Source of the DNA: Pontiella desulfatans
GTDB taxonomy: Bacteria; Verrucomicrobiota; Kiritimatiellia; Kiritimatiellales; Pontiellaceae
NCBI RefSeq assembly: GCF_900890425.1
Contig: NZ_CAAHFG010000001.1
Location: 2,728,001-2,792,000 of the forward strand
Reading direction: 5' to 3'
Length of the DNA: 64,000 nt
Shown: positions 1-64,000 of the stretch, in pieces
How the letters are laid out: each line of letters begins with the position of its first letter
Numbering within the stretch: the stretch's first letter is position 1
Position numbers and translations under genes: made by a program
Notes under the pieces: generated by a model
The model's input: the letters and a program-made list of their open reading frames with translations, nothing else
What the model was told of the DNA's origin: nothing
Databases searched by the model: none

Positions 1-471
1 GTTTACATTTTTCTGGGCTCCACCTATTTCCATTTGGCCAAACTGTATTTTTCCATGGGGCGAATTGATATAGGTGCATAAAAAATGGCTAAAAACTATC
101 TCTGGATTCGGCGATGTTATTAGAGATGTGAACACTTGACTACCAGCTTGGCTAGACTTCACTACAGCCGACAGCCCCGGGTAACCAGTCCGCACTGTGA
201 CAATATCTCCTGATTTGAGTCTCTTCCTTCTATGCTGATACTCATAATCAGGATCAATAAACAACATACGTCTGTCATCGAGGTAGCCCTCGGCCACATT
301 AAGGTTGCGGTACATCCTAATACCTTCGTCACGATAAGCATGAGTTGCTGCTGAAGCAATCCCTACAGAAACTCGAGAAGCAATGTTCTCAACCCTATTT
401 GTTTCCCACTCCAGAGGAATCCACCCGACTTTGGTTTTTTTATACCCCGGCCTGTTTTCGTTTTTCTGCAT
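1..471 (-). CDS. hsdS: Type I restriction enzyme specificity subunit HsdS (partial, runs off left edge)
   Basis: The minus strand is open from an ATG at 471 to the window edge, giving 157 N-terminal residues. The ATG overlaps the stop of the upstream gene (TAATG), so the two are translationally coupled. Near the N-terminus it has GWIPLEWE, typical of the segment just before an HsdS target-recognition domain, followed later by SGDIVTVRTGYPG, the usual gate motif of these domains. HsdS chooses the DNA sequence methylated or cut by the HsdM/HsdR complex. Only the first recognition domain is visible. HsdM lies about 3 kb upstream in the same orientation, with an unusual cassette between them. Confidence 0.8.
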   Translation of the reverse strand, partial: MQKNENRPGYKKTKVGWIPLEWETNRVENIASRVSVGIASAATHAYRDEGIRMYRNLNVAEGYLDDRRMLFIDPDYEYQHRRKRLKSGDIVTVRTGYPGLSAVVKSSQAGSQVFTSLITSPNPEIVFSHFLCTYINSPHGKIQFGQMEIGGAQKNVN

Positions 472-1088
472 TAGGACTCTTCCTCTTCAAAATCGGTGTT
501 GCCTGCTTCAGACGGGAAGACGCATCCGCTATCCATGCTTTTCGCAAGCAGCAGATGAATCCGCATGATTTCTTTTACAAGAGCTGGAAGTTCGATTTGC
601 TTGCCCAGAATCTCAAGGGCTCTTTTGTCCACGTAGTAGGCACGGAAAAAGAGCATGGGGGCACCATGATTCGGCGGTTTCGGGCCGACATAGCTAGGGA
701 AGAAGTTCCCTGCAATGTGCCCTTTTATATACTCATCAATTTTTTCATCAAAGTGCTCGGCTTGGTTTCTTACATCTCGTGATTTTAAAGGGCTTGTTTC
801 ATCAACGCTAAAAACCCTTCTCAACTCCACGCCACGGCCTTCATATTTTTTTGACGGCCAAAAGTATCTGGAAAGCGCACCAGCTTGATGCACGATGTTT
901 TGAACATGATTCAGAACCTCATATTGGTCGATCTTCCACATTCCGCTTTCCATCCGATTGTGGAAATCATCAATCCATCCCGCTGAGATCAGTGCTGCTT
1001 CTGTTCGAGCAAGCATGCTCTCGATATAGAAAAACTGGTATGGCGGCCATATGGAGAAATCATCTTTCTGTTTCATGACGGCATCCAA
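471..1088 (-). CDS. Hypothetical protein in type I RM locus
   Basis: A 205-residue protein of no family I recognise. It is rich in aromatic and charged residues (an N-terminal IWPPYQFFYIESML stretch, an acidic FEEEES tail) and has no signal peptide or membrane segment. The start at 1088 lies inside the end of the patatin-like gene (16-bp overlap), and its stop overlaps the hsdS start. The tight coupling means it is expressed with the phospholipase and HsdS genes. It could be a partner or immunity protein of the patatin/metallohydrolase pair, but nothing in the sequence shows this. Confidence 0.65.
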   Translation of the reverse strand: MDAVMKQKDDFSIWPPYQFFYIESMLARTEAALISAGWIDDFHNRMESGMWKIDQYEVLNHVQNIVHQAGALSRYFWPSKKYEGRGVELRRVFSVDETSPLKSRDVRNQAEHFDEKIDEYIKGHIAGNFFPSYVGPKPPNHGAPMLFFRAYYVDKRALEILGKQIELPALVKEIMRIHLLLAKSMDSGCVFPSEAGNTDFEEEES

Positions 1089-2212
1089 GAGTAGCTGTTC
1101 TGATTGTATTCAATAAATGGGCTCCGATTGATCCCGTATAGTACGGCACTGCAAACCTCGTAACCATGCTGGAACACCGATCGAAACTCCGTCGGCTTGA
1201 GCTTGCGGAGCGTAGTGGCGAATTCTGACACAGTTTTTATTTCAGTTGGCGTCATGTAACGGGCTTTTGGTATTTCTGCATTCAGGTTTTTGCAGATCTG
1301 CTCGACTGACTCTCCCATGCGAAGATATCCACCGTTGTTATTGTTACGGAAAAATCCGAATAGTTCACGAGCCCGCAGGCTGCGCACCTGATCCATTGGG
1401 ATATTAACCAGCCGCATGGGCTGGCGAGGTAGGACAATGTTTTTAAGCCATTTTCGATAAACGAAATCCAAAGGTTTTGATGCATCACAAACAAGTGCAA
1501 AATCTAAATCATACCGAAGGCCCTTTTTCGTTTTATAGATAGCCTCCACTCCAAGATTATCATACACCCCGCCATCCCATAGGGTCAGGGATTTTGCGAT
1601 TGGATTTACATCTATGTCTGGAGCTGAACTTTGATCCCAGCCTGCATACTTCTTCCATGCAAATTCAGCAGTTTTAATTTTCAAGGGACCAATCAATCCC
1701 GGTACGGCTGCCGAAGCAGCTACGGCATCCGATAATGGGAATTTTGGATCTACTACATAGTTCGCAATATAATCTCCCATACGCCTCTTATGAAACCGCC
1801 AGTTTTTTCCAGTCTCATAACATGTGGCGTTGATCGTCCAGCGCGGATTGGTTTCGGGGATCTCAGAGATGCAGGAGGTAATACCCCAGCGATCTTTGAT
1901 TAGCTTCCCGATAATTTGTGCGCGGCCTTCCAGCACCTGGGGCCATGCTCTCAATAAATAAGCTCTTTGAAGGTCATAGCTGGTAAGAAACCGGGAGATT
2001 TCAGGCAAACATTTATTCAGGTAATCGTCAGCAGTCGGCCACCGTTTTCCTGCTTTTTCGAAAATCAGCGCTACGCATAGGCTTCCGCCCGAAACGGTGG
2101 AAATGTGTTCAAATGATGACCAAAACTCCGTTTCCGCCAAACGTGCAAGCACGCCCAGATGAAACACCGAAGCCCGCACACCACCTCCAGATAATGAAAG
2201 TCCTGTTTTCAT
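1073..2212 (-). CDS. Patatin-like phospholipase
   Basis: A 379-residue patatin/cPLA2-fold acyl hydrolase expected to cleave membrane phospholipids. The N-terminus carries the glycine-rich oxyanion-hole segment SLSGGGVRAS (residues 6-15). A nucleophile elbow VSGGS follows around residues 40-44, with Ser41 the likely nucleophile. DGGVYDNLG (Asp213) supplies the catalytic aspartate of the Ser-Asp dyad. There is no signal peptide, so the enzyme should be cytoplasmic. Its start overlaps the end of the metallohydrolase gene by 4 bp. Patatin-like phospholipases are known effectors in CBASS and other abortive defence systems. A defence role is inferred here from the position inside a restriction-modification locus. 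Confidence 0.85.
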   Translation of the reverse strand: MKTGLSLSGGGVRASVFHLGVLARLAETEFWSSFEHISTVSGGSLCVALIFEKAGKRWPTADDYLNKCLPEISRFLTSYDLQRAYLLRAWPQVLEGRAQIIGKLIKDRWGITSCISEIPETNPRWTINATCYETGKNWRFHKRRMGDYIANYVVDPKFPLSDAVAASAAVPGLIGPLKIKTAEFAWKKYAGWDQSSAPDIDVNPIAKSLTLWDGGVYDNLGVEAIYKTKKGLRYDLDFALVCDASKPLDFVYRKWLKNIVLPRQPMRLVNIPMDQVRSLRARELFGFFRNNNNGGYLRMGESVEQICKNLNAEIPKARYMTPTEIKTVSEFATTLRKLKPTEFRSVFQHGYEVCSAVLYGINRSPFIEYNQNSYSWMPS

Positions 2213-3099
2213 GATGCTGTCGGTGCTTGGCTATAGTTGCACTGCCCATCACCTTTAACTGTAAACTGTATGCGACCCCCCGTTTTCGTTGAAAGAAATT
2301 TCTTCTCTCCTGTAGTCCACGCAATGCCATTCGGCTTTGTGCGAAAACTATCATGAGTTGGTTCCATCCCGTATTTATCGCTTATCAGAACCATAGCAGG
2401 ATCGATTGTATCCATCATGTCTTGGCAGTATACCGATTGCCTTCCGTGGTGTGGAGCGACAAGGATTCGATATGTTGCGCCATCTATAAGAGGTTGAAAA
2501 TCAGAAGCATACTTGCTCCAGAATTCTAGCCACCCGGCCTCTTCGATATCGCCCGGAAAACAAAACAACCACCCCTTATAGGAATAGAACATGACGATGG
2601 ATGTATTGTTTTTATTCATACCCTCTCTATATGAAAGGCAACTTGCTTCAATTGTTACTCCACCATTGTAATCTGGATTGCGTGGATTCTCTGACCATTC
2701 AATTCCTCCACCATATGAACCGTCTAGCTCCTTATATTTCTTTTGATATTCATGCTGTTCGTCACCAAACTTTTCCCTGTCTGGGAGTGATTTGTTTCTC
2801 CGAAGGACTCTCGGTTTACCCAGGTGTTCGATGATTTTCGGTAGGTTGTGGAGATGATCCAAATCGGGATGACTAATGACAAGATAGTCTAGTTCAGTTT
2901 CCCCATAGTGGTGCCTTACGTGATGGGCGGGACAAAAGCCCGTTTCTGGGTACCACCCTGCATCAATCCAGTGATTGTGGCCATTGGGTGTTTGTATCCA
3001 GATTGAAAGACCATGGCCAACATCCCATAGCGTGAACATCATCTGTTTTTTCGCGGCATTTTCGCGTTCAATTTGGGTGAGGATTCTTTGGATATCCAT
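2209..3099 (-). CDS. ComEC/Rec2-type metallo-beta-lactamase-fold hydrolase
   Basis: A 296-residue cytoplasmic MBL-fold protein. WDVGHGLSIWIQTPNG followed by WIDAG (residues 25-47) matches the start of ComEC-type MBL domains. The metal-binding motif is HPDLDH (His77, Asp79, Asp81, His82). PGDIEEAG and VAPHHG provide the later metal ligands. An AAGGAGG ribosome site precedes the ATG at 3099. Stand-alone members hydrolyse phosphodiester or nucleotide substrates. Its gene overlaps the patatin gene by 4 bp, suggesting a two-protein module. The substrate is unknown; a nuclease or cyclic-nucleotide hydrolase is possible. Confidence 0.8.
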   Translation of the reverse strand: MDIQRILTQIERENAAKKQMMFTLWDVGHGLSIWIQTPNGHNHWIDAGWYPETGFCPAHHVRHHYGETELDYLVISHPDLDHLHNLPKIIEHLGKPRVLRRNKSLPDREKFGDEQHEYQKKYKELDGSYGGGIEWSENPRNPDYNGGVTIEASCLSYREGMNKNNTSIVMFYSYKGWLFCFPGDIEEAGWLEFWSKYASDFQPLIDGATYRILVAPHHGRQSVYCQDMMDTIDPAMVLISDKYGMEPTHDSFRTKPNGIAWTTGEKKFLSTKTGGRIQFTVKGDGQCNYSQAPTAS

Positions 3100-3109
3100 T
3101 GTTACCTCC

Positions 3110-3199
3110 TTAAGTATATTCGTTAATACCCAGTGCTTTGAGGTGTGTCTGCATCTCTTTATCCGGCTCCGTCAGCTCGGCGATGATTTCCTTTAGCAT
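3110..3199 (-). pseudogene. Orphan C-terminal tail of an HsdM-like methyltransferase
   Basis: A 29-codon reading frame from an ATG at 3199 ends in HLKALGINEYT. The intact HsdM encoded just upstream ends in HLKALGIGE, and the residues before it also correspond (LKEI..ELTE against LKEL..IDTE). The frame starts as a tail overlapping the 3' end of the DUF2188 gene. It looks like the remnant of a second hsdM 3' end left by a partial duplication. A functional peptide cannot be excluded, because the metallohydrolase ribosome site begins at its stop. Confidence 0.5.
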
Positions 3200-3204
3200 C
3201 GTCT

Positions 3205-3438
3205 CTATTTCCGATCCTTCGGCGGGCACGGATCATTTCCATAACTGTTTCCAGCTCGGATGCGTCCATCGGTTCCGTGAATCTTGGTATCGGAATGCTG
3301 GTTGCGGGCAATATCTTGAGCGATGTTGATCGCCTGTGCCTGCGTTTTAGTCACGGCGGTTGCTTTGCTGTTTCCAGCACCCTTAACCGCCCATCCATCC
3401 GAGTGCTTTACTACGTGTTGGTTTTTGCCGCGTGCCAT
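3205..3438 (-). CDS. DUF2188 protein
   Basis: A 77-residue small basic protein of the DUF2188 family. Diagnostic pieces are HVVKHSDGWAVKGAGNSKAT at the N-terminus, TQAQAINIAQ in the middle and IHGTDGRIRAGNSYGNDP near the end. The family is common near restriction-modification and other accessory loci, and its biochemical role is not established. The gene follows hsdM with a 23-bp gap and the same orientation, so it is probably cotranscribed with hsdM. Confidence 0.85.
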   Translation of the reverse strand: MARGKNQHVVKHSDGWAVKGAGNSKATAVTKTQAQAINIAQDIARNQHSDTKIHGTDGRIRAGNSYGNDPCPPKDRK

Positions 3439-3461
3439 GGTGTTGCTCCTTATCTTGTTGG

Positions 3462-4979
3462 TTATTCCCCGATCCCCAGCGCCTTCAGGTGCTCGGCCAT
3501 TTCGGCTTCGACCTTCACGAGTTCAGTATCGATTTCCTTCAATTCCTTGAGGTTGGCCTCGATGTCGATCTCCTCCTCTTCCTCGAAGGTGTCGACATAG
3601 CGGGTGATATTGAGATTGTGGTCGTTTTCGGCGATCTCGCCGGGCAGGACGGGACGGCAGAACTTTTCGATCGGCTTGCGCTTTTCGACGGCGTCGATGA
3701 TTTTCTGGATATGCTTCTCTTCCATAAAGTTCATGGCCTTGCCGGGCTTGAACTCTTTGGAGGCCTCAACAAAAAAGACGTCCTTGCGGTCGGCGTTGGC
3801 ACCGCCTTCTTCGCGGGATCGGTCGAGGATAAGGATGGCGACGGGGATGCCCGTGGTTTGGAACAGCCCGGCAGGCAGGCCAATGACGGTATCGACGATA
3901 TTTTGCTCCAGCAGGCTTTTGCGAATCCGGCCTTCGGCCGCGCCGCGGAACAGTACGCCGTGCGGGACAATGACGGCGACGCGCCCTTCCCCGGCCTTGG
4001 CGGTTTCGACCATGTGGGTGACGAAGGCATAGTCGCCCTTGGTCTTGGGCGGCAGGCCGCGCCAGAAGCGGTTGTAGGGATCGTTCTCGATGTTTTCGCC
4101 CATCCATTTTTTAAGGGAGAACGGCGGGTTGGCGACGACGAGGTCGAACTTCATGAGGGCGTCGTCTTCCTTGAGCAGCGGATTGTTGAGGGTGTCGCCC
4201 TGTTTGATGGTGGCGGAATCCTTGCCGTGCAGGAACATGTTCATGCGGGCGAGGTTGTAGGTGCCCATATTGCTTTCCTGGCCGTAGAGGGCGTAGTCGT
4301 TCGAGCCCTGCTTCTCGATCTCAGCCCCTGCCAGCAGCAGCAGACCGCCCGCCCCGCAGGCAGGATCGCAGATGCGCCAGCCGGGTTGCGGCCTGGCCAG
4401 CCGCGCCAGCAGCTCGGCGACGGAATGGACGGTGAAGAATTCGCCAGCTTTTTTTCCGGCATCGGAACCGAAGCGCTCGACCATATACATATAGGCATTG
4501 CCGATCACGTCGTCGCCCGCCTCGGTGAGGTCGATCCTTGAAAAGTCGTCCATGAGGTCGCGCAGCATTTTGTTGCGCTGCTCGGTATTGCCGAGCACGG
4601 CCTCGGAGTTGAAGTCGACGGTGATGATGCCGCCGAGCCGCTCACTGTTTTCGTCTTCGATCCGATGCAGCGCCTTGTTGAGCAGTTCGCCGAGGTTGTC
4701 TTCCTCGCGCTTGAGGTAGAGCTCGTGGAAGCTGGCGCCCTCGGGAATGATGAAGCGTTCGCTTTTCAGGCGCAGGGCAATACGGTCTTTGTCGTCGCCA
4801 TAGCGCGCCTTGAGTTTTTCCAGCGTGTGCTGATGCAGGTCGGAGATATATTTGAAGAAGAGGAAGAGCAGGACATAGTCCTTGTAGACCCCGCCATCGA
4901 CGTTGCCGCGCGAGGAGTCGGCCGCGTTCCACAGCGTTTTGTTCAGCTCGTCCTGGGTGTATTTTTTTGCGCCTGTCAT
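3462..4979 (-). CDS. hsdM: Type I restriction-modification DNA methyltransferase HsdM
   Basis: A 505-residue N6-adenine methyltransferase subunit, normal in length for HsdM. The N-terminal helical domain (about residues 8-150) is followed by the SAM-binding motif DPACGAGG (205-212) and the catalytic NPPF motif (284-287). The C-terminus is a charged helix ending HLKALGIGE, which contacts HsdS. With HsdS it methylates adenines in an asymmetric bipartite site and protects host DNA. It lies 19 bp downstream of a half-size HsdS gene. The sequence shows no frameshift or missing motif, so it should be active. Confidence 0.95.
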   Translation of the reverse strand: MTGAKKYTQDELNKTLWNAADSSRGNVDGGVYKDYVLLFLFFKYISDLHQHTLEKLKARYGDDKDRIALRLKSERFIIPEGASFHELYLKREEDNLGELLNKALHRIEDENSERLGGIITVDFNSEAVLGNTEQRNKMLRDLMDDFSRIDLTEAGDDVIGNAYMYMVERFGSDAGKKAGEFFTVHSVAELLARLARPQPGWRICDPACGAGGLLLLAGAEIEKQGSNDYALYGQESNMGTYNLARMNMFLHGKDSATIKQGDTLNNPLLKEDDALMKFDLVVANPPFSLKKWMGENIENDPYNRFWRGLPPKTKGDYAFVTHMVETAKAGEGRVAVIVPHGVLFRGAAEGRIRKSLLEQNIVDTVIGLPAGLFQTTGIPVAILILDRSREEGGANADRKDVFFVEASKEFKPGKAMNFMEEKHIQKIIDAVEKRKPIEKFCRPVLPGEIAENDHNLNITRYVDTFEEEEEIDIEANLKELKEIDTELVKVEAEMAEHLKALGIGE

Positions 4980-4998
4980 GGTTGGCTCTCCGTTTAAA

Positions 4999-5592
4999 CT
5001 ATTGAATGGTTGAAAGTCTCGCCTTGGCTGAAGCTTCGGCAGTCAAGTGGTGGTTAATGAGTCCGTCCAGCAGCTCCAGCTTGCGGGCGGTGAGCCGGGC
5101 ATAGTCCCGGCGGCTCTGTTCGAGGTCGATCAGCTCCTGCTGCGTTCCAAGGTCTGGAACCGGGAGAATGAAATGCTCCATCGTATTGCGGCTGACATAG
5201 GGAATGGAGGATTGCTCGATCAGACGGTTAAAGCCCAGCCTGCCCTGCGCGGAGTTGAAGTAGAGTGACAGATAGGCCGGCAAAACCGCCTTACCGGGCT
5301 TAACCCTGACCACCAGCAACGAGCCGGAAGCGACACACCCGCCTTCGCATTGCCCGGAAAACACCGCCGACGCAAAACGACCGCGCGTGGAAACCAGCAC
5401 ATCGCCTGCTTTTAGAAGGTGCTCTTTCTTGAGGCCGGAAACGACAACCCGTAAAATTCGGGCATCCAGAATACGACCGTCATCCGACAGATCACGCGGT
5501 TGTATGACGCATACGTTACCATCAGGATCATGGATGATTTTAGACCTAAAGGCATAACCTGCTCGTATTTCAGCTATATCGCAAATACTCAT
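4999..5592 (-). CDS. Half-size HsdS-like specificity protein
   Basis: The frame is open from 5676, but I place the start at the ATG at 5592 (MSICDIAEIRAGYAF). A promoter at 5603-5630 would start transcription only a few bases upstream of it, leaving a leaderless or near-leaderless mRNA. The 197-residue product has one target-recognition domain (IAEIRAGYAFRSKI, then LKAGDVLVSTRGRF) and one C-terminal helix (LDLEQSRRDYARL-type). Normal HsdS has two of each, at about 400 residues. Half-subunits can dimerise to recognise palindromic bipartite sites. A fuller-looking HsdS is encoded at the left edge, so the locus holds two specificity proteins. Confidence 0.75.
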   Translation of the reverse strand: MSICDIAEIRAGYAFRSKIIHDPDGNVCVIQPRDLSDDGRILDARILRVVVSGLKKEHLLKAGDVLVSTRGRFASAVFSGQCEGGCVASGSLLVVRVKPGKAVLPAYLSLYFNSAQGRLGFNRLIEQSSIPYVSRNTMEHFILPVPDLGTQQELIDLEQSRRDYARLTARKLELLDGLINHHLTAEASAKARLSTIQ

Positions 5593-5602
5593 AACAGTTC
5601 GC

Positions 5603-5630
5603 AATATAGTCATACTGCGCATTCTGTCAA
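5603..5630 (-). promoter_or_regulatory. Sigma-70-type promoter for the type I RM operon
   Basis: On the minus strand a perfect -35 box TTGACA (5630-5625) is followed after 16 bp by TATATT (5608-5603). Transcription would begin near 5597, about five bases before the ATG at 5592. Confidence 0.55.
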
Positions 5631-5715
5631 GCCTCTCGCAATAAACAAATATTGCACAGTTGACGCAGGTATACATTTTTCTCTACAGTTTGGTGCAACA
5701 AAGGAGACCGATGTT

Positions 5716-5894
5716 ATGACGCACGAGTACCCGCCAAAACAAATTAAGATCGGGAACAGCACGTTCGAGGTTTCCGGATATGGCCGACTTCACCCTTGCT
5801 GGACTGGGCACGTGAAAAACTCGAAATCCTAACCGCTGATAACTGGCAGGATATCAAACAACAATTACTGGCGGACCGGGAGGATGGGTTGTGA
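5716..5894 (+). pseudogene. Frameshifted remnant of a small gene
   Basis: From the ATG at 5716 one frame gives a plausible start (MTHEYPPKQIKIGNSTFEV). It then loses sense near 5775, while a second frame reads SPLLDWAREKLEILTADNW and continues to a TGA at 5892-5894 that overlaps the GTG start of the next gene. The two parts would join with one frameshift into a protein of about 58 residues. A ribosome site (AAGGAG) lies at 5701-5706. I do not recognise the family. Confidence 0.35.
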
Positions 5895-7066
5895 GTGAAG
5901 AACTAATCATGCTGCATAAAGATGCGAGCAGAAAAGATGAGACACAGTTCATAAAGTACATCGCGGCTAACTGCCATCCCAACTACCAAATTATAGTCAA
6001 AATAGCACACTGGTTTTTCAAAGATGACATTCGTGCGCTACTGAATGATGAATACAAGACCCTGCTTCTTAAAAGACTCAGGGCCGACAACCCGACTGAG
6101 TTGATCCTCTCATTAGTTAACAAGCTCGATTGTAATAAGGGGGAGGGCAAGCAGGTCCAGATCGAACCGTTTAACTTCTTGCGAGATATAGACAATATAG
6201 ACGAAGCTGGGAAACTTGCCCTCTCCGATGTCCTGCAATCCGTATTTTCACAAGGCCTCACACACGACGGTGTTTATGATTTTGCACGGCAATGCCTTAT
6301 TGAACATGCTATAAAAAAGAAAGATTTAGCTTTCAGCATCATTGAACAAAATTCGGCATCTGGCTTGCCCGAAATTGCTATAAGAAACATTGTGCGATTT
6401 GCCATAAACAATTCCCTTGAGATGTATGAGTGTGAGGCGTTTTTTTGGCAGTTGAACTCTGCCGCACACAGATTGAAGTCACATAATATTCCGGTCGCAA
6501 AACATCTAAAAAATGCATATCCACCTTCGCTACTAGTACAGCTAGCTACCACTTCGGACATTAAAAAGAACCTTGATCATCTAAAAAAACTTGCGGTGGA
6601 AATAGGCACGGAAAATAAAAGTGCATTGCAAATATTTGGATGGTGCGTAAAGGAAGCCTATGTAGCCAGATATGAGGCCAACGTCGATGAACACTATGAT
6701 GAAGACCAGAATTTTCTGGCACACCTCGCACATATCGAAGGTATATTTTCGCACCCAACGTTTTGGAACGAGCTCTCAAGCGTAACGAGTAAAATTCGTA
6801 GCATCACAGCGACCAAGAAATATCCTTCTCGCCTTGAGGCGCTCCGGGAATTCTGCCGCATATGCTACATCAACAAGCTCCTTGCAGGCAATAAACCTGC
6901 GCTATCGCGGGGAACCGACGTCTACATAGCAGCATCTGACTTCCTAAGGCACTCTATCGGGCTACACAAAGAAACCTTTGAAAATGATCTCAAGGGAGCT
7001 TACCGCATCGCTCAGCTCGAAATTGAGCACGGAAGAAATGATGTCCACCTTGAATGTGAAAAATAA
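5891..7066 (+). CDS. Hypothetical protein next to RM locus
   Basis: A 391-residue soluble protein starting with GTG at 5891, four bases before the end of the degenerate small gene upstream. Predicted almost entirely helical, with leucine-, lysine- and histidine-rich stretches, and no signal peptide, membrane segment or catalytic motif I can name. It is transcribed divergently from the type I RM operon across a 300-bp region. It may be an accessory or defence protein, but no function can be assigned from the sequence. Confidence 0.6.
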   Translation: MSEELIMLHKDASRKDETQFIKYIAANCHPNYQIIVKIAHWFFKDDIRALLNDEYKTLLLKRLRADNPTELILSLVNKLDCNKGEGKQVQIEPFNFLRDIDNIDEAGKLALSDVLQSVFSQGLTHDGVYDFARQCLIEHAIKKKDLAFSIIEQNSASGLPEIAIRNIVRFAINNSLEMYECEAFFWQLNSAAHRLKSHNIPVAKHLKNAYPPSLLVQLATTSDIKKNLDHLKKLAVEIGTENKSALQIFGWCVKEAYVARYEANVDEHYDEDQNFLAHLAHIEGIFSHPTFWNELSSVTSKIRSITATKKYPSRLEALREFCRICYINKLLAGNKPALSRGTDVYIAASDFLRHSIGLHKETFENDLKGAYRIAQLEIEHGRNDVHLECEK

Positions 7067-7173
7067 TTCCTTCGAATTCCCATGCATAAGGTTCTGCACA
7101 GCAAATAATAACTAAAAACCCCTTCCAGAAACACCAGTTCGCGTATAATTTCGGCGGACTCCTTCGCTACTTT

Positions 7174-7200
7174 TCCTCCAGTCAGATTAACCCTGGAGGA
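7174..7200 (+). promoter_or_regulatory. Shine-Dalgarno-sequestering hairpin
   Basis: TCCTCCAG (7174-7181) and CTGGAGGA (7193-7200) form a perfect 8-bp stem with an 11-base loop. The 3' arm contains the GGAGGA ribosome site of the gene starting at 7205. Folding would block translation, so this may be a translational switch. Confidence 0.5.
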
Positions 7201-7204
7201 CACA

Positions 7205-7504
7205 ATGAAAAGCAGCACCAAGCAGATGATCACCGTTGCATTAGCGGCCGACGAAACCATCGACAGCACATCGCGAAAACAACTGGCACAAGCCTTGGCC
7301 GGCAAGCAAAGAGCCGGCAAACAAATCGGCACCAAGGAGGCGGCTGCCATCCTTGGCATACACCCCATTAGCCTGAGAAGACTTGAAAAGAGAGGTGCCA
7401 TTTCAGCGGTACGGCTTAGCAAACGGCGTATCCGCTGGTTTCTCGAAGATGTCACCCGTCTTCGCGACCAAGGAGTGGAAATCGACCGGGGGGTGGAAAA
7501 ATGA
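7205..7504 (+). CDS. MerR/excisionase-type helix-turn-helix protein
   Basis: A 99-residue DNA-binding protein. Residues about 40-85 form an excisionase-like winged helix-turn-helix: GTKEAAAILGIHPISLRRL followed by the wing with RLSKRRIRWF. It could act as a recombination directionality factor or a transcription regulator of the mobile region. No partner integrase is encoded nearby. The ATG follows a GGAGGA site held in a hairpin. The stop overlaps the start of the next gene by 4 bp (ATGA), so the two are translationally coupled. Confidence 0.75.
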   Translation: MKSSTKQMITVALAADETIDSTSRKQLAQALAGKQRAGKQIGTKEAAAILGIHPISLRRLEKRGAISAVRLSKRRIRWFLEDVTRLRDQGVEIDRGVEK

Positions 7505-8136
7505 ACGCGCCGCCAACTACAATCTGCATCGATCACAACAGCGTGCATTTCACCCGAGCGAGATTCCTGATGGAAACTAGGTCTTGCGACCCAAACAGAG
7601 CCATTCTTAATCTGCTATGCGTTGAACGGCGGGCGCGGGGTATCTCGATCACGGCAACAAATGGACAATTCCTGCGCTCGGACAACTTCAACATACGCGC
7701 CGAGCCGGGGGTTTATTGCGTTGCGAGTAACACGGTCGACCAGATCGGCCTAATTCGGGTCTATGAAACTGCTGCATACCCCAATTATCGCCATGCGATC
7801 CCAAGGCTCAACTCATCAAATTCCCACGTTCTGGAAGGCCACGGTCTTAATTTTGTTGTCTGGGCCGCAGCGGCCCTAGGCACATATATCTCCCCGACAT
7901 TGATCCATATTGGCGAGAATGAACCCTTTAAACTCCACATTCATAAGAAGGATTACCTTGGAGTCGTCCTGAAGAACAGGAATACGACGGCAGTCATCAT
8001 GCCGGTCACCAGCAAGGAAAAATGGACAGATTTAGTTACCAACATCCAGCGAGGCGTACACCTCAAGGCCCTATTGGGCGAACAAACAGCTTCCCTGAAA
8101 CTAATTCACAACAACCAAACTGGAGCCGCAAAATGA
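7501..8136 (+). CDS. Sliding-clamp (DnaN)-like protein, copy 1
   Basis: A 211-residue protein homologous to the one encoded at 15879-16490. Shared landmarks are GISITATNGQFLRSDNFN against GITITATDGRRMRSDRFN, then AEPGVY/AEPGLY, YPNYRHAIP/FPSYRQVIP, and a closing hydrophobic VIMP/VVMP. The ATDGRRM-type motif preceded by a VLxxVL-like segment resembles a domain of the DNA polymerase III beta clamp. The protein is about half to two thirds the length of DnaN. A role in element replication or clamp mimicry is inferred. It sits directly upstream of the initiator-like gene. Confidence 0.6.
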   Translation: MNAPPTTICIDHNSVHFTRARFLMETRSCDPNRAILNLLCVERRARGISITATNGQFLRSDNFNIRAEPGVYCVASNTVDQIGLIRVYETAAYPNYRHAIPRLNSSNSHVLEGHGLNFVVWAAAALGTYISPTLIHIGENEPFKLHIHKKDYLGVVLKNRNTTAVIMPVTSKEKWTDLVTNIQRGVHLKALLGEQTASLKLIHNNQTGAAK

Positions 8137-8273
8137 CCACAAAAAAAACCGCGCTGGCAGGCGCGGAATCCAATACTCAACACAAAGAAGAACATATCAT
8201 GAACAATACTACCCTGCAAGCGTTCGATACGGCAACGGGGCTTCTGATGCGGCATTCTGGAGGCGCACTATGA
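8133..8273 (+). CDS. Small ORF between clamp-like and initiator-like genes
   Basis: A 46-codon frame overlaps the clamp gene stop by 4 bp (ATGA) and the initiator gene start by 4 bp. A second possible start at 8200 (MNNTTLQAFDTATGLLMRH, 24 residues) follows a CCGCGC/GCGCGG hairpin at 8149-8166 by 34 bases. That is the spacing seen for other genes in this region, so the shorter peptide may be the real product. No family is recognised. Confidence 0.45.
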   Translation: MTTKKTALAGAESNTQHKEEHIMNNTTLQAFDTATGLLMRHSGGAL

Positions 8274-10090
8274 ATCCGGGACATGAACAGCTGCCGGTTT
8301 TGGTTCGGCAAATCACCGAGTTAAGGATTACCGGGAACATGATCCCTAACACATGGACAAAATTCATTGTTCATGGCAAGAAGAAGGAGCCCGACTTCCT
8401 CGCTATGCACATCCTGAGCGACACCGTCTATTGGTATCGTGCCTCGGTCAAGAAGGACGAAGAAACCGGGCTCGTAATCCACGTCAAAAAAAGGTTCACA
8501 GCAGACAAGCTGCAGCGAAGCTATGCGCAGCTGGCGGAACTGTTCAGCATGTCGAAAGCACGGGTCAAGCAATCTATTGACCTGTTGATTGATCAGGGTC
8601 TCATCGAGCGTGAATTCAGGAACATAACTCCGGAGATGGGCTCCCCGCTAAACAACGTCATGTTCCTGGCTCCCGTACCGGACAAGATCCGGGAAATCAG
8701 CTTCCCCAGAGTCGACAAGCGGCCAAGGAAGCCAGCAAAAAGCTACAACGTATCGAAAAAAAACAAGGTGGCCCCCTCTCCGGAAACCAAAGCACCCCCC
8801 TCCCCTGATAAATCGATAGCCCCCTCCCCCAAAACTTTTGGGGGACGTATACAAGAGACTACAACGGAGATTACAACGGAGGTTACAACAGAGAAAAATC
8901 CCTTATATTCCCTTGCCGGGGGCAAGGGAACTTCTCCTTCTTTTTTTTCTTCTGAAATACCATACCCGTCGATCCCGGAGAACGCGGCATCTACGGAAGC
9001 AGTTCCGACGGGAGGTGCTCCAACTACTGAGCCCCAATCTCCCGGAGAGACCCTTTCCCCGGAACCTGTGCCAGACGAAGATGAGGAGGAGGGCTGGGAT
9101 CCTCCCTTTGACCTGCAGTGGATAAGCAACTGCTCCCCGGAAGAACTGGATGCTGAAAGGGTGAAAATTACCGCGCTCAAAAGGCGTCTCCGGGAACAGC
9201 AGGCAGAGAGGCTCATGCAAACCAGATTATACCCGTTGATATGCGCCATCTTTTATCGCAACGTTGCCCCTGAAGAAATGATCCCCATGCTGTCCCCCTT
9301 GCGAACCGGCACCATTTCCGCAAACAACCTGCTGTTTGCCGCGGCTTACTCCCTCTTGTCCCAGTGCGTTAATTTCTCCAACATCCCGGATCTCGTCCGT
9401 GCATTGAAGGAAAAAGACGACGATCAATATCTTGCTAGGTGCCGGGATGATATCACGGAAAGTCTTGCGCTTGAGCAAGAGATATTTCACCGCGAATATC
9501 CTGATGCAGATCTAGAAGAAGCCCTTGAATCTCTGAGAGAAACATACGGCTCTGTGATCATCGACTTCGGATACGATCGCGGCGCGGCTCAGAAACTCAA
9601 AGACAAGTGCGATCGCGTTATGACTAAGCAGACCGAGTACTGGAATTCGATATGCAGCAACCTTAATGTATATCAAGGCTTAGGATGCACCTTGAATCAT
9701 CTTTGGGAACATGCCGACGCCACGGCTTACCAATCATGGGACGCCATCAAACTCGCTGCACTGTTCAAGCTGGATCTTATTCAGCCAGAAGCAGCCATCA
9801 ACGATCAACGAGTCGAAGACGCTTGCCGGAAGGCAAGCGAGTACAGGTTCGTCCGGGATCTATTCTCGCAGGCAGAATCAGGGCACCCCGCCCTGAAGCA
9901 AATTCTCGATTCCAGCGAAACCCTGCCCAGCGAGAGCCAGACCCCAGAATGTAAAGTCGACGACACGACGGACACGGTCCTCGCGATGGCCGAGAAAGGG
10001 CTTGGGGACGATATAGCCCTCCCCAATGTAACAAACAACGAGGCGGTCACACTCACAACAAAGAACCACAAACGAAAGGAACTAAAATGA
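8270..10090 (+). CDS. Replication initiator-like protein with internal iterons
   Basis: A 606-residue protein. Residues about 75-115 form a helix-turn-helix (LQRSYAQLAELFSMSKARVK, then LIDQGLIERE). This N-terminal layout is shared with phage and plasmid replication or replisome-organiser proteins. A low-complexity linker (about residues 165-210) has PSP repeats and then TTEITTEVTTE, whose DNA is a run of 12-bp direct repeats. The C-terminal 350 residues are helical and unassigned. ATGA overlaps couple it to the genes on both sides. With the adjacent clamp-like protein it is the best candidate for element replication. The initiator call is inferred from architecture. Confidence 0.55.
   Translation: MNPGHEQLPVLVRQITELRITGNMIPNTWTKFIVHGKKKEPDFLAMHILSDTVYWYRASVKKDEETGLVIHVKKRFTADKLQRSYAQLAELFSMSKARVKQSIDLLIDQGLIEREFRNITPEMGSPLNNVMFLAPVPDKIREISFPRVDKRPRKPAKSYNVSKKNKVAPSPETKAPPSPDKSIAPSPKTFGGRIQETTTEITTEVTTEKNPLYSLAGGKGTSPSFFSSEIPYPSIPENAASTEAVPTGGAPTTEPQSPGETLSPEPVPDEDEEEGWDPPFDLQWISNCSPEELDAERVKITALKRRLREQQAERLMQTRLYPLICAIFYRNVAPEEMIPMLSPLRTGTISANNLLFAAAYSLLSQCVNFSNIPDLVRALKEKDDDQYLARCRDDITESLALEQEIFHREYPDADLEEALESLRETYGSVIIDFGYDRGAAQKLKDKCDRVMTKQTEYWNSICSNLNVYQGLGCTLNHLWEHADATAYQSWDAIKLAALFKLDLIQPEAAINDQRVEDACRKASEYRFVRDLFSQAESGHPALKQILDSSETLPSESQTPECKVDDTTDTVLAMAEKGLGDDIALPNVTNNEAVTLTTKNHKRKELK
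8846..8893 (+). repeat. 12-bp iterons inside the initiator-like gene
   Basis: Three direct 12-bp units (ACTACAACGGAG 8858-8869, ATTACAACGGAG 8870-8881, GTTACAACAGAG 8882-8893) are preceded by a degenerate unit (8846-8857). On the left are C-rich runs (8768-8830), and on the right an A/T-rich stretch (8893-8960). The arrangement resembles an origin embedded in an initiator gene, as in lambda O. Confidence 0.6.
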
Positions 10091-11250
10091 AATATAAACT
10101 GACAGAAGAAACTAGAGAGATTAACGGCATCACGTTATACCGCATCGAGGCGACATCCTCTTTCGGTGACGTAAAGGAAGGCGACCTGGGCGGATGGGTC
10201 GAGAATTCTAAAAACCTGTCCAAGAGAAGGCGGGCATGGATCGCCGACGAAGCCGCCGTGTACGGAGAGGCAAGGGTCGGAGGAGATGCCTGGATCGGAG
10301 GGAACGCCGAAGTATACGAACGAGCCTCAATTGGTGCGCGCGCTAAGGTTTTCGGTAATGCTAAGATTTATGGAAATGCCTGCGTCGTGGATGACGCCGT
10401 AGTGACTGACTATGCGAAGGTCAGCGGGTTCACTCAAGTGCTGGGCTGTGTCTGCATAATGAACCATGCATCCGTCTCAGGTGATATCCGACTCTTAGGC
10501 AGCATAAAGTTCGGAACAAACACGCAGCTCACCGGCCAGTTCGCGATCATTGAGCAGACCGGAACCGTTTTACACATCGATGGAAATGCTCCATACCTAC
10601 CGAATTTAGAGCGTATTGCGCATAATGCAGGCATGCGTGATGAAGCCCCATCTCACATCGACTTGCAATCTGCCGACGGGCCATATTGGCATGAACCGAT
10701 CAGACCTGCCCCCGAGGTTATCCACAGAGAACCACTCAGCTATGAGCGGACTATTCCCGATCTTCTGCTTAGCTCATTGAAAGAAGCATTGATGGATGTT
10801 CAGGACCCGAGAAAAAGCACTCCCCGGTTCCAACCATCCACCATCTTGAGCCTGGCGTTCATAGCGGCGTTGCGCGGAGCAAAAGAAACATCTCAAATAA
10901 ATGACTTCATACCATCTCTGAGCCTGACCGTGAAACAGTCCCATTGGCTCGGACTGCCTCCCCCTCATCACCGCACTCTGGAACGAGCTATGCCTCCCTC
11001 TTCAGCTTACAGCCGACTTCACGGGGTTATCGATATGAAATCGGTTAACCGGATACTCAGGCAATGGCTGAAAGATCATCGGTACGAACTGCCCGGCCAG
11101 ATGGCCCCCGCAACGCCGTTCATGGATGAAACGTTCAAGTCCCTGACGCACATGTTCCGGCGGGACAGAGCCTCTGCCGGCAAGGCAAAGCTCCGTGGCG
11201 GTACGCAGCCGAAGCAGGATTCACACAACCAACCAAAGGCAACGAAATGA
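10087..11250 (+). CDS. Hexapeptide beta-helix protein fused to a YbfD-type transposase-associated domain
   Basis: A 387-residue protein in two parts. Residues 1-160 match the phage/plasmid KEGDLGGWVE family of left-handed beta-helix proteins, with imperfect hexapeptide repeats such as GNAKIYGNACV. Residues about 215-340 match the H-repeat/YbfD N-terminal domain: DPRKS, ILSLAFIAALRGAKE, a HRTLERAM-like block and a RQWLKD helix. The sequence ends shortly after the point where a transposase would continue into its first catalytic Asp motif, so there is no DDE domain. The next large gene carries the same domain on a different N-terminus. The stop overlaps a 22-codon ORF. Confidence 0.65.
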   Translation: MKYKLTEETREINGITLYRIEATSSFGDVKEGDLGGWVENSKNLSKRRRAWIADEAAVYGEARVGGDAWIGGNAEVYERASIGARAKVFGNAKIYGNACVVDDAVVTDYAKVSGFTQVLGCVCIMNHASVSGDIRLLGSIKFGTNTQLTGQFAIIEQTGTVLHIDGNAPYLPNLERIAHNAGMRDEAPSHIDLQSADGPYWHEPIRPAPEVIHREPLSYERTIPDLLLSSLKEALMDVQDPRKSTPRFQPSTILSLAFIAALRGAKETSQINDFIPSLSLTVKQSHWLGLPPPHHRTLERAMPPSSAYSRLHGVIDMKSVNRILRQWLKDHRYELPGQMAPATPFMDETFKSLTHMFRRDRASAGKAKLRGGTQPKQDSHNQPKATK

Positions 11251-11315
11251 ACGAGAACAACATCGATGTCATAGCCGCACACCGGGATAACTACGCCGGG
11301 GCCCCCTACGAATAA
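11247..11315 (+). CDS. 22-residue ORF coupled by ATGA overlap
   Basis: The ATG overlaps the stop of the preceding gene (ATGA) and the frame runs 22 codons (MNENNIDVIAAHRDNYAGAP and two more). The overlap style is that of the neighbouring real genes, but a peptide this short may simply terminate coupled translation before the hairpin at 11364-11385. Confidence 0.3.
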   Translation: MNENNIDVIAAHRDNYAGAPYE

Positions 11316-11363
11316 GTGCATGGGCTCTTCGGACCACCGGAAGCATGAATACAGGCTTAATCG

Positions 11364-11385
11364 GGGCGGGCGCAATCGCCCGCCC
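11364..11385 (+). terminator. GC-rich hairpin upstream of the DUF4338 gene
   Basis: GGGCGGGCG and CGCCCGCCC pair perfectly (9 bp) around a CAAT loop. There is no T-run. It lies 25 bases before the preferred start at 11411. Confidence 0.5.
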
Positions 11386-11410
11386 TGCCTCCCCAACACA
11401 AAAGGCCGCC

Positions 11411-12439
11411 ATGAAACCAGAAAGAAAATTCATACCGGATTATGACAATATCTACGTGGTGGCAGCCCCACCGCAGAGGTTCAAAGAACTCGCAAAGGAA
11501 CACATGGATGGATGGGATGACCTCTTATTTGAACACGAGGTCGCATATGAGATGGGGCTTCTGGTTTTGACCAACAACGACTGGTTTGGGGCACTCTTAG
11601 TGCGACGGGCGGAAACCCAATCCCTTGAGCGAGATCACTGGCTTGGCTGGAGCACGTACCATCAAGTGGAACGAAGCCCCCTGGTTCTGGAAGTCCTTGA
11701 ATACCTGCCCCGCTGGGAAGCATGCTACCGTCCAGATTACGGCGTGCGTGCCTTGCAGGCAGCCATCTCACGGATGGCGGAAATGTTCGAACTGCATTAC
11801 GGCTATAAACCTTTACTGGCGGACTGCCATATGGATCCGGACGGCCGGATGCCGGACTATTTCCGCGGTGCCGGCTGGATCCTTGCAACGGAAGGGAACC
11901 CTGAAAAACTTTCAAGCTACTGGATCAATGAGTTGGTTCCCCGGGCCTCGGAAATCATGACGGCCAAAAACCTGGACAAAGCATACACGGCTGGCACCTC
12001 CCGCAAACTCACCGGACTGCTACCCATCAGCGAGCATCTTCTTCCATCGCTGAGGGATGCTTTCAAAGCCATAGACGACGATCGCGCAACGAACAAGAAA
12101 CACCCTCAGCACAGCATTTTGGCAACGATATTTCTGGCCCTGCTGTGCGGATTCCATTCTGTCAACGGCATAGTGAAATTCTCTAGGCGCCTGTCGGTGG
12201 CAAATGCCCAAATGCTCGGATTCAAAGTCGACTTAAATGGATGCGCCATTATCCCAAAATACCATACCTTCTATCGGGTACTGGGCAATTTGGATCGCCT
12301 GCAGCTATCCGAATGCTTCGTTAGGTGGGTTGAAGTCCACGAGAAGGAACTCCCGCGATCCCTGCAATTTACCGGCAGGGTCATGCGCGATGCACTCATC
12401 ACCTTCGTCAAGTATCTGGGCAGGCGCCACCCGCAGTAG
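11411..12439 (+). CDS. DUF4338 (DruA-like) protein with YbfD-type transposase-associated domain
   Basis: I prefer the ATG at 11411 because an AAAAGG site and the preceding hairpin match the local pattern; a start at 11345 is also open. The 342-residue product begins with a DUF4338-like domain (RDHWLGWST, then MFELHYGYKPLLADCHMDP and YFRGAGWILATEG), the family of Druantia DruA and some IS-linked proteins. From about residue 205 it has the YbfD N-terminal domain: LLPSLRDAFKAIDDDR, ILATIFLALLCGFHS, YHTFYRVL. It stops at ELPRSLQFTGRVMRDAL, in register with the other fusion protein, so it also lacks a DDE catalytic domain. Confidence 0.65.
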   Translation: MKPERKFIPDYDNIYVVAAPPQRFKELAKEHMDGWDDLLFEHEVAYEMGLLVLTNNDWFGALLVRRAETQSLERDHWLGWSTYHQVERSPLVLEVLEYLPRWEACYRPDYGVRALQAAISRMAEMFELHYGYKPLLADCHMDPDGRMPDYFRGAGWILATEGNPEKLSSYWINELVPRASEIMTAKNLDKAYTAGTSRKLTGLLPISEHLLPSLRDAFKAIDDDRATNKKHPQHSILATIFLALLCGFHSVNGIVKFSRRLSVANAQMLGFKVDLNGCAIIPKYHTFYRVLGNLDRLQLSECFVRWVEVHEKELPRSLQFTGRVMRDALITFVKYLGRRHPQ

Positions 12440-12829
12440 GTACCATGCAGGAGAAATATGGGGCTGAGAGAAGGCAGAATACAGGTACACAAGCACAGAA
12501 TACGCGTTGCATATATAACTATCGTAATATTATACACTTATAACCATAAAATAGTCAAATACAAAGAAAATTTATCAACTAGCGCACCTAAATCGGAAGA
12601 AACAGGCTTTCAGCGGATCTTCAAATCGCAAATTCTCTCGGTTTTCTCGCATAATACTCATATGAAAAACCATCTTTGAGAAAAATACCGGTTTTGCATG
12701 TGCTAAAACCCTGTCTATAAAAAAGAAGCAAAGAACCAACCTTGTGACATGCCCTATACAGTGAAAAAGAGCGTTTGGGGGGTTATATATAATTGAAGGG
12801 AAAGGTGTAGCTATGCCCTCCCGCCTAAT
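12440..12829. other. A/T-rich non-coding gap
   Basis: There is no convincing gene here. The stretch is markedly A/T-rich compared with its flanks. It holds one 8/9 match to the DnaA box (TTATACACT, 12530-12538) and one 7/9 match (TTATCAACT, 12572-12580). It may carry the promoter of the next operon or an origin, but neither is proved. Confidence 0.4.
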
Positions 12830-12858
12830 GCCCCGGAATCCGCCGGGGCGTTTCTTTT
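12830..12858 (+). terminator. Hairpin with T-run before the 12886 gene
   Basis: GCCCCGG/CCGGGGC form a 7-bp stem with a 6-base loop, followed by GTTTCTTTT. It looks like an intrinsic terminator, yet it lies only 27 bases before the next start codon. Confidence 0.65.
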
Positions 12859-12885
12859 AACCAATAACCAAGGAGGCTTCCCCAT

Positions 12886-13299
12886 ATGATCACGCTAAAT
12901 TCAAGCTACAAAAAGACGGTGCCAATTGAAGGTCATGAATACTCAAGTCAGTCCTATCTGGCATCTGTATCCACGGAATTACCCGCAGGGTTAACCGAGT
13001 CAGAGCTGAAGGAAAAAATAGCCAACACCTTCCGCCTGGTCCGTGACTCGGTTGAGTCAGAGTTAGCGAAGGGCTCGACGCCTGGTGCGCTGCCGGAGCC
13101 GCAACAGCACAGTGCCCAGATGGATAGCAAGGCGAGCAACAAGCAGGTCGGCTATTTACTCGACTTAGCCAAGGCTCGTAACATTACGTTGATGCAACTC
13201 AATGCCGACGTCAAGAAGCAGTACGGCGTAGACTCCATATTTGATCTGGACCGTAAGACCTGTAGCCGCCTGATTGATGAGTATCAGCGGGCGGCCTAA
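12886..13299 (+). CDS. Mobile-element protein with C-terminal SAP-like domain
   Basis: A 137-residue soluble protein. The C-terminal half (about 85-135) reads ASNKQVGYLLDLAKARNI and then LDRKTCSRLIDEY. This is a pattern common in plasmid and phage proteins, where a small helical domain follows an ASxKQ start. The N-terminal half is unassigned. An AAGGAGG site precedes the ATG. It starts the recombination/maintenance gene block and is flanked by hairpins on both sides. Confidence 0.6.
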   Translation: MITLNSSYKKTVPIEGHEYSSQSYLASVSTELPAGLTESELKEKIANTFRLVRDSVESELAKGSTPGALPEPQQHSAQMDSKASNKQVGYLLDLAKARNITLMQLNADVKKQYGVDSIFDLDRKTCSRLIDEYQRAA

Positions 13300-13322
13300 G
13301 TACCACCCCACCCTAACACTCG

Positions 13323-13359
13323 GCCCCGTCGTTCCATCGTGAGCGGCGGGGCTTCTTTG
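13323..13359 (+). terminator. Hairpin before the nuclease gene
   Basis: GCCCCG (13323-13328) pairs with CGGGGC (13347-13352), followed by TTCTTTG. The nuclease start codon follows 21 bases later. Confidence 0.55.
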
Positions 13360-13380
13360 TATCTACAACAGGAGAATCAA

Positions 13381-14202
13381 ATGACATTGATGGAATTAAG
13401 AAAACGACCGCACTGGTCGTTCAGTAGTCTGAACTCATTGCTGAACATCTGCAGCTTGCAGTGGCGATTTCAGAAGATCGATAAACTCAAGCCCACGCAT
13501 ACATCGGTCAACTTGGTCGCAGGAAGTTGCCACCATCGTACACTCGACCAGGTCTACTTGGCGAGAAAGCTTGGTATGCCTATGACCATAGATGAAGCAC
13601 TGGAACTCTATACCGAAGACTGGAGACGGTCATCACAAGAGGAGCCGATCAAATACGGTAAGCTTGATGCAGATGGCGTAGAGGAACAGGGCCGTGGTTT
13701 GATCCAGGTTGCATGGGATAACATAGATCCAACGGAGACGGTATTGCAGGTCAGCGAAGTGTTCTGTGTGCCGATTATTTATGATGGTCGGTTTATGAGT
13801 AAGCCTATGGTGGGTGAATGGGATTTAATCGTAGAGAAAGACGGTCAGCCGTTGGTGATCGATTGGAAAACTTCTGCGACTAGGTGGGCGAAAACTAAGG
13901 CCGAAAAGTCATTACAGGCAACAGCGTATTCGTTGGCGTACTGGCAGAAGCATGGGATTAATCCGGATGTACGTTTTGATGTAGCGGTGAAAAATAAGAC
14001 CCCGGTGCATGAAAAGCATGTAACAAGTCGTGCCCCCGAAGACTGGGCACTGCTGGGCATGCTGGCGGCGAAGGCGGAGACCATCGTGGAACAGGAGTTA
14101 TTTTATCCGAGTCTGGATTCGTTCGCCTGTAACGACTGCCCCTTTGCCGGGGCATGTGAATCATGGTGCCACGGAGAATATTCCATCGCACAGGCCGCCT
14201 AA
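13381..14202 (+). CDS. RecB-like PD-(D/E)XK exonuclease with Cys cluster
   Basis: A 273-residue nuclease of the PDDEXK_1/RecB-Cas4 type. The catalytic core is VGEWDLIVEKDGQPLVIDWK, which contains the metal-binding Asp and the DxK motif. QATAYSLAYW follows as the conserved QxxxY helix. The C-terminus has a CNDCPFAGACESWC cluster of cysteines, likely an Fe-S site as in AddB and Cas4. It probably trims DNA ends during element replication or recombination. The start at 13381 follows a GGAGA ribosome site. Confidence 0.85.
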   Translation: MTLMELRKRPHWSFSSLNSLLNICSLQWRFQKIDKLKPTHTSVNLVAGSCHHRTLDQVYLARKLGMPMTIDEALELYTEDWRRSSQEEPIKYGKLDADGVEEQGRGLIQVAWDNIDPTETVLQVSEVFCVPIIYDGRFMSKPMVGEWDLIVEKDGQPLVIDWKTSATRWAKTKAEKSLQATAYSLAYWQKHGINPDVRFDVAVKNKTPVHEKHVTSRAPEDWALLGMLAAKAETIVEQELFYPSLDSFACNDCPFAGACESWCHGEYSIAQAA

Positions 14203-14230
14203 TCCACCACCCCGCATCAACCCCAACCAC

Positions 14231-14262
14231 CCCGTCGCGCCATCCCGGCACGGCGGGTTTTT
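14231..14262 (+). terminator. Hairpin before radC
   Basis: A CCCGTCG/CGGCGGG-type stem with mismatches is followed by TTTTT. It lies 24-30 bases before the radC start. Confidence 0.55.
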
Positions 14263-14286
14263 AGTTTAAACACACAAAATGGAGAA

Positions 14287-14724
14287 ATGAAAATGGTACT
14301 TCAATTACAGACAGAATTGGCGGTCAAAGAGGCTGCTTATGACGGAACTTTGCTGACGTCACCGGAACATGTTGAAGCGTATTTGAGTGAGCTGAAGTCG
14401 GCTGCTCAAGAAGCGTTTGTGGTTATTGCGTTGAATGCTAAGAACCGGGTGATCGAGAAACATCTGGTTTCATTGGGCACCGTATCATCGGCGCTGGTCC
14501 ATCCTCGTGAGGTGTTCCGGCCGCTCATTCAAAGCGGAGCATCGTACACCATTTTGGCGCACAACCACCCCAGTGGAAGTCCTTCTCCCTCTTGCGAAGA
14601 TCTGAAAATTACGAGACAGCTCATCGCAGCTGGCGAGATCATGGGCATCAAAGTGCTCGACCATATCGTCATCGGCGACCGGGCCGTATCGTTGCGGGAA
14701 ACCGGGCTGTGTCACTTCGGGTAG
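14287..14724 (+). CDS. radC: RadC-family JAB-domain protein
   Basis: A 145-residue version of the RadC/MPN+ domain, without the N-terminal HhH region of chromosomal RadC (about 225 residues). The metal site HNHPSGSPSPSCED is intact. Short RadC proteins are typical of plasmids and integrative elements, where their role is still unclear. ATGs at 14287 and 14293 are both possible; the second has better spacing to the GGAG site. It is followed 13 bp later by a small orphan gene. Confidence 0.88.
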   Translation: MKMVLQLQTELAVKEAAYDGTLLTSPEHVEAYLSELKSAAQEAFVVIALNAKNRVIEKHLVSLGTVSSALVHPREVFRPLIQSGASYTILAHNHPSGSPSPSCEDLKITRQLIAAGEIMGIKVLDHIVIGDRAVSLRETGLCHFG

Positions 14725-14737
14725 GAAGGAGCGAACC

Positions 14738-14959
14738 ATGAAAGAATATGGAGCCTACCTGACGCCGGAGAAGTTGATAGCGATAGAGCTGCCTGTCAGG
14801 CATCACGACAGTGCCGTGCATAACCGGAAGATGCGCCGGGCTAAGGCGGATCTGCTGGCGATGAACCTGCGCCACTACATCGACCTCGGAGCAATGAAGC
14901 CCGAGGACCGGTGGGAGATGGAGAAAGCCGTAGAGGTGCTGAGAAAACAATCAAAGTAG
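14738..14959 (+). CDS. Hypothetical small protein
   Basis: A 73-residue basic, helical protein (MKEYGAYLTPEKLIAIELPV at the start). Good GAAGGAG ribosome site. No family recognised. It lies between radC and the YubB-like gene with short gaps, so it is part of the same transcription unit. Confidence 0.6.
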   Translation: MKEYGAYLTPEKLIAIELPVRHHDSAVHNRKMRRAKADLLAMNLRHYIDLGAMKPEDRWEMEKAVEVLRKQSK

Positions 14960-14971
14960 AAAGGAGTGCAT

Positions 14972-15442
14972 ATGCCTAATCACTGCAACAACGAAGTAAC
15001 CCTGCACTGCCGGACGGAGGAGATTGCATTGCGCATTAAAGCGCATCTGGCCGGCAAGGAATCACTGTTTGATTTCACGTCGCTCCTCCCTACCCCGGAG
15101 GAGCTGCTGGAGTCGACGGATGATCCCGAGGTTAATGCCCGGCGCATAGCCCAATACGGTCATGACGGCTGGTATGACTGGCGCGTAGCAAACTGGGGTA
15201 CCAAGTGGAATTCCTATGACTGTACGCTGGATGATTCAAACATCCGCAACGGAAGGCTGAACTATTGCTTTCTTACGGCATGGTGCCCCCCGGAAGGCAT
15301 CTGCCGCAAGCTCAAGGAATACATCACCGCCCACGCGCTGGATATCGATGTTAGCTGGTTCTACTACGAACCGATGAACGGCATCCGGGGTCATCTGGAA
15401 CAGGAGGTAGGACATGGCGAAAGTCGTAATCAAAACGCCTGA
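14972..15442 (+). CDS. YubB/DUF1281 ferredoxin-like-fold protein
   Basis: A 156-residue protein starting MPNHCNNEVTL, typical for the family. Diagnostic pieces are FDFTSLLPTPEEL, WRVANWGTKWN and FLTAWCPP. These are the landmarks of the plasmid-borne YubB/Api92-like DUF1281 proteins, whose function is unknown. The start at 14972 has an AAAGGAG site. The end overlaps the next gene by 29 bp in another frame. Confidence 0.8.
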   Translation: MPNHCNNEVTLHCRTEEIALRIKAHLAGKESLFDFTSLLPTPEELLESTDDPEVNARRIAQYGHDGWYDWRVANWGTKWNSYDCTLDDSNIRNGRLNYCFLTAWCPPEGICRKLKEYITAHALDIDVSWFYYEPMNGIRGHLEQEVGHGESRNQNA

Positions 15443-15632
15443 TGGCAAGTATGTCGGTGGCGGCAGCAGAGAGACTGAACTCGTGGATCGTATCACCCGG
15501 GCCTACCTCTATGAGGACGGACCGGAGGTTGATTCCGAGATCAGCATCGTGAACGCCGTACATGGCTGGCAGTGGAAAAAGGTCGATGCGGAGCAAGAGT
15601 ATGACCGGCAGCTGGCCGGTGCAGGTCCCTGA
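15414..15632 (+). CDS. Hypothetical small protein
   Basis: A 72-residue protein (MAKVVIKTPDGKYVGGGSRE start) with a GGAGG site inside the preceding gene. No family recognised. Mixed beta/alpha composition, no membrane segment. Last gene of the radC unit, before the tandem repeat region. Confidence 0.55.
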   Translation: MAKVVIKTPDGKYVGGGSRETELVDRITRAYLYEDGPEVDSEISIVNAVHGWQWKKVDAEQEYDRQLAGAGP

Positions 15633-15640
15633 TATACATC

Positions 15641-15780
15641 AACTGTTCCAACTGTTGAATGATCGGCATGCCCGTCTTCCGGCAGTTGGCTCAGTTGCGG
15701 ACATGATCTGAACTGTTCCAACTCTCGACAGACAGCGAACACGAAACCGCGGCAGTTATGACAGTTACGAACACATCAGC
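15641..15780 (+). repeat. Two tandem 70-bp repeats with AACTG/CAGTT boxes
   Basis: Units 15641-15710 and 15711-15780 share their start (AACTGTTCCAACT) and, 40 bp on, GGCAGTT-N6-AGTT, at exactly 70-bp spacing; the spacers differ. Each unit has AACTG boxes facing CAGTT boxes. The array looks like a protein-binding region such as iterons, a partition site or an operator. Confidence 0.65.
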
Positions 15781-15820
15781 TATACGCACCGCCAAGCGCT
15801 CATAGGAAGCGCGATAAAGT

Positions 15821-15846
15821 GGCCGCCTCCAATCCGGGAGGCGGCC
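15821..15846 (+). terminator. Perfect hairpin before clamp-like copy 2
   Basis: GGCCGCCTCC (15821-15830) pairs perfectly with GGAGGCGGCC (15837-15846). There is no strong T-run. The next start codon is 33 bases away. Confidence 0.6.
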
Positions 15847-15878
15847 TGCTGTATTTACAAACCCGAAGGAGAACCACG

Positions 15879-16490
15879 ATGAACAGCATGATAGAACTCA
15901 ATAATAACAAGCATACCAAGCCGGACTTTACCGGGCTGAAGTCCGTACTCGCCTGCACCTCCAAAGACCCTACCCGGCATGTTCTCTCCAAAGTGCTTAT
16001 AGAGACGGACGGTGATGACGGCATCACCATCACCGCAACGGATGGCAGACGCATGCGCAGTGACCGGTTCAATCTGGAGGCCGAACCGGGCCTTTACGAT
16101 ATAAAGGTTAATTCCGCAAAGGCGATCTTTCTTACCCGGTGCCAGGAGGAGCTGACCTTCCCGAGCTATCGGCAGGTTATTCCCAACCACACTGACGATG
16201 CCGCCTACACCCTCAATGGCAACGGTAAACAGTTTGTGCTGCGTGCCTGCGCCGGACTGGGATGCTGGGTTGATCCTAAACTGGTGCAGCTGGGTGACGA
16301 TGAGGCCGTTACGCTCCATATCCAGAAGATCGATCCCAAGCGGTCTCCGGTGCTCGTGACGAATGAGACGACCACCCTGGTGGTCATGCCGATGATGCTT
16401 GACCACTACTGGATTCAGCAGCTTGAAGCCATTCAGCAGGAGCGGATGCTTCAGGCGATGAAGGAGAAGGAAGAAAGGATCGCGGCATAG
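15879..16490 (+). CDS. Sliding-clamp (DnaN)-like protein, copy 2
   Basis: The ATG at 15879 follows GAAGGAG; an earlier in-frame start at 15819 would overlap the hairpin. The 203-residue product has VLIETDGDDGITITATDGRR, resembling a beta-clamp domain, then AEPGLYDIK and FPSYRQVIP. It is paralogous to the protein at 7501. It is closer to real DnaN (ATDG retained, where copy 1 has ATNG) and ends in a charged helix. It may form a clamp-like ring or cap used by the element's replication. Flanked by hairpins, it appears to be a monocistronic unit. Confidence 0.62.
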   Translation: MNSMIELNNNKHTKPDFTGLKSVLACTSKDPTRHVLSKVLIETDGDDGITITATDGRRMRSDRFNLEAEPGLYDIKVNSAKAIFLTRCQEELTFPSYRQVIPNHTDDAAYTLNGNGKQFVLRACAGLGCWVDPKLVQLGDDEAVTLHIQKIDPKRSPVLVTNETTTLVVMPMMLDHYWIQQLEAIQQERMLQAMKEKEERIAA

Positions 16491-16511
16491 CAGAAAACAG
16501 GAAGACGACAA

Positions 16512-16538
16512 GGCCACCCACCCCGGGCGGTCTTTTTT
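16512..16538 (+). terminator. Intrinsic terminator before ardC
   Basis: GGCCACCC/GGGCGGTC pair over 8 bp with G-T wobbles, followed by six Ts. The ardC start is 31 bases downstream. Confidence 0.65.
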
Positions 16539-16568
16539 ATGCCCACACCAAACCAAAGGAGACAACCA

Positions 16569-17155
16569 ATGAGTGCTTATCAGAAGATTAATGAAATGAT
16601 TACCGCCCGATTGATCGAACGCATAGAAGCAACGGGAGAGCTGCCCTGGAAGAAGCCGTGGACATCGGTATCGCTAATGCCGAAGAACCTGGTTACGGGA
16701 AAAAACTACCGCGGTGTGAATGTGTTTTTGCTGCACATGCTCGGTTACGCCAACCCCTGCTTCCTATCGATGAAGCAAGTCAATGCGATGGGAGGCAAAG
16801 TCCGTAAAGGCGAGAAGAGTTGCCCTGTAATTTTTTGGAGATTCATTGAAGCCAAGGAAAACACTCCTGATCAAAAAGGCTATGCGATGCTCAGGTATTA
16901 CCGAGTATTTAACGTAGAGCAATGCGAGGGACTGCCAGCAAGTAAGGTCCCGGCGATTGAGATCCCCACAAGGGAGCATGAACCCTTGAAGGTAGCGGAG
17001 AGTCTAGTCGCTTCAATGCCCAACCCGCCGCGGATCAACAATGCCCGCACATTGGCCTCATACAGTCCATCGATGGATCTAGTGTCGATGCCCTGTCCAG
17101 AGTGGTTCACCAGTGGCGAAGAGTATTACGGCGCGCTGTTCCATGAACTGGCGCA
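16569..17155 (+). pseudogene. ardC: ArdC-type antirestriction protein, N-terminal part (interrupted)
   Basis: Starts at 16569 (MSAYQKINEMITARLIERIE). It has the ArdC N-terminal ssDNA-binding domain (LPWKKPW, NYRGVNVFLL, GEKSCPVIFW) and begins the metalloprotease-like domain, ending in the HELAH zinc motif at 17141-17155. There a RIT element is inserted. The frame continues only to 17231 in element DNA, giving an aberrant 221-residue product with HELAH but no C-terminal ligand. Joining 17155 to 20611 restores CAC (His) and an in-frame 297-residue ArdC. ArdC normally protects incoming plasmid DNA from type I restriction, as encoded at the left of this window. Confidence 0.92.
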
Positions 17156-17179
17156 TTATGCCGACACTGGGATTATGCC
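17150..17179 (+). repeat. Left terminal inverted repeat of RIT element
   Basis: A 30-bp sequence perfectly inverted at 20554-20583. Its first six bases are shared with the ardC target. Inside, TTATGCC occurs twice (17156 and 17173). Confidence 0.9.
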
Positions 17180-17225
17180 GTACCGAATGATTTCACCCTT
17201 GCAGTCAAAGGGTGTTCGGTACGGC
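17177..17225 (-). terminator. Long subterminal hairpin at left end of RIT element
   Basis: GCCGTACCGAA pairs with TTCGGTACGGC (11 bp) and, inside, CACCCTT pairs with AAGGGTG (7 bp). A 6-base bulge lies on one side only. It is just downstream of the ritC stop. It could end the rit transcript or act as a folded single-strand recombination site. Confidence 0.5.
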
Positions 17226-17237
17226 CATTAGGCATAA

Positions 17238-18233
17238 TTATAGGCCTTCGAGGAAGGCGAGTAGCTTGTCAGCGGGGAGATACCGCCCTGGTTTCGAGGC
17301 CGTTGCCATCACTTTTTCCAACGCCTTTTCCTTAAGGTGCAGATCGGCGTGCAGGTAGATTCTCGTTGTTTCAACGGATTCATGGCCAAGCCATAGCGAG
17401 ATAACGGTTTGATCCACCCCGTGGTGCAGCAACTCCATGGCGGTGCTGTGCCGAAGCACATGCGGACTCACCCGCTTGGTCGCCAGCGAGGGGCAGGTTT
17501 TCGAAGCCGTGAGCGTATGCTTTCGCACAAGATGTTCCAGGGCGTCTCGACTGAGTTTCCCTCCCCTGATGGTTGGAAAGAGCGGCCCGTCTTCAGTTCC
17601 GCCATACCGCCGAAGCCAGTTCTTCATGACCAAAAGGGTTTCTTTCCTGAGAGGCGTGAGGCGCTGTTTTCGACCTTTACCCATACACTGGACATGCGCA
17701 CCAGTTCCGGCAATGAGATCGCATTGGCATAGGTTGATTAGCTCCGATGCTCGAAGTCCGGTTTGCAGTGCCAGTGTCAGGATGGCATGATCGCGTTGCC
17801 CGATCCATGTGGACCGGTCCGGCGCAGACAGCAGCGCATCCATTTCCCGGCGGTCCAAAAACTCCACTGTACGTTGCTCATGGCGCTTGCTGGGCATGGA
17901 CAGTATTCGCTGGCATTGGAGCAGGTATGCCGGTTCGGTCATGGCCACGAATTTGAAGAAGGACCGGATGGCGGCCAACCGGGCATTGCGGCTGCGGGCG
18001 CAGTTGCGGCGCTTGTTCTCAACATAGGCGAGGAAGTCGCCCACCAGTTCGGTATCCAGATCTTCGACCCGGAGTTTCGTCGGCACCTTGCCGTGTTGTT
18101 CCCCGGCAAAGCGCAACAGCAGGCGGAAGGTATCCCGGTAGCTGGCGATCGTATTGGGACTTGCGTTTATCTGGATGGTGAGCCGGTCGGTGAAGAACAG
18201 TTGAACCAGAGCGGGTAGTGTCAGCGCGTTCAT
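17238..18233 (-). CDS. RIT tyrosine recombinase C
   Basis: A 331-residue site-specific recombinase. The N-terminal SAM-like core-binding domain (about 1-110) is followed by a catalytic domain with Arg161 (TGLRASELINL), HVLR (His258, Arg261), LGH (His284) and nucleophile Tyr293 (TTRIYLHAD). All catalytic residues are present. The ATG overlaps the stop of the upstream recombinase by 4 bp (ATGA). It is the third gene of the trio, and it probably works together with the other two in moving the element. Confidence 0.9.
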   Translation of the reverse strand: MNALTLPALVQLFFTDRLTIQINASPNTIASYRDTFRLLLRFAGEQHGKVPTKLRVEDLDTELVGDFLAYVENKRRNCARSRNARLAAIRSFFKFVAMTEPAYLLQCQRILSMPSKRHEQRTVEFLDRREMDALLSAPDRSTWIGQRDHAILTLALQTGLRASELINLCQCDLIAGTGAHVQCMGKGRKQRLTPLRKETLLVMKNWLRRYGGTEDGPLFPTIRGGKLSRDALEHLVRKHTLTASKTCPSLATKRVSPHVLRHSTAMELLHHGVDQTVISLWLGHESVETTRIYLHADLHLKEKALEKVMATASKPGRYLPADKLLAFLEGL

Positions 18234-19177
18234 GATTCCACCTCCCTTGCTGCGGATTCTTCCGCACGGCGGGACGCCAGTTCTAGCAGTTCAGGAGCCG
18301 CCTCGATGTACCAGTAGGTGTGTGCGGGCTTTTCATGCCCGAGGTAGGTGACGAGCTTGATCATTTCCTGGGCCGGATCCTTTCCATCCCGGTACCAGTT
18401 GAGCATCGTGCGGACGGCGAAAGTATGCCGCAGGTCATGGATGCGCGGCCCGCGCCCGTGCCGGAAAAACTTCTGAACCGGTCGCAGCCCGACACGCTGA
18501 CATACGATGGCGAAGTTGTAGCGGGCGGCGCAGGCGTCCAGCCGTTCCCCATGATCCGAGATAAAGAATGCCGAGGGTGTCGATTCGTTTAGCCGATCCC
18601 TTTCGACGGCATAGGCAACCAGCCGTTCCGCTGTATCCGTAGAGACCGGCAGCAAGCGTTCCTTGCCCAGCTTTCCTTTTCGTACGGCAACGACTCCATT
18701 CTCGAGATCGACATCGGCAACATTGAGCGAAACGGCTTCGCTGATTCTCATGCCGGTAACGGCGATGAGTCCGAAGAACGTCGAGTAGGTCAGCGGACGG
18801 ATGCCGTTGCGGGAAGGAAGCTCCGCTGCGGCTTCAACGATCATCTTGATTTCCTCTTCGCTGTAGATGTAAGGCCGGGAGCGGCGGACATGGCCGGGTA
18901 TCAGTGATTGCGGCGGCACTTCGTGGCGGGGGTCGATGCCGTGCATCCACTGGGCGAAGATTCTGACCACTGTCAGTCGTCTCGACCAGGTTTGCGTGTT
19001 TGCATGCCCGAATGCCTCCTTCCAGCGAAGGAAACAGCCGGTGCTGATGTGCGCCGCTTCTTCCTGCTCCATGAACTCGATGAACCTGCGAAGGATTCGT
19101 TCATCCGTATTCAGTTTATACCCAAGGCCTCGCCGGATGGACAGGTAGCGCTCAAGCTCTCTATTCAAGGTTTTCAT
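18230..19177 (-). CDS. RIT tyrosine recombinase B
   Basis: I choose the ATG at 19177 (MKTLNRELERYLSIRRGLGY) because an AAGGAGG site precedes it and it overlaps the first recombinase gene by ATGA; the frame is open to 19201. The 315-residue protein has Arg144 (TGMRISEAVSL), HDLR (His247, Arg250), LGH (His281) and Tyr290 in HTYWYIE. HTYWY, in place of the usual TxxYxH, fits the RIT-B type. Second gene of the trio. Confidence 0.9.
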   Translation of the reverse strand: MKTLNRELERYLSIRRGLGYKLNTDERILRRFIEFMEQEEAAHISTGCFLRWKEAFGHANTQTWSRRLTVVRIFAQWMHGIDPRHEVPPQSLIPGHVRRSRPYIYSEEEIKMIVEAAAELPSRNGIRPLTYSTFFGLIAVTGMRISEAVSLNVADVDLENGVVAVRKGKLGKERLLPVSTDTAERLVAYAVERDRLNESTPSAFFISDHGERLDACAARYNFAIVCQRVGLRPVQKFFRHGRGPRIHDLRHTFAVRTMLNWYRDGKDPAQEMIKLVTYLGHEKPAHTYWYIEAAPELLELASRRAEESAAREVES

Positions 19178-20421
19178 TGGGCACCTCCTTCTCCGGGCCA
19201 AGGCAAGGCGATTGATCGCAGGCCGTCCACATCCATCCGCGCATAGAGCATGGTTGTTGTCTGGCTCCGGTGGCGAAGCAGGTTGCTGACCTCGTCGAGT
19301 GATGCGCCCTGCCGCACGAGGTTGGTCGCCAGGCTATGCCGCAGTATGTGCGTACAGGTATACGGTATTGGCGGCGTCAGTCCGCTTTTCGCGAACGCTT
19401 TCACAAGAACCGTATTCAGTACCTCGGCGTTTTTGAATGGCTTGTGCGGCGCGTGGTTCGACACGAAGAGCGTTCTCGACTCCGTGACCCGGTCGTTCCG
19501 GATGTACTCCACAATGGCTTCGCCCACGTCGGTCGGAAGGGGAAGCCGGTCATGCCGACCGCCCTTGCCCCTGATGACGATCTCACCGGCCCTCCAGTCG
19601 ATATCATCGACTTGAATACGGATCACCTCCTGTGGACGCAACCCGAGCCGGGCGAGCAGCAGCACCATCGCATGGTTCCGTCGACTCGTAGGTTTATTGC
19701 CACGAACCGCATCGACCAGGACTTCGGTTTGTTCGGAAGTCAGATGCACGGGCAACCGTTTCCCGTAGCACTGGGCCACGCTTGGAATGCCCTTGGCGAG
19801 GTTGGCCCCGTTTCGCTTGGTCTGGAACAGGAAGCGAAAGAAGCTCCTCAGGTGAGTGGAAACCGTCTTATTCCGTACCGGCGGTTTTCTGCCGGTTACA
19901 TGCTGGAGGAAGTCAATGATGTCGGTCGCCGTGATTTTTGAAAGGTCTCCAGGCTCTTCACCGAAGCGGTATTCAAGAAAACGGTTTGCCTGGTGCCAGC
20001 AACCAAAGATCGTACTTTCACTCAATCCGCGTTGTCGGCGCAGGTAGGATTCGTATTCCTTACGCAGTTCCTTTCTTGCGATTTCCTTCTCCGTCGGGGG
20101 AGGTGGAAGCTGTCCCACTCCCCGGTCATGCAGGAAGCGAACAAAGCGCTTTGCGATCGTGACGGCGTAGTAGTGACGTCCTTCGGGCCATCCCTGCCTG
20201 TCCACAAGATCCAGAACCAATGCCTCGTTCAACTCCCCGACGGCGATTCCGTCTGCTTTCATGGTCGCCGCAAGAGCCCCCACGCACCGCATGTATTGCT
20301 GGACAGTATTGGTCACATAGTTGTGGCCGACAAGATATTGCCGGAAGGAGGACACGTGCTCCCCGAACAGTTCGCGGGCGGTTACATGGGCTTCATTCGT
20401 TGTTTGTTGATGCGTATTCAT
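19174..20421 (-). CDS. RIT tyrosine recombinase A
   Basis: The ATG at 20421 (MNTHQQTTNEAHVTARELFG) follows TAAGGAG; the frame is open to 20472, but an upstream start would run through a regulatory hairpin. The 415-residue protein has a longer N-terminal region than its partners, then Arg262 (LGLRPQEVIRI), HILR (His358, Arg361), His384 and Tyr393 (TTMLYARMD). All catalytic residues are intact. It is the promoter-proximal gene of the trio, so its translation likely sets expression of all three. Confidence 0.9.
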   Translation of the reverse strand: MNTHQQTTNEAHVTARELFGEHVSSFRQYLVGHNYVTNTVQQYMRCVGALAATMKADGIAVGELNEALVLDLVDRQGWPEGRHYYAVTIAKRFVRFLHDRGVGQLPPPPTEKEIARKELRKEYESYLRRQRGLSESTIFGCWHQANRFLEYRFGEEPGDLSKITATDIIDFLQHVTGRKPPVRNKTVSTHLRSFFRFLFQTKRNGANLAKGIPSVAQCYGKRLPVHLTSEQTEVLVDAVRGNKPTSRRNHAMVLLLARLGLRPQEVIRIQVDDIDWRAGEIVIRGKGGRHDRLPLPTDVGEAIVEYIRNDRVTESRTLFVSNHAPHKPFKNAEVLNTVLVKAFAKSGLTPPIPYTCTHILRHSLATNLVRQGASLDEVSNLLRHRSQTTTMLYARMDVDGLRSIALPWPGEGGAQ

Positions 20422-20424
20422 TTG

Positions 20425-20451
20425 TTGCTCCTTATCGTTGTTAAGGAGCAA
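20425..20451 (-). promoter_or_regulatory. Shine-Dalgarno-sequestering hairpin before ritA
   Basis: On the minus strand TTGCTCCTTA and TAAGGAGCAA pair perfectly (10 bp) around a 7-base loop. The 3' arm contains the AAGGAG ribosome site three bases before the ritA ATG. Folding should strongly limit translation of the trio. Confidence 0.7.
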
Positions 20452-20553
20452 ATCGGAAACAAAACACAACATCTTGCAAGATCGATTCTTGCAATGTTAT
20501 GCCGAATCAGTTTCTCGAATTCACCCGGCAATCAATTCCATTGAAACTCAATT

Positions 20554-20583
20554 CGGCATAATCCCAGTGTCGGCATAATGCGC
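20554..20583 (-). repeat. Right terminal inverted repeat of RIT element
   Basis: Exact reverse complement of 17150-17179. It is followed at once by the 20-bp palindrome TTATGCCGATATCGGCATAA (20585-20604). The ardC sequence resumes at 20611 (CGCA at 20607-20610 is shared). Confidence 0.9.
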
Positions 20584-20610
20584 CTTATGCCGATATCGGC
20601 ATAACTCGCA

Positions 20611-20917
20611 CAGTACCGGCCACGAATCCCGCGTCGGGCGCAAGGCAATCATGACTCCGAATGGAGGATTCGGCAGCCATGCTTATAGTCAGGAAGAATT
20701 GGTTGCTGAGATGACCTCGGCATTCCTTTGTGGATACGCTGGAATATTATTGTGCACAGAACGTAATTCTGCCGCATACCTCAGAGGTTGGTTAGATAAA
20801 TTAAAGGCAGATCCTTCGCTCCTGATCAAAGCTGGCAGCGAGGCTCAGAAGGCATTCGATTACATCATGAATACCAAGGCAGTTGAGCAACCTGCAGTGC
20901 AGGCAGAGGCGGCGTAA
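20611..20917 (+). pseudogene. ardC: ArdC C-terminal part (separated by RIT element)
   Basis: The frame from 20611 reads HSTGHESRVGRKAIM after joining to the upstream part, restoring the HELAHSTGH motif. It then runs through EELVAEMTSAFLC and NSAAYLRGWLDKLKADPSLL to the stop at 20917, the normal ArdC C-terminus. An ATG at 20651 could start a separate 88-residue fragment, but it lacks a good ribosome site and all of the ssDNA-binding domain. Confidence 0.9.
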
Positions 20918-20924
20918 CGCAACC

Positions 20925-20953
20925 GGGGGAGCATCTGAAAACGGTGCTCCCCC
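20925..20953 (+). terminator. Terminator hairpin after ardC
   Basis: GGGGGAGCA/TGCTCCCCC make a 9-bp stem followed by ACTCTTT. The next start codon is 34 bases downstream, as elsewhere in this region. Confidence 0.65.
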
Positions 20954-20986
20954 ACTCTTTAATCAACACTCAGAAAGGAGATAGGC

Positions 20987-21271
20987 ATGGGTTGTTCATT
21001 TAATTTTATAGAGCTCAATGCGCAAAAGCGGAATGCGGCGATAGTCGAGGCGAATAGCATCATAGAGCAGGAATGCTACGAACATGGGCACGGTGGCTAC
21101 ACCGGAACGTTTGCGGAGGCACAAGGCTGTGAAGTCGCCAAACATCCTCCCCTGAATAACCGGGAGGCGGCTGAAGAATGGCTGAGCGGTCACGCCCAAA
21201 AGTGGGGCCCGGCTCTATTGGTCGTAACCACGGATGGAAACTATTACATGGGAGCCAACTGCTCATCATAA
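20987..21271 (+). CDS. Hypothetical small protein
   Basis: A 94-residue protein starting MGCSFNFIEL with a GAAAGGAG site. The end reads WGPALLVVTTDGNYYMGANC. No family is recognised; such short proteins are typical of plasmid regions with ArdC and YubB. First of five consecutive small orphan genes. Confidence 0.6.
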   Translation: MGCSFNFIELNAQKRNAAIVEANSIIEQECYEHGHGGYTGTFAEAQGCEVAKHPPLNNREAAEEWLSGHAQKWGPALLVVTTDGNYYMGANCSS

Positions 21272-21286
21272 CAATGGAGTAATGGA

Positions 21287-21565
21287 ATGGAGATTAAGAA
21301 ACCACCGACAGGATACTACCGGCAGCTGCTGCCGGCCGAACTGCAGCACATACGGCTGGCGCTGACCAGCCAGCCCATGACGGGCGTGGAAAAGCACCCG
21401 GGAATCGCAGAGGAGATGGCGGCCTACTTGGATAAATCAGACGACGAGTACGCGGCGTATTACGCCAACGGGCTTCGAACCGGAGCAATGATCCCGGTCA
21501 CCCCGCTCTCACAACCATTCAAACAGGGACACTGGGCTCCCGGCGAACTATTCATGAAATCATAG
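21287..21565 (+). CDS. Hypothetical small protein
   Basis: A 92-residue protein with no recognised domain (PPTGYYRQLLPAELQHIRLA near the start). It is 15 bp downstream of the previous gene and 8 bp upstream of the next, so it is cotranscribed with both. Confidence 0.6.
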   Translation: MEIKKPPTGYYRQLLPAELQHIRLALTSQPMTGVEKHPGIAEEMAAYLDKSDDEYAAYYANGLRTGAMIPVTPLSQPFKQGHWAPGELFMKS

Positions 21566-21573
21566 GAGGAGCA

Positions 21574-21870
21574 ATGGCGAAGATACTGAAGGACTCCGAG
21601 ATGGCTGAAGTAATACACCGTGCGGTACATGACGACGACGTGATCTGCTGCTCGGATGCGTATGCCCACTTCCTGAAAGATCTGAGCGAACTGATCTGCA
21701 CACACTTCGGCGGTGTACGCGGCATGGTCTCCGGACCAGACTACCCCGGGGATGAGCTCGGATGGACCTGCGGGTTTCTGGTGAATGAGTGCGTGCCATC
21801 GGATGGCGGTGTATTCGCCCGGTATGACACCGATGTGGTCTGGTCTGAGGAAAAGGAGGTGCAGGCATGA
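21574..21870 (+). CDS. Hypothetical small protein
   Basis: A 98-residue acidic protein (MAKILKDSEMAEVIHRAVHD start) preceded by AGGAGG. No known domain. It is followed by a hairpin terminator at 21919, so it ends this three-gene unit. Confidence 0.6.
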   Translation: MAKILKDSEMAEVIHRAVHDDDVICCSDAYAHFLKDLSELICTHFGGVRGMVSGPDYPGDELGWTCGFLVNECVPSDGGVFARYDTDVVWSEEKEVQA

Positions 21871-21918
21871 ACCGAGACCGAAGCGGGTAATGCACTCGCC
21901 AACAAACGAACAGTTAAC

Positions 21919-21946
21919 GGGGAGCCATGACGGCTCCCCTTCTTTG
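21919..21946 (+). terminator. Hairpin terminator before the 21964 gene
   Basis: GGGGAGCC/GGCTCCCC pair perfectly around ATGAC and are followed by TTCTTTG. The next ATG is 17 bases further. Confidence 0.7.
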
Positions 21947-21963
21947 TAACCAAGGAGAGAACC

Positions 21964-22386
21964 ATGAAACAGAATGAATATGTAAAGGCGTGTCTCGACC
22001 GGCTGATTCCTCAGCTGGTCGGATTAACGATTACGGGGGGCGTCGTAGACGACTCCGGTGAATACTGGGGCTTCACCGCCAAGGGACAGCAGAAAGGAAA
22101 GGCCGTCGAGCGAACTGTATTTGTGCTCGCTGACCCGGAAGGGAACGCCCCTGGTTGGCTTGAGCTCAATGATGGTATTGAGCCGGATGCACCAGCCCAT
22201 ACCGAGTGGTGCCCGGCCTGCTCGTCGGAAGTATCATACAAGGAACCCAAGCCCTTCCCGTGTCCGGTGTGCGGGGAGATCCTGCTGCCGTGCAGTGCCT
22301 GCCTGAATGAACAGGAGGCAAATGACGCGGCATGCTCGGAGTGCCCACGGGAAACCGTAAAGAAAAAGGAGGTAGAGCCATGTTAA
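21964..22386 (+). CDS. Zinc-ribbon hypothetical protein
   Basis: A 140-residue protein. The N-terminal 80 residues form an unassigned beta-rich domain. Residues about 82-125 hold paired cysteine knuckles (CPACSSEV, CPVCGEILL, CSACLNE, CSECP), a likely zinc ribbon for nucleic acid or protein binding. Ribosome site AAGGAG. Its end overlaps the start of the next gene by 7 bp. Confidence 0.65.
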   Translation: MKQNEYVKACLDRLIPQLVGLTITGGVVDDSGEYWGFTAKGQQKGKAVERTVFVLADPEGNAPGWLELNDGIEPDAPAHTEWCPACSSEVSYKEPKPFPCPVCGEILLPCSACLNEQEANDAACSECPRETVKKKEVEPC

Positions 22387-22667
22387 CGGCAAATAAGAAG
22401 TTGTTTGAACTCGGGCAGGTAGTCGCAACACCCGGGGCGCTGGCAGCCTTGGAAAATAATGGACAAAGCGCATCGGAGTTTATCCATCGCCATCAGAGTG
22501 GTGACTGGGGCGATCTCTGCGAAGAAGATAAGCAGGCTAATCAGGAGGCACTGGAGAGCGGTGACCGGATCTTATCTGCATACAGACTGGAAGACGGGAC
22601 TCGCATCTGGATCATCACCGAGGCCGACCGTAGCTCCAGTTGCGTGCTCCTGCCCTCAGAATACTGA
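22380..22667 (+). CDS. Plasmid-related protein family member
   Basis: A 95-residue protein starting MLTANKKLFELGQVVATPGA. It has the conserved layout of a small family seen across plasmids and ICEs: GQVVATPGALAALE, then HRHQSGDWGDL, RILSAYRLEDGTRIWIITEA and a closing LLPSEY. The function is unknown. The start at 22380 has an AAGGAGG site inside the preceding gene. Confidence 0.8.
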   Translation: MLTANKKLFELGQVVATPGALAALENNGQSASEFIHRHQSGDWGDLCEEDKQANQEALESGDRILSAYRLEDGTRIWIITEADRSSSCVLLPSEY

Positions 22668-22680
22668 AAGGAGGCCCATC

Positions 22681-23277
22681 ATGCCATACCGACACTGCAC
22701 CGGATGCGGGCGGGCATTCGACCAAAAGGCATACCAAAGAGAGTCGTTCTGCGGAAGCTGCGGAGAGCCTTTGAAAAGCGGCATGCAACGTGACGAACCG
22801 CTCGATATTCATCCTTACCGTGATCAAGCTCCGCCGCCCAAGCTGAACATTGAAATAAACGGTCTGCTCGACCAGCTAGGCGAATGCGCGAAGAAACATC
22901 CGTTCTGGTTTTCGGCGGGGATGGTGGCCGCCGGGGTCGGCGGCATTATGCTCGGGCCTGGTCTCGTGACATTGGGCCAGGGCGTGATGGTGATCGGCGG
23001 AATACTGGTCGCGGCCGGCATGTTGTCGGTGGTGTACATCGAGAAAGCTGAGGCAGAAAAGTTGATCTCTGCCGGTCTGCTGACTCTCGTCGCCGGAGCC
23101 GGTATCGTCCTCGTTGGATTCGCGTTGACCACCGCCGGCATTGTGGCGGTGGTCGGCGGGACCGGGGTGGCCACCAAGGCAACCGTGGAGGAGGTCTTGC
23201 GGCGAAAGATAGAGAAGCAGATGCGCGAAAAGAGCATCTCCGAATTGATCGGTATATCCCGCCAGCTCAAAAACTGA
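22681..23277 (+). CDS. Zinc-ribbon membrane protein
   Basis: A 198-residue protein. A zinc ribbon (CTGCGRAF, then CGSCGEPL) fills the first 30 residues. Three glycine-rich hydrophobic segments follow between about residues 75 and 165, with charged loops (YIEKAEAEKL), and the end is a charged helix. Inner-membrane location is likely. The AAGGAGG site supports the start at 22681. No function is assigned. Confidence 0.65.
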   Translation: MPYRHCTGCGRAFDQKAYQRESFCGSCGEPLKSGMQRDEPLDIHPYRDQAPPPKLNIEINGLLDQLGECAKKHPFWFSAGMVAAGVGGIMLGPGLVTLGQGVMVIGGILVAAGMLSVVYIEKAEAEKLISAGLLTLVAGAGIVLVGFALTTAGIVAVVGGTGVATKATVEEVLRRKIEKQMREKSISELIGISRQLKN

Positions 23278-23280
23278 CCA

Positions 23281-23298
23281 CCCGGCCATCGGGCCGGG
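23281..23298 (+). terminator. Hairpin after the 22681 gene
   Basis: CCCGGCC/GGCCGGG form a 7-bp stem with a 4-base loop. There is no T-run. Confidence 0.45.
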
Positions 23299-23393
23299 TT
23301 GGTATGGCGCGCTTCGGGGGAAACTCTATGCCCAGCTTCGGTCAAAATATCTGCTAATCGAAACTATTATTAAAACCCATAAGGAGAATGACC

Positions 23394-23552
23394 ATGAATC
23401 GAAAAACTGTCACCCGCCTGCTGCTGATCACCGCACTCACCTGTAGCACCGGCACGATGTTCAAACTGCGTTGCACCCACTGCAAAGGCACCGGCTTCCA
23501 CGCCGGCACCAACATCGTCTGCATCTTCTGCTGCGGGAAGGGTTATAAGTAG
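23394..23552 (+). CDS. Small protein with DnaJ-like CxxCxGxG pair
   Basis: A 52-residue product preceded by TAAGGAG. The first 20 residues form a hydrophobic signal- or anchor-like segment (TVTRLLLITALTCSTG). The rest is CTHCKGTG and CIFCCGKG, two half-sites of the DnaJ-type zinc finger. It is possibly a secreted or lipoprotein-like metal-binding microprotein (the leader cysteine is not in a clear lipobox). Confidence 0.6.
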   Translation: MNRKTVTRLLLITALTCSTGTMFKLRCTHCKGTGFHAGTNIVCIFCCGKGYK

Positions 23553-23580
23553 TAAACTATGTTCATCTAGGATCTTCCTC

Positions 23581-23606
23581 CCGCCCTGGCGTAACCGCCG
23601 GGGCGG
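23581..23606 (+). terminator. Terminator hairpin closing the accessory gene block
   Basis: CCGCCCTGGCG (23581-23591) pairs with CGCCGGGGCGG (23596-23606) with one G-T wobble. An A/T-rich tail ending in TTTTT follows. Confidence 0.6.
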
Positions 23607-23693
23607 TATTGATTATTTTTACCTATGCGATATGCGGGACGTACCCGAGCAACGTGTGCAACATCCGCATACCCCCTCGCTATCAACTCACCG

Positions 23694-23815
23694 GTTTTGG
23701 AACGGTGTTCCAAAGATCAGGAATCCAGAATCGGTTCGGGGACTTTGCCCACCACCATTGATTTCGGTAGCGGGGATATTGCTCGGCACTAGTTTTGGAA
23801 CGGTGTTCCGAAGAT
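23694..23815. repeat. Pair of 24-bp direct repeats with palindromic core
   Basis: Copies at 23694-23717 and 23792-23815 differ at one base. Each contains the palindrome TTTGGAAC-GGT-GTTCC. No gene is seen around them. They could be operator sites or remains of an element end. Confidence 0.6.
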
Positions 23816-23850
23816 TGGCGGCTCGAAATTTGCGCCCAATTCTATTTGTT

Positions 23851-24127
23851 GATCAAACGCGAAGAACGCCTCGGCGGAGTCATTTCGTGGTACTACCGCG
23901 ACGCTGCATAGTCCTGCTGCTTCCAACATCATAACGCATCTCCCCGTTCATATAGAACGGCTACTCTCGCGCGCCCTGATCGCGGAAACTCAGTTGTTTT
24001 TCGACTTTTCATTGCTTCTTTCTATCAACTCCATGACTCCGCCTTCAACTTTTTCATCTCAAGCTCGCCCGTTGAACCCTTTGTTTTTCGCTGATTTGAG
24101 CTGCAACACCCAACCGCACCCATCAGG
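23851..24127 (+). mobile_element. 3' end remnant of an IS related to the transposase at 24241
   Basis: The first codons read IKREERLGGVISWYYRDAA then stop, matching the end of the split transposase (28621-28690). The following non-coding sequence also matches 28691-28950 in patches, ending in both cases with CACCCAYCAGG. The rest of this copy is missing. Confidence 0.65.
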
Positions 24128-24240
24128 CTGAATGCACTCCGATTCAGTACCTTCATACGCATAGTTGATTTCTTAGGGGTGCGGAAAGGTATCACCTCCC
24201 GCAAATAATTGACTGATAGAGGGTTTAGGGGATTTACGAT

Positions 24241-25074
24241 TTGAACAATTTGAAAGAGAATTCTTGGTTTCTGCAGGTGGTTTTCATTCTCATATCGCGA
24301 TTTTTCATGCCGCGATATGATGCACGAATTCAGATGCTGAAGTATCAGATCAAAATGCTTCGTGATCGAATTGATGATCCGCGAGTAATCACAACTCCGG
24401 AAGAACGGGCAGAGTTGATGCGACTGGGTGCGTTGATCGGCCATGAAATCTCCGATATCATGCTCGTTGCCAAACCGGACACCTATAGAGGATGGCTTCG
24501 AAAGAAAGCGGGCAAAAAGCCGACGCGCAAGGGTGGTCGCCCAGAAACGGATGCGGGAACCATCAAATTGATTATCAGACTCGCATCCGAAAATCTGGGA
24601 TGGGGATATAAGCGAATCTTTGGGGAACTGAGAAAACTGGGAGTCACAATTGGTCTGACGACCATCCGTGACATCATGAAGCGAAACAACTTTCACCCTG
24701 TACCGGATAAATCGCTGAAGAATCCAGACAGTACATGGTCGAGGTTCATTAGCTCGCACATCGAAACCTTGGTCGCTATCGACTTTTTTACAAAGCCCAT
24801 TTATACGCTCAAGGGAAAATTCGACGCGCACGTGCTGGTATTTATCCACCTTGGAAGTCGCCGTGTTTTTATGAGTCCGGCTACGTTTCATCCCGATGAA
24901 AAATGGGTGCTTCAGCAGGCAAGAAATGCAGCTATGTGGCTCGATGACATTGGAGTCAAGGCAAGCCATTTGATCCGTGACCGTGATGGAAAATTCCCGG
25001 ACAGTTTCGATGGCTTCTGGGAGTGTTCGGGTACAGAAATTGTGAAAACTCCGCCACGCACCCCTCAAGCGAAC
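24241..25074 (+). pseudogene. IS transposase (DDE integrase core), N-terminal part
   Basis: 278 codons of a transposase with a helix-turn-helix/IS481-like front and an rve integrase core: first catalytic Asp in VAIDFFTKPI, second in LIRDRDGKF, then PPRTPQAN. There the gene is broken by the serine-recombinase transposon at 25075. The remaining 86 codons, including the catalytic Glu (GFCECYIG), lie at 28430-28690. Joined, they give a 364-residue enzyme in frame. The first codon, at 24241 or a little downstream, is not firmly set. As it stands the transposase is inactive. Confidence 0.85.
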
Positions 25075-25157
25075 GATTATGCTTCATACTGCACCTCATT
25101 GGAACATTGGAATCTACGGTTTTGTTTGGCGGCATTGTTTCGCATTGCTTCAACCTT

Positions 25158-27158
25158 TCATTTTTCTGGATGGTGGTCTTCCTTTAGTTTGTATAAATAC
25201 CTCTCTCCTCCGCACGCGCGTCTCTCAAATTGGTCTGAACATTTTCTAATTGTTGTTTGAGCGACCCGGTGCTCTATTGCAAGCTCTTTGGCGGTTTTCC
25301 ACCCCTTGGCGAGGAGCCGGTCTTTGCGGTTGGCAAGTCCGTGGGTGTTGCATATCTTGAATATGATTCTGCGGTTAAACTCGCATCCCGCAGCGGATTT
25401 CCGGCCGCGCTGGACGAAGATTTGAACGATTTCGGACTCGGTGTAATGATCCAGTAGGCGGTCGATTTCAGTGATCATCTCTGGCGGGGTCTTGCGCATC
25501 TGCCATGCGGTCGGCGGGTGCGGGACGTCCAATGACCGGGTCTGCCCTCCCCTGAACCGTATCTGAACACGGGCATATTCGGGAAAACGCGTAAGTGTTA
25601 CGTCTTCGATGAGCAGGCGGGCCATGCGCTTGCGCTGCTTGTCGGAGGTTGATGGATCGTTCCATATGCGTGGGAAGTCCTTGGCAAGCGCGCGTATCTT
25701 CCGACGGGCTGCCTCATCCAGGTTCAGACGGTCCTTTTCCCGTTGCTCTTCGTAATCCTGTTGCATGCGGGTTGCCTCACGGAGCTTCTCGTTCCAGTCC
25801 GCTTCGAGCTGGTCGGCAACCAGGCGGTTGCGCGGATCGACATTCATGAAGCGTTCGCGGGCCAGGTCGGCCTGGTAACGGGCTCGATCGACACCTTGGC
25901 GGCGAATGGAGTCGGCCTCCTCAAGCCTGGCCTGCACTTCATGCTGTACGTGCATGGAGAGATCGAGCGTCATAGGCTCGACAAGTTCGAGCAGGAGTTC
26001 GCCGACGGCGCGGTCGATCCCGCCCCCGTTCATGGCCTGGCATTTATCGGCTCCGTATTGGGTGGATTTGCTCTGGCAAAGGTAGTCCGGGACGGTTTTC
26101 CCGTGCCCTGAGTGGTACTTGACAGTCATCCGTTTTCCACATACTCCGCAACCGACCATTCCCTGCAGAAGCGCAGGACCTTCTCCCGGCGGATGGTCGC
26201 GCCGGTCGCTGCCGTGGGCCTTGGCGCAGGCCTGCAGGGTTTTAAGGTTGTCGTTGTATTCCTGCCAAGTGATATAACCGGCATGGGCATCGGGGATGAC
26301 CACATCCCATTCCTCCATCGGCTTGGGTTTGGTTTGCGCAGGGCCGTTTATCTGCTTTCGTGTTTTGGTACGGCCAAACACATAGACTCCAGCATAACGC
26401 GGATTGCGCAGGGTATGCACCGCCCGTGAATGCGAAAGGGGCGTCCAATCGATCTGGCCGCGGTTCGGCCCGTTTTTAAGGGCTCGGGGAAACAGAATCT
26501 TTTGTTCGCGAAACCATTTCACCACCCCCATGGCTGATCCGGTGCGCCGATAGGTTTTGAAGAACACGCCAATCACCTCCTGTACCTGCCGATCCGGATG
26601 CAGGACGACCTGGTCGCGCGCGTCGTAACAAAAACCGACAGGCAGGGGCATGCGCAGCTCTCCGCGTCGCGCTTTGTTCATAAGCCCTCCCTGCAAACGC
26701 GCACGCAGCACATGCAGCTCCGCCTCGCTCATCGTGCCCTTCATGCCCAACAGCAGGCGGTCGTTGAAATCGGCGGGGTTGTACAGGCCGTCTTCGTCAA
26801 GGATCAGCGTATCGGTGAGCGCGCAGATTTCCAGCAGGCGGTGCCAATCGCTGGAGTTACGCGCCAGACGCGACACCTCAAGCCCCAGTACAATTCCCGC
26901 CTTGCCCATCCCCACATCACCTACCAGACGCTGAAACCCTTCGCGGTCGGTGGACGCGCCGGACTTACCGAGATCGGTATCGATGACGACGACGCGGTCG
27001 TCCGGCCAGCCCAGCGCCACCGCCCGGCGGCGCAGATCATATTGGCGACGCGTACTTTCCGTATTATGAAGAACCTGTTGCAATGAAGACTGGCGGATAT
27101 AGAGATATGCATCGCGCCGAAGGTGATCACCGGTTACTTTCTGCCGAGTGCTTTCCAT
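25158..27158 (-). CDS. Large serine recombinase
   Basis: A 666-residue site-specific recombinase. The resolvase domain (about 14-165) has the catalytic YIRQSSLQQV (Ser24 with Arg22) and LEVSRLARNSSDW. A recombinase domain follows (about 190-300). Next comes a zinc ribbon (GCGVCGKRM with later CQ and KC), a long charged coiled-coil, and a C-terminal HTH-like segment. It should catalyse movement of the surrounding transposon. Its start overlaps the end of the preceding small gene. The length fits transposon-type recombinases with this gene neighbourhood. Confidence 0.93.
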   Translation of the reverse strand: MESTRQKVTGDHLRRDAYLYIRQSSLQQVLHNTESTRRQYDLRRRAVALGWPDDRVVVIDTDLGKSGASTDREGFQRLVGDVGMGKAGIVLGLEVSRLARNSSDWHRLLEICALTDTLILDEDGLYNPADFNDRLLLGMKGTMSEAELHVLRARLQGGLMNKARRGELRMPLPVGFCYDARDQVVLHPDRQVQEVIGVFFKTYRRTGSAMGVVKWFREQKILFPRALKNGPNRGQIDWTPLSHSRAVHTLRNPRYAGVYVFGRTKTRKQINGPAQTKPKPMEEWDVVIPDAHAGYITWQEYNDNLKTLQACAKAHGSDRRDHPPGEGPALLQGMVGCGVCGKRMTVKYHSGHGKTVPDYLCQSKSTQYGADKCQAMNGGGIDRAVGELLLELVEPMTLDLSMHVQHEVQARLEEADSIRRQGVDRARYQADLARERFMNVDPRNRLVADQLEADWNEKLREATRMQQDYEEQREKDRLNLDEAARRKIRALAKDFPRIWNDPSTSDKQRKRMARLLIEDVTLTRFPEYARVQIRFRGGQTRSLDVPHPPTAWQMRKTPPEMITEIDRLLDHYTESEIVQIFVQRGRKSAAGCEFNRRIIFKICNTHGLANRKDRLLAKGWKTAKELAIEHRVAQTTIRKCSDQFERRACGGERYLYKLKEDHHPEK

Positions 27159-27433
27159 CAGACCACCTCCCCGCCCAGAACGCCCAGTACCATTCCCGCC
27201 AGCGCCATGACCATGGAGCCCTGCACGGATGCGGGTAGCGAAACCGGCTCCCCGGATTCAACACGTTTTCCCTGCGCAGGAAGAACCTGCTCCCAAGCCT
27301 TCAGCCAGGCAGCGAAACCGCAGCTGACGAACAAAGCCATTCCCCAGCGTCCCTGCGCATAGAGGGGCGATTCCAGAGCGAGCCTCCGCAACCGCTCATA
27401 CCCCGCGCACGAGTCTACGCCGGTTGCCGCACG
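27158..27433 (-). CDS. Small protein upstream of serine recombinase (start uncertain)
   Basis: The frame closes at 27158 and encodes ERLRRLALESPLYAQGRWGM, then a helix and a hydrophobic tail (VMALAGMVLGVLGG). No ATG is well placed; translation may start at a TTG (27391) or by coupling at the HTH stop (27436). Similar short proteins sit between an HTH gene and a serine recombinase in related cassettes, as I recall them. Upstream of about 27433 the same frame is only the shadow of the HTH gene. Confidence 0.5.
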   Translation of the reverse strand, partial: RAATGVDSCAGYERLRRLALESPLYAQGRWGMALFVSCGFAAWLKAWEQVLPAQGKRVESGEPVSLPASVQGSMVMALAGMVLGVLGGEVV

Positions 27434-27435
27434 CC

Positions 27436-27903
27436 CTACATCAAGAGCCCTTTTTTTGCACCCTTCGCCAACGCACGCTCGATGCTGCGCGGATGCACCG
27501 TCAGGCCGAAGCGGCCCAGCACCCGCTCGGCCAACTCCGGCGTACGCAAGGCCGGCTCCTTCACTAAGGCGGACCGCATGAAACCCAGCACCTCGTCCGT
27601 CAACTTGTGCCCGTGTCTGGGGCCGCGCGGGCGAGGCAACAACCCGTTCATTCCCTCGCGCGTCCATGCCCGCTGAATGTCGTAGAACGCCACCCGCGAA
27701 AAGCCGAAGTCCGCCGAGGCCTGCGCAACGCTCACCCCGTCTTCGTGCACGCGGCGAAGCATCTCGTACTTCACCTGCACCACGTCCCGCGCGTCGAAAA
27801 ACTCGCACGATCCGAACAACCCGTCCGAGATCCGCGACGCCCGCGCATTGAACGTTCCGCTCTCCCGCAACACCTCTTCCTTCTTCCGCTCTTCGCTTCC
27901 CAT
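27436..27903 (-). CDS. Winged helix-turn-helix protein of the serine-recombinase cassette
   Basis: The ATG at 27903 (MGSEERKKEEVLRESGTFNA) has an AAAAGGAG site eight bases upstream; an earlier ATG at 27924 is also open. The 155-residue protein has two HTH parts. One is around GVSVAQASADFGFSRVAFYD and the other is a transposase-like winged helix near LTDEVLGFMRSALVKEPALR. It is likely the DNA-binding partner or regulator of the recombinase. Confidence 0.75.
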   Translation of the reverse strand: MGSEERKKEEVLRESGTFNARASRISDGLFGSCEFFDARDVVQVKYEMLRRVHEDGVSVAQASADFGFSRVAFYDIQRAWTREGMNGLLPRPRGPRHGHKLTDEVLGFMRSALVKEPALRTPELAERVLGRFGLTVHPRSIERALAKGAKKGLLM

Positions 27904-28115
27904 AACATGCTCCTTTTCGTTCATGCACCCTATCTGTAAAGAACATTACGCCGTACAAAAGCAAAAAGACAAGACTATTTTGCCGCGTATACCCTGACAA
28001 CAAAGGGGATACATCGCATAAATACAGGCCAGAAACAGCATTAACATGAGAATACAAAGGCATAATACGCTTTACATTAGTGACATATTTCGCCTTACAC
28101 ACTTCGTAGGGATAT

Positions 28116-28427
28116 TTACGTGTTATCATCGCCCACCTCCCTCTGCGAATCCAGATAGCGAACGAGAGCCAGCAGGTCCTCGCATCGGAACAAAGCGAGA
28201 CCTTCACTCAACTCGAAAAAAGGATCCAGAACGGACAACGACGTCCATGCAAGGGGAATCGAGGCCAGACGGCCCGGGCCGTTGCGAAAATACACGCACT
28301 CCTCGCTCCAGTTGCGCCGCACCTCCACAACAGGGAATAGCCTCCCTGCCAATGGATGGAACGGATGGGTTACACAAAAAGTTTGTGCTTCAAATTCCCC
28401 ATGAGGTGCAGTTGATTGCACTTCCAA
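28116..28427 (-). CDS. DUF5372 protein
   Basis: Family landmarks are VTHPFHPLAGRLFPVVEVRR, NWSEECVYF, SIPLAWTSL, DPF and FRCEDLLALVRYL. DUF5372 genes accompany serine recombinases in transposon cassettes. The start is a non-ATG (TTG at 28427 or GTG at 28421), placing the first codons in the terminal inverted repeat of the element, so the N-terminus is uncertain. About 100 residues. Confidence 0.75.
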   Translation of the reverse strand: MEVQSTAPHGEFEAQTFCVTHPFHPLAGRLFPVVEVRRNWSEECVYFRNGPGRLASIPLAWTSLSVLDPFFELSEGLALFRCEDLLALVRYLDSQREVGDDNT

Positions 28428-28429
28428 AC

Positions 28430-28690
28430 GGATTTTGTGAGTGCTATATCGGAAAAATTAAAAGCGAGTGCCTTAATTCTTTTATCTGCTTCAGTATGGA
28501 TCAGCTGGACTATATCAGTCGCGAATGGTTGAAATACTATCACAACCACCGACCGCATCAGGGAAAAGATATTGGAAACAAGATTCTTCGACCGGATTTC
28601 AAGCCCACGGACAAGGGCGAGATCAAACGCGAGCAACGACTCGGCGGAGTCATTTCGTGGTACTATCGAGCGCAAGCTTGCGCCGCATAA
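28430..28690 (+). pseudogene. IS transposase, C-terminal part
   Basis: 86 codons starting GFCECYIGKIKSEC, the third catalytic block (Glu) of the transposase broken at 25074. They continue through ICFSMDQLDYISREWLKYY and HRPHQGKDIGNKIL to a stop at 28690. The tail differs from the remnant copy at 23851 by a few residues (YYRAQACAA against YYRDAA). Confidence 0.85.
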
Positions 28691-28950
28691 TTTCCACCGG
28701 AAATAATGAGCGGAGCGAATGGTTAACCCGCATAGTCCTGCCATTTCCAACATCAAAGTTCACCTCCCCGTTCATGTAAAACGGAAGCTTCCTTGCGCCT
28801 TGATTGCGTGGATTTACCTGTTTCCAGGAGTTCCATCGTATTTTTCTATCAATTTCCCTGTTCCGTTTCCTGAATTATCAGCTCAATCACGCTCATTCCG
28901 CAGCCAGTTTCACCTATCTTCGGTACGCCACACCAATCCGCACCCACCAG
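28691..28950 (+). mobile_element. 3' non-coding end of the split IS
   Basis: After the transposase stop this stretch shares several blocks with the remnant copy (CATAGTCCTGC, TTCCAACATCA, CACCTCCCCGTTCAT, CACCCACCAGG). The IS probably ends near 28950, where the RND reading frame becomes recognisable. No gene is present. Confidence 0.55.
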
Positions 28951-28984
28951 GATCACCGTACTCAAAGTAATCGTCGCAGCGGAG

Positions 28985-31684
28985 GTGTCCGAATCCGTGC
29001 TGCGCGAGCTCGCGGAACGAACGCGCGACCGCTTGCTGCAGTCCAAAGGTATTACGCAACTGGAGCTCACCAACGTCCGAAGTCTGGAGGTCGCGATCGA
29101 GGTCAAACAGGATAAACTGCGCGAGCTCAATCTTTCGCTACAGGATGTTTCCGACATCGTCGCGCGTAATTCAGTCGAATTGCCGGGCGGAGGCATGAAA
29201 ACCACCAGTGGCGAGATTCTCGTCCGCGTTAAAGACCGGCGCGATCTCGGCCGCGAGTTCGCGAACATCCCAATCGTTACCTCCGCGGACGGCACCCAAT
29301 TGCTGCTCGAAGATATCGCGGAAATCAAAGACCGCTTCGACGAATCGGACAAATTCACCTTCTTCAACGGTAAGCCCGCGATGTCCCTCACCATTTACCG
29401 CGTGGGCAAGGAGACGCCGTTGACCGTGGAAGCGGCGGTAATAGAAGTCCTCGAGGAACTGCGGGACACCATGCCGGATGGTGTGGAGTTCACCATCTGG
29501 GATAACCGGGCCGACAGCTTCCGCGGTCGGATGTCGTTGTTGCTCAAAAACGGAGCGCTCGGGCTCCTGCTGGTGTTCGTTCTGCTGAGCGTGTTCCTCG
29601 AGATGCGCCTCGCATTTTGGGTGATGCTCGGTATTCCCATCTCCTTCCTTGGCACGTTCCTGTGCATGTCCGCGATGGACGTGAGCCTGAACATGATCAC
29701 CATGTTCGCGTTCCTGATCGCGCTGGGCATCGTGGTGGACGACGCGATCGTGGTGGGCGAGAACGTGTATCATTATCACCAAGACGGCATGCCGTTTCTG
29801 GACGCGGCGATCAAGGGCGCGCGGCAAATCGCGATTCCCGTCACGTTCAGCATCCTAACCAATATCGTGGCGTTCATGCCGCTCTATTTCGTACCCGGCT
29901 CCCTGGGGAAATTCTTCATGAATATTCCGTTAGTGGTGTGCGCGACCTTCGCGATCTCGCTGATCGAGGCGCTCTATATTCTTCCCGCCCATCTCGCGCA
30001 TCAGAATGATAAGAAAAAACCGGGGCGGCTCCATCGACTGCAGCAACGCTTCAGCAACACCTTCACGCGCTTCATCCAAACCAAATACGGCCCATTTCTC
30101 GACACGGTTCTCCACTACCGCTACTTCACCTTCAGCATCGGCCTCGTGATTCTGATCGTGACGTTGGGCTACGTGAAAAGCGGCCGCATGGGCTTCGAGA
30201 TGTTCCCCAGCGTCGAGTCCGATATCGGCCTCTGCAGTTACCAGCTCCCCTATGGCGCGCCCGTGGAAAAGACCAAAGCCGTGCACGACCGCGTCATCGC
30301 GGCTGGGAATAAAATCGCCCGGGATATTGAAAACGAAACGGGTAAAAAACTCGTCAAAGGCGTCTTTTCCACCATCGGCATTGGCCGCGGCGCCTCCGGC
30401 GGACATACCGCGAGCATTGAGTTCGAACTGCTCGCTCCCGATACGCGTCCCGTCTCCACGCAGCAGTTCGTCGATCGTTGGCGCGTCGCCAGTGGGAAAA
30501 TCGGTGGCTTGAAGACTCTGCGGTTTCGCTCCTCCTACGGCGGTCCCGGCGGCCGCGGCGAATCCCTCACCGTCGATCTCTCCCACCGCGATATGAACGT
30601 GCTCGAGCAAGCCAGCAAAGACGTCGCGGCCCGGCTAAGCGAATACCCCATGACGCGCGACATCGACGACGGCTTCACACCCGGCAAACCGCAGATCGAT
30701 TTCTCCATCAAACCGGAGGGCCGCAGCCTTGGACTCACCTCGCGTGAAATCGCGCGGCAGGTCCGCAACTCCTACTACGGTTCCGAGGCGATCCGGCAGC
30801 AACGCGGCCGCAACGAAATCCGCGTGCGCGTGCGCCTCCCGGAAGCTGAACGCGACACCGAATTCAGCCTGGAGGAAATGATCGTCCGAACGCCCGCGGG
30901 CACCGAAGTATCCTTGCGTGAAGTGGTCAACGTTGATCGCGGGCGCGCCTACACCTCTATCGCCCGGCGCGATGGCCGACGCGTCATCACCGTGACCGCG
31001 GACGTCAAACCGCGCGACCAGGTTCCGCGGATGCTGACCGTGCTCACCGAGGAGATCCTGCCCGACGTCATGCGTAAACACGCGGGGCTCTCCTTTTCGT
31101 TCGAGGGGCGTCAGGCCGACCAACGCGAAAGCCTTGGCGGACTCTTCGCCGGCCTGAAGCTCGCGTTGGTTCTGATTTACGTTTTGCTCGCGATCCCTTT
31201 CAAGAGCTACTGGCAACCGCTGATCATCATGGTCTCGATCCCGTTCGGCGTCATTGGCGCGGTCATCGGCCATATGATTCTCGGATACAGCCTTAGCCTG
31301 ATGAGCCTGTTCGGCATCGTCGCGCTTTCGGGCGTGGTGGTGAACGACTCGCTGGTCTTCATCGATTTCGCAAACCAAAAACGCCGCGAGGGCGCGGACA
31401 TGCACGACGCGGTCATCGCCGCGGGCGTGCAGCGCTTCCGGCCCATCGTCCTGACGACGCTCACCACCTTCTGCGGCCTGATGCCGATGATTCTGGAAAC
31501 CTCGCGTCAGGCCAAGTTCCTGATTCCCATGGCGATCTCGCTCGGATTCGGCATTCTCTTCGCGACCGGCATCACCCTCCTGCTCATCCCCTCGCTTATC
31601 CTGATCCTCGAAGACTGCGGAAAGGGCGTGAAACGCTTCCTCAACTGGCTTTTCGCGCGGGATGAGCGAGATAACGAGGCGTGA
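28985..31684 (+). pseudogene. RND efflux transporter (HAE1/AcrB-type), 5'-truncated
   Basis: An 899-codon frame from a GTG at 28985, with recognisable RND sequence from about 28958 (VLKVIVAAEVSES). It starts in the first periplasmic domain, so the first transmembrane helix and about 150 residues of a normal 1,040-residue pump are missing. The proton-relay Asp pair is in IALGIVVDDAIVV. The second half repeats the layout (GVIGAVIGHMILGYSL, GIVALSGVVVNDSLVF). The IS end lies immediately upstream and explains the truncation. Base use is more G/C-rich than the neighbours (CGCG, GAGATC codons). It is probably non-functional. Confidence 0.88.
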
Positions 31685-31868
31685 CGATTTAAAACGTAAG
31701 GATCACGGCCGACCTAAATCAGCCCGCGGCGTATCAGATTCGTTGCCCTTGTTTCTGCTGCGAAGCCGCTGTGGAAATGAAACGGCATATTTTACCGTGT
31801 CGGCGGATCTTCCGCAGCCCCGGATTGCCCATGACGTTCTCTCCCATTCAACTTCATAACCAGGAAGT

Positions 31869-32084
31869 TACCCCACTGAAACAAAAGATCCTGGGGTGCG
31901 CGGTGTCATGGGTTTAGGTGACATGACATAGACGTCGTCCTCTATTATGCTATTTTTCAAATGCGCTACAAGCAACGCATCAACAAGCAGTCGGGCAAAG
32001 CCCGGCACACAACAATAGGATCGAGGCGATTTGACAACGCCCAATTTTAAGGCGAAATAATTTGCAAAAAGCCTCATCCAGGAC
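31869..32084 (+). repeat. 217-bp interspersed repeat, copy A
   Basis: About 90 percent identical to 39455-39674. It starts with CCCCA...TGGGG arms (31871-31895), contains GGTGCGCGGTGTCATGGGTT, then CGGGC-AAA-GCCCG, and ends near GCAAAAAGCCTCATCCAG. It lies directly upstream of the GH106 gene. No coding function is convincing. Confidence 0.8.
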
Positions 32085-32104
32085 GTTCAACAAGGAATAA
32101 GGAA

Positions 32105-35100
32105 ATGATACATAGAACCCAAACAAGTACTCGGTCGCTGATCTACATACTTTTGTCCGTGATATTAAGTGCTTTTACACCCTCTTCATTGGGCGCTGCG
32201 GATTCGCTGGACGAGATGTTTATCAACCCACCTCAGATTGCCAAACCGCAGGTATGGTGGCATTGGATGTACGGAAATGTGACCAAAGAAGGGATCACTA
32301 AGGACCTGGAGCAGATGCAGGATATTGGCATCGGTGGCGTAACTCAATTCCATAATGCGTGGACCGAAGGCGGAAAGGGAACACGTGCAACTCCGCGCGG
32401 TCCGGTCCGTTTTATGAGTCCGGAATACCGGGAATTGGTAAGCTATGCGCTCAAAGAATGCGAGCGCCTGGATATGACCATGGGGCTTCAAATCTGTGAT
32501 GGATTCAGCCAGACCGGAGGTCCATGGATCACCCCGAATACGGGCATGAGGGAGCTTCGATGCAAGAAACTTCCTGTAAAAGGTGGAAAGACACTAAGCT
32601 ATACAGTACCCGATAACACGGTGTTGATTCTTGCTTATCCGGGAACGATTGAAACTCCCCAAGGTGAAGAAGCGGTTAACAGTCCCATGATCAAGCCCAG
32701 AAATCCGTACCTCAAGAAAAATGAAGGAGAGGCTGGGACGGCGATTGAAAGCAATAAGTTCATCAATTTGATGGCTCAGCTGCAAGCAGACGGGACCTTG
32801 ACATGGGATACACCAAAAGGGGATTGGGTTGTATTGGTTTTCCATCATGTGCTTAACCCGGCAGTCAATCACCCCGCTTCACCAGAGGGGCGTGGGTTGG
32901 AGTGTAGCAAGCTGAATAGCGATGCCGTCGATCTGGTTTATGACAAAGTTGTCGGGCCGTTGATTGAAGATGCCGGTGATTTGGCAGGGAAGACCCTGAA
33001 ACATGTTCTGATCGACAGTTGGGAATGTAAGTATCAATCGTGGTCAAAGGAGTTTGCAGAAGAATTTAAAAAGCGCAGGGGCTATGATCCGGCTCCTTAT
33101 CTACCTGCATTGGCTAAAATTCCGGTGAACAGTGTGGAGGAATCGAACCGTTTCCTTTGCGATTTCCGGATGACTCTGGATGACCTGCTGGCAGAAGAAT
33201 ATTATGGTCATGTTCGTGATCGTTTGCATGAAAAAGGTATGCAATTGCATGCGGAAGTTCTCTACGGTTGGGACCAGATGTTCGGAAACTCGATTCGCCA
33301 ATACGGCATATGCGACGTGCCCATGAATGAGATCTGGATGAGACGAAATATTTTGCGCGAACGCGCATTTACTGGCTATGCCGCAACTGCCGGACACGTG
33401 TATGGAAAATCCATTATCAAAGACGAGTCCTTCACGGTGGGGGGAGCAATGGGAGACTTTTCCTATGTGCCGGAAGATTTAAAAAGCACAGCTGATTTTC
33501 TTCTGTGCAGAGGAACAACTAAATTTGTGCTTCATACCTCGACGCATCAACCCTATGACGAGAAGCCAGGATGGACCCATGGATGGAACGGCGTAAACTT
33601 TCATCGCGGCAATACCTGGTGGCCTTATGCCGACGGATTTGTAAATTATCTTGGCCGGACTTCCTATATGCTTCAGCAGGGCTTATTTGTGGCCGATGTC
33701 TGCCGCTATGTGGGACACGAAGATACATTCAGCAAAATGTTCGGAGAAATGTCCCTTGAAAACCTGCCGGAAGGCTACCGGGCCGACCATTGCGATAATA
33801 CCGTGCTGTTGGAGCGGATGGATGTAAAGGATGGTCGGATTGTGTTGCCGGATGGAATGTCCTATGCCGTTCTACTGTTGGCCGACAAAAAGACCATGTC
33901 TCCGGAAGTTCTTCAAAGGTTAACCCGGTTGGTAGAGAAAGGGGCGACCGTAATCGGGCCCAAACCGGAAACCGCGCCAGGGTTAACGGACTATCCGCAA
34001 TGTGATGAGACGGTGCGTAAGTTGGCGGACAGGCTTTGGGGCCCATGTGATGGCAAGACGATTACGGAATCCAGGTTCGGCAAGGGCCGCGTTGTCTGGG
34101 GCAAGCCACTTCCTGAGTTATTAAAAGAAATGAAGCTGCAAGCGGATTTTTCCTATACGACAAAGTCAAATAAGAGGATCAACTTTATTCATCGCACACT
34201 ACCGGATGCAGAGATCTACTTTATTGCGACAGCCGGCAAGGGCTGCATGGTGGATTGTTCATTTCGCGTAACGGGAAAACAGCCGGAATTGTTTGACCCA
34301 CTGACCGGAGAGGTCAGCGACATTGCCGTATATGACGACCAGGACGGACGCATTCGCATCCCGATTCAGCTTGAAGCCCAGGGTTCCAAAATAATTGTCT
34401 TCAGGAAAAACGCCAAGGACTCTGTCGTAGAGATCAAGCATGACGGTGTCATCGTGTTTGCGCCAGACAAACGGTTAAGTAAAGACTTTGCTTCCCTGCC
34501 GGCCACATTCAAGCTTACATCCGACGGCTCCATCGCCGTAATTCAACAGTCTGACTGCGGTGCGTTGGAATGGAAAACGGCTGCCGGCAGGAAAGGGAAA
34601 CTCCCGCAGGCGCGCCTTCCGAAATCGCTAACTCTTTCCGGACCATGGAACGTTCGGTTTGAAGAAGGGCGTGGTGCACCAGCTGAGATAACATTAGATA
34701 AACTGGCATCGTGGTCCGAGCATACGGATAGTGGCGTCAGGTATTTCAGTGGCGAGGGAACCTACAGAAAGGCCTTCACCTTGCAAAATGATTTTCTAAA
34801 GAACACACGTATCTCACTTGATCTCGGAGATGTTAAAGGCTTGGCCGAGGTGCTGGTAAATGGGGAATCTGCCGGGACGCTCTGGCGCTCGCCTTTTGTC
34901 ATCGATATCACAATGCTTGTTCAGGCAGGAAAGAACGATCTCTCCATCAAAGTAGTCAATACATGGGTCAACCGACTGATAGGCGACAAAAACGTTCCGA
35001 AAGACGAACGGATCGGCCAAATAGTTCCTACCGACCCAACGTGGTACAAGGCAACGTCCCCACTGCATCCATCAGGGCTGCTGGGGCCGATTTACATACG

Positions 35101-35146
35101 TGCTTCTCAGGAATATATCCTGCCTCAGAAGTTGAGAAACCAGTAA
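32105..35146 (+). CDS. GH106-type alpha-L-rhamnosidase, secreted
   Basis: A 1,013-residue enzyme with an N-terminal signal peptide (hydrophobic to about residue 31, cleavage near LGAADS). PPQIAKPQVWWHWMYGNVTK and LEQMQDIGIGGVTQFHN are typical of the start of GH106 catalytic domains. A beta-sandwich C-terminal half follows (DLGDVKGLAEVLVNGESAG, LWRSPFVIDIT), the usual galactose-binding-like module. It should release terminal L-rhamnose from pectin- or ulvan-like glycans. Ribosome site AAGGAATAAGGAA. It starts a plus-strand polysaccharide block together with a GH78 enzyme. Confidence 0.85.
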   Translation: MIHRTQTSTRSLIYILLSVILSAFTPSSLGAADSLDEMFINPPQIAKPQVWWHWMYGNVTKEGITKDLEQMQDIGIGGVTQFHNAWTEGGKGTRATPRGPVRFMSPEYRELVSYALKECERLDMTMGLQICDGFSQTGGPWITPNTGMRELRCKKLPVKGGKTLSYTVPDNTVLILAYPGTIETPQGEEAVNSPMIKPRNPYLKKNEGEAGTAIESNKFINLMAQLQADGTLTWDTPKGDWVVLVFHHVLNPAVNHPASPEGRGLECSKLNSDAVDLVYDKVVGPLIEDAGDLAGKTLKHVLIDSWECKYQSWSKEFAEEFKKRRGYDPAPYLPALAKIPVNSVEESNRFLCDFRMTLDDLLAEEYYGHVRDRLHEKGMQLHAEVLYGWDQMFGNSIRQYGICDVPMNEIWMRRNILRERAFTGYAATAGHVYGKSIIKDESFTVGGAMGDFSYVPEDLKSTADFLLCRGTTKFVLHTSTHQPYDEKPGWTHGWNGVNFHRGNTWWPYADGFVNYLGRTSYMLQQGLFVADVCRYVGHEDTFSKMFGEMSLENLPEGYRADHCDNTVLLERMDVKDGRIVLPDGMSYAVLLLADKKTMSPEVLQRLTRLVEKGATVIGPKPETAPGLTDYPQCDETVRKLADRLWGPCDGKTITESRFGKGRVVWGKPLPELLKEMKLQADFSYTTKSNKRINFIHRTLPDAEIYFIATAGKGCMVDCSFRVTGKQPELFDPLTGEVSDIAVYDDQDGRIRIPIQLEAQGSKIIVFRKNAKDSVVEIKHDGVIVFAPDKRLSKDFASLPATFKLTSDGSIAVIQQSDCGALEWKTAAGRKGKLPQARLPKSLTLSGPWNVRFEEGRGAPAEITLDKLASWSEHTDSGVRYFSGEGTYRKAFTLQNDFLKNTRISLDLGDVKGLAEVLVNGESAGTLWRSPFVIDITMLVQAGKNDLSIKVVNTWVNRLIGDKNVPKDERIGQIVPTDPTWYKATSPLHPSGLLGPIYIRASQEYILPQKLRNQ

Positions 35147-35294
35147 GATTCTAATCGTTCGCCGTCATGATAGAACCCGAAGTGATTGCAGAACAAACCA
35201 AGAAAGGAAAACGAAATTATTTTGAGAAGCCTAGTTGTATGTGCGGCGGTAAACCGCGCGCGTGACCACTGACGTTCGGCATTGAAGGAAGACT

Positions 35295-38057
35295 ATGACA
35301 TTTAGGGTTACCAGAAGTATGAGACAACTCCACAACAGCTCTCGAAAAAGCGGCCAGACCGGCATCTCTACAGGTGTTCTTATGGCGTTCATGCTCTCGC
35401 TTGTAATAACATTCCCCGCGATGGCAGTGGATCTCACTGATTTGGGCGGTTTCGCTGTCTCAGACCTTCGCTGCGAGGACCTCGTAGATCCGATAGGAAT
35501 TGATATCCTTAAGCCGCGACTCTCATGGCGGATGCTGTCCGGAGAGAACGGCGCAACGCAGTCAGCGTACCATGTGCTTGTTGCGACTTCCCCCGGGCTT
35601 CTCAAGGAGGGTTCTGCAGATCTCTGGGATTCGGGAAAAGTGAACACCAACCAGAGCCAACACATCATGTATGCCGGCAAAAACCTTTCACGCGGAATTC
35701 CGCATTACTGGACGGTGCGCATATGGAACGAAAAGGGAGATGTTTCTTCATGGGGCAACTCCGCCGTCTGGACACTCTTCAATATGACATCCAATAAGGA
35801 TTGGCAGGCTAAGTGGATCACTGATGGAAGTAGTTCTCCCTGGTTGCGTCATTCGGCAGAACTTACGGTCCCTCCGGAGAGGGCGTATATCTATGTCAAT
35901 GCCCTCGGGTACTTCCAACTTTTCATCAATGGCAAAAGAGTGGGAAACGATGAGTTTGCGCCGCATGTGGGCCAATATAACAAGCGCACTTTTTGCATTA
36001 CTTATGACGTGACAAAATATCTAAAGCAGGGCGGCAACGCCATCGGTTTCTGGATGGGGAGCGGCTGGAACCAGGGTGGTGCGGGCCTGAAAACAGCCCC
36101 TTCTGTACGGGCGCAGCTTGAGATGGCAGATGCGAACAGGGAAATAACGACACTCATTACCGATGAGACCTGGCGAGCAAAAGCCAGCTCCCTGGCCTAT
36201 CGGGGCAAGTGGAAAACGAATAATTACGGCGGCGAAGTACATACCGCCTCCCAGGACCAACCCGACTGGGCTAATTCCGATTTTGATGATAGCGCCTGGC
36301 CCAGGGCCAAACTGGCCAAGGTTGCTGATACCCCGGTTTCCTCGGAGATGCTCCAGCGCAATCGTGTTATTGAAACGATCACTCCCGTGAAGGTGACAAA
36401 TCTGACAAACACAACGTGGCTTGTCGATATGGGCAAAGCTATGACCGGCACTTTTGAGATCACCTTTCCCAAGGCTGCCAAGGGGCACAAGGTGTCGATG
36501 CAGTTTGGCGATTCATACACCCCGGACAAGAATGGAGGTATCTCCAAGCTCAATAGTTTCAGACAGGCAAGCGAGTACATCTGTAGGGGTAACGGTGTCG
36601 AAATGTTTAAGAACCGTTTCAATTATGCCAGTTGTCGATACATCCTGATCCGAAACGCCCCCGAGGGAAGACTCACTACTGAGGACATTAAAGGATACTT
36701 CATTACAACGGATTTACCTAAGGCAAGCACCTTCAACTGTTCCGATGAGACTCTCAATGGGATCTATACGATGGTGGATCATACCCTGCGATGTCTTATG
36801 CTTGGTGGCTATCAGGTGGATTGCCACTCCCGTGAACGTAATGGCTACGGTGGCGATGGTCAGTCTTCTTTGGACACTACCCTCTGTTTTCTTCGATCTG
36901 ATGCATTTTACCGTAAGTGGACCAGAGACTGGCTTGATGGCCAACGCAACGACGGCGGGTTCACCTATACATCGCCTGCTTCCGGACATGGTGGCGGACC
37001 CTTCTGGTGCGGGTTCCTCACGGCAGCGACCCTGAAGCACTACCATCACTACGGTGACATTTCTCTGGTAAGACGCAATTATCCAGCGATCAAAAAATGG
37101 TTCGAACTGGCACAGAGCAAAACGGTCAATGACCTGCAACAAAAGTTCTGCGGCGGCTGGTATCTTGGCGACTGGGCCTCGCCAAAGGGAGTCGATGACA
37201 AAGGAAACGCCGAGGTCTTCATCCATGCCTATATGTCCTACGCCCTGGAGCAGGCGGCCAAGTTGGCTGATGCCCTGGGAGAGATCGCTGATGCCAGGAT
37301 GTTTCGAGAGAGGGCCGCTGCCCGGAATGTTGCGACACACAGCAAGTTTTTTGATCCAAAGGGCAGGAAATACGGCAGTGGTGATCAGGTGACCTATGTC
37401 ATACCCCTGATGGCGGGAGTTGTTCCAGATGAGTTGCACGATGAAGTTTTTGACGGTTTTGAAGAAACCCTGATCGAGAAGAATAAAGGGCATCTCTCCA
37501 CTGGACTTTCGGGTACTTACATGATGATTCAGTATCTGCAGAGCATAGACCGGGATGATCTTATCTATAGTTTTTCCTCAAAGAGAACCTACCCGTCCTG
37601 GGGCTATATGATCGAAAATGGTGCGACTGCAACCTGGGAGTATTGGGATGGTAAATTATCCCGGATTCACAACTGTTACAATAACATTGGATCCTGGTTT
37701 ATCGAAGGGCTCGCAGGCATCCGTCCCGACCCTAAAAAGCCAGGATTTCAAAACGCCATCATCAAGCCTGCTTTCATTAAACAACTCAGATATGTCAATG
37801 GCAGTCACGACTCGGTCTATGGTCGGATTGAGAGCAACTGGAAGCGCCAGGGCGATGCCATTATCATGACGGTGAAGATTCCCGCCAACTCGACGGCGAC
37901 CGTCTACGTACCTGCCGGTTCAGTCGACGATGTCACCGTGAACGGGCTGGCTATCAAGAAAGCTGAACATGTGACATTCAGGAGAATGGAAAGAAATAGA
38001 GCCGTCATAAAGGTTGGCGCAGGTAGCTATGAGTTTTTGTGCAGACAACTTCAATAA
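35295..38057 (+). CDS. GH78 alpha-L-rhamnosidase, secreted
   Basis: A 920-residue enzyme with a long leader containing a hydrophobic signal (LMAFMLSLVITFPAMA). Domains in order: N-terminal Ig-like (FAVSDLRCED, PRLSWRM); carbohydrate-binding beta-sandwich (ALGYFQLFINGKRVG); (alpha/alpha)6 barrel, with the acid region DCHSRERNGYGGDGQ and the conserved NGATATWEYWDG; C-terminal beta domain. Both catalytic regions are intact. With the upstream GH106 it suggests a rhamnose-rich substrate. Start supported by GAAGGA. Confidence 0.92.
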   Translation: MTFRVTRSMRQLHNSSRKSGQTGISTGVLMAFMLSLVITFPAMAVDLTDLGGFAVSDLRCEDLVDPIGIDILKPRLSWRMLSGENGATQSAYHVLVATSPGLLKEGSADLWDSGKVNTNQSQHIMYAGKNLSRGIPHYWTVRIWNEKGDVSSWGNSAVWTLFNMTSNKDWQAKWITDGSSSPWLRHSAELTVPPERAYIYVNALGYFQLFINGKRVGNDEFAPHVGQYNKRTFCITYDVTKYLKQGGNAIGFWMGSGWNQGGAGLKTAPSVRAQLEMADANREITTLITDETWRAKASSLAYRGKWKTNNYGGEVHTASQDQPDWANSDFDDSAWPRAKLAKVADTPVSSEMLQRNRVIETITPVKVTNLTNTTWLVDMGKAMTGTFEITFPKAAKGHKVSMQFGDSYTPDKNGGISKLNSFRQASEYICRGNGVEMFKNRFNYASCRYILIRNAPEGRLTTEDIKGYFITTDLPKASTFNCSDETLNGIYTMVDHTLRCLMLGGYQVDCHSRERNGYGGDGQSSLDTTLCFLRSDAFYRKWTRDWLDGQRNDGGFTYTSPASGHGGGPFWCGFLTAATLKHYHHYGDISLVRRNYPAIKKWFELAQSKTVNDLQQKFCGGWYLGDWASPKGVDDKGNAEVFIHAYMSYALEQAAKLADALGEIADARMFRERAAARNVATHSKFFDPKGRKYGSGDQVTYVIPLMAGVVPDELHDEVFDGFEETLIEKNKGHLSTGLSGTYMMIQYLQSIDRDDLIYSFSSKRTYPSWGYMIENGATATWEYWDGKLSRIHNCYNNIGSWFIEGLAGIRPDPKKPGFQNAIIKPAFIKQLRYVNGSHDSVYGRIESNWKRQGDAIIMTVKIPANSTATVYVPAGSVDDVTVNGLAIKKAEHVTFRRMERNRAVIKVGAGSYEFLCRQLQ

Positions 38058-38201
38058 AGTTGCAGAACAAGGCAATCGAGGGTATTTGCACTAACGCGCA
38101 AAACCCTCATTGCAAGCGTTCATATGGCTGAAGTACTGGCAACAGGGCAAACGACCGAGGCGGAACCAACTTCAGCCATAAGGTCTAGCCTGGAGATGTA
38201 A

Positions 38202-39446
38202 ATGATGCACTACTTGAAATTTACTTTTGTAACGACGGCGATTCTGTTGGTGGTGGCTTCTACGATTGCTGCGGCCGAACCAGCGGATACCAACTATGAT
38301 GAAAAGAAGGTTCCACCGTACGAACTCCCCAAACTCCTGATTGACAAAGCGGGTCAGTCAGTCGGACGAAGCGAATGGGATTCGCATCGACGAGCGGAGA
38401 TCCTTCATCTCTTTGAGGAATCGGTATATGGCAAGACGCCCAAGCGACAACTGAGCGTACGGTACGAAGTGATTGATTCGGACGCCAATGCCTTCAATGG
38501 CCGCGCAACACGTCAACAGATTGCTGCATTCTTTGGTGAAAAACAGTATCGAATCGACATTCTGTTATACATTCCCAACAAGACAAAGGGCCCGGTTCCC
38601 GCCTTCCTCGGCATGAATTTCTACGGCAACCATACTATCCATTCCGACCCAAAGATAATCCAGCGAGGGAAGAAAAAGGCCCGAGGTTCGTTTTCAAAAC
38701 GCTGGCAGGCCGAGTTGATTATCGATCACGGATACGCACTTGCGACTATCCATAGGGATCAGGTCGATCCCGACAACTATCGAAATGGTTTTACTGACGG
38801 CATTCATCCTCTGTTCTATGCCAACGGTCAAAAGAAACCCAAACCGGATGAGTGGGGTTCAATCGGAGCTTGGGCCTGGAGCTTGTCACGCGTTCTCGAC
38901 TATTTGGAAACAAACAAACAGGTTAATGCATCACACGTGGCGGTGATCGGACATTCACGACTCGGAAAAACGGCGCTTTGGGCTGGAGCGCAGGACCCCC
39001 GATTCGCCATGGTGATCAGCAACAATTCAGGCTGTGGCGGAGCGGCTCTCTACCGGCGTTGTTACGGTGAACGAATTCACCACATGTTCAAACCGCTTGG
39101 CTATTGGTTTTGTACCAATCATCGACAGTACCAAAAGAAAGAACACGAACTGCCGGTGGATCAGCACATGTTGTTGGCACTTATTGCGCCTCGGCCACTT
39201 TACGTTGCCAGTGCCACGGCCGATCGTTGGGCTGATCCCAAGGGCGAGTTTCTTGCTGCGAAACATGCTAGTCCGGTCTATGATCTTTTTGATACGTCTA
39301 GCCTGTCAGGGCACGAGATGCCCAAGCCCGACCAACCGATTCACAGCACGATTGGCTATCACCTCAGAACTGGAAAGCACGACATGACCGCCTATGACTG
39401 GCGCCAATACATAAAGTTTGCAAACCGCTTTCTGAAACAAGAATGA
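38202..39446 (+). CDS. CE15-like glucuronoyl esterase / acetyl esterase
   Basis: A 414-residue alpha/beta hydrolase with a signal peptide (to about AAAEP). The nucleophile motif is GHSRLGKTALWAG, as in CE15 4-O-methyl-glucuronoyl methylesterases. Supporting segments are GSIGAWAWSLSRVLDYLE before it, SNNSGCGGAALYRRCYGERI after it, and GKHDMTAYDWRQYI with the catalytic His. It would remove ester-linked groups so the rhamnosidases can act. Other CE-like esterases cannot be excluded. Confidence 0.85.
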   Translation: MMHYLKFTFVTTAILLVVASTIAAAEPADTNYDEKKVPPYELPKLLIDKAGQSVGRSEWDSHRRAEILHLFEESVYGKTPKRQLSVRYEVIDSDANAFNGRATRQQIAAFFGEKQYRIDILLYIPNKTKGPVPAFLGMNFYGNHTIHSDPKIIQRGKKKARGSFSKRWQAELIIDHGYALATIHRDQVDPDNYRNGFTDGIHPLFYANGQKKPKPDEWGSIGAWAWSLSRVLDYLETNKQVNASHVAVIGHSRLGKTALWAGAQDPRFAMVISNNSGCGGAALYRRCYGERIHHMFKPLGYWFCTNHRQYQKKEHELPVDQHMLLALIAPRPLYVASATADRWADPKGEFLAAKHASPVYDLFDTSSLSGHEMPKPDQPIHSTIGYHLRTGKHDMTAYDWRQYIKFANRFLKQE

Positions 39447-39454
39447 CGTGCTCC

Positions 39455-39674
39455 TACCCCACTAAAACAAAAGATCCTGGGGTGCGCGGCGTCATGGATT
39501 TAGGTGACATGACATAGACGCCGTCCTCTTGTTACTCTTATTTTTTAAGGATGCGCCACAATCAACGCATCAACAAGCAGTCGGGCAAAGCCCGGCACAC
39601 AACAATAGGATCGAGGCTATTTTGACAACGCCCAATTTTAAGGCGAATTAATTTGCAAAAAGCCTCATCCAGAC
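39455..39674 (+). repeat. 217-bp interspersed repeat, copy B
   Basis: Second copy of the repeat at 31869-32084, in the same orientation, nine bases after the esterase stop. Differences cluster in the 39528-39560 spacer; the last 100 bp are nearly identical. Confidence 0.8.
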
Positions 39675-39907
39675 CGATCGACTTAAGGATAAAACAAGTA
39701 TGACTGATTTTGCGCAACTACATAGAGATGTGGTATTCAACAGGTCTGGTGGTCAGATCATCTGGGAACCACGATAACCATCTCTACGAAGACTACAGTC
39801 CGCTGAAACGTATGCGCAGATGAACGATGCAACGGTCCAATGGAAGGACGAAATAAACTTTTTTATCCAAATGAATTTATTGGGGTCATACCAACCGGAG
39901 AATAATT
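39675..39907 (+). pseudogene. Gene remnant between repeat B and DUF1080 gene
   Basis: An ATG at 39700 opens 25 codons (MTDFAQLHRDVVFNRSGGQI) and resembles the start of a larger cytoplasmic protein. A second frame just after reads HDNHLYEDYSPLKRM to a stop, like a sulfatase end. Neither is a whole gene. The rest is non-coding with the GGAG site of the next gene at its end. Confidence 0.3.
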
Positions 39908-40531
39908 ATGAAATGTGTACTAGGAATACTGTTGCTGAGCGCTTCACTAACATATGCCGGAGACTGGAACCCCCTTTTTGACGGTTCATCCCTGAACGGT
40001 TGGAAAGCTAGCGAAACTCCGGGGTGCTTCAGCATCGTCGATGGCAATACCCTGCAGGTTAAAGGCGGTCGCTCCCACCTTTTCTGGATAGGAACCGATT
40101 CCATCCCCGGCGAATTCACCGATTTCGAGTTCAGTGCGAAGGTCAAAACCACGCCCGGCGCCAATGGAGGCGTATTCTTCCACACGGAATACCAGGAAAC
40201 AGGCTGGCCAACCCACGGCTATGAAGCCCAGGTGAATTCAACCCACAAGGACAAGCGCAAGACCGGCAGCATCTATGCGGTCCAAGACGTCCTGAACGAT
40301 GCGCCGTCCAAAGACGGCGAATGGTTCGATTTTCTAATCCGCGTTAAGGGCAAAACTATTACCATTTCAGTTGATGGAAAAGTCGTTAACGAATTCACTG
40401 AACCGGCCGACGTCCAACCCTTGGAAAAATTTAAAGATCGCAGACTCAGCTCCGGCACCTTTGCGCTTCAGGGCCACGACCCGAAAAGTATCACCTACTA
40501 CCAGGACATCAAGGTCCGCACCCTGAAATAG
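39908..40531 (+). CDS. DUF1080 (3-keto-disaccharide hydrolase) family protein
   Basis: A 207-residue secreted beta-jelly-roll protein with a short signal peptide (to about LTYAGD). Family landmarks are WNPLFDGSSLNGWKASE, a FEFSAKVKTTPGANGGVFFH strand pair, and GTFALQGHDPKSITYYQDIK at the end. The family, abundant in Planctomycetes and Verrucomicrobia, binds or cleaves sugars, including 3-keto-glycosides. A Gfo/Idh oxidoreductase encoded later in the window could supply or use 3-keto sugars. The next gene follows after two bases. Confidence 0.88.
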   Translation: MKCVLGILLLSASLTYAGDWNPLFDGSSLNGWKASETPGCFSIVDGNTLQVKGGRSHLFWIGTDSIPGEFTDFEFSAKVKTTPGANGGVFFHTEYQETGWPTHGYEAQVNSTHKDKRKTGSIYAVQDVLNDAPSKDGEWFDFLIRVKGKTITISVDGKVVNEFTEPADVQPLEKFKDRRLSSGTFALQGHDPKSITYYQDIKVRTLK

Positions 40532-40533
40532 AT

Positions 40534-43170
40534 ATGAATACTCCAGAGAAACCGAAACAATTAGTGCCCGCAAAGCCGCAAAGAAACAAAGGTTATAGAT
40601 CCAAATTACTTCGCGCCTTCGCGTCGTCGCGGTCATTTTACCTTAAGCTCAGTTGCATGGCCATTGCACTGTTCTCATTATCCACTACGCTACACGCTGC
40701 CTCTTCAGAACCGGAGTGGCAGATCATAAAAACCAAGTATCCGACCAAAGATGTGGTTATTGCCGGATACAATGTGGAAGATTTCGGCGCGAAAGGTGAC
40801 GGGAATGAAGACTGCACCAAGGCCTTCCAGAATGCGCTGAATGCGATGAAGGAAGCCGGCGGCGGAACGGTCTTTGTGCCGGAAGGAAAATATACGTTTA
40901 AAGGGAGCCTGGAAATTCCCCCGTCGGTCACGCTTCGCGGGGATTGGAAAGAGCCGACCAAAGAGGAGCCCGGTGTACGCGGAACGCTTCTGATGCCGCT
41001 GGGCGGAAAAGGCGATCCCGACGGTACGCCCTTCATCTCTGTGGACTACTGCGGGGGTATTATGGATCTGAACATCTGGTACCCGGCACAATCTCCGCTG
41101 AAGCCGGATCCTTACCCGTGGACATTGATCCAAAAAGGCGGAAATAACGCCACCTTCGAAAACCTGACGCTGGTGAATCCCTATCAGGGCATCCGCATCG
41201 GCCCCGGCGCAAACGAACTCCACCTCGTCCGCAATGTCTACGGCACCCCGCTTAAAACCGGCATCCAATACGATTCCACCACGGATATCGGCCGACTGGA
41301 AAAAATCAATTTTTCGCCGCGTTGGTGGTGCCAGAGCAAACTCCCCGAAGCACCGCGTAAAATCGACTGGATCAAAAAGAATGGTACGGCCATCCATATG
41401 CTCCGCTCCGACTGGGAATATGTCGCCCATGTTGAAATCGACGGTTACAGCCGTGGCTATTTTATCTCGGAAGGCGTACGTGGTGCGGCCAACGCCCAGT
41501 TTTATAATCTGAGCATTCGAAACTGCGGGACGGCCTTGGAAGTGGAAAAAACCAACCCCTTCGGCATGGTGTTCACGGAGTGCTCTTTTGACGGAATCGA
41601 TCACGGCGTCCTGCTGGATGAGAAATTTAAATCCGCCGTCATGTTCTCTTCTTGTATTTTTAGTGGCATAGACGCGATCTTATGTAATGGAGACGGCAGT
41701 ATCCTGCTGGACCAGTGCCGTATACTGCGCGGAAACATTCAACTGAAAAATGGGGCTCATTCCATTTTGGGTTCGGCACTGGAAAATCGAAGCAGTCAGA
41801 TTCAGATTGAAAAACAAGTAATCGGTGTGATTCTCGCGGGCAACACCTATCCCAGCTCCCTACCCGCTATCCGAAACAATGCGAAAGATTCTGTCCTTCA
41901 AAATTCAGACGAAAAACTACCGCTCAACCCGATCCCTGATTACCCCGTCGATTTTGTGCAACCCTTTGTCCCGCCACGGGTGGATATGGTGGTGGTTCCA
42001 ACCTCTGGAAGTGACGACACGCAGACCATCCAAACCGCAATCAATGAACAAGCCCGAAAAGGCGGGGGCATCGTCTTTCTTCCCGGCGGTGACTATCGGA
42101 TTAAAGGTCACCTGAACATAGCAGGCTGCGTTGAACTGCGTGGCATTCATGATGTTCCCCATCACACCATGGGTGCGGGTAGTGTGCTGCACATCTATCC
42201 CCAGGATGACGCTCCCACTATCACAATGGAATCGGCCAGTTGCATGCGTGGACTCTCCTTTAACTATCCGGAGCAGAGCATTAATGATGTAAAGGAATAC
42301 CCCTTTCTGATTCAAGGGCGTGGCAGCGATATCTGCATCATTAACGTCAATGCGTCCAACCCCTTTAAATTTATCGATTTCATGACGCACCGCTGCGATA
42401 ACCATTTTATCGACTATCCCTCCGGCGCACCTTTCATGATCGGCGTTGCCGTTGGCGGCGGCAGCCGAAACGGCGTGGTGCAAAACATGCAGTTCAACCC
42501 GCACTACTGGTCCCGGGTCCCGAATCGCAACCCGCTCTATGCCAACAGGACGAAAGCTGACATCAAAAGCGGAACCGGCGGCCTGTTTTGGACGTATCAG
42601 AAAGAAAATATGGACGCACTTGTGGTTGGCGATACCGCAAACCAGTTCCTCTACCAGAACTTTGTATTCGGCTCGCTCTACGGTATCCATTTTGTCGAGC
42701 AGGGCGGTAAAGGCGCGATCAACTGTATTAGCCACGGCCACGGAACCGACGGCTCTAAAATCGGTTGCTATTTTGAATATGGTCACGGCGAAATTTATAT
42801 GATTAATTCCGAACTCGTCGCCATGTCCTCGCAGAACAAAACCGCCATCAAACTCGGAGCTGGTTTTAACTCCGAAGCCACGCTGATCAACAGCATGGTA
42901 TGGGGCCGCACCGACCTGCTGGCCGAAATCGAAAACGGCACGCTCACCCTGCAAAACATGCGCGCCTATCGGCATGGGAAAGGCCTCCTGCTCAAGGGCG
43001 GAAACGTGTACGCCGCCAACCTCACCTTCAGCAAGCAAGGCAACCACTTCCACACCATGGACGGCAAGGCCGAACTGACCGGTGTCATTACCGTGGGACC
43101 GTTCGAGACATCGGGCGCTCTACTGGAACCTAACCATGTAATCGAACGGCCGGCGCGCAGAAAAAAATAG
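40534..43170 (+). CDS. Two-domain pectate-lyase-superfamily beta-helix enzyme
   Basis: An 878-residue protein with a basic leader and hydrophobic signal (MAIALFSLSTTLHA; this inner ATG might be the real start). Two Pectate_lyase_3/GH55-like beta-helix halves are present. The first begins NVEDFGAKGDGNEDCTKAFQ, the second (about residue 490) GSDDTQTIQTAINEQARKGG and VFLPGGDYRIKG. This paired layout resembles GH55 glucanases, but the substrate is open. It probably acts on the glycan backbone outside the cell. It starts two bases after the DUF1080 stop. Confidence 0.78.
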   Translation: MNTPEKPKQLVPAKPQRNKGYRSKLLRAFASSRSFYLKLSCMAIALFSLSTTLHAASSEPEWQIIKTKYPTKDVVIAGYNVEDFGAKGDGNEDCTKAFQNALNAMKEAGGGTVFVPEGKYTFKGSLEIPPSVTLRGDWKEPTKEEPGVRGTLLMPLGGKGDPDGTPFISVDYCGGIMDLNIWYPAQSPLKPDPYPWTLIQKGGNNATFENLTLVNPYQGIRIGPGANELHLVRNVYGTPLKTGIQYDSTTDIGRLEKINFSPRWWCQSKLPEAPRKIDWIKKNGTAIHMLRSDWEYVAHVEIDGYSRGYFISEGVRGAANAQFYNLSIRNCGTALEVEKTNPFGMVFTECSFDGIDHGVLLDEKFKSAVMFSSCIFSGIDAILCNGDGSILLDQCRILRGNIQLKNGAHSILGSALENRSSQIQIEKQVIGVILAGNTYPSSLPAIRNNAKDSVLQNSDEKLPLNPIPDYPVDFVQPFVPPRVDMVVVPTSGSDDTQTIQTAINEQARKGGGIVFLPGGDYRIKGHLNIAGCVELRGIHDVPHHTMGAGSVLHIYPQDDAPTITMESASCMRGLSFNYPEQSINDVKEYPFLIQGRGSDICIINVNASNPFKFIDFMTHRCDNHFIDYPSGAPFMIGVAVGGGSRNGVVQNMQFNPHYWSRVPNRNPLYANRTKADIKSGTGGLFWTYQKENMDALVVGDTANQFLYQNFVFGSLYGIHFVEQGGKGAINCISHGHGTDGSKIGCYFEYGHGEIYMINSELVAMSSQNKTAIKLGAGFNSEATLINSMVWGRTDLLAEIENGTLTLQNMRAYRHGKGLLLKGGNVYAANLTFSKQGNHFHTMDGKAELTGVITVGPFETSGALLEPNHVIERPARRKK

Positions 43171-43323
43171 GGACCGATTGCCAATAAGGTAGCCGTCTCG
43201 ATGAACGCCCACGCGAGATAGCGATTGCCGTTCTACGAGTTGTTGCAGCCCTTCTTTTTCCCGTTCGAGCTGCATTCACTTTTCACGGGTTCCGGCAACG
43301 AGGCAGGAAGCCTCATCTACCGC

Positions 43324-45348
43324 CTAATCTTCATATTTGTTTGCCGTTGGCAAATTCCTGAACCAAAAGAAATACAGCGCCACCGAGCAGACCAAGAAAA
43401 TGCTTATGCTCCATGCAAATTCCGCACCGAGGTTTCCTAGCACCAGTTGAATGGGGAGAAGCATCAGCAGGAAATACCAAACGACGGCAAAGGGAAGGCT
43501 GATCAAATCGTCCCGATGCTCTTTCTTCATGGTCTTGAGCGTTTCTTCATCAAGGTATTTGTGGAACTTACCCCACGAACCGAACGGCTTCGTCTTGAGG
43601 AAGAAGTTCTTAGAGACTTCGTGATCCGTCGGCTTGGTTGTCAAGGTGCCGACGAGTACGCCGATGATGCCGAACAGGGCAACCGTAATAAATGATCCGA
43701 TATCGCCCCGGATAAATCCTTCAAGGTCGCCGCAGTCAATGCCGAAGCGATCGATGATAATGCTACCGAGATTGAAATCGGAAATCTTCATGGAAATCGC
43801 GCAGAGCATGCCGGCAATCATGCCGCCGGAAAATCCCCATCCGTTGTAGCGAGCCCAATAGAACTTAATAAATCCGGGAACCATGAAGCCGAGACCCAGC
43901 CCCATCATGAGGAATCCCCAGATCCCTTCGATCCGCTGCACATTCAGGGAAAATATAAATCCAATGATGCCGATTAGGAAGGTGAAGAACCAGCTGGCGC
44001 GGATCAGTTCCTTTTGGGTTGCCTTAGGCCGCGCGTAGGCCTGATAGAGGTCCCGGGTCAAAAACCCAACTGCAAAGTTTACATTGGAATCGAAGGTCGA
44101 CATGCAGGCGGCAAGGAGCGCGATAAGGATCAGCCCTTTCAGCCCGTTGGGTATCATATTGATAATAACCACAGGAAGCAGCCGTTCCCCGTTCACACCG
44201 CCGTCATAATTAGTCAGCATCAACTTTCCTTGCCAGTCATCCCCAAGGCTGCCCTTCAGCGTTCCAATCAGCTCTTTGGAATGCTTTTCGGGATTCTTCT
44301 GGATATCGAAAACCTTCTCTTTCCATTGGGCCGCTTCAACACCGCCATATTCCGCCTTAATCGCAACAGCGGCTTCGTTCAGCACGCTCTGGTCGGGAAT
44401 CTTCTGGCTGATGAAGTAGATGCCGAGGATAGCGCAACCGATCATGAGCGGCCAGCGCACCGTCATCAGGCTGGTCCACATGAGGGTGAGGATTCCGCAT
44501 TCGCGGTCATTACGGGCACCGAAAAATTTTGGATCTCCGCCACTGCCAAACCCGTCAATCACAACCGCCTTGAAAAGATAGAACATGGCCAGAATATAGA
44601 TAAACCTATAGTTCTCGTATCCGGCGGGCATTTCGGATTTCCATGCCGGAACGGCACTCATCCAATTGCTCATTCCCGACACCTGTTCGGCCAAGGCTGG
44701 GAACCCTTCGCCACCCCAGGTTTTACCGAGCGCCATGACCGTGATAACGATCGATGCGACGATGATGATGCCCGACTGGATAAGGTCGGTGAAGACCACC
44801 CCGTAGAATCCGCTCATGGCGGTATAGGCACACGCTATCCCGATAATGATGAGCGAGCACCACACGGGAGACAGGGGCAGGAACATAGAAAAGAATATTC
44901 CAACCGCAACCGAAAGGTAGGTAACCATTCCGATGATGAAGATCGGCACCGCAATGGCGGTCACGATCCGTGAAGCCTGCCCAGACGGTCCGGAGCCAAA
45001 CCGAAAGATCGACCACTCCGCCCCGGTAATGCAACCGCTGCGCCGGTGCCATTTCCCCGTCCACAACATCACAACGGCCATATGGATACAAATCCCGCCC
45101 CTTATTTCGATGAACAGCGCCTTGGGTCCCATGATGAAAAGAAGCGAAATGATTAACGCGGTTCCGGCAATATCAACAAACTGCGCCGTCCCCGAGATGC
45201 CCAAAAGCCACCAGGGCATCTTCCGCCCTCCGATGAAATAGTCTTCGATGCTCTCCGACGCCTTGCCTTTCAAGTAGATGCCAAGACCGATCAGCACCGC
45301 CAAGTAAAGCCCCATGAGAATATAGTCAATCGCTCCAAAACAACCCAT
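43324..45348 (-). CDS. Solute:sodium symporter (SSS family)
   Basis: A 674-residue inner-membrane transporter with about 13-15 hydrophobic helices. The N-terminus (DYILMGLYLAVLIGLGIYLK, then DYFIGGRKMPWW) is diagnostic for the family, as is GISGTAQFVDIAGTALIIS. A large hydrophilic loop (about 335-400) is longer than in small members. The substrate is probably a monosaccharide or uronate released by the nearby enzymes. It converges with the beta-helix gene across a 150-bp gap. Confidence 0.9.
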   Translation of the reverse strand: MGCFGAIDYILMGLYLAVLIGLGIYLKGKASESIEDYFIGGRKMPWWLLGISGTAQFVDIAGTALIISLLFIMGPKALFIEIRGGICIHMAVVMLWTGKWHRRSGCITGAEWSIFRFGSGPSGQASRIVTAIAVPIFIIGMVTYLSVAVGIFFSMFLPLSPVWCSLIIIGIACAYTAMSGFYGVVFTDLIQSGIIIVASIVITVMALGKTWGGEGFPALAEQVSGMSNWMSAVPAWKSEMPAGYENYRFIYILAMFYLFKAVVIDGFGSGGDPKFFGARNDRECGILTLMWTSLMTVRWPLMIGCAILGIYFISQKIPDQSVLNEAAVAIKAEYGGVEAAQWKEKVFDIQKNPEKHSKELIGTLKGSLGDDWQGKLMLTNYDGGVNGERLLPVVIINMIPNGLKGLILIALLAACMSTFDSNVNFAVGFLTRDLYQAYARPKATQKELIRASWFFTFLIGIIGFIFSLNVQRIEGIWGFLMMGLGLGFMVPGFIKFYWARYNGWGFSGGMIAGMLCAISMKISDFNLGSIIIDRFGIDCGDLEGFIRGDIGSFITVALFGIIGVLVGTLTTKPTDHEVSKNFFLKTKPFGSWGKFHKYLDEETLKTMKKEHRDDLISLPFAVVWYFLLMLLPIQLVLGNLGAEFAWSISIFLVCSVALYFFWFRNLPTANKYED

Positions 45349-45452
45349 TAGTCCGCTCCCATTACCTTTACAAACAACACATCTTTTTTAATTCAAGATA
45401 GAAACATCGGGGGTGGAAAAACCTGCTCCACCGCCCTTCATCTTTCCACCCT

Positions 45453-45637
45453 CTATTTTTTTACCTTGATTTCTTTTCCATCAGTGAATTCGCCGGAGAG
45501 AATATTGCGCCCCGGCTTCTGGCTGCCGAACAGGACGGGCTTCATGCTGACACCGTCGATCTGGTAGTCGGCCGCTTCAGGTAAAAGCCCATGCCGATTA
45601 GAACCAGTACGTAGAAAATCATGAACGCGTAGTCCAA
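45453..45637 (-). pseudogene. Chimeric scar: symporter start joined to sulfatase fragment
   Basis: Minus strand: a TTG at 45637 opens DYAFMIFYVLVLIGMGFYLK, clearly the first helix of another SSS symporter. At about 45585 this joins, out of frame, a piece of a sulfatase (ADYQIDGVSMKPVLFGSQKP) matching the intact sulfatase encoded at 45719-47272, and a short divergent tail ends at 45453. Two genes have been deleted into each other. Confidence 0.65.
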
Positions 45638-45718
45638 CTCTCCTATCCTCTTCTTAATTCACAACGATCCATAGCGTGGAACCGGTCGTGGTTCCACATT
45701 GGGACAACCCTTTAAGCC

Positions 45719-47272
45719 TTATTTCGTAAATTCTCCAAACGGGCGCTCTTCAAACTGAAGCAATGCTTTTGAAAGTTCCTTCATCATGCGCTGGGCCACT
45801 TCCGGATTCTGTTCGTAGATGTTGTCGTTTTCTTCCGGATCGGTCTTGAGGTTGTAGAGCTGGTCGGGGTCGAAATAGTGCGGATTGTGGCTCGAGGCAT
45901 AGTGACCGAGGTGCCCGTTACGCGTCAGGTAGGGACGATCCAGCTTAGCGCCTTCGAAGCCCTTGAACTTTACGCCGCGGTCGATTTTTTTCTGGAGTTC
46001 TTCCGGATAGCGCACGGCGATATATTTCCAGTCCTTGGTTTTCACGCCGCGCGAATGCCCCATTTCGCCGAAAAGGACATTGCGCACCGGCTTCTGGCTG
46101 CCGAACAGGACGGGCTTGATGCTGAGGCCGTCCATCTGATAGTCGGCCGGCGGCTTGATCCCGCAGAGATCCAGAATCGTCGGGGCAAAGTCGATGTTGC
46201 CGACGATGCCGTCGTAATTTGTGTTGGGCTTAATCTTCCCTTTCCATTGAAGCACCATCGGGACGCGCATGCCATAGTCGTGCAACGTGGCTTTGCCGTG
46301 GCGATAGGAACCGTGGTCGGACACGAAGACAATCAGCGTATCCTTTTCAAGGCCGAGCTTCTTGATCTTGTCGATGATGGCGCCAACACCGTCGTCGAGC
46401 CAGAGGGCATAGGCCTGCTTATCCTTAAAGCCCGCCTCGCGATTACGCTTGAGCACGTCTTTGCGCAACGGCATGACATCGAAGCCCTCCTTCACGAAGC
46501 CTTCGCCGGTTATGCGCGGATCGGCTTCGAGCGAAACCTTGTTCTTCCAGGGCGCGGGTCCGTGGTGCAGCGTGGTGGAGAAATAGAGGAAGAACGGCTC
46601 GTCCTTGCTCTCCTCCAGAAATTGGAATGCTTTGCTTACGCTCCAGTCGAGATTGTGCACGTTCAGCGCGTCGTTTCGCAACTCCTTTAGGTTGGCGCAA
46701 TAGTACCCATCGACATAATCGAAGCCATAGGGTTTCATGGCCTCGCACCACTTTTGATGGTTACTGCGCATCTTGGCGCTGACTTCCGGGTCAGCGGGAT
46801 CGGCGTCTTGCGCATAGCGCTCGAAGCCGGTTTTATCCCAGTTGCCGTTGATCCACTCATGGTTGATCAAGTGGCTTTTGCCGACAAACCCGGTTTTGTA
46901 TCCACTTTTTTGCAACACCTTCGGCAGGTTCCAGCGATCCGGCTCCAGCTCGCCAATATTCTCCACCTGCGTCTGATCGCCCAGCGGATGCTCGTGCATG
47001 AAACGTTCGCCCGTGCAGCGCCCGGCATAGCGTCCCGTCAGGAAGCTGTAGCGCGAGGGCGAACAGACGGTGGAGGTGACGTTGAAGTCGGAGAGGAAGA
47101 GTCCGTCCTTGGCCATCAGGTCGAGGCGCGGCGTATGCACCTTGCCACCCATGAAGCCAATCGAGTCCCAGCTCTGATCGTCGGTCAGGATGAAAACAAC
47201 GTTGGGCTTCTTCGCGGCAACCGCGAAAGAAACCAACCCAATGCATGTCCACGTAAGCAGTCGTTTTTTCAT
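45719..47272 (-). CDS. Sulfatase (S1 family), secreted, copy 1
   Basis: A 517-residue formylglycine-type sulfatase with a signal peptide (to about VAAKK). Metal site VFILTDDQSWDSIG and active-site CSPSR (Cys70, to be converted to formylglycine) are intact; SDHGSYRHGK holds the later metal ligands. Likely removes sulfate from a polysaccharide outside the cytoplasm. Preceded by CAGGAG. First-to-last order in the block is Gfo/Idh, sulfatase 3, 2, 1, symporter. The exact S1 subfamily cannot be fixed by eye. Confidence 0.92.
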   Translation of the reverse strand: MKKRLLTWTCIGLVSFAVAAKKPNVVFILTDDQSWDSIGFMGGKVHTPRLDLMAKDGLFLSDFNVTSTVCSPSRYSFLTGRYAGRCTGERFMHEHPLGDQTQVENIGELEPDRWNLPKVLQKSGYKTGFVGKSHLINHEWINGNWDKTGFERYAQDADPADPEVSAKMRSNHQKWCEAMKPYGFDYVDGYYCANLKELRNDALNVHNLDWSVSKAFQFLEESKDEPFFLYFSTTLHHGPAPWKNKVSLEADPRITGEGFVKEGFDVMPLRKDVLKRNREAGFKDKQAYALWLDDGVGAIIDKIKKLGLEKDTLIVFVSDHGSYRHGKATLHDYGMRVPMVLQWKGKIKPNTNYDGIVGNIDFAPTILDLCGIKPPADYQMDGLSIKPVLFGSQKPVRNVLFGEMGHSRGVKTKDWKYIAVRYPEELQKKIDRGVKFKGFEGAKLDRPYLTRNGHLGHYASSHNPHYFDPDQLYNLKTDPEENDNIYEQNPEVAQRMMKELSKALLQFEERPFGEFTK

Positions 47273-47287
47273 ATTCGTACTCCTGGT

Positions 47288-47569
47288 TTAGGGCAAGAAT
47301 TCGATCGTGATGATCTTCTTCTTGGTGATGTCTAGATTCACCGCACCGTTGGCATCCAGCGCAAGCTCTTCGGTTTCGAGATCGACGAGGCGCGCCTTGC
47401 TCCAGGCTTTCCCGGTATCGGCGGGTAGCGCAAAGTTGGCGGCCGGTCGCGGGCAAGCAGCTGGAGCACCTGCATCTGGAGGGCAGAGAGCTCGCCGACC
47501 GCCTTTTCCGGATGGGCGCAGAATTTCTGCATTACCGATGGCTGTCCTGCCGAGACCGCGACGGGTCAT
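47288..47569 (-). pseudogene. 3' remnant of a carbohydrate enzyme, frameshifted
   Basis: The end of the frame reads KARLVDLETEELALDANGAV and KKKIITIEFLP before a stop at 47288. This beta-strand pattern is that of the final domain of large glycoside hydrolases such as GH38-like enzymes. Upstream the sense moves to another frame (GELSALQMQVLQLLARD). Only this tail remains, lodged between two sulfatase genes. Confidence 0.45.
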
Positions 47570-47587
47570 TCCCCCGCGGTGTCGGCC

Positions 47588-49201
47588 TCACTCAGGAACT
47601 TCGTAAACCTCACGCAATCTCAGCAATTCCTTTTTCAGCTCGGCGATCTTGGCGGCATATTCCGGATTTCCGTAGACACTGTTCATTTCCTCCGGATCTT
47701 TTTCGATGTCGAACAGCTCCCACTCCTCGCCATTGGGAACACCCTTTCCGTAGAACCGGATGAGCTTGAAGCGACCGTTAAACACGCCTTCATGGCGTCG
47801 TACGTTATGTATGGCCGGATATTCGTAGTAGTGATAGTAGAGCGATTCCCGCCAGTCCTTAGGCGTCTTTCCCTCAAGCAAGGGAACCAGGCTCCTTCCT
47901 TGCATGTCGTCCGGAACGGGCGCACCGGCCAGATCAAGGAAGGTTTCGGCAAAGTCGATGTTCTGCACCAGATCGGTGTTCACCGAACCCGGTTTGATAT
48001 GCCCCGGCCAATAGGCGATCAGCGGCGTGCGGAACGATTCCTCGTACATAAAGCGCTTGTCGAACCAGCCGTGTTCGCCCATATAGAATCCCTGATCCGA
48101 TGAATACATCACGATCGTGTTTTTATCCAAACCGGATTCGGCGAGATAGTCGAGAACACGCCCGATGTTTTCATCAAGGCTTGCGATGCAGCCGAGGTAG
48201 TCTTTCATGTAGCGCTGATAGCGCCATTTCACTCCTTCGGGGGTTTTCAGCCAGGCCTCTCCCTTCGCAAGGATTTTCTGGTTGCTCGCCTCGCGGGCAT
48301 CATCCCAAACTTTGCGCTGTTCGGGGGTCATGCGGAAATAGGCCCCGAATTCCCAGCCGCCGGCCGGCGGGAAGGGTTTTCCCGCAGCAATCATCTTTTT
48401 CTTTTCCGCTTCGTATTTTTCCCACGACTTCGGCGTGTAGAGCTTGAGGTCTGATTCCAATCTCATTTCATCGCGGATCGTCATGGTCGCGCTGTGGGCC
48501 GCGACGCCGCGGGTGGCATAGTCGTCGAACAGGCTATCCGGCTCGGGGATGAAGAGATTCTCGTACATGCCCACATGGCGCGACGCAGGCATCCAACTGC
48601 GGTGCGCGGCTTTGTGGTGTATCATCACCATGAACGGCTTATCCTTGTCCCTCCCGCTATCCAGCCACTTGAGCGCCTTATCGGTGATGATGTCGGTTAC
48701 GTAGCCCTCTTCCGTATACCTGCCCTTGTCACTGATGAAGCTGGGCTGGTAATAATCGCCCTGCCCTGGCAGCACCTCCCAATGGTCGAAGCCCTGCATC
48801 TTTCCGTTCAGATGGATCTTTCCGATCATCGCTGTCTGGTAGCCGTTTTTCTGCAGGATTTTCTGAAACTGCTGCTGGTTGTGGTTGAAGCCTCCTTGAT
48901 TATCGATCTTGCCGTGGAGATGGCTGTGCTTCCCGGTCAACAGCGTGGCGCGACTCGGCGCGCAGATGGAATTCCCGACATAGCAACGGTCGAACAGCAT
49001 GCCTTCCTTTGCAATGCGATCAAGATTCGGCGTCGGGTTCAATTTCTGTAATCGGCCGCCGTAAGCGCCGATGGTTTGAATGGAGTGATCGTCCGAAAAG
49101 ATCCATACAATGTTCGGACGGTTTTCAGGTGCAGCTTGAAGCGCCATCGCGGCACCTGCTCCCCACAATACGATTGTTCTCAAAATGACCTTTTTTAACA
49201 T
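47588..49201 (-). CDS. Sulfatase (S1 family), secreted, copy 2
   Basis: A 537-residue sulfatase with a signal peptide (AMALQAAPE). Metal site IVWIFSDDHSIQTIGAYGG; active-site CAPSR with Cys80; SSDQGFYMGEHGWFDKRFMY carries the second metal cluster and the substrate Lys/Arg. The long insert (about 235-310, KYEAEKKKM) and the EELR...EVPE-type tail are those of exo- or endo-sulfatases acting on large glycans. GGAG ribosome site. It is not a close copy of its neighbours, so the cluster probably covers different sulfate positions. Confidence 0.92.
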   Translation of the reverse strand: MLKKVILRTIVLWGAGAAMALQAAPENRPNIVWIFSDDHSIQTIGAYGGRLQKLNPTPNLDRIAKEGMLFDRCYVGNSICAPSRATLLTGKHSHLHGKIDNQGGFNHNQQQFQKILQKNGYQTAMIGKIHLNGKMQGFDHWEVLPGQGDYYQPSFISDKGRYTEEGYVTDIITDKALKWLDSGRDKDKPFMVMIHHKAAHRSWMPASRHVGMYENLFIPEPDSLFDDYATRGVAAHSATMTIRDEMRLESDLKLYTPKSWEKYEAEKKKMIAAGKPFPPAGGWEFGAYFRMTPEQRKVWDDAREASNQKILAKGEAWLKTPEGVKWRYQRYMKDYLGCIASLDENIGRVLDYLAESGLDKNTIVMYSSDQGFYMGEHGWFDKRFMYEESFRTPLIAYWPGHIKPGSVNTDLVQNIDFAETFLDLAGAPVPDDMQGRSLVPLLEGKTPKDWRESLYYHYYEYPAIHNVRRHEGVFNGRFKLIRFYGKGVPNGEEWELFDIEKDPEEMNSVYGNPEYAAKIAELKKELLRLREVYEVPE

Positions 49202-49221
49202 GATGTACTCCTTTGGTTTTT

Positions 49222-50706
49222 TTATCCGTTCTTTGCCGACTCTTTTCGCTCTACCAGGCGCTGGTGGAGCCGCTCCCTGGTTTCGGCATATTCCGGGTTG
49301 GCGGCCAGATTACGGATTTGTTTCGGATCCTTATCCATATCAAAGAGCATGAAACCTTCCTCGTATTTCTTCGTGGCAGAATACCACATGTATGCCCACT
49401 TGCCGCTCCGCAGACCATAGCCGCCCTCGACCTGAATGAACGCGTCCTGTCGCCCGAAAACCGCTTGAGGCGTATTCAGTAATTCCGCGAGGCTCAAACC
49501 CTGCGTGCCCGTATCGGCAGGCAGCCCCGCCAGCTCTACAACCGTAGGATACAAATCAACCAGTTCCACAAAGTGGTCGCATTCAACGGCGGAGGCCGAT
49601 TGCCCCGGGGCTGAGATGATTAAGGGCACACGCGTCGATTCCTCCCACAACTTACTCTTTGCCCACGCGTTATGTTCACCGAGGAGATATCCATGGTCGG
49701 ATACAAAAACAATGATCGTATTTTCCCGTAGCCCCAATCGATCCAGTTCGTCCAACACACGGCCGACCATGCGATCCATGTAGCTGACCGACCCGTAATA
49801 ACCGCGTCGAATTTTTCGGCGCTTGGTTCGATCCGGCTGCATGTCGTTGCCATTCGCTTGCGCGGGGATATCCGCCTTGGCGTACTCAGCAACGCTTGGC
49901 GCTTTCATCTCGCGATAGTCATACTGCGCGAAATCCTTCTCAGGGGCTACATAGGGAGCGTGTGGACGGAGGAAACCAACACCTAGAAAGAATGGTTTTT
50001 TATCCACGGCGCGGGCACGCAGGAGTTCGATTGCCCGATCGGCACTCATGCCATCGGCGAGCAAGCGGTTGTCGTCGGCGGTTTCCACAACGACTTGGTC
50101 ACTCCCTTGGTGGTTGCCGGGGATCATCAGCTTTTTTATACCGGGCTTGCGCCGCTTCCACTCCTCGCGTAGCTCCGGGTATTTGGAGGTCGAGTCCTCC
50201 CCCGTCAAATCCTCCGCCTTCCCCGGGGTAAGCGATTCCATGGCATGCAGGTTGTACACATAATCCCAGGACGGCGCATGATCCGAGGCCGACAAGCCGC
50301 CCATCACTTCACCAGGGACGCCCAGATGGTAGATCTTGCCGGCACGGCCTACCCAATATCCATTGTCCCGAAACAGCCGTGGTAAGGTTATTCGATCCTT
50401 CTTCACCTTGCCGCCGTTATCCAATACACCGTTTTTATCGGGATATTGCCCAGTCATGATCGACGCACGCGATGGACCGCAAATCGGATACTGGCAATAG
50501 GCGCGGGTGAATGAAACACCGGTCTTCGCCAATTTATCTAGATTCGGGGTCTTGCACTGCGGATGCCCATATCCGCTCAACGCGGTGTTAAGGTCATCGG
50601 CCATGATGAACAACACGTTGGGTTTTGCTGCAACCGCGATGGTTTCAATAGCCAGCGTCGCCAGCATCATGGCCGACAGGACAGTACCTAACATAGCTCG
50701 TTTCAT
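49222..50706 (-). CDS. Sulfatase (iduronate-2-sulfatase-like), secreted, copy 3
   Basis: A 494-residue sulfatase with a signal peptide (IAVAAKP). It is closest in pattern to the iduronate-2-sulfatase type: FIMADDLNTALSGYGH, TPNLDKLAKTGVSFTRAYCQ and active-site CGPSR (Cys76). VSDHGYLLGEHNAWAKSKLW follows. All key residues are intact. The stop is 20 bp before the sulfatase 2 start, so they share a transcript. The ribosome site is weak. Confidence 0.92.
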   Translation of the reverse strand: MKRAMLGTVLSAMMLATLAIETIAVAAKPNVLFIMADDLNTALSGYGHPQCKTPNLDKLAKTGVSFTRAYCQYPICGPSRASIMTGQYPDKNGVLDNGGKVKKDRITLPRLFRDNGYWVGRAGKIYHLGVPGEVMGGLSASDHAPSWDYVYNLHAMESLTPGKAEDLTGEDSTSKYPELREEWKRRKPGIKKLMIPGNHQGSDQVVVETADDNRLLADGMSADRAIELLRARAVDKKPFFLGVGFLRPHAPYVAPEKDFAQYDYREMKAPSVAEYAKADIPAQANGNDMQPDRTKRRKIRRGYYGSVSYMDRMVGRVLDELDRLGLRENTIIVFVSDHGYLLGEHNAWAKSKLWEESTRVPLIISAPGQSASAVECDHFVELVDLYPTVVELAGLPADTGTQGLSLAELLNTPQAVFGRQDAFIQVEGGYGLRSGKWAYMWYSATKKYEEGFMLFDMDKDPKQIRNLAANPEYAETRERLHQRLVERKESAKNG

Positions 50707-50720
50707 ATCATAGACTTTAT

Positions 50721-52121
50721 CTAGACAATGCTTTCCAATGGTCCCCAGCCCTCGCGCGGTTCACGCCAGGCGAGTTCATTGATCTTCGGGTCATTGACGA
50801 TCTCGCCGGCTTCGTTGAGAACGAGCTTTTTCCCGGCGCGAGCGCAGAGGTTGCCCAGCTGGATATTGGCGGTCATGGGGCCAGAATAGGAAAAGTTGGA
50901 CTGGCTGAACTCGCGCGGCGTTTCGCCGCGGCAGGCCATCAAGAACTCCGCGTGGTGGCCCGGCGAACGTTCTAGCAGCTGCTCGGGTCGCCCGAACGCG
51001 CGGCGTTTCGCTTCCGGAATGACGCGCGGGCTCTCCCAGTAGTCGCCCTGCACCAGCATCTTGCCCTCGGTACCGACAATCAGATTGCCGGTCTGTGGAA
51101 GCTTCGCGCCATCCACCTTCAGTTCCTCAGGAGTCTCGGGCATGTAGGGTTTACCCTTTTTATTCTTACCCTCGTACCAATAGGTCGCGAAGCCGGGGCG
51201 GCCGTTGGAAGCCCGGTAGGTGCTCTTAACCACCATGCCGGCGGGATACTGATCGGTTACGGGACCAGTCATTTCGAGCGGCTCGGCCGTCGCTGCGTAG
51301 CCTGGATTCATGATGCTATAGATGCCGTCGGTGGTATGGCAGGCCATGTCTCCCAGCGCGCCGGAACCGAAGTCCACGAATCCACGCCACGTACCCGGAT
51401 GGTACGTCCCGCGCAGTTTCCCATTTTTCTTTGGTTTAGCTTCTGCGTTTGGCCCCGCGAAGGGGCGCATCGCGGCGGGGCCGATCCACGCGTCCCAGTT
51501 CAAATAATCCGGCACCGCATCCGTATAGTTCGGTTTGTCGCCGCCCTGTGGCCAGACGGGTCGGTTGGTCCAGGTGTGGAATTCCTTCACGTCGCCGATG
51601 GCGCCGCCCTTGATCAGCTCATACGCAACACGCCAGCCCTGCATCGAATGGCCCTGGTTACCCATCTGGGTCACCACATTCTTCTGTTTTTCATAGGCCG
51701 CGGTCAACAGCTGCGCCTCGCGTACCGACCACGTCAGCGGCTTTTCCGTATAGCAATGGATGCCCATGGAGATCGCGGTCATGGTGGGCGCGAAATGGGA
51801 ATGGTCCGGCGTAGACACAAACACAACGTCAATCTCCTTGCCGTGCCGCGTGAACATCTCCCGCCAGTCCGTGTAGCCCGACGCGCCTTGCCATCCCTCT
51901 TTGCCAAGAACACCGTCCCACGTCTGTTTATCCACATCGGCGAACGCTACGCACTGCAGCCCCGCCTCATGGCATTCCCGAGTATGAATTTTGGCTTTTC
52001 CGCCAACCGCCACGAACGCGACCTGTAGTTTTTCATTCAGCCCTTGAGCGCGGACAATCGACGGGAAGCCAACGGTCGCCGCAGCCCCCGCTTTGATAAA
52101 ATGGTGTCGATCGAATTTCAT
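50721..52121 (-). CDS. Gfo/Idh/MocA oxidoreductase with Tat-like leader
   Basis: A 466-residue NAD(P)-dependent sugar oxidoreductase. The N-terminus (DRHHFIKAGAAATVGFPSIV) resembles the leader of PVC exported Gfo/Idh proteins, though it lacks a clear twin Arg. The Rossmann part has FVAVGGKAKIH; DVVFVSTPDHSHF and CYTEKPLTW supply the conserved Lys-Pro motif. The C-terminal Gfo/Idh domain has GDMACHTTDGIY. It may oxidise a released sugar, perhaps to a 3-keto form used by the DUF1080 protein. Its 3' end was copied to 61574-61642. Confidence 0.9.
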   Translation of the reverse strand: MKFDRHHFIKAGAAATVGFPSIVRAQGLNEKLQVAFVAVGGKAKIHTRECHEAGLQCVAFADVDKQTWDGVLGKEGWQGASGYTDWREMFTRHGKEIDVVFVSTPDHSHFAPTMTAISMGIHCYTEKPLTWSVREAQLLTAAYEKQKNVVTQMGNQGHSMQGWRVAYELIKGGAIGDVKEFHTWTNRPVWPQGGDKPNYTDAVPDYLNWDAWIGPAAMRPFAGPNAEAKPKKNGKLRGTYHPGTWRGFVDFGSGALGDMACHTTDGIYSIMNPGYAATAEPLEMTGPVTDQYPAGMVVKSTYRASNGRPGFATYWYEGKNKKGKPYMPETPEELKVDGAKLPQTGNLIVGTEGKMLVQGDYWESPRVIPEAKRRAFGRPEQLLERSPGHHAEFLMACRGETPREFSQSNFSYSGPMTANIQLGNLCARAGKKLVLNEAGEIVNDPKINELAWREPREGWGPLESIV

Positions 52122-52160
52122 GTAATGATCCTTGTTTGATTTCGATTCTAAATTTCCTTA

Positions 52161-52317
52161 TGGGAAGACATGTTCCCACTGCAGAGAAAACAGAATGCCA
52201 GAGAACGATGGTCGTGTCATGTCACCGAAATCCATTACACCGCGCACCCATAAATAATTTCGGTTTTTTGGCCGAATGACCCAACGCAATGCCGGTATAT
52301 TTGGCGACGGCCTCGGC
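52161..52317 (-). repeat. 157-bp duplicated segment, copy 1
   Basis: Identical to 61391-61547 except at one base (52163). It covers the end of the LuxR-type fragment and its downstream sequence. It includes a core (about 52198-52251, minus strand) resembling part of repeats A and B. Confidence 0.9.
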
Positions 52318-52473
52318 GCGGGAGTGAACCTGGAGTTTTTCATAGATACGGCGAAGGTCGGTGTTTACCGTGTTCACTGAAATATCCAGTTCATCGGCGA
52401 TTTCTTTACATAAACGGCCGCGCGCAAGACCCCGCAAGATCCTGAATTTTAAAACCGCAGAAGAGATGTTCAT
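52222..52473 (-). pseudogene. LuxR-type HTH fragment
   Basis: An 83-codon frame that is essentially only the LuxR DNA-binding domain: LRGLARGRLCKEIADELDIS, then TVNTDLRRIYEKLQVHSRAE. The residues before it (ILKF) and the stop a few codons upstream of the ATG show that the receiver or sensor domain is gone. The last codons (GARCNGFR) lie in the 157-bp duplicated segment, so the C-terminus may not be native. It may still be a free-standing regulator, but truncation is more likely. Confidence 0.55.
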
Positions 52474-52842
52474 TCAGGAGCTGGCGGCATGAAGCACTCG
52501 CAATCGAGAAAAGTTGGGCATTTTAATTTACAGTCTCTTATGAGAAGGCATGTCAAATTCAATAATCCGGCGCGACGGATTCCGATACTCAACTTCCCAT
52601 TTCCGTCTTGCTCTTATCCGCACTCTTTGTGGATCCGCTTTTGATCCGGTGCATTGTAGGATCCGTCATGGGGCGCTGCTATCTACGGGGCGAGCTTTTT
52701 GATGAACCCAAGCATGTGGCTCTAGCTCAAGACTGTAACCGCAGTCACCCGGACGGGACTTTAAATGGTGGGTTGATTTCGAAAATCCTTCAGCGGTCTC
52801 CTCTAAATTATTTTTGCTTTGTAAAAGGTCGGTGAATGAAAA
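52474..52842. other. Non-coding gap between LuxR fragment and IS110
   Basis: I see no gene in this gap. It contains TATGAGAAGGCATGT (52539-52553), like the start of the duplicated segments at 52159 and 61389, and three GATCCG words near 52630-52670. The IS110 end probably lies within it. Confidence 0.4.
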
Positions 52843-53901
52843 CTATGCGGCTTGGGTCAGCTCCTTGCGAGTTTGCTGGTGGCAGGGATCATAGGCCGCT
52901 TTGTCTCCCCATAACCGGTGCAAGAGCACGGCCAGCTTGCGGGCCACGGCCACCACGGCGCGGCGTTTTGCGTTTTTCCCGCCTCGGTCAGCCAATTTGA
53001 GCCCGAACTCCCGCAGTTCACATTCCGGCCCGAACGCACCCAATATATACTGGGCGCACCCGACGAGAAGTCGCCGTAAGGCAACATCGCCTGCCTTGGT
53101 AATGGAGAGCTGCTTATCCATATCCCCCGATTGATCCCGGCGAGGAACGAGCCCCAGGAATGGCCCGACATCTCGGCTCTTTTTGAAACGCTTCGGATCT
53201 TCGAGTGTGAGGATGTAGGCCAGTGCAGTGATCGGGCCCACGCCCGACACCGCTCTCAGCACCGCTGTTTCGGGATACTTTTCCTCGCTGAGTTTCTTGA
53301 TCCGTTTATCATACTCCGTGATTTTAAAACTCAGTTCCTCAATGCTCTCGAGCACGGGGGAAAGAACTTCAAGTAACTCCGCAGACAGTTCCTCATTCGA
53401 GCGGCGATGAAAGCATTTGGTGCTGCATTTCGATACGCGCTCACCAAAACTCTTGGCCACACACCGCACATGGGCAATCTGCATTTTTCGGGTCTTGACC
53501 AGCAAGTCCCGTGCTTTGATGTTGAGCAGGTCGAAGTGGGACTCCCGGCTACGGTGCTGGATCGGATATAACAATTTGGGATCAACGCGTGCAATACGGG
53601 CAAGCATCTCGGCATCGCGCACATCACTTTTTTCATTACTATCCCAGATGGCCCGCAGCTTGCGTGGGTTCCCGACGAGAACCTCGTGCCCCATATCCTC
53701 AAGCATGCGACTTACCCAAGCAGAATGGGTTCCCGCTTCGATGGCAAACAATGCCGGCTTCTGTTTCTTGAAGCATTTGCGAAGCGCCACCGCTGTGTTG
53801 CCAACCGTGTTGCGTAAAACGACCTCACCCGCCGGGTCGAGTATGCAAATACTATGGCTCCGATCTCCCATATCCATTCCGATTGTATTACGTTTCTTCA
53901 T
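52843..53901 (-). CDS. IS110-family transposase
   Basis: The ATG at 53901 (MKKRNTIGMDMGDRSHSICI) follows GGAGA; an earlier in-frame ATG at 53955 lacks one. The 352-residue protein has a DEDD RuvC-like N-terminal domain (GMDMGDRSH, AIEAGTHSAW, SDVRDAEMLARI) and a C-terminal transposase domain (AVSGVGPITALAYILT, LGLVPRRDQSG). All landmarks are intact, so it may be active. IS110 elements use a bridge RNA encoded in the flanking non-coding DNA, here either 53902-54021 or 52474-52842. Confidence 0.92.
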   Translation of the reverse strand: MKKRNTIGMDMGDRSHSICILDPAGEVVLRNTVGNTAVALRKCFKKQKPALFAIEAGTHSAWVSRMLEDMGHEVLVGNPRKLRAIWDSNEKSDVRDAEMLARIARVDPKLLYPIQHRSRESHFDLLNIKARDLLVKTRKMQIAHVRCVAKSFGERVSKCSTKCFHRRSNEELSAELLEVLSPVLESIEELSFKITEYDKRIKKLSEEKYPETAVLRAVSGVGPITALAYILTLEDPKRFKKSRDVGPFLGLVPRRDQSGDMDKQLSITKAGDVALRRLLVGCAQYILGAFGPECELREFGLKLADRGGKNAKRRAVVAVARKLAVLLHRLWGDKAAYDPCHQQTRKELTQAA

Positions 53902-54021
53902 GTTCGGTCTCCTTGCACCTTGAGTGCGATTATTTGTTGAGCGTGATTTTATCACAGCTCGTATGGAGGCCGGACACCTCTCTCAACTGCCTTCTCATCC
54001 TATCTACCGCCTCCAAATCAC

Positions 54022-56346
54022 TCAGTTTGACAGCGATGGAGGCTTGTTTTGCGGATCGCTGCCCCATTTCTTATTAGGTTTGGGCCCCATCTTATATTCA
54101 ATGGTTCCACCAGCAACAATCTCCTGATGCGTGATCCAAGCTCGCTCTAATGGCTTACCGTTTAGTTTGGCTGACTGTATATAAATATTTTCCGGCGAGT
54201 TATTTTCTGCGACCACCGTGAATTTACCGCCCTTATAATAATCAGGATCCAATGTTATTGTCACTTTGTCAAAGACGGGACTTGTCAACAGGTAAACATT
54301 ATCGCCGGGACAGACCGGATGCAAACCCATTGCAGATAGAACATACCAAGCCGACATCTGACCAACATCTTCATTACCCCTCAGGCCCAGAGGTCCGAGT
54401 CCGTAGGCATTTTCGCATATTTCGCGTGTCCATTTTTGAGTTTGCCACGGAAGGCCTACATAATTGAACATATATGGAACATGATGCACCGGCTCATTTG
54501 AGTGATTGTAATAGGAGTTCCAGAAAAAGTCATCTGGTGACTTTTTGAAAAAAGATTTAAGTTCCTGAACGAAATAATCTTCACCCATCAATTCAGCAAA
54601 GCCGGCAACGTCATGAGGGACAAACCAGCCCTGCTGGTATGGATTGCTCTCAGTTGTCCCCTGTTCAAAACCGGTTCTTCCGTCCCACTTTCTCCATTTG
54701 TCGTTAATATTTCTTGTACGCATCCAATTGACGTCTGGATCCCAAAGATTCTTATACGCCATAGAGCGTTGGTAATATTCTTTTGAATCCTGATCTTTTC
54801 CCAGTGATTCAGCAAAGCGGCCAACGCACCAGTCGGTATAAGCATACTCAAGTGTTTTTGACATACTACCCGGTGTAAACCCGTGCTCCTGGTTTCCAAA
54901 TTTATCGACTGAGTTTTTGCATTGTTTATAAGCTTCGGCAATATCATAATTTCTTATGCCTTTTTCGTAGGCGTCAACGATCACTGATACGGCGGGATTT
55001 CCTAACATGCAACCCGAATAAGAGTTCAGCATTTCCCAGCGGGGCAAATAATCATTCCCACTCCTTTTTGACATATCAAGCAGTGAATTGATCTCATCAT
55101 TTACAATATCCGGCCTGACAATCGTCAGAAATGGAAAGTGACTGCGAAAAACGTCCCATCCGCTAAACACTGTGCGGTATGAAAAACCTTTGGTTTTATG
55201 TTTTTTGTTATCAGCACCGACATACCAGCCATCAACATCAGAAGCTACTCTCGGGTCTATAAAGCAATGGTAAAGGGAAGTTGCCAGAATAGTTTTTTGT
55301 TTTTCACTGCCGCCCTGAAAATCAATCGTCTTAAACGCATCTGACCACAGCGATTTTGTTTTATTTCGTACTCCGTCAAAGTCCCAGTCAGCAATGTCAT
55401 GTCTTAAATTTGCCTTCGCTCCCTCAATACTCACAAAGGATATCCCGACTTTCAGCATGACCTGCTCATCCTTAGCCGTTTCATATTCAGCAAAAAAACC
55501 TGTATTGGTACCGATGTAATTCTTTTTGCCTTCCATTACCTGGTCTTTATCCCATACACCAAATCTTTTAAATGGCTTGCTGAACTTCGCGTAATAATGC
55601 AACGTGTAATTCACATTGCCCTTGCCATGCCCCCATCCTCCGTCCTCGCTTGAGCACTTCATATAGCCTTGAATAGTCTGGTCGTCCAGAACTTCGACCT
55701 TCTGGGTGCTGTGTTCATGCCAACGCTGAGTCTGCCCGATTCGCCTTGCCAGATCAATCTGCAGCCTGCTTGTTTTATTTTCAGGAAACGTAAATCGTAT
55801 AATCCCTGCCTTCGGTGCAGCGGTCACTTCTGTCTTAATATCATATCTCAGCAAGTCTACACTGTAGTAGCCGATACTCGCATGTTCCTGATCATGGGAA
55901 TACTTAGAGGCTGCATTGTCCATCGCATCAGGAAAATCTTCAAAGAGATCAGTCTCCTTGATCCTTTTGGTAACGATGTACCTGCGATTAAATAGTCGCT
56001 TGCCGGTAGTTGGCATTACCTGAAAATTACCGAGATCGCCATACCAGCCCACTCCACTCATGTGCGTAAAGCTGAACCCCTCGATGACATCGTGATTGTA
56101 ACTGTACCCTGAAGTATGATCCCCGGAGCCTGTGATCGTATCCGGGCTTAGCTGAACAAGGCCAAACGGAGTAGCTGCACCAGGAAATGTCCTTCCAAAA
56201 TACTTGCCGTGCTCACCATTAGCGCCGAGTGTGACCGCACCGATCATCGGGTCAACATAATCGACCATTTCTTTTGCATTTGAAAGTCCAACTAAGGCAA
56301 AAAATATGGAACCTGCTATTACTATCCTTACTGGTTTATTATTCAT
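54022..56346 (-). CDS. GH92 alpha-mannosidase, secreted, copy 1
   Basis: A 774-residue exo-alpha-mannosidase with a signal peptide (to about LSNAKE). GH92 landmarks: VDYVDPMIGAV and GRTFPGAATPFGLVQLSPDT at the N-terminus; FSFTHMSGVG; SGWDVFRSHFPFL in the barrel; GNEDVGQMSAWYVLSAMG with the general-acid Glu; and the C-terminal FDKVTITLDPDYYKGGKF. It releases mannose from glycans with calcium help. GGAGCAAGGA precedes the ATG. IS110 sits just downstream without breaking the gene. Confidence 0.93.
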   Translation of the reverse strand: MNNKPVRIVIAGSIFFALVGLSNAKEMVDYVDPMIGAVTLGANGEHGKYFGRTFPGAATPFGLVQLSPDTITGSGDHTSGYSYNHDVIEGFSFTHMSGVGWYGDLGNFQVMPTTGKRLFNRRYIVTKRIKETDLFEDFPDAMDNAASKYSHDQEHASIGYYSVDLLRYDIKTEVTAAPKAGIIRFTFPENKTSRLQIDLARRIGQTQRWHEHSTQKVEVLDDQTIQGYMKCSSEDGGWGHGKGNVNYTLHYYAKFSKPFKRFGVWDKDQVMEGKKNYIGTNTGFFAEYETAKDEQVMLKVGISFVSIEGAKANLRHDIADWDFDGVRNKTKSLWSDAFKTIDFQGGSEKQKTILATSLYHCFIDPRVASDVDGWYVGADNKKHKTKGFSYRTVFSGWDVFRSHFPFLTIVRPDIVNDEINSLLDMSKRSGNDYLPRWEMLNSYSGCMLGNPAVSVIVDAYEKGIRNYDIAEAYKQCKNSVDKFGNQEHGFTPGSMSKTLEYAYTDWCVGRFAESLGKDQDSKEYYQRSMAYKNLWDPDVNWMRTRNINDKWRKWDGRTGFEQGTTESNPYQQGWFVPHDVAGFAELMGEDYFVQELKSFFKKSPDDFFWNSYYNHSNEPVHHVPYMFNYVGLPWQTQKWTREICENAYGLGPLGLRGNEDVGQMSAWYVLSAMGLHPVCPGDNVYLLTSPVFDKVTITLDPDYYKGGKFTVVAENNSPENIYIQSAKLNGKPLERAWITHQEIVAGGTIEYKMGPKPNKKWGSDPQNKPPSLSN

Positions 56347-56463
56347 TTATATCCTTGCTCCTGGTTGAAGAAAATTTTGATGAAATACGAAAACGGTTGT
56401 TAGCACACAAATAACTGCGTTTACAGATGCCCGGTTCTTATCTTATAGAACCAACTCCGACGT

Positions 56464-57594
56464 CTATTCAACCACGGCGGCTTCCGCTTTATCAATTTCA
56501 TGCAGGGCGAAGGCATAGGCGCCGATAGATACGGCCCGACTGGTTCCCAGCATGGAGGTGCCTATTCCGATCCGCTTCAGCGGATCATATGAAATAGTCC
56601 GGGAGCTCTCTGGCACCGTAATCTCTTTCGGTTCACCGGAGAGGAACTGTTTGATTTCCGAATCGGACTCGAGATTGAATACCTTCTGAACGATTCGATC
56701 AAATTCGTCGTCGTTATAGCCCTTAATTATTCCGTTCATTTCACGGATCAATTCCGGCATGAAAAGACGATGTCCTTTAGAGACTCCACCGCCCATCACA
56801 ACCAGACCATCCATGAGGGTCATCGCATTTGAGAGCGCATCGCCCAACACTTCACCCAACTGCCGGTAGGCCTCAACCGCCGCGGCCTGATCCCCTTCTG
56901 AAATTCCCAAAGCAATATCTTCAATCTCTTTTGTTCCGGGCGCGGTAGCCTCATCCAGTGGAATACCCGTCAATTCTGCATAGCGGAAAATCACGGCACG
57001 AGCACAGGCACCAATCTCGGCAATACAGTCCGGTTTCACTTTGTTGCGCATCAGCCAGATTTCCGTGGCATTGGAGTTGTCGCCGATAAACAGCTCGCCC
57101 TTGTGAACCAGGCCTCCACCAAAGCCGGTTCCAAGCGTAACGCCAAAGAGCGTCTGGTAGCGTTTTGGGCTGCCGGCCGCTTCCAGCATTTTATTAACGC
57201 GCGGCAACAGGCCGGCAATGGCTTCGCCATATACGAACAAGTCGCCATCGTTATTAATGAATACAGGCAGGTCGAACTGAGCTTCGAGATAGGGGCCAAG
57301 CGCCACACCACCCGCGAAAGCCGGAAGGTTGCCCACATTATCGATGATCCCGTTGGGATAGTCGGCTGGCCCCGGAAAAGCAAAGCTGATTGCCACCGGT
57401 GCAGTGTCCAGTTTGTCCATCACCTGCCGGAATCCGGCTTCGATGGTGGCGAGGCTTTTTTCCAACACCATTGTTTCGGCCGGCAGGCCGACGGGTTCGA
57501 TAATTTCTTTATTTCCCCGGATAGCGGAAAAAATAAAGTTGGTGCCCCCCGCGTCGAGAGTCAGGACAATACGTTTATCGTTTGAATAGCTCAT
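56464..57594 (-). CDS. ROK-family sugar kinase
   Basis: A 376-residue ROK kinase. LTLDAGGTNFIFSAI is the ATP-binding phosphate-1 motif; SFAFPGPADYPNGII and FINNDGDLFVYGEAI match the sugar-binding region (catalytic Asp in NND). Its zinc motif is poorly conserved. Its ATG overlaps the transporter stop (ATGA), so the two are made together. It likely phosphorylates mannose or another hexose released by GH92. It differs from standard glucokinase by a C-terminal extension near residue 290-340. Confidence 0.85.
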   Translation of the reverse strand: MSYSNDKRIVLTLDAGGTNFIFSAIRGNKEIIEPVGLPAETMVLEKSLATIEAGFRQVMDKLDTAPVAISFAFPGPADYPNGIIDNVGNLPAFAGGVALGPYLEAQFDLPVFINNDGDLFVYGEAIAGLLPRVNKMLEAAGSPKRYQTLFGVTLGTGFGGGLVHKGELFIGDNSNATEIWLMRNKVKPDCIAEIGACARAVIFRYAELTGIPLDEATAPGTKEIEDIALGISEGDQAAAVEAYRQLGEVLGDALSNAMTLMDGLVVMGGGVSKGHRLFMPELIREMNGIIKGYNDDEFDRIVQKVFNLESDSEIKQFLSGEPKEITVPESSRTISYDPLKRIGIGTSMLGTSRAVSIGAYAFALHEIDKAEAAVVE

Positions 57595-59012
57595 GCCCCG
57601 CTAACCTCTTTCACCTTATGGCCCGCAAATCCATAGAACGCGATGTAGATATAGTTGATAATCGGCACGGCGAAGGCCAGTTGGATGCCCACCCGGTCGG
57701 CCGCCGCGCCCATAATCAGCGGCACAATCGCACCGCCCGCGATCATCATCACGAGCAGGGATGAACCTTGCGAGGTATATTGTTTCAGATCCTTGATCGC
57801 CAGCGTAAAAATATTCGACCACATGATGGAGTTGAACAGCCCGGTACCCAGCGCTGCCCAGAATGCCAGCGATCCACCAGTGAAGGCCGCGATGGACAGC
57901 AGCACGACCAGGCAGATGGAAAACACACCCAGCGCGCGGGCCGGATGACCCTTGCCGAAAATGAAGGCAATGAAGTTTAAAACGATCATCACGAGGAACG
58001 GACCGACCTGAGCGGGTGTCATGAACGCCATTAAGAATTCGCCGTCTTCGATGCGAATCGCGGTGACCAGATAAACCACGAGGAACACCACGATGGCGGT
58101 GACGGCCATGTAGGCGTATTTACGCGACTGGCTGGCGATGTCGCTCAGCGATATCGCGCCGCACAAGCGTCCAATCATCGCCCCACCCCAGTAGTAGGCC
58201 AGATAGAGGCTTGCTGTCGATTCCGGTAGCCCCATGATCGCGCCATCCATCATGTAGTTGATGAGATAACTGCCGATAGCCACTTCGCCGCCGACATACA
58301 TGAAAATGGCAATCATACCGAAACGCAGGTGCGGGTATCGCAATGCGCCGAGTCCCTTCTCCACCTTTTCATCGCTGGCGAATTTCGGCAAATGGCTGCG
58401 CCAGACAATGACGGCCAGCACAACGAACAACGATCCATAGATCAGGTACGGCAGTTTGATGGAATCGATCGTGACTTCTCCACCATGGGCAAAAACCTTG
58501 TAGAGCAGGAGGCCGCCGATGATGGGGGCGATGGTGGTGCCCAGCGAATTGACGCCTTGCGCCAGGTTGAGGCGACTGGAAGCCGTCTCGGGTTTTCCTA
58601 GAATGGCCGCGTAGGGATTGGCTGCGATCTGCAGCAGCGTTACGCCGGTTGCGAGCAGAAACAGCGCACCGAGAAAGAATCCATATTTCTGAAACTCCGC
58701 CGCCGGATAAAATAGGGCACAACCCGCGCCGCAAACGAGCAGTGCCACGATGATGCCGGTCTTGTAGCCAACGCGGTTGATCGGATCGCCTTTGGAAAGC
58801 GACACCAGGTAATAGATCAGTGACACGAAGAAAAATGCGCCAAAGAAAGCGAACTGAACCAGTCCCGCCTGAAAATAGGTCAGATCAAACCCCTCCTTGA
58901 GGTAGGGAATCAGTACGTCGTTCATGACGGTGATGAAGCCCCATAAAAAGAAGAGTAGCGTGATGGTGATGAACGGTTTTTTATAGTTTGTCGGATTGTT
59001 TTCAGTTTCCAT
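57591..59012 (-). CDS. FucP-like sugar:proton symporter (MFS)
   Basis: The ATG at 59012 (METENNPTNYKKPFITITLL) is five bases after the GH92 stop; a TTG at 59033 is also open. The 473-residue protein has 12 hydrophobic helices. FFLWGFITVMNDVLIPYLKE and LLQIAANPYAAILG with SSRLNLAQGVNSLG are diagnostic of the L-fucose permease (FHS) group, which also carries glucose, galactose or mannose. Encoded between GH92 and the ROK kinase, it is the probable uptake step for mannose. Confidence 0.9.
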   Translation of the reverse strand: METENNPTNYKKPFITITLLFFLWGFITVMNDVLIPYLKEGFDLTYFQAGLVQFAFFGAFFFVSLIYYLVSLSKGDPINRVGYKTGIIVALLVCGAGCALFYPAAEFQKYGFFLGALFLLATGVTLLQIAANPYAAILGKPETASSRLNLAQGVNSLGTTIAPIIGGLLLYKVFAHGGEVTIDSIKLPYLIYGSLFVVLAVIVWRSHLPKFASDEKVEKGLGALRYPHLRFGMIAIFMYVGGEVAIGSYLINYMMDGAIMGLPESTASLYLAYYWGGAMIGRLCGAISLSDIASQSRKYAYMAVTAIVVFLVVYLVTAIRIEDGEFLMAFMTPAQVGPFLVMIVLNFIAFIFGKGHPARALGVFSICLVVLLSIAAFTGGSLAFWAALGTGLFNSIMWSNIFTLAIKDLKQYTSQGSSLLVMMIAGGAIVPLIMGAAADRVGIQLAFAVPIINYIYIAFYGFAGHKVKEVSGA

Positions 59013-59017
59013 GATTT

Positions 59018-61273
59018 CTATTTCACTCCCCAACTGCGATTCGGCTTGTCACCCAGATCCAGTGTCAGTATACCGCCTGCCATGATTTGATCGTGCGTGA
59101 TGAACGGCATATTGAGCGGTTTGCCATTTAGCTCTGCCTTCTGGATATATTTATTGACCTTACTTGATGCTGGTGCGAGCACTTTGAATTGCCCACCGGG
59201 CACATCCATGGCGACTTCCGTAAACACAGGACTTGTGAGGGCATAAACGGGTTCACCCGCCGTGACCGGATAAAAGCCCATGGCCGTGAAAACCACCCAG
59301 GCGGACATGCCGCCGCCATCTTCGTCGCCGGGAATGCCAAATAGGTTGTCTTTGAACCAGACATCGAGCAGGAACCGGGTGCGTTGCTGGGTTTTCCAGG
59401 GCGCGCCGCAATAGTTGTAGAGATAGGGAATGTGAAAGGACGGTTCGTTGCCCATGGAAAACTGACCTACCATACCGGTTGAATTGGCACCGTTCACATG
59501 GAATGCCATGCGTGACATGCCCAGTGGTTCACGGAAGAGCTGGTCGAGCCGTTTACGGGCCTGCTCTTTTCCGCCCAGCAATTCGATGAGTCCGTCGATC
59601 GCGTGAGGGACGTGCCAGGCATAGGTCCAGCCGTTGTTCTCGTCGTAATAGTCGCGGTAGCCCCTGCCGCCCGCGGACTTGGGATTGATATCGATCCATT
59701 CGCCCTTATCGTCCTTGGGCATGAACATTTTATACTCCTCGCTCCAGAGGCGTTTGTACTGGTCAGAAATGGCAGCAAACCTGACGTAATCTTCTTTTTT
59801 GCCCAATTCTTTGGCCCATTCAGACAGCACCCAGGTATCAAAACTGCGCCCCAGCGAAATAGCAACCGATTGCCGGCGTTCAAATCCATCCACCAGTGGC
59901 TCAGTTTCTTCTTCACCCGGATGCAGGGCTGGCATAAAACCGAGGTCTTTCATGCGCTGGTCGAGGGCCGTGGCTTTGGATCCCTGACGCCAGGGAATCC
60001 AGCTGCCCTGGGTGACATTTTTGCGCACGCCTTCGTAGGCGGCTTCTATATCAAAGTCGGTGAGTCCTTTGCGGTAGGCATCCAGAAAAAGAACGGACGA
60101 GTGATAACTGTTCATGCAGGCATGATTTCTGAATACCTGGGGGAAGGTCGGCATCCACCCGCTTTGTTTGTACATTTCCACATACGAATGCAACATGTCC
60201 TGGGCCTGTTGGGGGGCCAGGATGGTGCGCAGGGGATGCTGAGCCCGGTAGGTGTCCCATACCCAGTCGTCTACGTAGAAGGGGCGGGTTGTTTTGTGGA
60301 TCGACTGATCGTAACCGCTGTAGTATTGACCGTCTTCGGCAATGTCGATCATGCGTTCGTGTGTGCGGTAAAGGGCTGTGTAAAAGGAGCGTTTCTGCGC
60401 ATCCGTCCCACCTTTAACCCTGATTTTGTTGAGTTCACCATCCCAGGCTGCTTTGCCGCTGACACTGAGTTCTTCAAAGTTCTGGTGAGATAGTTCTGCG
60501 TCAAAGTTTTTCCTAGCCTGCTGCTGACTGACATACGAAATTGCATATTTCAGCAAGATGGTTTTCGGGGCCTTTTTACCACATTCGATGCGCAGCGTAT
60601 TCTTATCAATGATGATGTTCATGCCTTGGGCAGGCCGACCTTGCCCATCGGTCACTTCGGCATAACACCAGACTGACATCGTTACCGGGGCCAATTCCGG
60701 ATTACGGCTTTTTTTCGTAATGCGTTCCGTGATGTTCACGGCATGTGGTTCGACCAGCTTGGCGGTCATTTTGCCCGTTCCCTCAATCAATATATGACTT
60801 TGCGTTGCCCTAGGGAAGTTATAACGATAGATGGCCGTTTTCTTGCCGGGTGCAAAACCGAGGGTGATGTCATCTTCAATTAAATAAGTCTCGAAACGCC
60901 AGGGATGGACGACTTCCAGATCGTGATCATAGGCCATTTTCCGGTTCCAACTGGCCGCTGTGACCGGGCCGCGTGCTACACGCATCTTCAAAATGCCTTT
61001 GCCGCGATGCCACATAACCTGAAGTGGAAAATACTGCACTTGATCAAAGGTATAGTCTTTGCGAATGGGATACATGCGGAGCATCTGATTGGGCTGCTGA
61101 TAGGTCGGGTAGGTCGGCACCAGGAAGGGGGCAATGTTGCCGATGCGCGGATCGACATAACTGGCGGGATCTGCGTGGGCTGTCTGGTACATGCCGGTAT
61201 GAATCAAGACTCCAGTCATGACCGTCAACAGAATGGAAATTACATCCTTGCGTGTTTGATTTAACTTGTTCAT
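59018..61273 (-). CDS. GH92 alpha-mannosidase-like enzyme, secreted, copy 2
   Basis: A 751-residue GH92 protein with a signal peptide (TAHADPA). It starts ASYVDPRIGNIAPFLVPTYP, without the FGLVQ block of copy 1. The catalytic barrel has DDWVWDTYRAQHPLRTI, and GDEDGGGMSAWVVFTAMGFY retains the general-acid Glu. AFITHDQ and LGDKPNRSWG close it. The altered N-terminal module suggests a different linkage or substrate. First gene of the GH92-transporter-kinase operon. Confidence 0.9.
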   Translation of the reverse strand: MNKLNQTRKDVISILLTVMTGVLIHTGMYQTAHADPASYVDPRIGNIAPFLVPTYPTYQQPNQMLRMYPIRKDYTFDQVQYFPLQVMWHRGKGILKMRVARGPVTAASWNRKMAYDHDLEVVHPWRFETYLIEDDITLGFAPGKKTAIYRYNFPRATQSHILIEGTGKMTAKLVEPHAVNITERITKKSRNPELAPVTMSVWCYAEVTDGQGRPAQGMNIIIDKNTLRIECGKKAPKTILLKYAISYVSQQQARKNFDAELSHQNFEELSVSGKAAWDGELNKIRVKGGTDAQKRSFYTALYRTHERMIDIAEDGQYYSGYDQSIHKTTRPFYVDDWVWDTYRAQHPLRTILAPQQAQDMLHSYVEMYKQSGWMPTFPQVFRNHACMNSYHSSVLFLDAYRKGLTDFDIEAAYEGVRKNVTQGSWIPWRQGSKATALDQRMKDLGFMPALHPGEEETEPLVDGFERRQSVAISLGRSFDTWVLSEWAKELGKKEDYVRFAAISDQYKRLWSEEYKMFMPKDDKGEWIDINPKSAGGRGYRDYYDENNGWTYAWHVPHAIDGLIELLGGKEQARKRLDQLFREPLGMSRMAFHVNGANSTGMVGQFSMGNEPSFHIPYLYNYCGAPWKTQQRTRFLLDVWFKDNLFGIPGDEDGGGMSAWVVFTAMGFYPVTAGEPVYALTSPVFTEVAMDVPGGQFKVLAPASSKVNKYIQKAELNGKPLNMPFITHDQIMAGGILTLDLGDKPNRSWGVK

Positions 61274-61657
61274 GTGCTGCCTTTTGCTAATTGTTCATTA
61301 TCATATATGGGCTTGGTGATGTTTTAGACTTTGGGGCGGCTCCTTCGTGTTTTCCATTCATACATACTCCCCACTCATCTGTTTTCATCATGAGAAGACA
61401 TGTTCCCACTGCAGAGAAAACAGAATGCCAGAGAACGATGGTCGTGTCATGTCACCGAAATCCATTACACCGCGCACCCATAAATAATTTCGGTTTTTTG
61501 GCCGAATGACCCAACGCAATGCCGGTATATTTGGCGACGGCCTCGGCCGGGAATTTTCTACCCCTCCCCCTGCCTAGACCATGCGCTCCAATGATCCCCT
61601 GCCCTCGCGCGGTTCACGCCAGGCGAGTTCATTGATCTTCGGTTCGTTTTAACCCGA
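61274..61657. other. Gap made of duplicated gene ends
   Basis: Positions 61391-61547 copy 52161-52317 (157 bp, one mismatch), and 61574-61642 copy the Gfo/Idh gene end 50721-50789 (69 bp, five mismatches). The rest (61274-61390) is the upstream region of the GH92 gene. No intact gene is present. Confidence 0.85.
61391..61547 (-). repeat. 157-bp duplicated segment, copy 2
   Basis: Carries only the last codons of the LuxR-type fragment and its downstream DNA. The match to 52161-52317 ends abruptly at both sides. Its high identity points to a recent copy event. Confidence 0.9.
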
Positions 61658-63145
61658 TTATTCACGCGGTGTTGTTCTGCCCCTTCTTCCCTTGGGTTGA
61701 TCATCGAGTTTGCCTTCAGCTTTAAGCTTTTGGAGTTCCTGGAGACGATCACCAAGGTTGCTGGCTTGCTTTTCAGGTCTTGTGACGGGGCCATTATCGC
61801 CGAGTAAAATCATCTTGCGATACTGGTGCTCCTGACCGTATATGTGTTCGCTCAATAGCAACAGGGCCTCAGGATTGGCGTTGTGCATCAGGGAGCTGAC
61901 GTATTTAAAGTTAGCTTTTTTCGAGGTGATCAGGGGTTTATCCTTCTTCCAGGTCAACCCGCCATCGGTCGTTCGCCAATAACCGACCGTACCTGCACCG
62001 GCAACTTTATGACTCAGTAACAAGCGGACATTCAACGGTGAGTCGACCAGGATGTCGCCGTCTTGAATTCTATTGCCGGGAACGACCCTAACCGGTTTTT
62101 GCCAGGAATCGCCAAGCCACCTGATGTAACGAACGTGACCGTCATCGTGCCTGAAGAAAAGGTGAGGATTACCATTTTCGTCTACGCGGCATGTGCCATG
62201 GTTCGCCCGCTCTTTATTGGTATCGACGATCATGGTGCTTTTATCAGCGACCTCCTTTGTTACGGGAATATCCAATTTCTGGCCCTGGATATTCTGCCAT
62301 GAACCATCGTCCGTATTCATCATCATGTAATAATAATTGTAACGGGCATTTGTATGACGGCCCGCACCCGACTTGTCACACAAGTGATAAACATAAGAGG
62401 CCGTTATTGTATTATCCTTGCCGGGGGCGAACCATACATACCATGCATCATGCGGGCCCTCATAGCCGGTGTGGGGTTTTGACTTTAGAACGGATTTCGG
62501 GGAGGTGAATGTTCTGCCTGCATCCGTAGACTTCTGGTAAACCCAGTCGCTTTGGTGAGAACCGTGACGGAAAAATAAATACAAATCGCCATTCGGCATT
62601 TTTACCCATTGGCTGTAGGTACCAAAAGGCGAGATATTCTCGAGTTCCTCCCACTCGGTGATATCGCGGGGACGCTTAGAGACCACGTGGGTCTGTTTGC
62701 CTCGGCCCTGAGCACCCTGTGAATTTTCACCTAAAGAAGGAACACCTCCATGACCGCCAAAAGCAAGATGGATATAGCCCTTTGCATCAATAATCATCGA
62801 CGGTCTGCCGTGATTATCGACCTTGCCTTCGCGGGTAATCGCATCATATTCCTGCCCCATAAGATTTACACCGGCTTGGTAGGGCCCTGCCCATTTCTTC
62901 GCTGAATGCTCATAGGAACACACATAAGGGTCCTCGTGAGGACCCTGGTAGGCTACATAAGTAGTTCCCTCAAAATATTCACCGCTGGGGTGCTGCATGG
63001 TGGCAGTTGGATTGCCATAGCCGTTATCCGTGAAGTACTCCACGTCAGACTCTGCAGCCAGACTAGAACCGGGCTGTGTGATAAATAGGCCTACTGCAAT
63101 TACTGAAAAAATATTAAAACGTACAAATCTCTGTTTCCTGACCAT
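61658..63145 (-). CDS. BNR_4-repeat secreted protein (possible polysaccharide lyase)
   Basis: A 495-residue protein with a signal peptide (to about SLAAES). The fold is a beta-propeller of the BNR_4 type: NPTATMQHPSGEYFEGTTYV, then repeated blades with H...G (SMIIDAKGYIHLAFGGHGG, QKSTDAGRTF, WRTTDGGLTWK). Ulvan lyases of families PL24/PL25 share this family, which would fit the rhamnosidases and sulfatases here. A charged tail (about 460-495) is not part of the propeller. The catalytic His/Tyr cannot be confirmed by eye. Confidence 0.75.
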   Translation of the reverse strand: MVRKQRFVRFNIFSVIAVGLFITQPGSSLAAESDVEYFTDNGYGNPTATMQHPSGEYFEGTTYVAYQGPHEDPYVCSYEHSAKKWAGPYQAGVNLMGQEYDAITREGKVDNHGRPSMIIDAKGYIHLAFGGHGGVPSLGENSQGAQGRGKQTHVVSKRPRDITEWEELENISPFGTYSQWVKMPNGDLYLFFRHGSHQSDWVYQKSTDAGRTFTSPKSVLKSKPHTGYEGPHDAWYVWFAPGKDNTITASYVYHLCDKSGAGRHTNARYNYYYMMMNTDDGSWQNIQGQKLDIPVTKEVADKSTMIVDTNKERANHGTCRVDENGNPHLFFRHDDGHVRYIRWLGDSWQKPVRVVPGNRIQDGDILVDSPLNVRLLLSHKVAGAGTVGYWRTTDGGLTWKKDKPLITSKKANFKYVSSLMHNANPEALLLLSEHIYGQEHQYRKMILLGDNGPVTRPEKQASNLGDRLQELQKLKAEGKLDDQPKGRRGRTTPRE

Positions 63146-63231
63146 ATTTATAACCCCATGTATCTAATAAAAAAATAACAGCAATGATTTTCGGTATTTT
63201 GCCGTTGGTGCTCTCGCGCCATCATTATAAA

Positions 63232-63255
63232 AAAGGGGATCCGAGGATCCCCTTT
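63232..63255 (-). terminator. Intrinsic terminator after the right-edge gene
   Basis: AAAGGGGATCC and GGATCCCCTTT form a perfect 11-bp stem with a 2-base gap. On the minus strand it is followed by a T-rich tract. It separates the right-edge gene from the BNR_4 gene. Confidence 0.8.
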
Positions 63256-63297
63256 CAACTTTTCATGCCTATCGCGTATTCGTGTGTTAAGGGAGAA

Positions 63298-63317
63298 GCG
63301 CCTCTTGAGGGAGGCGC
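63298..63317 (-). terminator. Second hairpin after the right-edge gene
   Basis: GCGCCTC and GAGGCGC pair over 7 bp around a 6-base loop, 24 bp past the stop of the right-edge gene. It may act together with the terminator at 63232-63255. Confidence 0.5.
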
Positions 63318-63340
63318 CTCTTCGGCTCAATCAGGCCGAT

Positions 63341-64000
63341 CTACTCCCCAACAACTCCAGTCTGCAATGACACACCATAGAAGACCTGATCGCCTGCCGG
63401 GACGTCCGCGGCAGGAATGGTGATGACCCCAGACTCAGCTAAGTACACGCCATTTGTGGTCCAGTCCTCGTTAACCAAATCCGTTGTTGCGATAACCGTA
63501 TACAACGCGTCAACCACGCCCGTGCCGCTACTGAGCGTCAACAGATTGTCATCGGAGCCATCGACCGCAACATCCGCTACGGCGAAAGCATATCCGTCGG
63601 GTAGGACACTCGTGGTTGACAGCACCAGATTGCTGATCGTGTAACTGCCCGAAGTCTGTGGAAAGAATGGCGAGTCCCCGGCTGACGCCTCAAAGCCGAT
63701 GCCATTCAAGCTCGTGAATCCTCCCGTGGGCCTAAACGCATCTATACCCCCCATGGCATCCTTTGAGTTAACGTTTGCCCACCAATCCTCGCGGAGTGTA
63801 AATGAAGCGCCCCCCGACACCGTGTTCGATGCGCTGTCTCCCCATGCGATCTCCAAAACGAGCTTATTCGTCTCGATTCTGCTGATGCTTGCCGAATAAT
63901 GGACGACAACAGTGCTATCCGAGATGCCGAAAAAGTCAGCAGCATTGTCGCCGCTCAAGCCAGCATAGAGTGATTCGGCATTACCTGAAGAAGTTACTTT
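63341..64000 (-). CDS. Secreted beta-rich protein, C-terminal part (runs off right edge)
   Basis: The frame is open from the right window edge to a stop at 63341, giving the last 219 residues. It is rich in Ser, Thr, Gly, Ala and Asp, with strands such as KLVLEIAWGDSASNTVSGGA and SGSYTISNLVLSTTSVLPDG. It then has a closing module (ATTDLVNEDWTTNG, GDQVFYGVSLQ) typical of extracellular proteins in PVC bacteria. No PEP-CTERM or membrane anchor is present at the end. The family is unknown. Two hairpins follow the stop. Confidence 0.65.
   Translation of the reverse strand, partial: KVTSSGNAESLYAGLSGDNAADFFGISDSTVVVHYSASISRIETNKLVLEIAWGDSASNTVSGGASFTLREDWWANVNSKDAMGGIDAFRPTGGFTSLNGIGFEASAGDSPFFPQTSGSYTISNLVLSTTSVLPDGYAFAVADVAVDGSDDNLLTLSSGTGVVDALYTVIATTDLVNEDWTTNGVYLAESGVITIPAADVPAGDQVFYGVSLQTGVVGE

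Follow-up and report, generated by a model that had tools for sequence, protein, structure and literature searches.

The 64,000-nucleotide stretch of the Pontiella desulfatans genome that we analysed (the window) carries two short genes, P0001 and P0002 (Table 1), both with ATG start codons. The first-pass annotation had described them as paralogues with common blocks, among them an ATDG/ATNG motif like that of the DnaN sliding clamp, and a size of about 205 residues, and on each of these points the sequences bear it out. Both ORFs lie where it placed them, BLASTP aligns their products over almost the whole length (183 aa, 36% identity, E 6e-41), the lengths agree, and the block reads ATDGRR in P0002 and ATNGQF in P0001. 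P0001 sits between a helix-turn-helix gene and a gene for a phage lambda-O-like initiator, and P0002 lies within a module of genes that recurs with its relatives.

Table 1. Genes and other features of the window around the two clamp-like genes, in window coordinates.
Feature	Position	Strand	Remarks
Type I restriction-modification genes	3462..5676		adjoin the element
Helix-turn-helix protein (HTH_17/MerR-like)	7205..7504	+	stop overlaps P0001 ATG
P0001	7501..8136	+	211 aa; short, clamp-like and diverged, with ATNGQF variant
Phage lambda-O-like replication initiation protein	8270..10090	+	phrog_270 5.2e-8, phrog_391 8.8e-8; directly 3′ of P0001
Protein ending in DDE_Tnp_1-associated domain	10087..11250		hexapeptide repeats
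Protein ending in DDE_Tnp_1-associated domain	11345..12439		
137-aa protein of conserved module	12886..13299	+	no family
PD-(D/E)XK nuclease	13339..14202	+	PDDEXK_1, phage-exonuclease-like
RadC-like JAB-domain protein	14287..14724	+	
Api92/DUF1281_C-like protein	14966..15442	+	weak here; L013 homologue above cut-off
P0002	15879..16490	+	203 aa, short and clamp-like; N half resembles DnaN domain 2, C half a reduced domain 3; additional C-terminal helix 176-202
ArdC-like antirestriction factor, 5′ part	16539..17231	+	broken by insertion
Insertion of 3435 bp	17150..20584	-	three tyrosine recombinases; inside ArdC gene
ArdC-like gene, 3′ part	20609..20917	+	
Large serine recombinase (XisF/Ccr-like)	25158..27158		may be island integrase

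The pair had been taken to lie on a plasmid. However, the window is part of a 4.37 Mb contig, and the 20 kb upstream hold ordinary chromosomal genes followed by a type I restriction-modification block (genes named by eye). Given the size of the contig and these chromosomal-looking flanks, the element is an integrated island and not a plasmid, and the genes of the family are located in mobile chromosomal islands. Type I restriction-modification genes adjoin the element both in the window and at locus L062 (15731-19991), with HsdM and HsdS identified by Pfam and HsdR by eye. The two consecutive proteins that end in a DDE_Tnp_1-associated domain come without the transposase itself, and a diverged pair also occurs in island L011. 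In the region of P0001 and the initiator, this island has in common with the window the two genes that follow but holds a primase/helicase-like pair (by eye), and the P0001 genome search found no P0001 relative beside it.

The module around P0002 that is common to its relatives comprises the 137-aa protein, the nuclease, RadC, the DUF1281-like protein, the clamp-like gene and ArdC. In all five loci of the P0002 clade (the window, L011, L012, L013 and L014), ArdC starts just 3′ of the clamp-like gene, with only the first 19 ArdC residues preceding the contig end in L013. In L016 to L018, RadC, ArdC and proteins of 103 and 354 aa precede the clamp-like gene, and L015 has, of the module, only part of the 354-aa protein. 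Overall, RadC, ArdC or nuclease genes accompany 8 of the 10 family genes. The insertion inside the ArdC gene, which resembles RIT elements, has copies of 99.94-99.97% identity in the ArdC genes of the window, L017 (4347-7781) and L018; it occupies the same place in all three genes, in the window in the opposite orientation to the L017 and L018 copies. A protein of 351-372 aa is encoded near the clamp-like gene in L016 (8659-9723), L017 (8635-9690), L018 (10282-11349) and L013 (2779-3897). It probably has a membrane segment at its N-terminus (by eye) and matched no Pfam family (L016 and L013 copies), nor any NCBIfam or PHROGs entry (L016 copy).

We identified ten intact genes of this family: eight in the source genome (G000; 8.66 Mb, 6 contigs), including P0001 and P0002, and one each in two other genomes of the genus (G016 and G018), so that 3 of the 58 genomes in the P0002 search were positive. 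The host lineage is Pontiella-type, within Kiritimatiellota. Searching with P0001 returned the same eight places in its own genome plus one match at E 0.43, which we counted as chance. Query A1 against genome contigs yielded two loci, in a Pontiellaceae bacterium and a Kiritimatiellales MAG, which are G016 and G018 again. No relatives of P0002 were found in the viral contigs, plasmids or phages searched, none of A1 in viral contigs, and none of the second-clade member L015 in plasmids and phages. One clade unites P0002 with L011 to L014 (57-77% identity to P0002) and another comprises L015 to L018 (37-39%); P0001, at 35%, falls outside both. All ten members have intact frames, a length of about 200-218 aa and no domain 1 of the clamp, and the C-terminal extension, like the length, is common to the members. 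Among the ten pairs for which dN/dS was computed (of 45 possible), nine gave values of 0.12-0.26 and the tenth, P0001/P0002, was saturated. The family is thus under purifying selection. Across the phylum the family profile matched 71 of 387 genomes, three of them over its whole length; in the remaining 68 the match was partial and confined to the first ~70 profile positions, and all 22 of the partial-match loci examined had an ORF of DnaN length.

Taken singly, the two proteins resemble DnaN only faintly. P0002 alone scored below the cut-offs of Pfam DNA_pol3_beta_2 (PF02767; E 0.045) and NCBIfam dnaN (E 0.0025) and matched the PHROG 947 processivity factor at E 1.7e-5, and P0001 alone matched none of these three. 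The closest Pfam match of P0001, KMPT-N (E 0.02), was judged to be chance, as were profile matches in the PDB to gingipains and maspin. The profile of the whole family, compared by hhalign with Kiritimatiellota DnaN (15 of the 23 DnaN proteins collected), gave a probability of 98% and E 1.6e-13, which upholds the clamp homology proposed from the motif. Family columns 8-103 align to the central domain of DnaN (128-253), and a gap of ~24 residues interrupts the alignment. The whole profile scored 95.5, whereas the best of 100 column-shuffled profiles reached 25.7, and the N half alone reached 93.3 (shuffled maximum 22.2). This profile comparison identifies the N half as homologous to DnaN domain 2. 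The C half scored 24.1 over residues 104-175 (shuffled maximum 22.0) and 23.5 with its tail, over 104-203 (shuffled maximum 24.1), and its best alignment falls on the last DnaN residues, the site of the VVMP block. By sequence alone, the match of the C half to the clamp C-terminus is therefore marginal. Placement of the anchor blocks ATDG, YPxYRQVIP and VVMP agreed across four MAFFT modes.

Structure prediction gave different pictures depending on the alignment supplied. An AlphaFold model from the ten family sequences was poor (pLDDT 67.1, pTM 0.40); its top 29 Foldseek rows were all clamps, at E 4.5e-3 or weaker, and its VIA-align match (74 residues, rmsd 2.9, Z 5.3) was mainly to domain 2, with the register unchanged. 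An AF2 model from alignment A3, in which the family was joined by 16 DnaN domain 2-3 fragments (of the 23 DnaN collected), reached pLDDT 90.7 and pTM 0.80. Foldseek matched it to 186 PDB chains at E ≤1e-3 (best E 1.7e-7); of the best 50 of those rows, 48 carry titles of beta clamps or their complexes, and the other two, both chains of 8xla, are titled “Mismatch Repair Complex.” Superposed by VIA-align, this model fits clamp domains 2-3 (152 residues, rmsd 3.0 Å, Z 13.1), and further rows pair model residues 1-174 with clamp 124-366. Only two inner helices are left in it. Comparison of the predicted fold with the clamp thus supports domains 2-3 with the DnaN-informed model and domain 2 only with the family-only model. 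The fold match over residues 1-175 was seen only with the former, so the strong model depends on the DnaN rows in its alignment. Since it borrows from DnaN by design, it indicates that the P0002 sequence is compatible with a clamp domain 2-3 fold and is not independent proof of it. Domain 1, which is needed for ring closure, has been lost.

The peptide pocket of E. coli DnaN consists of 18 residues, as listed in PMC11139829, and all 18 positions fall within the 170 columns in which family and DnaN were compared. R152, G174, R176, P242, V360, M362 and P363 are each kept in at least 9 of the 10 members. By manual count, the majority residue matches DnaN at 11 of 12 positions of subsite I and at 3 of 8 of subsite II, the latter being eroded (for example, N320 to D and Y323 to L). 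Subsite I residues are thus retained in the family alignment. At the pocket, family and DnaN have a mean identity of 0.57, a value that none of 20,000 permutations reached, against 0.18 in the other columns, although clamps in general conserve these pocket positions and much of this contrast follows from that. When only DnaN-conserved columns are considered, the values are 0.64 (15 columns) and 0.36 (42 columns), under a conservation threshold that is slightly strict (divisor 17, with 16 rows present). In P0001 the equivalent of R176 is F, and D173, the aspartate of the ATDG block, is N.

The family resembles DnaN (E. coli NP_418156; own-genome P0003) in the sequence and fold of the central domain, the YPxYRQVIP link, the C-terminal VVMP block and the residues of subsite I. 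In contrast to DnaN, with ~366 aa in three domains, its members have ~205 aa and lack domain 1, domain 2 is shorter by ~24 residues, domain 3 is reduced, a new helix is present at the C-terminus, and matches fall far under the Pfam and NCBIfam cut-offs. The genome also holds P0003 as a normal full-length DnaN.

The closest known kind of protein to the family is the short phage proteins of PHROG 3007. The viral structure matches of the DnaN-informed model include proteins of 163-250 aa (BFVD, E below 1e-3), and this model places P0002 in the same class, a clamp-like fold of ~160-250 aa without domain 1. PHROG 3007 matched 9 of the 10 members at E ≤0.1 (best 2.9e-5), P0002 only over residues 20-60, and the family profile against two phage members spanned residues 32-181 weakly (P 0.0021, probability 13%). 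Protein gp20 of phage AH2 belongs to PHROG 3007 (7.6e-32); it is of similar length (209 aa), also lacks domain 1, and has the blocks ACDG, YPDWRAVVP and VGMPL in the same order. It differs from the family in being phage-borne, with ~20% identity, in a less trimmed domain 2 (by eye), and in that no ArdC or RadC is named among the annotated AH2 genes. One record names gp20 “DNA polymerase III B subunit” and another “RusA-like Holliday junction resolvase.” As PHROG 3007 also matches the genuine DnaN P0003 (1.2e-7), besides nine family members, the RusA-like label is doubtful and we rejected resolvase identity; the results suggest that this label on the phage protein family is wrong. PHROG 3007, with proteins at L060 (8499-9128) and L061 (232-945), looks like a family of short clamps. 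The clamp-like structure matches include A0A6J7W9M3 in BFVD, a 1394-aa polyvalent-type phage protein, which suggests a clamp-like part within it.

With several such phage proteins in databases, short clamp-like proteins are less rare than the first-pass annotation implied. We found no description of short DnaN-like proteins on mobile elements in the titles and abstract openings searched, nor in the available text of PMC8310023. The modules described in PMC5512222, in which ArdC and polyvalent proteins serve establishment, are similar in that mobile elements carry genes for ArdC and RadC; they differ in that the available text makes no mention of DnaN, DNA polymerase III, processivity or a clamp.

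We tentatively favor the reading that the family consists of reduced, ring-less DnaN derivatives that bind host clamp clients for island establishment or replication. Consisting of domain 2 of the clamp plus what is probably a reduced domain 3, P0001 and P0002 would not form the standard DNA-encircling dimer, and they may bind the QLxLF-type clamp-binding motifs of host proteins, with Pol III alpha and the clamp-loader delta subunit as candidate clients. Rather unlikely, in our estimate, is that the small protein oligomerizes into a ring, as a homomer or as P0001 with P0002, and serves as a true processivity factor for replication of the element. The clamp fold and domain order are kept in the DnaN-informed model, P0001 lies beside an O-like initiator, phage AH2 has both a short clamp-like protein and a polymerase of its own (gp20 and gp73), and the C-terminal helix 176-202 could be an oligomerization element. 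However, the interface residues K74, I78, R96, R103, R105 and F106 of the E. coli clamp, as given in PMC11139829, lie in domain 1. Without that domain, one face of the known dimer interface is missing, and the inner helices are down to two in the DnaN-informed model. Apart from the pair in the window, the closest two copies in the genome are ~62 kb apart, so that having a second partner gene is the exception.

The position of P0002 beside ArdC and RadC, and the retained subsite I pocket, would also suit a pure inhibitor, a decoy that blocks MutS/MutL, Hda, translesion polymerases or clamp-dependent defense and protects incoming DNA as ArdC does. We consider this unlikely: we identified no clamp-dependent defense system around the element, neither P0001 nor P0002 had a defense match in PADLOC, and P0001 accompanies a replication gene instead, which makes recruitment to the element somewhat likelier than pure inhibition. 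Retention of the subsite I pocket and loss of domain 1 are in keeping with the earlier proposal of a decoy by which the host polymerase would be redirected, a function that is inferred. Reuse of the clamp fold for regulation or DNA binding, with the pocket no longer functional, is improbable. It would agree with the eroded subsite II, the changes in the P0001 pocket region (R176 to F, D173 to N) and the coupling of P0001 to a helix-turn-helix gene, but the residues of subsite I are the best-kept part of the alignment. That these are decaying dnaN fragments captured by the island is scarcely credible, because although they are short and have lost segments relative to DnaN, every frame is intact, dN/dS is low, and length and C-terminal extension are shared across the family.

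If the proteins are indeed ring-less binders of clamp clients, capture would occur during island establishment or replication, and clients would be either brought to the element or kept from the chromosome. P0001, adjoining the O-like initiator and with its altered pocket, would probably act in origin-linked recruitment, and P0002 and its relatives, beside ArdC and RadC, would probably act at entry. A strict-pattern search of the element's own proteins (greedy ORF set) found no clamp-binding motifs. Going further, and more doubtfully, mobile islands might carry such pockets as portable, ring-less clamp parts. Two diverged pockets in one element would serve different clients, the first at the origin and the second in the ArdC/RadC establishment module; without encircling DNA, they would seize the clamp loader or polymerase of the host and so switch replication from host to element.

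The clamp pocket is a hub for handling polymerases, repair proteins and initiation regulators. A family that has kept the pocket and dropped the ring would, if this reading is correct, provide a natural and genetically encoded protein that competes for this hub, in which sliding and client binding are separated as functions, and would suggest a route by which elements take over host replication.

Follow-up and report, generated by a model that had tools for sequence, protein, structure and literature searches.

A transposase-associated domain retained without its catalytic domain on two neighbouring proteins of a Pontiella desulfatans integrative element

How does a domain known from transposases come to stand, without the DDE catalytic domain, on two neighbouring proteins with different N-termini, and what might it do there? 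The question is raised by P1 and P2, encoded on one strand in the 64,000-nucleotide stretch of the Pontiella desulfatans genome that we analysed (the window; Table 1). The initial annotation had read the same YbfD/H-repeat domain on both, and profile searches agree: PF13808, found N-terminally in ISAs1/H-repeat transposases (DDE_Tnp_1_assoc), matched P2 with E 2.5e-14, exceeding the curated cut-off, and P1 with E 5e-6 at 26.9 bits, below the cut-off of 32.3, while a profile-profile comparison placed the P1 module with a P2/transposase profile at E 4e-14. In those transposases the domain is followed by a DDE domain with three acidic residues, which P1 and P2 lack.

The N-terminus of P1 is, as first read, a YdcK/phage hexapeptide beta-helix with both the N-terminal cap and the hexapeptide repeats, matched by phrog_5070 (E 9e-44) and by NF040481 (E 7e-18, below the whole-protein cut-off of that family). 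Phage hexapeptide beta-helix proteins (phrog_5070, phrog_7964, YdcK-like) resemble its first 150-160 residues, identities reaching ~45% among phages and viral contigs; unlike P1, none of the relatives examined there carries a PF13808 module. For P2, the proposed DUF4338 (DruA-like) domain held in part: the N-terminus aligns along its length with DruA-domain transposases, but PF14236 itself gave no match at E<=1, and the DruA homology is seen only via the transposases. Because residues 1-27 of P2 are unconserved and modelled with very low confidence, its true start is probably Met23, at 11411. The start of P1 overlaps the upstream replication-initiation-like gene by ATGA.

Table 1. Features of the element copy in the window and of related loci (positions in the window unless a locus is named)
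Feature	Coordinates	Strand	Basis or remark
Replication-initiation-like protein	8270..10090	+	directly upstream of P1
Leader segment before P1	9931..10045	+	88% identical to that before P1b (P1 protein ~39%)
P1, 387 aa: phage-type beta-helix and PF13808 module, no DDE	10087..11250	+	open reading frame
P1 N-terminal YdcK/phage left-handed beta-helix domain	10087..10566	+	~residues 1-160
P1 PF13808 module with shared end helix	10750..11166	+	HMM match coordinates
50-base segment	11202..11251	+	88% common with DNA before P2b and P2c
Possible 22-aa leader ORF between P1 and P2	11247..11315	+	read from sequence; overlaps P1 stop
P2, 364 aa (342 aa from 11411): DruA-like GNAT-fold domain and PF13808 module, no DDE	11345..12439	+	open reading frame
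P2 GNAT-fold DruA-like domain	11432..11971	+	residues 30-209, predicted model
P2 PF13808 module with shared end helix	12017..12424	+	HMM match coordinates
P137, conserved element protein	12886..13299	+	
PD-(D/E)XK exonuclease-like protein of element	13339..14202	+	
RadC-like JAB protein of element	14287..14724	+	
Clamp-like protein of element	15819..16490	+	
ArdC-like anti-restriction protein	16539..17231	+	interrupted; remainder in ORF 20579-20914
Free-standing DruA-like GNAT protein, 193 aa, beside P2b	L035 6525-7136	minus	
Free-standing DruA-like GNAT protein, 193 aa, beside P2c	L064 8424-9191		

A search for other proteins ending alike, suggested by the initial annotation, found a second pair, P1b and P2b, in the same genome (8.66 Mb, six contigs) at C1:1231416-1234386, 1.5 Mb away. 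It has the same order and the same ends, with frames intact and no stops. As to where the proteins end, the first reading was partly right. P1 and P2 do not stop at ELPGQM and ELPRSL, since they run on for 48 and 24 residues respectively (counted from the sequences, 51 residues follow the LP in P1, 32 in P1b, 27 in P2 and 57 in P2b). However, the homology of all four proteins to transposases gives out within one common region, ~20 residues beyond the LP. It still covers the site of the first catalytic Asp, where P1 has A, P2 has T, and both P1b and P2b have D. Each protein then has its own tail. Since the second pair has the same ends, the match is more than chance. We found no DDE sequence near either pair, in or out of frame, with profiles of both DDE halves in all frames, and an out-of-frame or downstream DDE remnant, as in frameshifted transposases, was rejected on that ground. 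By the same half-domain profiles, nearly all other module carriers in the class and phylum continue into DDE sequence, and the remaining DDE-less carriers are broken genes or are cut by a contig end.

In the predicted models, which are of moderate confidence (pLDDT 69 for P1 and 76 for P2), P1 consists of a beta-helix and the same all-helical module as P2, with a C-terminal helix at residues 344-356 in P1 and 345-359 in P2. The last conserved segment of both modules is thereby modelled as a helix; in transposases the DDE fold starts at that place. A fold search with the P1 model returned no significant match, and a PDB sequence search with the module gave no sequence match (best E 0.07, regarded as chance).

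Two members of one integrative-element family carry the pair as cargo, each in the same operon position. The genes downstream are alike in the two elements (P137, the PD-(D/E)XK nuclease, RadC, the clamp-like protein and ArdC), and P137 occurs without P1 or P2 in six more places of this genome, as well as in ten further genomes from the class. We regard the pair as cargo because P137 recurs in this way mostly with the nuclease, and often with RadC or ArdC; 18 further loci carrying the P137 gene had no P1, P2 or module. In the window, three tandem tyrosine recombinase genes (17238-20472) are inserted within the ArdC gene of the element, and the element copy has two related clamp-like proteins (7501-8136 and 15819-16490). 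To its left, at 1076-5676, lie type I restriction-modification genes (methyltransferase, specificity subunit), a gene for a protein of metallo-beta-lactamase fold that matches PADLOC candidate PDC-M48B, and a weak phospholipase match.

The known range of the pair is these two elements and a remnant in another species (G021), whose element is 92-94% identical in this stretch and starts with a tyrosine integrase. There, no P1 stands between the primase-like and DruA-like genes, and one deletion took most of the module of P2 together with P137, leaving the GNAT part of P2 (P2c). Scans that detect close relatives only found P2 in no plasmids, phages, viral contigs or genome contigs, and found P1 as the beta-helix alone in viral contigs and as two N-terminal-only matches in genome contigs.

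Could the two genes simply be functionless remnants, decayed transposase genes of which one was accidentally fused? Their rarity, in a single genome, and the partly deleted G021 copy would fit. The divergence of the two pairs argues strongly the other way: P1 and P1b are 39.5% identical and P2 and P2b 41.8%, synonymous sites are saturated (pS 0.82 and 0.75), and because both pairs are nevertheless intact, independent decay is excluded, as the initial annotation had expected from the matching ends and intact frames. A neutral simulation at 30% substitution put stops into every simulated copy. Between the elements P137 and the nuclease are 74% and 78% identical, also with saturated synonymous sites, and amino-acid change in P1 and P2 has been 2.5-3 times faster than in these neighbours, although the genes are still kept. 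The dN/dS comparison proposed at the outset was measurable for one pair, P2b and P2c, and gave 0.24 (95% bootstrap 0.14-0.39; 232 codons, mainly of the GNAT part and not of the module). The GNAT part of P2 is thus under purifying selection in the related element. Together with the common ends and the common clade described below, this largely refutes the remnant reading, which we consider very improbable. A third gene, for a free-standing DruA-like GNAT protein (profile match E 9e-11), lies between P1b and P2b; dN/dS between the copies beside P2b and P2c is ~0.28, and the protein is absent from the window copy.

The module was therefore kept without DDE and reused, and its origin could be traced in a maximum-likelihood tree. 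All four DDE-less modules fall into a single clade (96/93), separate from every transposase, with P1 and P1b grouped at 99/98 and P2 and P2b at 95/85. Support was 97/94 when the ISAs1 outgroup was left out, and constraining the P1 pair to ISAs1 was weakly rejected (p-AU 0.045); long branches could help the four-module clade. DruA (PF14236)-PF13808-DDE transposases, which are ISAs1-like, are common in the class and are the rule among the nearest relatives of the module. They have the GNAT/DruA and PF13808 domains in the order of P2 and a module homologous to that of P1, but go on into a DDE domain, which a frameshift splits, whereas P1 and P2 end behind the first strand of that domain and P1 has a different N-terminus. 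The two N-termini are accordingly not equally foreign to the module, as had been supposed: to judge from the sequences, P2 is a truncated transposase of this type, which leaves P1 as the only new fusion. Homologues running on into DDE, on whose absence the first reading leaned, do exist among the relatives of P2, but were found neither for P1 nor for the second pair. Because this architecture is the rule among the nearest relatives, the simplest course would be a single loss, in which a transposase lost everything after the first DDE strand to give P2, followed by transfer of a copy of the remaining module onto a phage beta-helix gene to give P1. In domesticated fusions of the CSB-PGBD3 type, transposase parts are reused on another protein and most of the transposase is retained; here, by comparison, the accessory domain alone is retained, on two partners and in a bacterial element. 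Our literature search found no paper dealing with DruA together with ISAs1.

The DruA-type transposases themselves show a further feature. A frameshift at a homopolymer tract (C5-6T4-6, T5-7C3-5 or A7-9) divides their DDE domain at approximately the same position, downstream of the second D and upstream of the E. Of 35 scored rows with a fused DruA, a few loci contributing two rows each, 31 had the frameshift, compared with two of eight without a detected DruA, both of which are partial genes. The loci are L009, L014-L017, L020-L022, L027, L029-L031, L033, L043, L056, L133, L135, L137, L141, L145, L152, L158, L159, L162 and L164-L166. The pattern resembles conserved programmed frameshifting or transcriptional slippage, which the literature examined mentions for other IS families only.

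What, then, does the module do on P1 and P2? We tentatively favour the idea, without holding it to be probable, that they are a domesticated pair belonging to the element's replication/recombination operon, with the module as a non-catalytic helical docking piece that would assemble P1 with P2. P1 would be a beta-helix scaffold, probably oligomeric, and P2 a GNAT-fold protein, possibly an acyltransferase or a DNA-modifying enzyme. Docking predicts that P1 and the module are lost jointly, and G021 fits this; it is a single case, and the one deletion also removed P137. The P1 and P2 modules are only ~24-27% identical, so a former pairing may be gone, and the narrow range of the pair and the moderate confidence of the models also weigh against docking. 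With somewhat less assurance still, we suggest that a transposase accessory domain freed of catalysis could have become a private assembly domain, one that links a scaffold of the phage beta-helix type with a GNAT/Mom-like enzyme.

The main rival is that the module still binds DNA, for example the operators or ends of the element, making P1 and P2 DNA-bound regulators or replication/maintenance factors; the initial annotation had likewise left room for a DNA- or protein-binding adaptor. The place of PF13808 in transposases, N-terminal to DDE, is a usual one for end-binding domains, and the operon adjoins a replication initiator and recombination genes. Furthermore, the two elements are 88% identical in the leaders that precede P1 and P2, compared with 76-78% for conserved genes; these leaders are more conserved than the genes downstream of them and occur nowhere else in the genome. 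The two leaders have no common motif of at least 8 bases, however, and the PDB sequence search gave no solved relative with DNA binding. At alignment columns 57, 63 and 69, where arginine is invariant in the nearest transposases, two to four of the DDE-less modules carry another residue, and the net charge falls from +8 to +12 in those transposases to between -7 and +5, P1b being net acidic, while the helical core positions are retained. The module may still be a DNA-binding adaptor, but the lost arginines speak against DNA binding in the way of the nearest transposases. They are a lead and not a proof, because other transposase subgroups also lack some of them, and a low net charge, found too in group A and ISAs1 transposases, does not exclude DNA binding. 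On balance we judge continued DNA binding rather unlikely. Around the leaders, a third short segment (8129-8228), just before the replication-initiation-like gene, is 88% identical to locus L035, and L035 has a 20-aa leader ORF that differs in sequence from the 22-aa ORF of the window and overlaps the start of P2b.

A different emphasis would cast P2 as a Mom-like or DruA-like GNAT-fold factor that modifies DNA or serves in defence/counter-defence, and P1 as its partner. Searched with the model, the GNAT domain of P2 matched many GNAT chains at Z 10-12.4, led by phage Mu Mom (12.4) in a tie with human NatF (11.7), and an alignment read by eye places PDYGV/PNYGS where the acyl-CoA-binding motif Q/RxxGxG/A is expected. 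The fold agrees with the description of DUF4338 as a GNAT domain, also fused to DndF defence proteins (PMC10853773). The presence of ArdC in the element and the fast amino-acid change of P1 and P2 point the same way. Against this, the GNAT fold is common and the Mom/NatF ranking is tied. P2 has the fold and a distant homology in common with Druantia DruA, but not the PF14236 score, and the DruA signature ETF..GTCYKA is not preserved. PADLOC, run on P1, P2 and part of their neighbours, matched neither protein, Druantia included, so that the defence role first suggested gained no support. We regard this reading as improbable.

Truncated transposases can inhibit transposition, and as transposase derivatives without a catalytic domain P1 and P2 might be dominant-negative inhibitors of DruA-type or ISAs1 transposases, shielding the element from insertions. 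The genome has a single PF13808 transposase, however, of a subgroup other than the nearest relatives of the module; moreover, the possible DNA-contacting residues appear lost and the beta-helix fusion would go unexplained. This makes such inhibition distinctly improbable.

In the usual course of transposase domestication, DNA cutting or DNA binding is retained. Here the accessory domain alone was retained, in one event, and then handed on to another protein. The pair is a small, catalysis-free system in which the role of PF13808 may be learned, and what is found there would bear on the many H-repeat/ISAs1 transposases that carry this domain.
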